This document shows positions 1-15,579 of a stretch of DNA of 15,579 bases, one piece after another. Under the pieces are notes generated by a model, which searched no databases, was not told the DNA's origin, and saw nothing but the letters and a program-made list of their open reading frames with translations. How positions within the stretch are numbered: position 1 is the stretch's first letter; the number at the start of each line of letters is the position of its first letter. Where the stretch lies: NCBI RefSeq assembly GCF_004138495.1, contig NZ_ML142873.1, positions 57,080 through 72,658 of the forward strand, in the 5' to 3' direction. Made by a program: the position numbers and the translations under genes. The stretch is from Phytoactinopolyspora endophytica. GTDB lineage: Bacteria; Actinomycetota; Actinomycetes; Jiangellales; Jiangellaceae.

Positions 1-18
1 GCCGCCAAGAGGAGGTGA
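1..18 (+). CDS. Possible last codons of an upstream gene
   Basis: The first 18 bases can be read as the codons for A-A-K-R-R followed by TGA, an ordinary basic C-terminus. This would place the end of an upstream plus-strand gene 65 bases before the first lyase. It is only five codons, so nothing can be said about function. The same bases contain AGGAGGTGA, a near-perfect Shine-Dalgarno sequence, which argues that translation signals are concentrated here. The alternative is that they are the ribosome binding site of a short leader or of a longer version of the lyase. Confidence 0.25.
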   Translation, partial: AAKRR

Positions 19-75
19 CGCTGCTGATCGGTGCACGGAGGGGCAAGTCCGTCAAGGGGAGACTCAACCCTGATC

Positions 76-81
76 AGGAGG
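76..81 (+). promoter_or_regulatory. Ribosome binding site of the first lyase
   Basis: AGGAGG lies 2 bases before the ATG at 84 and 5 bases before the in-frame GTG at 87. The spacing favours initiation at GTG 87 or ATG 84 over the longer in-frame GTG at 15, which sits inside its own Shine-Dalgarno-like box. Confidence 0.55.
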
Positions 82-83
82 CG

Positions 84-1328
84 ATGGTGCCAGCACACGA
101 CAACGACAACAGAGTCAGCGACAACACGATCAACCGGCGAACCGTGCTGAAGTCGGCCATGGCGGCCGGTGTAGGAGTGGCCGGAGCCAGCGTAGGGCTG
201 CTAGGCGTGGCCACACCCGCGTCGGCGGCGCTCAGCCATCCCGGCTTGCTGCACACCCAGGCCGACTTCGACCGGATGAGGTCCCGGGTGATGGCGGGAG
301 ACCAGCCGTGGCAGGCGGGCTGGGAGCGGCTGACCGCCAACCCGCATTCGCATCCGGGCTGGACGCCGAATCCACAGGAGACCATCAGGCGGGGAGGTGG
401 CTCCGGCGAGAACTACCCGATCCTGTACAACGACATCCATGCTGCTTATCAGAATGCGCTGCGGTGGAAGATCCAGGGCCTGACTTCTCACGGTGACACC
501 GCGCGGGACATCTGCAATGCGTGGTCGGCGACGTTGCAGGAGATAACCGGAGACACCAACGCGTCCCTGGCGCTGGGGATCTACGGGTACCAGTTCGCGA
601 ATGTCGGCGAGATCATGCGCGGTTATCCGGGTTTCGACTTCGGTCGGTTCCAGACGATGATGAACGACATCTTCTACCCGGGAAATCTTGACTTTCTGGT
701 CCGGCGGCACGACACGTGTCCGTCGCATTATTGGGCGAACTGGGTCTTGTGCAATATGAACTCGATCCTGGCGATCGGGGTGTTGGCCGATGACCAGTCC
801 AAGATCGATTGGGCGGTCGACTACTTCTTCAACGGTGTGGGACAAGGGTCGATCTTGAACGCGATCCCGCACCTGCATGAGAACGACACACTGGGGCAGT
901 GGCAGGAAAGCGGCCGCGACCAGGGTCATACCTTGATGGGTGTGGGCCAGATGGGCGCCTTCTGTGAGATGGCCTGGAACCAGGGCTATGACCTGTACGG
1001 CGCCCACGACAGCAGGTTCATGAAAGCCTGCGAGTACATCGCCAGATACAACCTCGGGAACTCGGTGCCGTTCACCGACTACTACTGGGAATCGGGCCAC
1101 AACTGTGACCCGAACTGGCATACCCAGATCTCCGACCACAGCCGTGGGCAGATCCGTCCCGTGTGGGAGCGGGTCTACAACCATTACGGGGTTCGCCGCG
1201 GCTTGAGCGTGCCGTACACCGCGCAGTTCGCCTCCGAGGTTCGGGCCGAGGGCGGAGGCGGCGACTACGGCAGCACCAGCGGCGGCTACGACCAGCTCGG
1301 CTTCGGCACCCTCACGTGTACGCGTTGA
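84..1328 (+). CDS. Tat-exported alginate-lyase-family polysaccharide lyase, single domain
   Basis: This is a probable secreted polysaccharide lyase of 414 residues that would cleave an acidic polysaccharide by beta-elimination outside the cell. ATG 84 is chosen because AGGAGG lies just upstream and the product then opens with a compact Tat signal: N-R-R-T-V-L-K around residues 17-23, a hydrophobic stretch, and a P-A-S-A cleavage site near residue 48. GTG 87 is equally possible; GTG 15 would add 23 residues of unlikely sequence. The mature protein begins with HPGLLHTQADFDRM and carries family hallmarks: S-H-Y-W-A-N-W (His215, Asn219, Trp220), Q-E-S-G-R-D-Q-G-H (Glu275 to His282), then A-W-N-Q-G and L-Y-G. 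The fold expected for the family is an alpha/alpha toroid. It is a paralogue of the catalytic part of the gene at 1581. The substrate is unknown; alginate is the family name, not a finding. Confidence 0.85.
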   Translation: MVPAHDNDNRVSDNTINRRTVLKSAMAAGVGVAGASVGLLGVATPASAALSHPGLLHTQADFDRMRSRVMAGDQPWQAGWERLTANPHSHPGWTPNPQETIRRGGGSGENYPILYNDIHAAYQNALRWKIQGLTSHGDTARDICNAWSATLQEITGDTNASLALGIYGYQFANVGEIMRGYPGFDFGRFQTMMNDIFYPGNLDFLVRRHDTCPSHYWANWVLCNMNSILAIGVLADDQSKIDWAVDYFFNGVGQGSILNAIPHLHENDTLGQWQESGRDQGHTLMGVGQMGAFCEMAWNQGYDLYGAHDSRFMKACEYIARYNLGNSVPFTDYYWESGHNCDPNWHTQISDHSRGQIRPVWERVYNHYGVRRGLSVPYTAQFASEVRAEGGGGDYGSTSGGYDQLGFGTLTCTR

Positions 1329-1343
1329 TCTCGCCGGAACTGC

Positions 1344-1360
1344 TGGAAAGCGTTTAACCA
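1344..1360. promoter_or_regulatory. Candidate LacI-family operator
   Basis: TGGAAAGCGTTTAACCA has the central CpG, flanking A and T runs and TGG/CCA ends typical of LacI/CcpA-type operators (consensus about TGNAANCGNTNNCA), but it is not a perfect palindrome. It begins 15 bases after the stop of the first lyase, in the only long plus-strand gap, where the promoter for the second lyase would be expected. LacI repressors commonly control sugar-use genes in actinobacteria. No regulator gene is in the window, so the binding protein is unknown. Confidence 0.4.
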
Positions 1361-1361
1361 C

Positions 1362-1413
1362 GGTCGACCCGTCCGCAAGGTGGGTCGGAGGGGAGCAGAT
1401 TCACTCCGACCTG
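1362..1413 (+). promoter_or_regulatory. Two mutually exclusive hairpins upstream of the second lyase
   Basis: CGACCC at 1365-1370 can pair with GGGTCG at 1382-1387. Alternatively GGTCGGAG at 1383-1390 can pair with CTCCGACC at 1404-1411, 8 bp with a 13-base loop. The shared segment 1382-1390 cannot be in both, so the RNA could switch between folds. Such short repeats also arise by chance in GC-rich DNA; the placement before a leader ORF is the main reason to list them. Confidence 0.3.
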
Positions 1414-1417
1414 CCTT

Positions 1418-1436
1418 TTGGACCGGTCTTGTCCAA
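1418..1436. repeat. Short inverted repeat, possible operator
   Basis: TTGGAC and GTCCAA form perfect 6-bp arms separated by 7 bases. The element lies 32 bases before the short ORF at 1468, a fitting place for a protein-binding site near the promoter of the second lyase. It could equally be a chance repeat. No -10/-35 pair could be assigned with confidence nearby. Confidence 0.3.
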
Positions 1437-1452
1437 ACAGAGCGAACCATAG

Positions 1453-1458
1453 AAGGAG
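1453..1458 (+). promoter_or_regulatory. Ribosome binding site of the short ORF
   Basis: AAGGAG lies 9 bases before the ATG at 1468. It is clearly better than anything before ATG 1581 of the large lyase gene, which lacks a purine-rich box at normal spacing. This suggests ribosomes load here and reach the lyase by coupling. Confidence 0.5.
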
Positions 1459-1467
1459 TAACAACCG

Positions 1468-1584
1468 ATGGATCCGTTCCACCGCAACGTTTCCCAGAAC
1501 GACAGGCACGCACAACCTCGCTGTGAGCTCTACCAACGACGCCGGAACGATGACGCAGGGCGTCACCCCGCGGTGATGGCATGA
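1468..1584 (+). CDS. Short 38-codon ORF, translationally coupled to the second lyase
   Basis: ATG 1468 follows a good Shine-Dalgarno box and opens a 38-residue frame ending in TGA at 1582-1584. That stop overlaps the ATG of the large lyase as ATGA, the classic arrangement for translational coupling. The product, MDPFHRNVSQNDRHAQPR and onward, is rich in Arg, His, Asp and Asn, has no signal or membrane segment, and matches nothing I recognise. It may act only as a leader whose translation feeds the downstream start. The competing view is that this stretch is debris of an Ig-like domain read in another frame (1502-1576), and that the ATGA overlap is fortuitous. Confidence 0.4.
   Translation: MDPFHRNVSQNDRHAQPRCELYQRRRNDDAGRHPAVMA
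1502..1576 (+). pseudogene. Possible remnant of a putative Ig (He_PIG-like) domain
   Basis: In the frame starting at 1502 the translation reads TGTHNLAVSSTNDAGT and then MTQGVTPR before a TGA at 1574. This closely follows the last two strands of He_PIG-type Ig domains, in which G-x-Y/F-x-x-x-V-x-x-T-N-x-A-G is typical. The large lyase has the same pattern twice, as GAFEVTVTATNAAG and a more diverged copy. Upstream codons in this frame do not continue the domain, so at most a 25-codon fragment survives. A simple reading is that a modular lyase once extended here and was cut down by deletion. Confidence 0.35.
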
Positions 1585-4500
1585 CCGAGGGCACAGCAAG
1601 TCGCCGTACTTTCCTCAGAGGAGCGGGCGGAACGCTGATCGTGGCGACCGGTGTGGGTTCCTTCCTCGCCGGCCGCGGTGACGTGGCATCCGCCAACCCA
1701 ACCGCGCAAGCGGCACTGGCCGCTGCGGCCACACAGTACGCGGGCCCGGGGGCGGGGTTCATCCATCCCGGCCTGCTGCACAGCCAGCAGGACCTGGAGC
1801 GCATGCGGACCGCTGTGGCGGCCCAAGAGGAGCCGATCTACCAGGGGTTTCAGGCCATGGCGGCGCACCATAGGTCGTCGCTCGACTACACGATCCGCAA
1901 CACCGGCCAGATCACGTCGTGGGGCCGTGGACCGACCGACTTCACGAACGAGGCGGCCGACGACGCTGCGGCCGCCTACCAGCAGGCCCTGATGTGGTCG
2001 ATCACCGGCGACGTGCGGCACGCGGACAAGGCGCGAGACATTCTCAACGTATGGTCGTCGAGCCTGAGGTCGATCACCGGCGCCGACGGGCAGCTGGGCA
2101 CCGGCCTGCAAGGGTTCAAGCTGGTGAACGCCGCCGAGATCCTGCGGCACAGCGACTACGACGGTTGGGCTGCGGACGACATCGCCCGCTGCGAGGACTC
2201 GTTCACAACCGTCTGGTACCGGTCGGTCTCCGGCTACGCGCTGTTCGCGAACGGTAACTGGGACACCGCCGCGTTGCAGACCATCATCGCGATCGGTGTG
2301 TTCTGCGATGACCGTGTCATGTTCGAGGACGCTGTGCGCTACGCGGTCGACGGCCCTGGGAACGGCACCATCACCAACATCGTCGTCGAGGAGACCGGGC
2401 AGGGGCAGGAGAGCGGGCGCAGCCAGGCGTATGCCCAGCTGGCGATCGGCTTGCTGACCGATGCCGCAGAGATCGCCTGGAACCAGGGGGTGAACCTCTA
2501 TGGTTACGCCGACAACCGCATCCTCGCCGGATTCGAGTACAACTCGCGTTACAACCTCGGCGACGACGCGATGCCGTTCGTGCCCGACCTCGACCGGACC
2601 GGCAAGTACATCAAGACGGCCATCTCCTCGAACAACCGAGGCCAGTACCGCCCCATCCACGAGCAGGCCTACGGCCATTACGTGAGCCGGATGGGGTTGT
2701 CCGCTCCGTTCACCGAGCAGGTGGTCTTCCGTGGCAGCGGCGGCAGCCGGCACGTCGAAGGCACCGACGACGACCACCCGTCGTGGGGCACGCTCACCCA
2801 CGCCCGTCCGCCTGCCGAGGAGTCGGAACCGCAGGCAGCACCGGCCGCGCCGGCCGGTCTGGTGGCCGACGGCTCGTCGTCGGGAATCACGGTGAGCTGG
2901 GTGGAGTCGGTGGAGCCCGTGAGCACGGCGCCGGCCGACAGCTACACGGTGAGACGCGCGACCACCGGCGATGGCCAGTACGAGACGATCGCCACCGACG
3001 TGACGTCCACCTCGTACACCGATGAGGACGTCACCGCCGGGCAGACGTACGTCTATGTCCTCTCCGCGTCGAACGAGGTGGGCGAGAGCCCGGTCTCGCT
3101 GGGCATCGCGGTCAGCGCCGGGCTGCCGTCACCGTGGGAGACCGGGGACGTGGGCGACGTCGAGACGCCGGGAGCGACGAACTTCGACGGGCAGGCGTTC
3201 GTGCTCGAGGATGGCGGCCGGGACATCGCTGGTCCGAGTGATGCGTTCCGGTTCACGTATGTGCCGATGACCGGGGACGGCACCCTCACCGCTCGGGTGG
3301 TCTATCCGGTGAGCTCGCAGTACGCGAAGGTCGGCCTGATGATGCGGGAGTCCCTGGACGCGGACTCCGCACACGCCTCGATGCTCATTCAGGGCCTCGC
3401 GTTGCATGCGTGGAGCGGCGTCTGGACCACGCGTCCGTCGGCCGGCGCGGAGACCACCGGCACCGGCAGCACGCTTGTTCCTCCCACCCAGCAGGAGGCG
3501 ATCACGGTCGACGCGGGCTTCGCGATCGCCAACCACGGTTCACTTCCGGAGTCGGCAACCCCGCTTCCCGCGCCCTACGTTGAGGGCGCAAGCGACGGCT
3601 ACCGGATGCGCAGGCCGTACTGGGTGCGCCTGGAACGCTCGGGAACGACGTTCACCGGATGGATCTCTCCCGACGGCGAGCAGTGGACCGAGGTGGGCTC
3701 CTCAGAGCTCGACCTCGGCGGCGAGCTGTATGTCGGCTTGGCCGCCTGCTCGGTTCTGGGCGTGCAGGAGGACTATGCCGAGACGACGACGGCGGCCTTC
3801 GACAACGTGAGCGTGCCGGGCTGGTCCGTGGACGTCCCGGCGAACCCGGTCGGCGAGGTGCAGGCATGGACGGGTGACAGCGCCGTCGAACTCGCCTGGA
3901 GCGGTGTGGACATGTCCGGGCGGTACACCGTCAAACGCGCCACGACGAGCGGCGGCCCGTACACCGCCGTCGCGACCGGCGTCGGCCCGGTCGGCTTCGG
4001 TGTCCAGGTACGGTACGCCGACGCTACCGGTACACCTGGCACGGAGTACTACTACGTGGTCAGCGCCGTCAACGTCGCCGGCGAGGGTCCGTCGTCGGCG
4101 GAGGTCAGCGCTACGATGCCGACTCCGCAGGCACCGGTGGTCGAGAGCACGACCATGGCGTATGCGAATGCAGGCGTGCCGTTCGAGTACCTGATCCGGG
4201 CCACCAACAGTCCGACCGGCTTCTCCGCGAGTGGGCTGCCCGACGGGCTGAGCGTGGACTCGGAGACCGGGATCATTTCCGGGGTCCCGGACGCCGGGGG
4301 CGAGTTCATTGTCGAGGTCGGCGCGGTCAACGCGACCGGCACCGGCACCGAGACCGTCACGCTCGCCGTCGGGACCCCACCGCCGGCGCCGTGGGACTAC
4401 CGCGACATCGGTGACTACGTGCTCGACGAGCGAATGCTCGGTACGTACAGCGTCGTCACCATCCGCACGCCCGGCATCACCGGCTACGACGACGAGACCG

Positions 4501-5495
4501 GAGCCTTCACGGTCCGGGGTGCCGGTTCGGATCTCAACGTCATCAACCAGGGCATGACCGTGCAGTACGCGTACGTGCCCTTGCGTGGCGACAGCGCGAT
4601 CATCGCCCGGGTGGCGGACCGGGAGAACGCCGGCGCAGCCGACCGGGTGGGTCTGATCATGAGCAAGTCCCTCTCGCCGTTCGATCAGATGGCAGGGGCG
4701 ATCCTGACCAGCACCGGGAGCGGCGACGCCGGGGTCAAGCAGTTCTTCCGGCGTCCGCGGGTGGCGTTCCGCCCCACGGTTACGGACGGTGAGGCGGGCG
4801 TCGGCGTGCCGGTCTGGCTGCGGCTACAACGCGAAGGCGACACGTTCAGCGCCGCGACCTCTGCGGACGGCGAGACCTGGACTGAGATCGGTGATCCGGA
4901 CACGATCCCCACGTTCGGCGATGCCCCGTTCTACGTGGGCATGGCCGTCGTCTCTGGTGACCCGATGGTGCTGAACACCACCGTCTTCGACCAGGTGTCG
5001 GTGACGCCGTGGTTCGCCGACGAGACCGTGAACGCGGTGGTGCACGAGCCGTTCGACCACCGGGTCACGACGGCGACGGGGGCGACGTTTGAGGCTGAGG
5101 GTCTGCCGCCAGGGTTGAGCATCGATGCCGAGAACGGGCAGATCAGCGGGAAGCCGGCGGCGCTGGGTGCATTCGAGGTGACGGTCACCGCGACGAATGC
5201 GGCGGGCAGCTTCACCGGTACGGTCACCGTGCAGGTCGGCCTTCAGACGCCGTTGTCATACGACACGGTCGCCGGCTACGTCGCCCAATACCACGAGGAC
5301 GGCGTGCTGGACCGGACGCAGGAACGGCGGCTGACGACGCACCTGTCGGTGGCGGAGCGTTTCGCCGACCGTGGGCAGGCCGCTCAGGCCGCCGAGGCCT
5401 TGGACCGGTTCGCTGAGGTAGCTGCCGGTGTCGCCGACGAGAACGCCCGGGAGGTGCTCCTCGCCGCCGTCGAGGCCCTGCGCCAGCAGCTGTAA
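1581..5495 (+). CDS. Modular Tat-exported alginate-lyase-family protein with FN3, laminin-G-like, Ig and FIMAH domains
   Basis: This 1304-residue secreted protein probably binds and cleaves an acidic polysaccharide. The Tat signal is S-R-R-T-F-L-R at residues 7-13, with likely cleavage near residue 38 (V-A-S-A). The lyase domain spans about 60-410 and has N-G-N-W (224-227), Q-E-S-G-R (276-280), A-W-N-Q-G and L-Y-G. Then follow FN3 (about 422-512), a DUF1349/laminin-G-like domain (518-747, with YVPMTGDGTLTARV), FN3 (757-845), putative Ig (855-930, GLPDGLSVD), a second DUF1349-like domain (937-1143), putative Ig (1147-1220, GLPPGLSID) and a helical FIMAH domain (about 1224-1304) containing FADRGQAAQAAEALDRF. 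No sortase motif or C-terminal membrane segment is present, so attachment would rely on binding domains. Compared with the first lyase, the D-Q-G-H at the end of the active-site motif reads S-Q-A-Y (281-284), so activity may differ. ATG 1581 overlaps the stop of the short ORF. Confidence 0.9.
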   Translation: MTEGTASRRTFLRGAGGTLIVATGVGSFLAGRGDVASANPTAQAALAAAATQYAGPGAGFIHPGLLHSQQDLERMRTAVAAQEEPIYQGFQAMAAHHRSSLDYTIRNTGQITSWGRGPTDFTNEAADDAAAAYQQALMWSITGDVRHADKARDILNVWSSSLRSITGADGQLGTGLQGFKLVNAAEILRHSDYDGWAADDIARCEDSFTTVWYRSVSGYALFANGNWDTAALQTIIAIGVFCDDRVMFEDAVRYAVDGPGNGTITNIVVEETGQGQESGRSQAYAQLAIGLLTDAAEIAWNQGVNLYGYADNRILAGFEYNSRYNLGDDAMPFVPDLDRTGKYIKTAISSNNRGQYRPIHEQAYGHYVSRMGLSAPFTEQVVFRGSGGSRHVEGTDDDHPSWGTLTHARPPAEESEPQAAPAAPAGLVADGSSSGITVSWVESVEPVSTAPADSYTVRRATTGDGQYETIATDVTSTSYTDEDVTAGQTYVYVLSASNEVGESPVSLGIAVSAGLPSPWETGDVGDVETPGATNFDGQAFVLEDGGRDIAGPSDAFRFTYVPMTGDGTLTARVVYPVSSQYAKVGLMMRESLDADSAHASMLIQGLALHAWSGVWTTRPSAGAETTGTGSTLVPPTQQEAITVDAGFAIANHGSLPESATPLPAPYVEGASDGYRMRRPYWVRLERSGTTFTGWISPDGEQWTEVGSSELDLGGELYVGLAACSVLGVQEDYAETTTAAFDNVSVPGWSVDVPANPVGEVQAWTGDSAVELAWSGVDMSGRYTVKRATTSGGPYTAVATGVGPVGFGVQVRYADATGTPGTEYYYVVSAVNVAGEGPSSAEVSATMPTPQAPVVESTTMAYANAGVPFEYLIRATNSPTGFSASGLPDGLSVDSETGIISGVPDAGGEFIVEVGAVNATGTGTETVTLAVGTPPPAPWDYRDIGDYVLDERMLGTYSVVTIRTPGITGYDDETGAFTVRGAGSDLNVINQGMTVQYAYVPLRGDSAIIARVADRENAGAADRVGLIMSKSLSPFDQMAGAILTSTGSGDAGVKQFFRRPRVAFRPTVTDGEAGVGVPVWLRLQREGDTFSAATSADGETWTEIGDPDTIPTFGDAPFYVGMAVVSGDPMVLNTTVFDQVSVTPWFADETVNAVVHEPFDHRVTTATGATFEAEGLPPGLSIDAENGQISGKPAALGAFEVTVTATNAAGSFTGTVTVQVGLQTPLSYDTVAGYVAQYHEDGVLDRTQERRLTTHLSVAERFADRGQAAQAAEALDRFAEVAAGVADENAREVLLAAVEALRQQL

Positions 5496-5540
5496 ACCGG
5501 TACGGACGCAACAGGAAGCCGGGATGCCTGTGGCGACCGG

Positions 5541-5579
5541 AGGCCTTCGGGCACAGCTGCGGCTGCTGCCCGAAGGCCT
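5541..5579. terminator. Bidirectional terminator hairpin between convergent genes
   Basis: AGGCCTTCGGGCA (5541-5553) and TGCCCGAAGGCCT (5567-5579) are a perfect 13-bp inverted repeat. Within the 13-base loop CAGC and GCTG can extend the stem after one bulged base, leaving a TGCG tetraloop. It sits 46 bases after the lyase stop and 132 bases past the glycoside hydrolase stop on the other strand. There is no T-run on either side, which is common for actinobacterial terminators. The remainder of 5496-5710 shows no convincing gene; one minus-strand frame passes through it but has no homology that I recognise. Confidence 0.75.
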
Positions 5580-5710
5580 GGTCGCAGTCGGCGTAACGTG
5601 AATCCGTCGTCTTTTCATGCTCCTTGCGTACGTGCTGGGATCTCAGGGACGACTCACCGATAGTGGCCACGATGTGTTCTTGGCGTCGCGGGCCTGGTGG
5701 CGTTGTGGTG

Positions 5711-7732
5711 TCAGAGGAAGAGTCTCGGGAGATAGGCGGGCGGCTGGTCGTAGGGCGGCACCTCGCCCAGCGCCACCTGGTAGAGGCGGGCATGGCTGGC
5801 TCGGGCGGCGTCGACGAGCGGCTGGTACGGCTGGTGACAGACGTCGACGAAACCGATGTTGTAGTTCTCGCCGTCGAAGCGGCCGAGTGCGGACTGGTCG
5901 TAGAGGGTGAAGTAGTGCACGCCGACGCACCACGGCTGGGCGGCCGCGTCCTCGGTGTAGACCCGGAACGCCTGACCTCGCGCCTCCTGGTCGGCGACCC
6001 GGCCGATCCCGCTGGCGGGGAGCCCGACGTCGAGGGCCCCGAAATGCCACTCACCGATCAAGACCGGGCAGTTCAGCCGTTCGCTTACCGCGGCGAACTC
6101 GGGGGCGGTGACCCTCTCCTGGTAGCAGTTGACGCTGAACACGTCGAAACTGGTCATGCCTTCCAGCGCCCAGTCCGGCGGCACGGTGTAGTAGCGGGCG
6201 CCGAGGTTGAGATGGTTGGGGTCGACCTGGCTGCTGGCGGCGCTCAGCGTGTCGAACAGCCGACGGACCATGACGGTGCTGAAGTCCTCGAGGTCGCGGC
6301 GTGCGGTGTCGGTCAGCGCACTGGTCCACTGGCCGTCGGCCACCCGTCCCAGGGACGCATCCGGACCCCATGCGACGCGCAGACCCGCGTCGTCGCCGTA
6401 CCGCTCGGCCAGGAAATCCCGCAACGCGCGCCGGGTGGCACAGGTGCTCGTCGTGTACAGCATCCCGGCGGCCGGTGACTCCTCGGCGAACCCCCAGGTG
6501 GGCTCGTTCATCAGGAAGTAGCCGACGAGCGCCGGGTCGTCCCGGGTGGAGAGCAGGGCCTGCGCGTACTCCTCGGCGTCGTCGGCGAACTCGGGCGCGA
6601 AGACGTCGGGGAAGTCGCGGTAGACCATTGGGGTGCGGCGACAGGTCAGGTGCAGCGGGCGGACGTACGGGAAGCCTGCGGCGCTCGCCGCCTCGATGTT
6701 GGACCAGTTGCCGATGGTGGTGAACCCGCACTGCTTGAGGAACCCGACGGCGACGGTCGCCCACGACTCGCGCCAGCTGTCCGGACCGAACGCATGGATC
6801 AGGTTCGCGCCGAGATAGTTCATCATCCGTCGTCCGGTGTCGTGGACGTCGCCGTACGGCCCGGCGGCGTCGGGCAGCCAGGTCAGGGCGGACTCCAGAC
6901 CGTCGTACGCGGTCTGGACGGAGCTCCCCACGCAGTCGATGCCGGCAGACCAGTAGCGGAAGCCCGCCGGGTCGACGAGCCACCATCGGCTGCCGTCGTG
7001 GTGGGTCCGGAAATACCCGGTCGCCGGCAGCTCGCCGGCCGGCGTCCAACCGCCCCAGCGGCTGAAGCCGTCCGGCCACTCCTGCGCGGGCGCGGCGTCC
7101 AGTTGAGTGCGCAGCCGGGAGACGACGTCATCCACGTGTTCGCTACGTCCGGGCCAGTCGCGCAGCCGGTTCTGGCCGAGCTCGTCGAGCAGTGGACCGT
7201 GCGGCAGCAACGGCTCGGTCAGCCGCGGCGGCTCGGCAACGGTGGCAATGAACGGGGTCATGCACCACCGCACCGGCCCGGTTCCGTTGCGGATGAGACT
7301 GAGCGTCATCTGGTCGACTCGTGCGAGATCGACCCGCTCACCCCAGCAGATCGGCTTGAGCCAGGCGCCCTCTCGGGAGAGAAGCCAGGTGTCGAGGTCC
7401 GTGACCTCCAGCGGGACTCTGATCCGGGCCGCACACTGGGCGAGCGCACCGAAACTGAGCCGGAACTCCGGGCCGTCGGCGCCCTCGCGCAACGCCAGCT
7501 GGAACACGGCGAGCTCGTCGCCGTCGAGCAGCAGGTCGCTCGCCAGGTAGCGAACATTCTGCAGTGCTCCGGCCGGAAAGGCGTACGTGACGGTGGCATC
7601 GACGTCGTCGGCCGTGTACCAGGTGGCGCCGGGGAACATGGGCGCCGCGGAGCGGTCGATGACGGTGCCGTCGCCGATGTGCCGCGGTGACAGCTCGACG
7701 GGCAGCGAGCCGGAGAGATCGGAGGTGTTCAC
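5711..7732 (-). CDS. Agarase-like (GH50-type) clan GH-A glycoside hydrolase, cytoplasmic
   Basis: This is a 673-residue glycosidase that probably trims imported oligosaccharides. The start is GTG at 7732, overlapping the upstream stop as GTGA; the open frame continues upstream to 8299 but that part is a shadow of the membrane-protein gene. Residues about 20-170 look like the beta-sandwich carbohydrate-binding domain that precedes agarase catalytic domains. The TIM barrel begins near 235 with ATGYFRTHHDGSRWWLVDPAG. The clan GH-A acid/base is Glu410 in F-L-M-N-E-P-T-W and the nucleophile Glu561 in V-L-I-G-E-W-H-F-G. The C-terminal G-E-N-Y-N-I-G-F-V-D-V (about 621-631) is typical of agarase-like enzymes. 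There is no signal peptide, consistent with action after import. It is the last gene of the operon. GH50 is my best family guess; an adjacent GH-A family is possible, and agarose need not be the substrate. Confidence 0.8.
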   Translation of the reverse strand: MNTSDLSGSLPVELSPRHIGDGTVIDRSAAPMFPGATWYTADDVDATVTYAFPAGALQNVRYLASDLLLDGDELAVFQLALREGADGPEFRLSFGALAQCAARIRVPLEVTDLDTWLLSREGAWLKPICWGERVDLARVDQMTLSLIRNGTGPVRWCMTPFIATVAEPPRLTEPLLPHGPLLDELGQNRLRDWPGRSEHVDDVVSRLRTQLDAAPAQEWPDGFSRWGGWTPAGELPATGYFRTHHDGSRWWLVDPAGFRYWSAGIDCVGSSVQTAYDGLESALTWLPDAAGPYGDVHDTGRRMMNYLGANLIHAFGPDSWRESWATVAVGFLKQCGFTTIGNWSNIEAASAAGFPYVRPLHLTCRRTPMVYRDFPDVFAPEFADDAEEYAQALLSTRDDPALVGYFLMNEPTWGFAEESPAAGMLYTTSTCATRRALRDFLAERYGDDAGLRVAWGPDASLGRVADGQWTSALTDTARRDLEDFSTVMVRRLFDTLSAASSQVDPNHLNLGARYYTVPPDWALEGMTSFDVFSVNCYQERVTAPEFAAVSERLNCPVLIGEWHFGALDVGLPASGIGRVADQEARGQAFRVYTEDAAAQPWCVGVHYFTLYDQSALGRFDGENYNIGFVDVCHQPYQPLVDAARASHARLYQVALGEVPPYDQPPAYLPRLFL

Positions 7733-8409
7733 GACGGCATCAGCCTTTCCAAGCGGTGCGCGTGCAGGACGGCGACCAGTACCGGCACGATCAGCACCAG
7801 GCCGGCGATCGACACCGCACCGACGACGAGGACGGCCGCGGTCATCACCCATGTCCACAGCGACTGCTCCGGGTGACGCGTCACCAGGCGCACCGATGTG
7901 CGGGCGATGTGCCGGGCGCTCCGGTGCGGTTGGGCGACGAAGAGCGGGCCCCAGTAGATCGCGCAGACCGACCACAGCAGCGCCACCAGGGTGACGACGG
8001 TGGTGAGGGCGGAGAACCCAGCCATTCCGGCCATGATCCCGGCCCAGACCAGGACGCCGAACGTCCCATACAACGGAGCGAGCACCCGTACACTGCGACC
8101 GGCCAGCTCGCGCGTCAGCTCCTTGGCCAGGGCGAGGTCGACGTGCTGCTCGCGGCAGGCGACGCCAGCCAGAGCGAAGAGGGCGGCGGTGGCGAGCGGC
8201 AGCGCACTCGCACTCGCTAGCCCGAGCATGATCCGCAGCCAGCCGGGCAGCTCCGCGAAAGCCAACGCCACGACGCCGGGAGCGGCCACAAGGGACCACC
8301 CGACGTTCACCGCGACCAGGCGCTCTACCTGCCCGCCGATCGTCGCGAAAGCCGCCCAGGTCGGTCCGCGACGCTCGTCGCGGGGACCGATGTCATCGAG
8401 AAACGGCAT
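7729..8409 (-). CDS. YesL/DUF624-like membrane protein
   Basis: This 226-residue integral membrane protein resembles the YesL (DUF624) family, whose genes usually sit beside oligosaccharide ABC transporters and polysaccharide-degrading enzymes; its biochemical role is not established. Hydrophobic segments are visible near residues 30-50, 55-80, 110-150 and 180-205, with a soluble stretch containing S-A-R-H-I-A-R-T-S-V-R between the later ones. The start ATG 8409 is preferred over the GTG at 8418 because AAAGG lies at normal distance upstream. It overlaps the ATPase gene before it by 17 bases and the hydrolase gene after it by 4, which makes co-translation likely. Family assignment rests on size, topology and context more than on motifs. 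Confidence 0.65.
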   Translation of the reverse strand: MPFLDDIGPRDERRGPTWAAFATIGGQVERLVAVNVGWSLVAAPGVVALAFAELPGWLRIMLGLASASALPLATAALFALAGVACREQHVDLALAKELTRELAGRSVRVLAPLYGTFGVLVWAGIMAGMAGFSALTTVVTLVALLWSVCAIYWGPLFVAQPHRSARHIARTSVRLVTRHPEQSLWTWVMTAAVLVVGAVSIAGLVLIVPVLVAVLHAHRLERLMPS

Positions 8410-9568
8410 CGATATCACCTTTGAGTAGAGAGGCGCCGGTGTCGGCGTCGAACAGGTGCACCTTGGACAGGTCGATGCCGAGCGGGATCTCCTGGTCGAG
8501 GTAGCTGTTCGGCAGCCGGACGGTGAAGGTGGCGACGAAGTCCTGCCCCTCGGCGGTGCTCAGATAGACCGTGCATCCGCTGGCGGTCGGCTCGATCAGG
8601 GTGACGATGCCGTGCAGGGTGTTCTCCTCGGTCACCTCGAACGGTGCCATCCTTGGGACGTGCAGGTCCTCGGGGCGGACCCCCATCCGGACCCGCTGCC
8701 CGACGTGTGCTCGCGCGGCCGCGGTCATGCTCGGGTGCACGCGCAACCGCAGACCGGAGCCGACCATGACAGCACCGTCTCCGTCGGCCTGGATCTCCAT
8801 GTCGAACAGGTTGATGCTCGGAGTGCCGATGAAGAACGCCACGAACTCGCTCACCGGACGCTCGTACAGATCGCTGCCGGTGCCGATCTGCTGGATCCGC
8901 CCATCGGCCATCACCGCGATCCGGTCGCCGAGCGCCATCGCCTCGGACTGGTCGTGCGTGACATAGACGGTGGGACGGTGCTTGTTCTTGTGCAGTGTCA
9001 GGATGTCCTCGCGTGCCTGGTGGCGCAGCTGAGCGTCCAGGTTGGACAGCGGCTCGTCGTACAGATAGAGCGCCGCGTCGCGGACCATCGCCCTGGACAA
9101 CGCGACGCGCTGCCGCTCGCCTCCGGACAGCTGGCGCGGCTTGCGGGTCAGCAGGTGGTCGATCCGGAAGGTCTGTGCGGCCTCGGTGACCTTGTCTTTG
9201 ACGACCTTGCGTGCCTCTCGGCGAGAACGGAGGCCGTAGGCGATGTTCTCGAAGACGGTCAGGTGGGGAAAGATCGCGTAGTCCTGGAAGACCATGGCGA
9301 TGCGGCGATCACGCGGGCGGATCTCGTTGACCACCCGGTCGCCGAACTGGATCTGGCCGTCGCTGACCGGCTCCAGCCCGGCCAGCATCCGCAGCGTGGT
9401 CGTCTTGCCGCATCCCGACGGCCCGACCAGGACGAGCAGCTCCCCATCGGCGATGTCGAAGCTCACGTCCTCAACGGCGTGCTTGTCTCCGAAGCGCTTC
9501 TGGACTCCCCGGACCTTGATCGCGGTCTCACTGCTGTATCGCGGCTCTGCGATTGCTTCTGTGGTCAT
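8393..9568 (-). CDS. Carbohydrate ABC transporter ATP-binding protein, first of two types (MsmK/UgpC-like)
   Basis: This 391-residue cytoplasmic ATPase would power oligosaccharide import with the permeases encoded upstream. All nucleotide-binding motifs are intact: Walker A GPSGCGKTT (residues 49-57), Q-loop V-F-Q-D-Y-A, signature L-S-G-G-E-R-Q-R-V, Walker B A-L-Y-L-Y-D-E-P, D-loop S-N-L-D, and switch His in Y-V-T-H-D-Q. The C-terminal third has the R-M-G-V-R-P-E-D and E-P-T-A-S-G motifs of MalK-type regulatory (TOBE/OB) domains. ATG 9568 is used; a GTG at 9571 directly before it is equally plausible. The gene follows the other ATPase gene after a gap of about 35 bases. Walker B has Tyr where most MalK-type proteins have Leu or Met, a mild change. 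Two distinct ATPase genes in one operon suggest a heterodimer. Confidence 0.9.
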   Translation of the reverse strand: MTTEAIAEPRYSSETAIKVRGVQKRFGDKHAVEDVSFDIADGELLVLVGPSGCGKTTTLRMLAGLEPVSDGQIQFGDRVVNEIRPRDRRIAMVFQDYAIFPHLTVFENIAYGLRSRREARKVVKDKVTEAAQTFRIDHLLTRKPRQLSGGERQRVALSRAMVRDAALYLYDEPLSNLDAQLRHQAREDILTLHKNKHRPTVYVTHDQSEAMALGDRIAVMADGRIQQIGTGSDLYERPVSEFVAFFIGTPSINLFDMEIQADGDGAVMVGSGLRLRVHPSMTAAARAHVGQRVRMGVRPEDLHVPRMAPFEVTEENTLHGIVTLIEPTASGCTVYLSTAEGQDFVATFTVRLPNSYLDQEIPLGIDLSKVHLFDADTGASLLKGDIDAVSR

Positions 9569-9603
9569 CACGTCCGTCCCTGTTCCTCGTCGACTGGCAC
9601 ACG

Positions 9604-10719
9604 TCAGAAGAGCTCAAGCACGCCGGGTGTATGCAGCGGGCGTTCGCCGTCGGGTTCGAAGAAGTACGCACGGTCGAGATCGGGCGTCGCTGTGAGCTGG
9701 TCTCGCTCCGGGTGGTCGACCGGCAGGATCACCGTGACGTTTCTGCCGGCGACGGTGCCGTATGCGAAGGCGGCCCGCTCGGTCGGCAGCCGTTCGATGT
9801 GACGCACGGACACCGCCAGCCCGTCGGCCTCGTCCAGCCGCCAGCCCTCTGGGCGGATTGCCAGATCGACCGGGCCGTCCGGCACGGCGGCACGCACCGG
9901 GGATGGGAGATCCCAGCTGGCACCCGCGAGCTGCAGCCGGCCATCGGTGACCGCGGCCGGCAGGACACTGATCGGCGGCGACCCGATGAACGTCGCGACG
10001 AACCGGGAGGCCGGGGTGTAGTAGAGATCGTCGAACGTGCCGACCTGCTCGATCCGGCCGTCGCGCATCACCACGATCCGGTCGCCCATGAAGATCGCTT
10101 CCTGCTGGTCGTGTGTGACGTACAGGGTGGTGATCTTGAACTTGCGCAGCAGCTTGCGGATCTCGACCCGGGTCTGCTCGCGCAGCTTGGCGTCGAGGTT
10201 GCAGATCGGCTCGTCCATCAGGAACAGCGGTGGGTCCCGGACGATGCAGCGGGCGATGGCGACGCGTTGCTGCTCGCCGCCCGAGAGCGTCGTCGGCACT
10301 TGGCCCAGCAAGAGGTCGAAGCCGACCCCCATCCGTTCGGCGGTCTCGCGGACCCGTTGCTCGGCCTCCTCCTTGCTGCTGTCGTGGACGTCGAAGTAGT
10401 ACGCCAGGTTGCCCTTGCCCTTCATCGACGGGTACAGAGCGTAGTCCTGGAAGACCATGCCCACCCCGCGCTCCTGTGGGCGCACCCCGGTGACGTCGAC
10501 GCCGTCGTAGCGCACCCGGCCCTGGTCCGGGTCCTCGATGCCGGCGACCACCTTGAGCAGGGTGGACTTGCCGCAGCCCGACGAGCCGACGATACTGATC
10601 GTCTCGCCGTCGGCCACCTGCAATGACACGTCGTCCAAGGCGGGCCGGCCTGTGTTGGTCTGGACGATCCGGTCATCCACGTAGTGCTTGACGACGTGGT
10701 CGATGTCGATGCGAGCCAT
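9604..10719 (-). CDS. Carbohydrate ABC transporter ATP-binding protein, second type (MalK/UgpC-like)
   Basis: This 371-residue ATPase is diverged from its neighbour but also carries a complete motif set: Walker A GSSGCGKST (45-53), V-F-Q-D-Y-A, L-S-G-G-E-Q-Q-R-V, Walker B L-F-L-M-D-E-P, and Y-V-T-H-D-Q. The segment after Walker B reads I-C-N-L-D rather than the usual L-S-N-L-D. An insertion with Y-Y-F-D-V-H-D follows the Q-loop region, and the C-terminal regulatory domain has L-A-I-R-P-E-G. It starts 9 bases after the permease stop, with a GAGGAG box overlapping that stop. Sugar importers of the CUT1 class mostly use one ATPase as a homodimer; paired ATPases are known, for example in the rhizobial glycerol transporter GlpS/GlpT. 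Which permease each ATPase contacts cannot be told. Confidence 0.9.
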   Translation of the reverse strand: MARIDIDHVVKHYVDDRIVQTNTGRPALDDVSLQVADGETISIVGSSGCGKSTLLKVVAGIEDPDQGRVRYDGVDVTGVRPQERGVGMVFQDYALYPSMKGKGNLAYYFDVHDSSKEEAEQRVRETAERMGVGFDLLLGQVPTTLSGGEQQRVAIARCIVRDPPLFLMDEPICNLDAKLREQTRVEIRKLLRKFKITTLYVTHDQQEAIFMGDRIVVMRDGRIEQVGTFDDLYYTPASRFVATFIGSPPISVLPAAVTDGRLQLAGASWDLPSPVRAAVPDGPVDLAIRPEGWRLDEADGLAVSVRHIERLPTERAAFAYGTVAGRNVTVILPVDHPERDQLTATPDLDRAYFFEPDGERPLHTPGVLELF

Positions 10720-10728
10720 CAGCTCTCC

Positions 10729-11742
10729 TCACTTCAGTCCACGCAGGCGGATGCCGCGCAGTAGATACTCTCGGCAGACGATGAACGCGATGAACACCGG
10801 CAGCGACTGCAGGATCGCCAGCACCATGAGGCCGTTCCAGGACAGACCGCCGCCGAGCATGTCCTGCATCACCTCCGCCTCCGCGGCCGCCGCCTCGGCG
10901 CTGGTGCCGCCGGACTGGACAATCCGTTCCATCAGCAGGTAGAGCTCGACCGACATCGGCATCCGCTCTGGCGTCTGCAGGACCACCAGCGGCCAGAGGA
11001 ACTGGTCCCACGCCAAGCTGAACGCCGTCCAGATCGTGACCGCATAGACCGGGACGCTCATCGGCAGCACGATGCGGCGGAAGATGTTGAACTCCGACCC
11101 GCCATCGACCCGGGCCGCCTGGATGACGGAGTCGGGAATGGTGTCGAAGAACCCCTTGAACAGCAGGAAGTTGAACGCTTGAAAACAGATCGGGAAGATC
11201 ACCGCCCAGTGGGTGTCCCAGATCGGGAACGTGGGGAAGGCCGTATCCGTCCCGGGTATGTTTGGTGCGTTCGGGAGCGCGAACGGGAAGTTCCTGGTCA
11301 ACAGGAAATTCGGGATCAGGGTCAGGGCTGCCGGCATCATCAGCGTGCCGATGAAGAACAGGAATGACCACCGGGCCATCGGCCCGCGCTGCAGCTTGCT
11401 GTTCGCGTACGCCGCCATTGACGTGATCGGAATGCCGATGACGAGTACCCAGAAGGTGATCTGCACCGAGTTCCAGAAGAACAGCCAGAGTGGTGCGTCC
11501 AGCAGCTGGCCGGCACTGCCCTGGACGATCTGGAAGACCAGCTTCCAGCCGGCGAAACTCGGGTCCTGCGGCCAGAACGTCGGCGGGAATGCGAGCACCT
11601 CCTCGCCGGACTTGAACGAGCTGACCAGCATGAAATAGAAGGGAAAGAGGTGCAGAGCGATACCCAGGCACAGGAACGCCACCACAGCCCACCAGGCGAT
11701 CCGGAGCATGGGCTGTTTCCGCCCGACACGTGGGAAAAGCAT
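10729..11742 (-). CDS. Carbohydrate ABC transporter permease, MalG/UgpE type
   Basis: This 337-residue inner-membrane permease forms half of the translocation pore. It has about six membrane segments, starting near residue 14 (RIAWWAVVAFLCLG), and an EAA-type loop, I-Q-A-A-R-V-D-G-G-S-E-F, followed by R-R-I-V-L-P, which docks on the ATPase. It is longer than the usual 270-300 residues owing to two extra-loop insertions: one with F-A-L-P-N-A-P-N-I-P-G-T and one Ala/Glu-rich stretch, SAEAAAAEAEVMQDM, in the last outer loop. The start ATG 11742 has AGGAGG 6 bases upstream. It lies 26 bases after its partner permease gene and 9 before the ATPase gene. Confidence 0.9.
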   Translation of the reverse strand: MLFPRVGRKQPMLRIAWWAVVAFLCLGIALHLFPFYFMLVSSFKSGEEVLAFPPTFWPQDPSFAGWKLVFQIVQGSAGQLLDAPLWLFFWNSVQITFWVLVIGIPITSMAAYANSKLQRGPMARWSFLFFIGTLMMPAALTLIPNFLLTRNFPFALPNAPNIPGTDTAFPTFPIWDTHWAVIFPICFQAFNFLLFKGFFDTIPDSVIQAARVDGGSEFNIFRRIVLPMSVPVYAVTIWTAFSLAWDQFLWPLVVLQTPERMPMSVELYLLMERIVQSGGTSAEAAAAEAEVMQDMLGGGLSWNGLMVLAILQSLPVFIAFIVCREYLLRGIRLRGLK

Positions 11743-11748
11743 GATCGT

Positions 11749-11754
11749 CCTCCT
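11749..11754 (-). promoter_or_regulatory. Ribosome binding site of the MalG-type permease
   Basis: AGGAGG on the minus strand lies 6 bases before the ATG at 11742, which fixes the start of the permease. Confidence 0.7.
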
Positions 11755-11768
11755 CGATGTGCCTGGGC

Positions 11769-12710
11769 CTAGGCGTCCGGGTCTTCACGGAAGAACCGCC
11801 GCTGGATGATCACCAGCAGCATGGTTCCGATGAACAGGAAGACGCCGAGCGCCGTCGCGTCCGCATAGCGCAGGTTCTGCAGCAGCTCGTACAGGTACAT
11901 GACGACGGTGCGGCTGGCGCCGCCCGGGCCTCCTCCGGTCATGATCATCGGGTACTCGAACACCTGGGTGGACCCGATGACGGCGAAGATCAGCAGCATC
12001 GAGATCACCGGACGCAGCCGGGGCAGCGAGATGGTCCACATCTTCCGCCAGAACCCGGCGCCCTCGATCTCGGCGGCCTCGTAGTACGACGCCGGGATGC
12101 CCTGCAGCGTCGCCATGTAGATCAGGCCGGGGCCGAAGAACAGGATGCCGGGGAACACCAGCCAGAACAGCACCTGGTCGCTGGAGTTCAGGAACGGCTG
12201 CGGTTCGAGCCCGAGAACCTCGGTGGCGATCCATTGGAACAGCCCGTACTGGGCGTTGAACATGTACCGGAACAGCAGCGTGGACGCAATCCCGGACAGC
12301 GGGATGAACCAGAGCAGCATCATCCAGCGGATGTGCCGCTTCGGCATCTCCATCAGCAGGATCGCGACGAAGATCGGGATGAAGAACGTCAACCCGATGC
12401 TCAGCACCGCGTAGATGGCCGTGACGCGGAACGCCTCGGCCACCAGCGGGTCGCTCCACATCCGTTCGTAGCTCTCCAGCCCGGTGAACTCGATCGGTCC
12501 ACGGACGCGGGCGTTGGTGAAGCTGATGACGAATGCCATCAGCAGCGGATACCAGCCCCACGTGAGCTGGAAGGAGAACGCCGGCAGCACGAACAGGGCG
12601 CGCTCGAGCCGGCGCCGGCGGCTCGGTGCCGGCTCGCGCACCTGGCTTTCGGTACCGGCGGGCGGTTCCGCTCCGCCCGCGGTTTCGGTCGCTTCTTGCT
12701 GCAGTGTCAT
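11769..12710 (-). CDS. Carbohydrate ABC transporter permease, MalF/UgpA type
   Basis: This 313-residue permease is the likely partner of the MalG-type protein. ATG 12710 (MTLQQEATETAGG) is chosen because it starts 16 bases after the binding-protein stop and gives a normal length; the frame stays open to 12836 but that part overlaps the upstream gene. The N-terminus is a soluble Glu/Pro-rich tail with a basic patch, P-S-R-R-R-R-L-E-R-A, before the first membrane helix (LFVLPAFSFQLTWGWYPLL). Five further helices follow. The EAA loop is Y-Y-E-A-A-E-I-E-G-A-G-F-W-R-K-M-W, then I-S-L-P-R-L-R-P. A glycine-rich M-T-G-G-G-P-G-G loop near the C-terminus is typical of the family. Confidence 0.9.
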   Translation of the reverse strand: MTLQQEATETAGGAEPPAGTESQVREPAPSRRRRLERALFVLPAFSFQLTWGWYPLLMAFVISFTNARVRGPIEFTGLESYERMWSDPLVAEAFRVTAIYAVLSIGLTFFIPIFVAILLMEMPKRHIRWMMLLWFIPLSGIASTLLFRYMFNAQYGLFQWIATEVLGLEPQPFLNSSDQVLFWLVFPGILFFGPGLIYMATLQGIPASYYEAAEIEGAGFWRKMWTISLPRLRPVISMLLIFAVIGSTQVFEYPMIMTGGGPGGASRTVVMYLYELLQNLRYADATALGVFLFIGTMLLVIIQRRFFREDPDA

Positions 12711-12726
12711 ATCGCGTCCACAGCTC

Positions 12727-14379
12727 TCAGCCGAGCGCCGGCCGGACGTGGTCTTCGTACCAGGGGTCGAAGACGTCAGCCGCATAGTCCGGCGCGTGCT
12801 CCTGCCAGAACTGCTGGAGCGCCTCGTAGTAGGCACGGGCGCCCTCGGCGAACTCGTCGTCGTCGACGCTCGAAGTGAAGTCGGCCGCCTGCGTGTTGCG
12901 GGTCTGCTCCAGGTTCGCCAGGTCCGCCGCGATGTCGACGTTGCCGCGCTCGAACGACCACCGGGACTCCATGTCTTCCTCGGCCGTGAGCGCCGGGCCG
13001 GCGGTCTCCTCGACCGGGAGGTAATTGCCCTCGTTCGGCGGCAACGGCAGCGCGGAGGCGTCCTCGACCGCCTGCATGTACTGCTCGCCCCACGCCTCCA
13101 CCAGATCGCCGGGGACCCCCTCGACCTCGGTCCGGCCGTGGACCGGAGCCGGGTCGTTGAAGACGCTTTGCAGACTCTGCGTCTCCTCCCACAGGACCTC
13201 GCGCTCGATTTCCCAGCCCTGACCGAAGATCATCCAGTCATGGAGACTGACCGCCTTGTCCAAGGCCTCCTCGGACAGATCGGGAGAGAAGGACATCACC
13301 GTCATGAACGCCTGGGTGTCGCCGAACCGGCCGTGCTCGCCGCGTGGGTGCTGGATCCAGCCGACGACCTCCTCCAGCGGCATGCCGAGACTCTCCGCGA
13401 GGTTGCTCGGGCCCGGGTTCGACGTGTCGTTCGGGTCCGCGGTGAAGAAGCCCGAGTTGGAGATGATCATCGCGGCCCGCCCCTGGGCGAACGCGTTCCT
13501 GGTGTCCCCGTCTTCGAAGGCGACGTCGGAGAGGATGCTCTCGTCCTCGAACACCATGGCGCGGAAGTCTTCGATGGCCCTCGTCCACGTATCAGCGTGG
13601 GTCGTCGTATAGTCCCAGCGCCAGTTCCACGCCGACTCTGGATCGGGAAGCTTGGACAGCTCCAGCCAACCGTCTGCGATGAGCCTCACGTGGAGCGCGG
13701 TGGATTGGAACGCCGCCCCCTTGCGGTCCCCATCGGTCAGCGCGCGCGCCAGTTCGCGGAACTCCGACCATGTCCAGCCCGGCTGCGGCTCCTGCAGCCC
13801 GAGCTCGGCGATGAGGTCGCGGCGGAAGTAGATGCCGTTCCCGGCGCCGAAGTAGTTGGGAACGCCGTAGTACGCGCCGTTGACCTGCCAGGTGGACCAG
13901 ATGGGCTTGGCATAGTCCGCCAGCTTGCTGTCCATGTCGTAGCTCTCGAGCAGCTCCGTCGTGTCGGCAGCGAGCCCCTGGGCGAACGCGGACTTGGTGG
14001 CCGCGACGTTCCAGCCGCCGAGCACGTTTCCGGGGAACATCGCTGGCGCGGTGCCACCGCTCAGGGCGGTCGTGAGCGCCTGCTGGTCCCAGATGTCGGT
14101 GGCGACCTGCTCGACTGTGACGCCGGGGTTGTCGTCCAGCCATGTCTGCAGTGCCTCGGCGTAGGCCTTCTTGACCGGGTTCTCCTCCTGGACCTCAGCC
14201 GAGGGCATGACGTCGAACGGCCACGTCGGATCGCCGCCGAACCGCAGCACGACGTCCGCGCCGTCGTCGCTCCCTCCACCACCGGGCGTTCCGCCGGTAC
14301 AGGACGTGATGACGGCGCCGGAAGCTGCTGCTGCGCCGCCGGCGGCGAGCAGCCGTAACATCTCTCGTCGATTGAGCAT
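12727..14379 (-). CDS. Tat-type lipoprotein solute-binding protein of the sugar ABC transporter
   Basis: This 550-residue extracytoplasmic binding protein would capture oligosaccharides and pass them to the permeases. ATG 14379 is set by AAGGAGGT just upstream; a start at 14412 would add 11 residues. The N-terminus combines a twin-arginine motif, N-R-R-E-M-L-R (3-9), with a lipobox, I-T-S-C, placing the lipidated cysteine at residue 27, followed by a Gly-rich linker. Family 1 binding-protein features include Y-Y-G-V-P-N-Y-F, I-Y-F-R-R-D-L-I-A-E-L-G-L and W-T-W-S-E-F. It is longer than the common 400-450 residues, as in binding proteins for larger oligosaccharides such as LipO/YtcQ-type. It is 33 bases downstream of the beta-propeller gene and so probably belongs to the same transcript. 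Ligand unknown. Confidence 0.9.
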   Translation of the reverse strand: MLNRREMLRLLAAGGAAAASGAVITSCTGGTPGGGGSDDGADVVLRFGGDPTWPFDVMPSAEVQEENPVKKAYAEALQTWLDDNPGVTVEQVATDIWDQQALTTALSGGTAPAMFPGNVLGGWNVAATKSAFAQGLAADTTELLESYDMDSKLADYAKPIWSTWQVNGAYYGVPNYFGAGNGIYFRRDLIAELGLQEPQPGWTWSEFRELARALTDGDRKGAAFQSTALHVRLIADGWLELSKLPDPESAWNWRWDYTTTHADTWTRAIEDFRAMVFEDESILSDVAFEDGDTRNAFAQGRAAMIISNSGFFTADPNDTSNPGPSNLAESLGMPLEEVVGWIQHPRGEHGRFGDTQAFMTVMSFSPDLSEEALDKAVSLHDWMIFGQGWEIEREVLWEETQSLQSVFNDPAPVHGRTEVEGVPGDLVEAWGEQYMQAVEDASALPLPPNEGNYLPVEETAGPALTAEEDMESRWSFERGNVDIAADLANLEQTRNTQAADFTSSVDDDEFAEGARAYYEALQQFWQEHAPDYAADVFDPWYEDHVRPALG

Positions 14380-14383
14380 GTCG

Positions 14384-14391
14384 ACCTCCTT
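14384..14391 (-). promoter_or_regulatory. Strong ribosome binding site of the solute-binding protein
   Basis: AAGGAGGT on the minus strand ends 4 bases before the ATG at 14379. It is the strongest translation signal in the operon, in keeping with the excess of binding protein that ABC importers need. Confidence 0.75.
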
Positions 14392-14412
14392 CTCGTTGGG
14401 ACGTGCGTGCAT

Positions 14413-15339
14413 CTAGTGAGCGCGTGCGTGGTCTGCGGAGCTCCAGTGCATTGCGTCGTCGCTGGTCATCGGGCCAGCGTCGGTACCTGCGTAGATCCGG
14501 GCCGGGCCGGCCGCGAGGCAATGAACGACGGGTGGCGCATCCACCGCCCGCTGCCAGGTGGCGCCGTCGTCGTAGGAAAGCCACAGCCCGTCGCCTGCCG
14601 TTCCGGCGACGAGTGTGCCGCCTGCGCCGACGGCGAGATCGGTGACACCTGCCGTGACCTCGCCCACCGCCGCCCACGTACCGCCGTCGTCGTCGGACCG
14701 CAGCACCTCCCCCTGCTCGAGAACGGCGATGGCGGTCCGGTCGGACGTGTACGCGACGGCGGCGACCGGTGCCGTCAGCTGTGTGCAGCGCCGCCAGACG
14801 CGGCCGGCCTTGTGCGAGCGGAACAGCCCGTCAGCGGTTCCGGCAATGACGGTGCCGGTGTGCGGGCCGACCGACAGCGTGGTGGCTTCGCGGTCCTGAA
14901 GCCCGAAGCTCGAGCCGACGAAGTGCCGGCCGCCGTCCTCGCTGCGCAGGACTCCGTCGCCGATGGTGGCGGCGAGTAGCACCGTCTCGTGCTCGACCGG
15001 AACGGACACCAGGTCGGCGACCGGTGAATGGCCGCCGCGAACCTGCGCCGGCCACCAGCGGCCACCGGCTCGCAGCGCCATGCCGCCGGCACCGCCGACG
15101 ACGAGGCCGTCGGCGACAGGCAGGAGTGAGGTGACCGGGCCGTCGAACGGGGGGCGTTCGACGGCACCGGACGATGTGTGCGCGACGCCGCTGAACCCAC
15201 CAAGCCACGCGTCGTCGCCGGCAGCCGCGACGGCGAGAACGGCGGACCCAGCTGCGAGCACAGCAGATTCGGCTGCGGGAATCGCGGAGCCGGGGGTGAG
15301 CTCCGGCTGCTCGTCGAGCGTTCGCGCGTGCTCAGGCAT
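14413..15339 (-). CDS. Leaderless Asp-box (BNR/sialidase-like) beta-propeller protein
   Basis: This 308-residue protein is predicted to fold as a beta-propeller. Asp-box motifs (S-x-D-x-G-x-x-W) recur as S-E-D-G-G-R-H-F, S-D-D-D-G-G-T-W and S-Y-D-D-G-A-T-W, with a worn copy S-H-K-A-G-R-V-W, spaced about 40 residues apart. Between them are repeated G-T-A-D-G-L and G-T-A-G-D-G-L turns. No signal peptide, membrane segment or sialidase F-R-I-P or catalytic motif is visible, so it is probably cytoplasmic and not a sialidase. Its ATG overlaps the stop of the GroEL-like gene by 8 bases, implying coupled translation, and the binding-protein gene follows 33 bases later. Function is not known; a scaffold or client linked to the chaperonin is one guess. 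Photosystem assembly factor Ycf48-like and VPS10-like repeats look similar at this level. Confidence 0.75.
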   Translation of the reverse strand: MPEHARTLDEQPELTPGSAIPAAESAVLAAGSAVLAVAAAGDDAWLGGFSGVAHTSSGAVERPPFDGPVTSLLPVADGLVVGGAGGMALRAGGRWWPAQVRGGHSPVADLVSVPVEHETVLLAATIGDGVLRSEDGGRHFVGSSFGLQDREATTLSVGPHTGTVIAGTADGLFRSHKAGRVWRRCTQLTAPVAAVAYTSDRTAIAVLEQGEVLRSDDDGGTWAAVGEVTAGVTDLAVGAGGTLVAGTAGDGLWLSYDDGATWQRAVDAPPVVHCLAAGPARIYAGTDAGPMTSDDAMHWSSADHARAH

Positions 15340-15579
15340 GGCCGGTCACCACCCGGGCCGAGATCAGGAGACCGGCGGTCTCGCCGGCCGCGTCGAGCGA
15401 ACCGGCGGCCACGGAGGCAACATCGATGACGCCGTGTTCGAGCATGTCCGCATACCCGCCGGTGACGACGTCGAAGCCGGTCCCGGCAGCATCGGTGCAC
15501 ACAGTGTCCAGCGCGACCCGGGGCTCCGGGTGCCCGGCGTTGCGGACGATCTGCAGGAAGGGCGCCTGTAACCCAGCAC
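15332..15579 (-). CDS. GroEL-like (Cpn60) chaperonin paralogue, C-terminal part
   Basis: The last 81 codons of a gene running off the right edge are read in the frame whose first complete codon begins at 15577. They match the equatorial C-terminus of group I chaperonins: L-Q-A-P-F-L-Q-I-V-R-N-A-G aligns with the GroEL A-P-L-x-Q-I-x-x-N-A/S-G segment, G-G-Y-A-D-M-L-E-H-G-V-I-D with E-Y-G-N-M-I-D-M-G-I-L-D, and A-G-L-L-I-S-A-R-V-V with the A-G-L-M-I-T-T-E segment. The Asp equivalent to E. coli Asp495, which contacts ATP, is kept. The residues aligned with Asn479 and Ala480, which line the adenine pocket, read Asp and Val. The protein stops soon after (V-T-G-H-A) and lacks the Gly-Met tail of housekeeping GroEL. 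It is therefore a diverged paralogue. The stop lies inside the start of the beta-propeller gene. The N-terminal part is outside the window. Confidence 0.85.
   Translation of the reverse strand, partial: AGLQAPFLQIVRNAGHPEPRVALDTVCTDAAGTGFDVVTGGYADMLEHGVIDVASVAAGSLDAAGETAGLLISARVVTGHA

Follow-up and report, generated by a model that had tools for sequence, protein, structure and literature searches.

Bacterial chaperonins are taken as folding machines, and claims of moonlighting usually concern ordinary GroEL. Divergent paralogues presumed to take no further part in the folding cycle include the chlamydial variants GroEL2 and GroEL3 and the human proteins BBS6, BBS10 and BBS12. We know of no chlamydial GroEL2 or GroEL3 and no BBS6/10/12 protein that is tied to a transporter operon. 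A search of the open-access literature gave no report of a link between a chaperonin and an importer, which does not imply its absence elsewhere. Here we describe a locus in which a divergent chaperonin gene stands within the operon of a sugar importer.

The window, i.e. the whole stretch of 15,579 nucleotides that was analyzed, comprises bases 57080-72658 of contig 25 in a genome of 7.6 Mb. Its right edge cuts a Cpn60/GroEL-like gene on the minus strand (referred to as CPN), whose open frame runs from 15577 to 15332 and ends in TGA (15334-15332). An earlier note on this DNA had placed this stop codon inside the first codons of a propeller gene (PROP), and indeed the end of CPN overlaps the start of PROP (ATG, 15339-15337) by 8 bases. 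The remainder of CPN lies on the adjoining stretch of the contig (L006). Because 14 N stand between the two parts exactly at the window border (L006 2659-2672), no continuous reading of the window's copy is possible. Runs of 12 to 72 N break several genes of this genome, including CPN and ATP0; in L006 they are found at 2659-2672, 4192-4263, 5474-5504 and 9651-9715, and others occur in L007, L008 and L009. The coordinates of the module genes from CPN to the membrane protein are given in Table 1.

Table 1. Genes of the chaperonin-importer module in the window and on the adjoining stretch.
Feature	Position	Strand	Evidence
CPN C-terminus, 81 codons + stop, putative Cpn60/GroEL-like pseudo-ATPase	15332..15579	-	PF00118 and GroEL models, genome position
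CPN remainder, 436 readable residues	L006:2674-3981 (same contig, right of window)	-	start codon at L006:3981
PROP, seven-bladed Asp-box beta-propeller, 308 aa, stop TAG	14413..15339	-	Ycf48/BNR and F510_1955 matches below cut-off; model
SBP, sugar solute-binding protein, 550 aa	12727..14379	-	solved sugar-binding structures, best E 1.5e-6; synteny
PermA, MalF/UgpA-type permease	11769..12836	-	family models; 65-87% identity in other loci
PermB, MalG/UgpE-type permease	10729..11742	-	PF00528 37.7 bits
ATP1, MalK/UgpC-type ABC ATPase, motifs intact	9604..10719	-	family models, motif check
ATP2, MalK/UgpC-type ABC ATPase with OB/TOBE domain, motifs intact	8393..9571	-	family models, motif check
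Membrane protein, ~229 aa, last gene of six-gene importer block	7729..8418	-	hydropathy, synteny

The importer genes follow as the earlier note had described: the ATG of SBP at 14379 is 33 bases past the PROP stop, behind AAGGAGG (a further in-frame ATG is at 14412), and two permeases and two ABC ATPases were read after it. The note had also put the chaperonin at the head of the operon, and this did not hold. A third gene for a MalK-type ATPase (ATP0) directly precedes CPN, its stop overlapping the CPN start (ATGA), and a LacI-type regulator is located upstream of ATP0. The operon thus contains three ABC ATPases (ATP0, ATP1 and ATP2), all with the standard motifs. A binding protein, two permeases and an ATPase with intact motifs characterize the importer as CUT1-type. 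By eye, SBP carries an export signal with the look of a lipoprotein or Tat signal; the Pfam model TAT_signal gave 14.6 bits, which is below its cut-off. The membrane protein at the end of the importer block has five hydrophobic segments in a simple scan and matched no Pfam family above the cut-off.

CPN is a group I chaperonin by descent. Its C-terminal 81 residues match positions 408-480 of the PF00118 profile (E 2e-5, 23.9 bits, with 34.3 as the cut-off for whole proteins) and the GroEL model with an E-value of 6e-13. The part of 436 residues reaches 68.6 bits with PF00118, above the cut-off of 34.3, and 218 bits with the GroEL equivalog model, whose cut-off is 582. The chlamydial models NF038369 and NF038370 match weakly (82.4 and 59.5 bits, cut-offs 600). 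CPN is the third cpn60 of the genome: a full Cpn60 gene is located on contig 16, and another lies beside groES on contig 17, where it is interrupted by N (L009 6604-6629). CPN is about 30-34% identical to these GroELs. NCBI names several of its relatives "TCP-1/cpn60 chaperonin family protein".

One refuting outcome named in the earlier note was that CPN is a normal groEL with groES at its side. The upstream gene was retrieved, and this candidate was ruled out by the location of GroES and by the scores with the GroEL model: no groES adjoins CPN, since the two GroES-like genes of the genome are located on contigs 17 and 11 and the module on contig 25. In five out of five CPN-positive genomes there was likewise no groES in or near the module; each GroES gene lay on a different contig or at a distance of 0.3 Mb or more. 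The second GroES-like gene (G000 C11:199838-200095, 67.5 bits) stands on a contig without a cpn60 match. A pair of one strong and one weak GroES match was present in all eight actinobacterial genomes compared, five with the module and three without. We considered the weaker gene as a GroES specific to the module and rejected this, since it is found in 5/5 CPN-positive genomes (~66-70 bits) but equally in 3/3 CPN-negative ones (65-68 bits) and is therefore not linked to CPN. The module is absent from the two loci that hold the genome's housekeeping GroELs (L008, 16 kb; L009, 14 kb), with weak permease matches (26 and 42%) and one to LacI (33%) at L008.

The module is conserved beyond this strain. 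All nine genes (ATP0, CPN, PROP, SBP, PermA, PermB, ATP1, ATP2 and the membrane protein) are present in 12 out of 12 loci, i.e. the window and 11 loci of ~20 kb each from other genomes of several genera (L010, L070-L076, L027, L028 and L078). The earlier note had asked whether the GroEL-like gene, the propeller and the ABC genes remain neighbours across genomes; at all these loci they do. In five cases, moreover, a chaperonin match and a propeller match agree in the length of their longest contig (5663, 7834, 16800, 326420 and 432055 bases; 326420 is locus L071 once more), which hints at one shared contig without proving it. Two block orders were observed. In nine loci the order is ATP0-CPN-PROP-SBP-PermA-PermB-ATP1-ATP2-membrane protein; in the other three (L076, L027 and L028), whose chaperonins make up a single clade in the trees, the six importer genes come first and are followed by ATP0-CPN-PROP. 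CPN and PROP are adjacent throughout, with overlapping frames at all 12 loci; for the 11 outside the window, each gene start is that of the longest frame, which is too long for some genes (e.g. PROP of L070, L027 and L028). ATP0, CPN and PROP keep together as one unit. Their distances correlate as well after correction (r 0.76 and 0.68), but ATP1 reaches 0.67, and the 66 pairs come from 12 sequences and are not independent. Chance neighbourhood was ruled out by the 12 complete modules together with the housekeeping loci, which have none.

A protein search gave 427 matches. Among the 120 listed, relatives of CPN extend from 67 to 39% identity and are set apart from ordinary GroELs at ~30%; those named belong to Actinopolymorpha, Streptomyces, Microlunatus and Jiangella. 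The CPN profile had hits in 3/393 genomes of a class-level draw (all from the window's own family and including its genome), in 8/391 of the order of A. pittospori and in 1/372 of one large genus, probably Streptomyces. These counts are lower bounds, as the best candidates per genome were scored under strict E-value limits. P0026 and P0030 were left out of profile A1 as short. Profile A2 matched in 26 of 396 genomes of the phylum and, besides the window's own protein, found ordinary GroELs (26 loci, all with Asp398). In the reverse direction, PermA as query matched in 3/197 genomes of the class (E 1e-85) and 7/181 of the order (E 1e-60), and all ten were also chaperonin-positive; in the order draw there was no match between 1e-60 and 4e-129.

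The catalytic residue of GroEL, Asp398 (numbering of the E. coli GroEL alignment), is lost in all 12 module proteins, being replaced by Arg (7), Lys (4) or Asn (1), and is kept in 36 out of 36 ordinary actinobacterial GroEL loci. The control frames for the latter were chosen by containing GDGTT, which renders their T89-T91 counts meaningless and leaves the Asp398 count unaffected. The phosphate loop GDGTTT is altered to GDG-x-AT: Thr90 is Ala and Thr89 is Gly, Ala or Ser in 12/12. In a wider set of 45 proteins (the 12 and 33 relatives, among them P0032, P0033 and P0036, which one tree placed with the Chloroflexota group described below) position 398 is Lys (23), Arg (18), Gln (3) or Asn (1), Thr90 is Ala without exception and position 89 is never Thr. 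The nucleotide pocket is otherwise mostly retained in the module proteins (Asp87, Gly414-Gly416 and Asp495 in 12/12, Asp52 in 10/12). The apical groove, which in GroEL contacts GroES and substrate, is changed in part. Tyr199 is Pro and Tyr203 is a charged or polar residue or Gly in 12/12, and Leu259 is kept in a single protein; on the retained side, Leu237 is present in 12/12 and Phe204 is replaced by Leu, Val or Trp in 11/12. Val263 is Leu in 7/12, Val264 is Leu or Val in 8/12, and Leu234 is Val, Ile or Leu in seven, Arg in four and Thr in one. At the ring interface, Arg452 is replaced by Leu in the window protein.

The predicted model of a CPN relative shows equatorial, intermediate and apical domains in the GroEL arrangement. 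The CPN model superimposes with an r.m.s.d. of 3.2-3.7 Å on the GroES-bound state and of ~11.7 Å on apo GroEL, a comparison without a control model of an ordinary GroEL. The CPN frame is open over its full length in 11 out of 11 complete loci. Its dN/dS of 0.16-0.30 (four close pairs) is above that of most other genes compared and far below 1; judged from its codons, CPN is under purifying selection. For GroEL itself, it is reported that the D398A variant retains ~2% of the wild-type ATPase rate, that ATP binding still moves its apical domains and that substrate is still released, more slowly (PMC3813556). Since D398A GroEL still responds to ATP in that account, the loss of Asp398 alone need not end the chaperone cycle.

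Absence of Asp398 extends to a second, large group of proteins (P0121-P0235), whose named members among the matches listed belong to Chloroflexota (Anaerolineae, Anaerolineales and Caldilineae) and which are annotated as GroEL or TCP-1/cpn60 family. Here Asp398 is absent in 115 out of 115 rows (Lys 77, Gln 22, Glu 10, Arg 4, His 2) and the loop is mostly GDG-x-AT, while Tyr203 (100/115), Leu259 (110/115) and Val263 (98/115) are largely kept. In a tree with the trait columns omitted, one branch split 41 Asp398-less rows from 18 ordinary ones (SH-aLRT 100). A later tree, also without these columns and with corrected control frames, to which the Asp398-less proteins P0050, P0055, P0067 and P0091 had been added, separated 45 Asp398-less rows from 22 others, again by one branch (SH-aLRT 100). 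Without these four the 41 rows are no longer one side of a branch in the 45-row tree; held together they gave a p-AU of 0.12. The importer-linked CPNs and a few metagenomic ones constitute a sub-clade of 20 rows (support 100) in the 41-versus-18 tree. All trees were built with a quick method, with SH-aLRT and without bootstrap or an inferred root. The unrooted topology fits a single old loss of Asp398, with attachment to the importer later. The ten plasmid records listed of 1305 and of 1338 share 31-36% identity and carry a GroEL annotation or none. Viral contigs of IMG/VR also carry chaperonin relatives (L059-L061 and L091-L123; 3 and 33 loci), 25-34% identical to the queries.

PROP was predicted as a single seven-bladed propeller (seven sheets, pLDDT 89.3), and no signal peptide was seen. 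The propeller model, the Asp-box repeats and the structure matches assign it to the Asp-box/BNR superfamily. In the comparison of its profile with solved structures the hits included a GH74 xyloglucanase (E 3.6e-16) and Ycf48 (4e-13); the scores with the F510_1955 glycosylhydrolase model (76.7 bits, cut-off 175) and with Pfam BNR (19.7, cut-off 27) stayed below the cut-offs. GH74 enzymes work in the cleft between two propellers. The window protein has one propeller only and that of L078 fits one by its length, whereas the length of most relatives would suffice for two in tandem. The likeness to Ycf48/HCF136 consists of the Asp-box propeller and the profile match. This protein is reported to be an assembly factor of photosystem II, i.e. 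of a membrane complex (PMC10403576). Ycf48 is further reported to be lipidated (PMC8038367) and hence exported, in which it differs from PROP; another difference is the tandem length of most PROP relatives.

In contrast to the importer, the neighbouring enzymes vary. The window encodes PF05426 lyases, a GH43 enzyme and a beta-agarase-like enzyme. Selected neighbours at other loci are PhyH in Actinopolymorpha, Gfo/Idh/MocA and DUF6807 in one Jiangella, and peptidases in G840. The two PF05426 (alginate lyase family) proteins are encoded at 1581-5492 and 15-1325 (plus strand), one of them with 1304 residues and with FN3, He_PIG and FIMAH domains. The agarase-like enzyme (5711-7699, minus strand), which we take to be a member of family GH50, is without a Pfam match and resembles solved beta-agarases (E 7e-59). 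Its homologue in L075, 59% identical, adjoins the module there. The two lyases, the GH43 enzyme and a protein of 1001 residues have no homologue at the 11 other loci (~20 kb each). Folding of the large enzymes by the chaperonin, one suggestion of the earlier note, is thus unlikely, because the enzymes differ between loci: of five neighbours searched, one has a homologue, and in 1/11 loci. With the importer constant and the enzymes variable, CPN and PROP therefore most likely serve the importer.

The best explanation is that CPN belongs to a sugar-import module, separate from the protein-folding machinery of the cell. We assign a probability of just under one half to the following reading: CPN is a chaperonin-derived pseudo-ATPase and, together with PROP, makes up an accessory complex in the cytoplasm that serves the assembly or regulation of the importer. 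A chaperonin-derived protein with another role had been the second suggestion of the earlier note, and it is supported by the lack of Asp398 and of some of the apical contacts. With the catalytic residue gone, a folding cycle driven by ATP is less likely, and a scaffold or a switch more so. CPN would bind ATP, cycle very slowly or not at all, and so provide a stable scaffold instead of driving folding. With PROP, and probably ATP0, it would form the accessory complex, which may dock on the ATPase subunits of the importer. There it could help to assemble the right ATPase pair, or to hold it, on the permeases; alternatively, it might toggle uptake in response to ATP or to the imported sugar. A seven-fold ring is assumed here from the kinship with GroEL. 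Several observations count against this reading of CPN: the groove is partly retained, the model is nearer to the GroES-bound state, D398A GroEL is reported to be still ATP-responsive, and the Chloroflexota group mostly keeps Tyr203, Leu259 and Val263. A bolder version, which we consider unlikely, makes a heptameric, ATP-binding and non-hydrolysing CPN ring a structural or regulatory subunit that collects the three ATPases beneath the permeases or gates them, with the seven-bladed PROP capping the ring in place of GroES, matched in symmetry. If this were true, the Asp398-less clade, including the large Chloroflexota group, would be a widespread class of non-folding chaperonins.

The main rival is a dedicated folding chaperonin: CPN would still encapsulate a client, either PROP or an importer ATPase, with very slow turnover and perhaps with a housekeeping GroES. 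The adjacency of CPN and PROP in 12/12 loci with overlapping frames speaks for it, as do the closeness of the model to the GroES-bound state, the roughly half of the apical groove that is still aliphatic and the reported ATP response of D398A GroEL (PMC3813556). PROP is moreover seven-bladed, and eukaryotic CCT is reported to fold seven-bladed WD40 propellers (PMC8544692), so that a chaperonin-propeller pair has a precedent. These points are opposed by the residues, with Asp398 absent in 12/12 and kept in 36/36 ordinary loci, Tyr199 replaced by Pro and Tyr203 lost in 12/12 and Leu259 lost in 11/12, and by a module without groES. Nor do we know of any need for a dedicated chaperonin in related propellers such as Ycf48 and GH74. 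On balance we regard this rival as somewhat unlikely.

CPN could instead enter the housekeeping GroEL rings and, while the import operon is expressed, shift the choice of clients or slow the cycle down. Its GroEL kinship, the kept residues of the equatorial pocket and the two ordinary GroEL genes of the genome would permit such mixed rings; an identity of only ~30-34% to these GroELs and the Leu at position 452 of the window protein make them improbable, and PROP and the third ATPase would be left without explanation. Equally low odds apply to PROP as the working part, i.e. as a cytoplasmic protein akin to GH74/F510_1955 that binds or cleaves imported oligosaccharides and is stabilised by CPN beneath it. 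The profile matches to the GH74 xyloglucanase and Ycf48 and the F510_1955 score agree with this idea, while the single propeller of the window, an L078 protein short enough for one, and scores under the curated cut-offs do not. The patchy distribution (3/393, 8/391 and 1/372 genomes) might finally point to a chance neighbour or a decaying groEL duplicate. Synteny already contradicts this: 12/12 modules are complete in two block orders, the frames are open in 11/11, dN/dS is 0.16-0.30 and the housekeeping GroEL loci of the same genome lack the module, which leaves this explanation hardly any probability.

The reading of CPN and PROP as an importer accessory suggests that an old folding machine was turned into a transporter accessory. 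A whole clade is without the catalytic aspartate, and one of its branches is tied to one type of importer in several genera and at every locus read. This offers a clear-cut and testable example in which a chaperonin scaffold may have been put to use beyond folding. It also points to a possible new accessory of ABC importers and gives reason to recheck "GroEL" annotations in the Asp398-less clade.

Compared with GroEL and other group I chaperonins (Cpn60, PF00118), CPN differs by the missing Asp398, the GDG-x-AT loop, the partly changed apical contacts and the lack of a groES beside it. Like chlamydial GroEL2/GroEL3 and human BBS6/10/12, it is a divergent chaperonin paralogue. With CUT1 importers such as MalFGK2 and UgpABCE the module shares the binding protein, two permeases and MalK-type ATPases; it differs from them in that one operon holds three dedicated ATPases together with a chaperonin relative and a propeller. 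The genes themselves are already annotated. What would be new, as far as function can be read from sequence, is an ABC importer whose accessory derives from a chaperonin.
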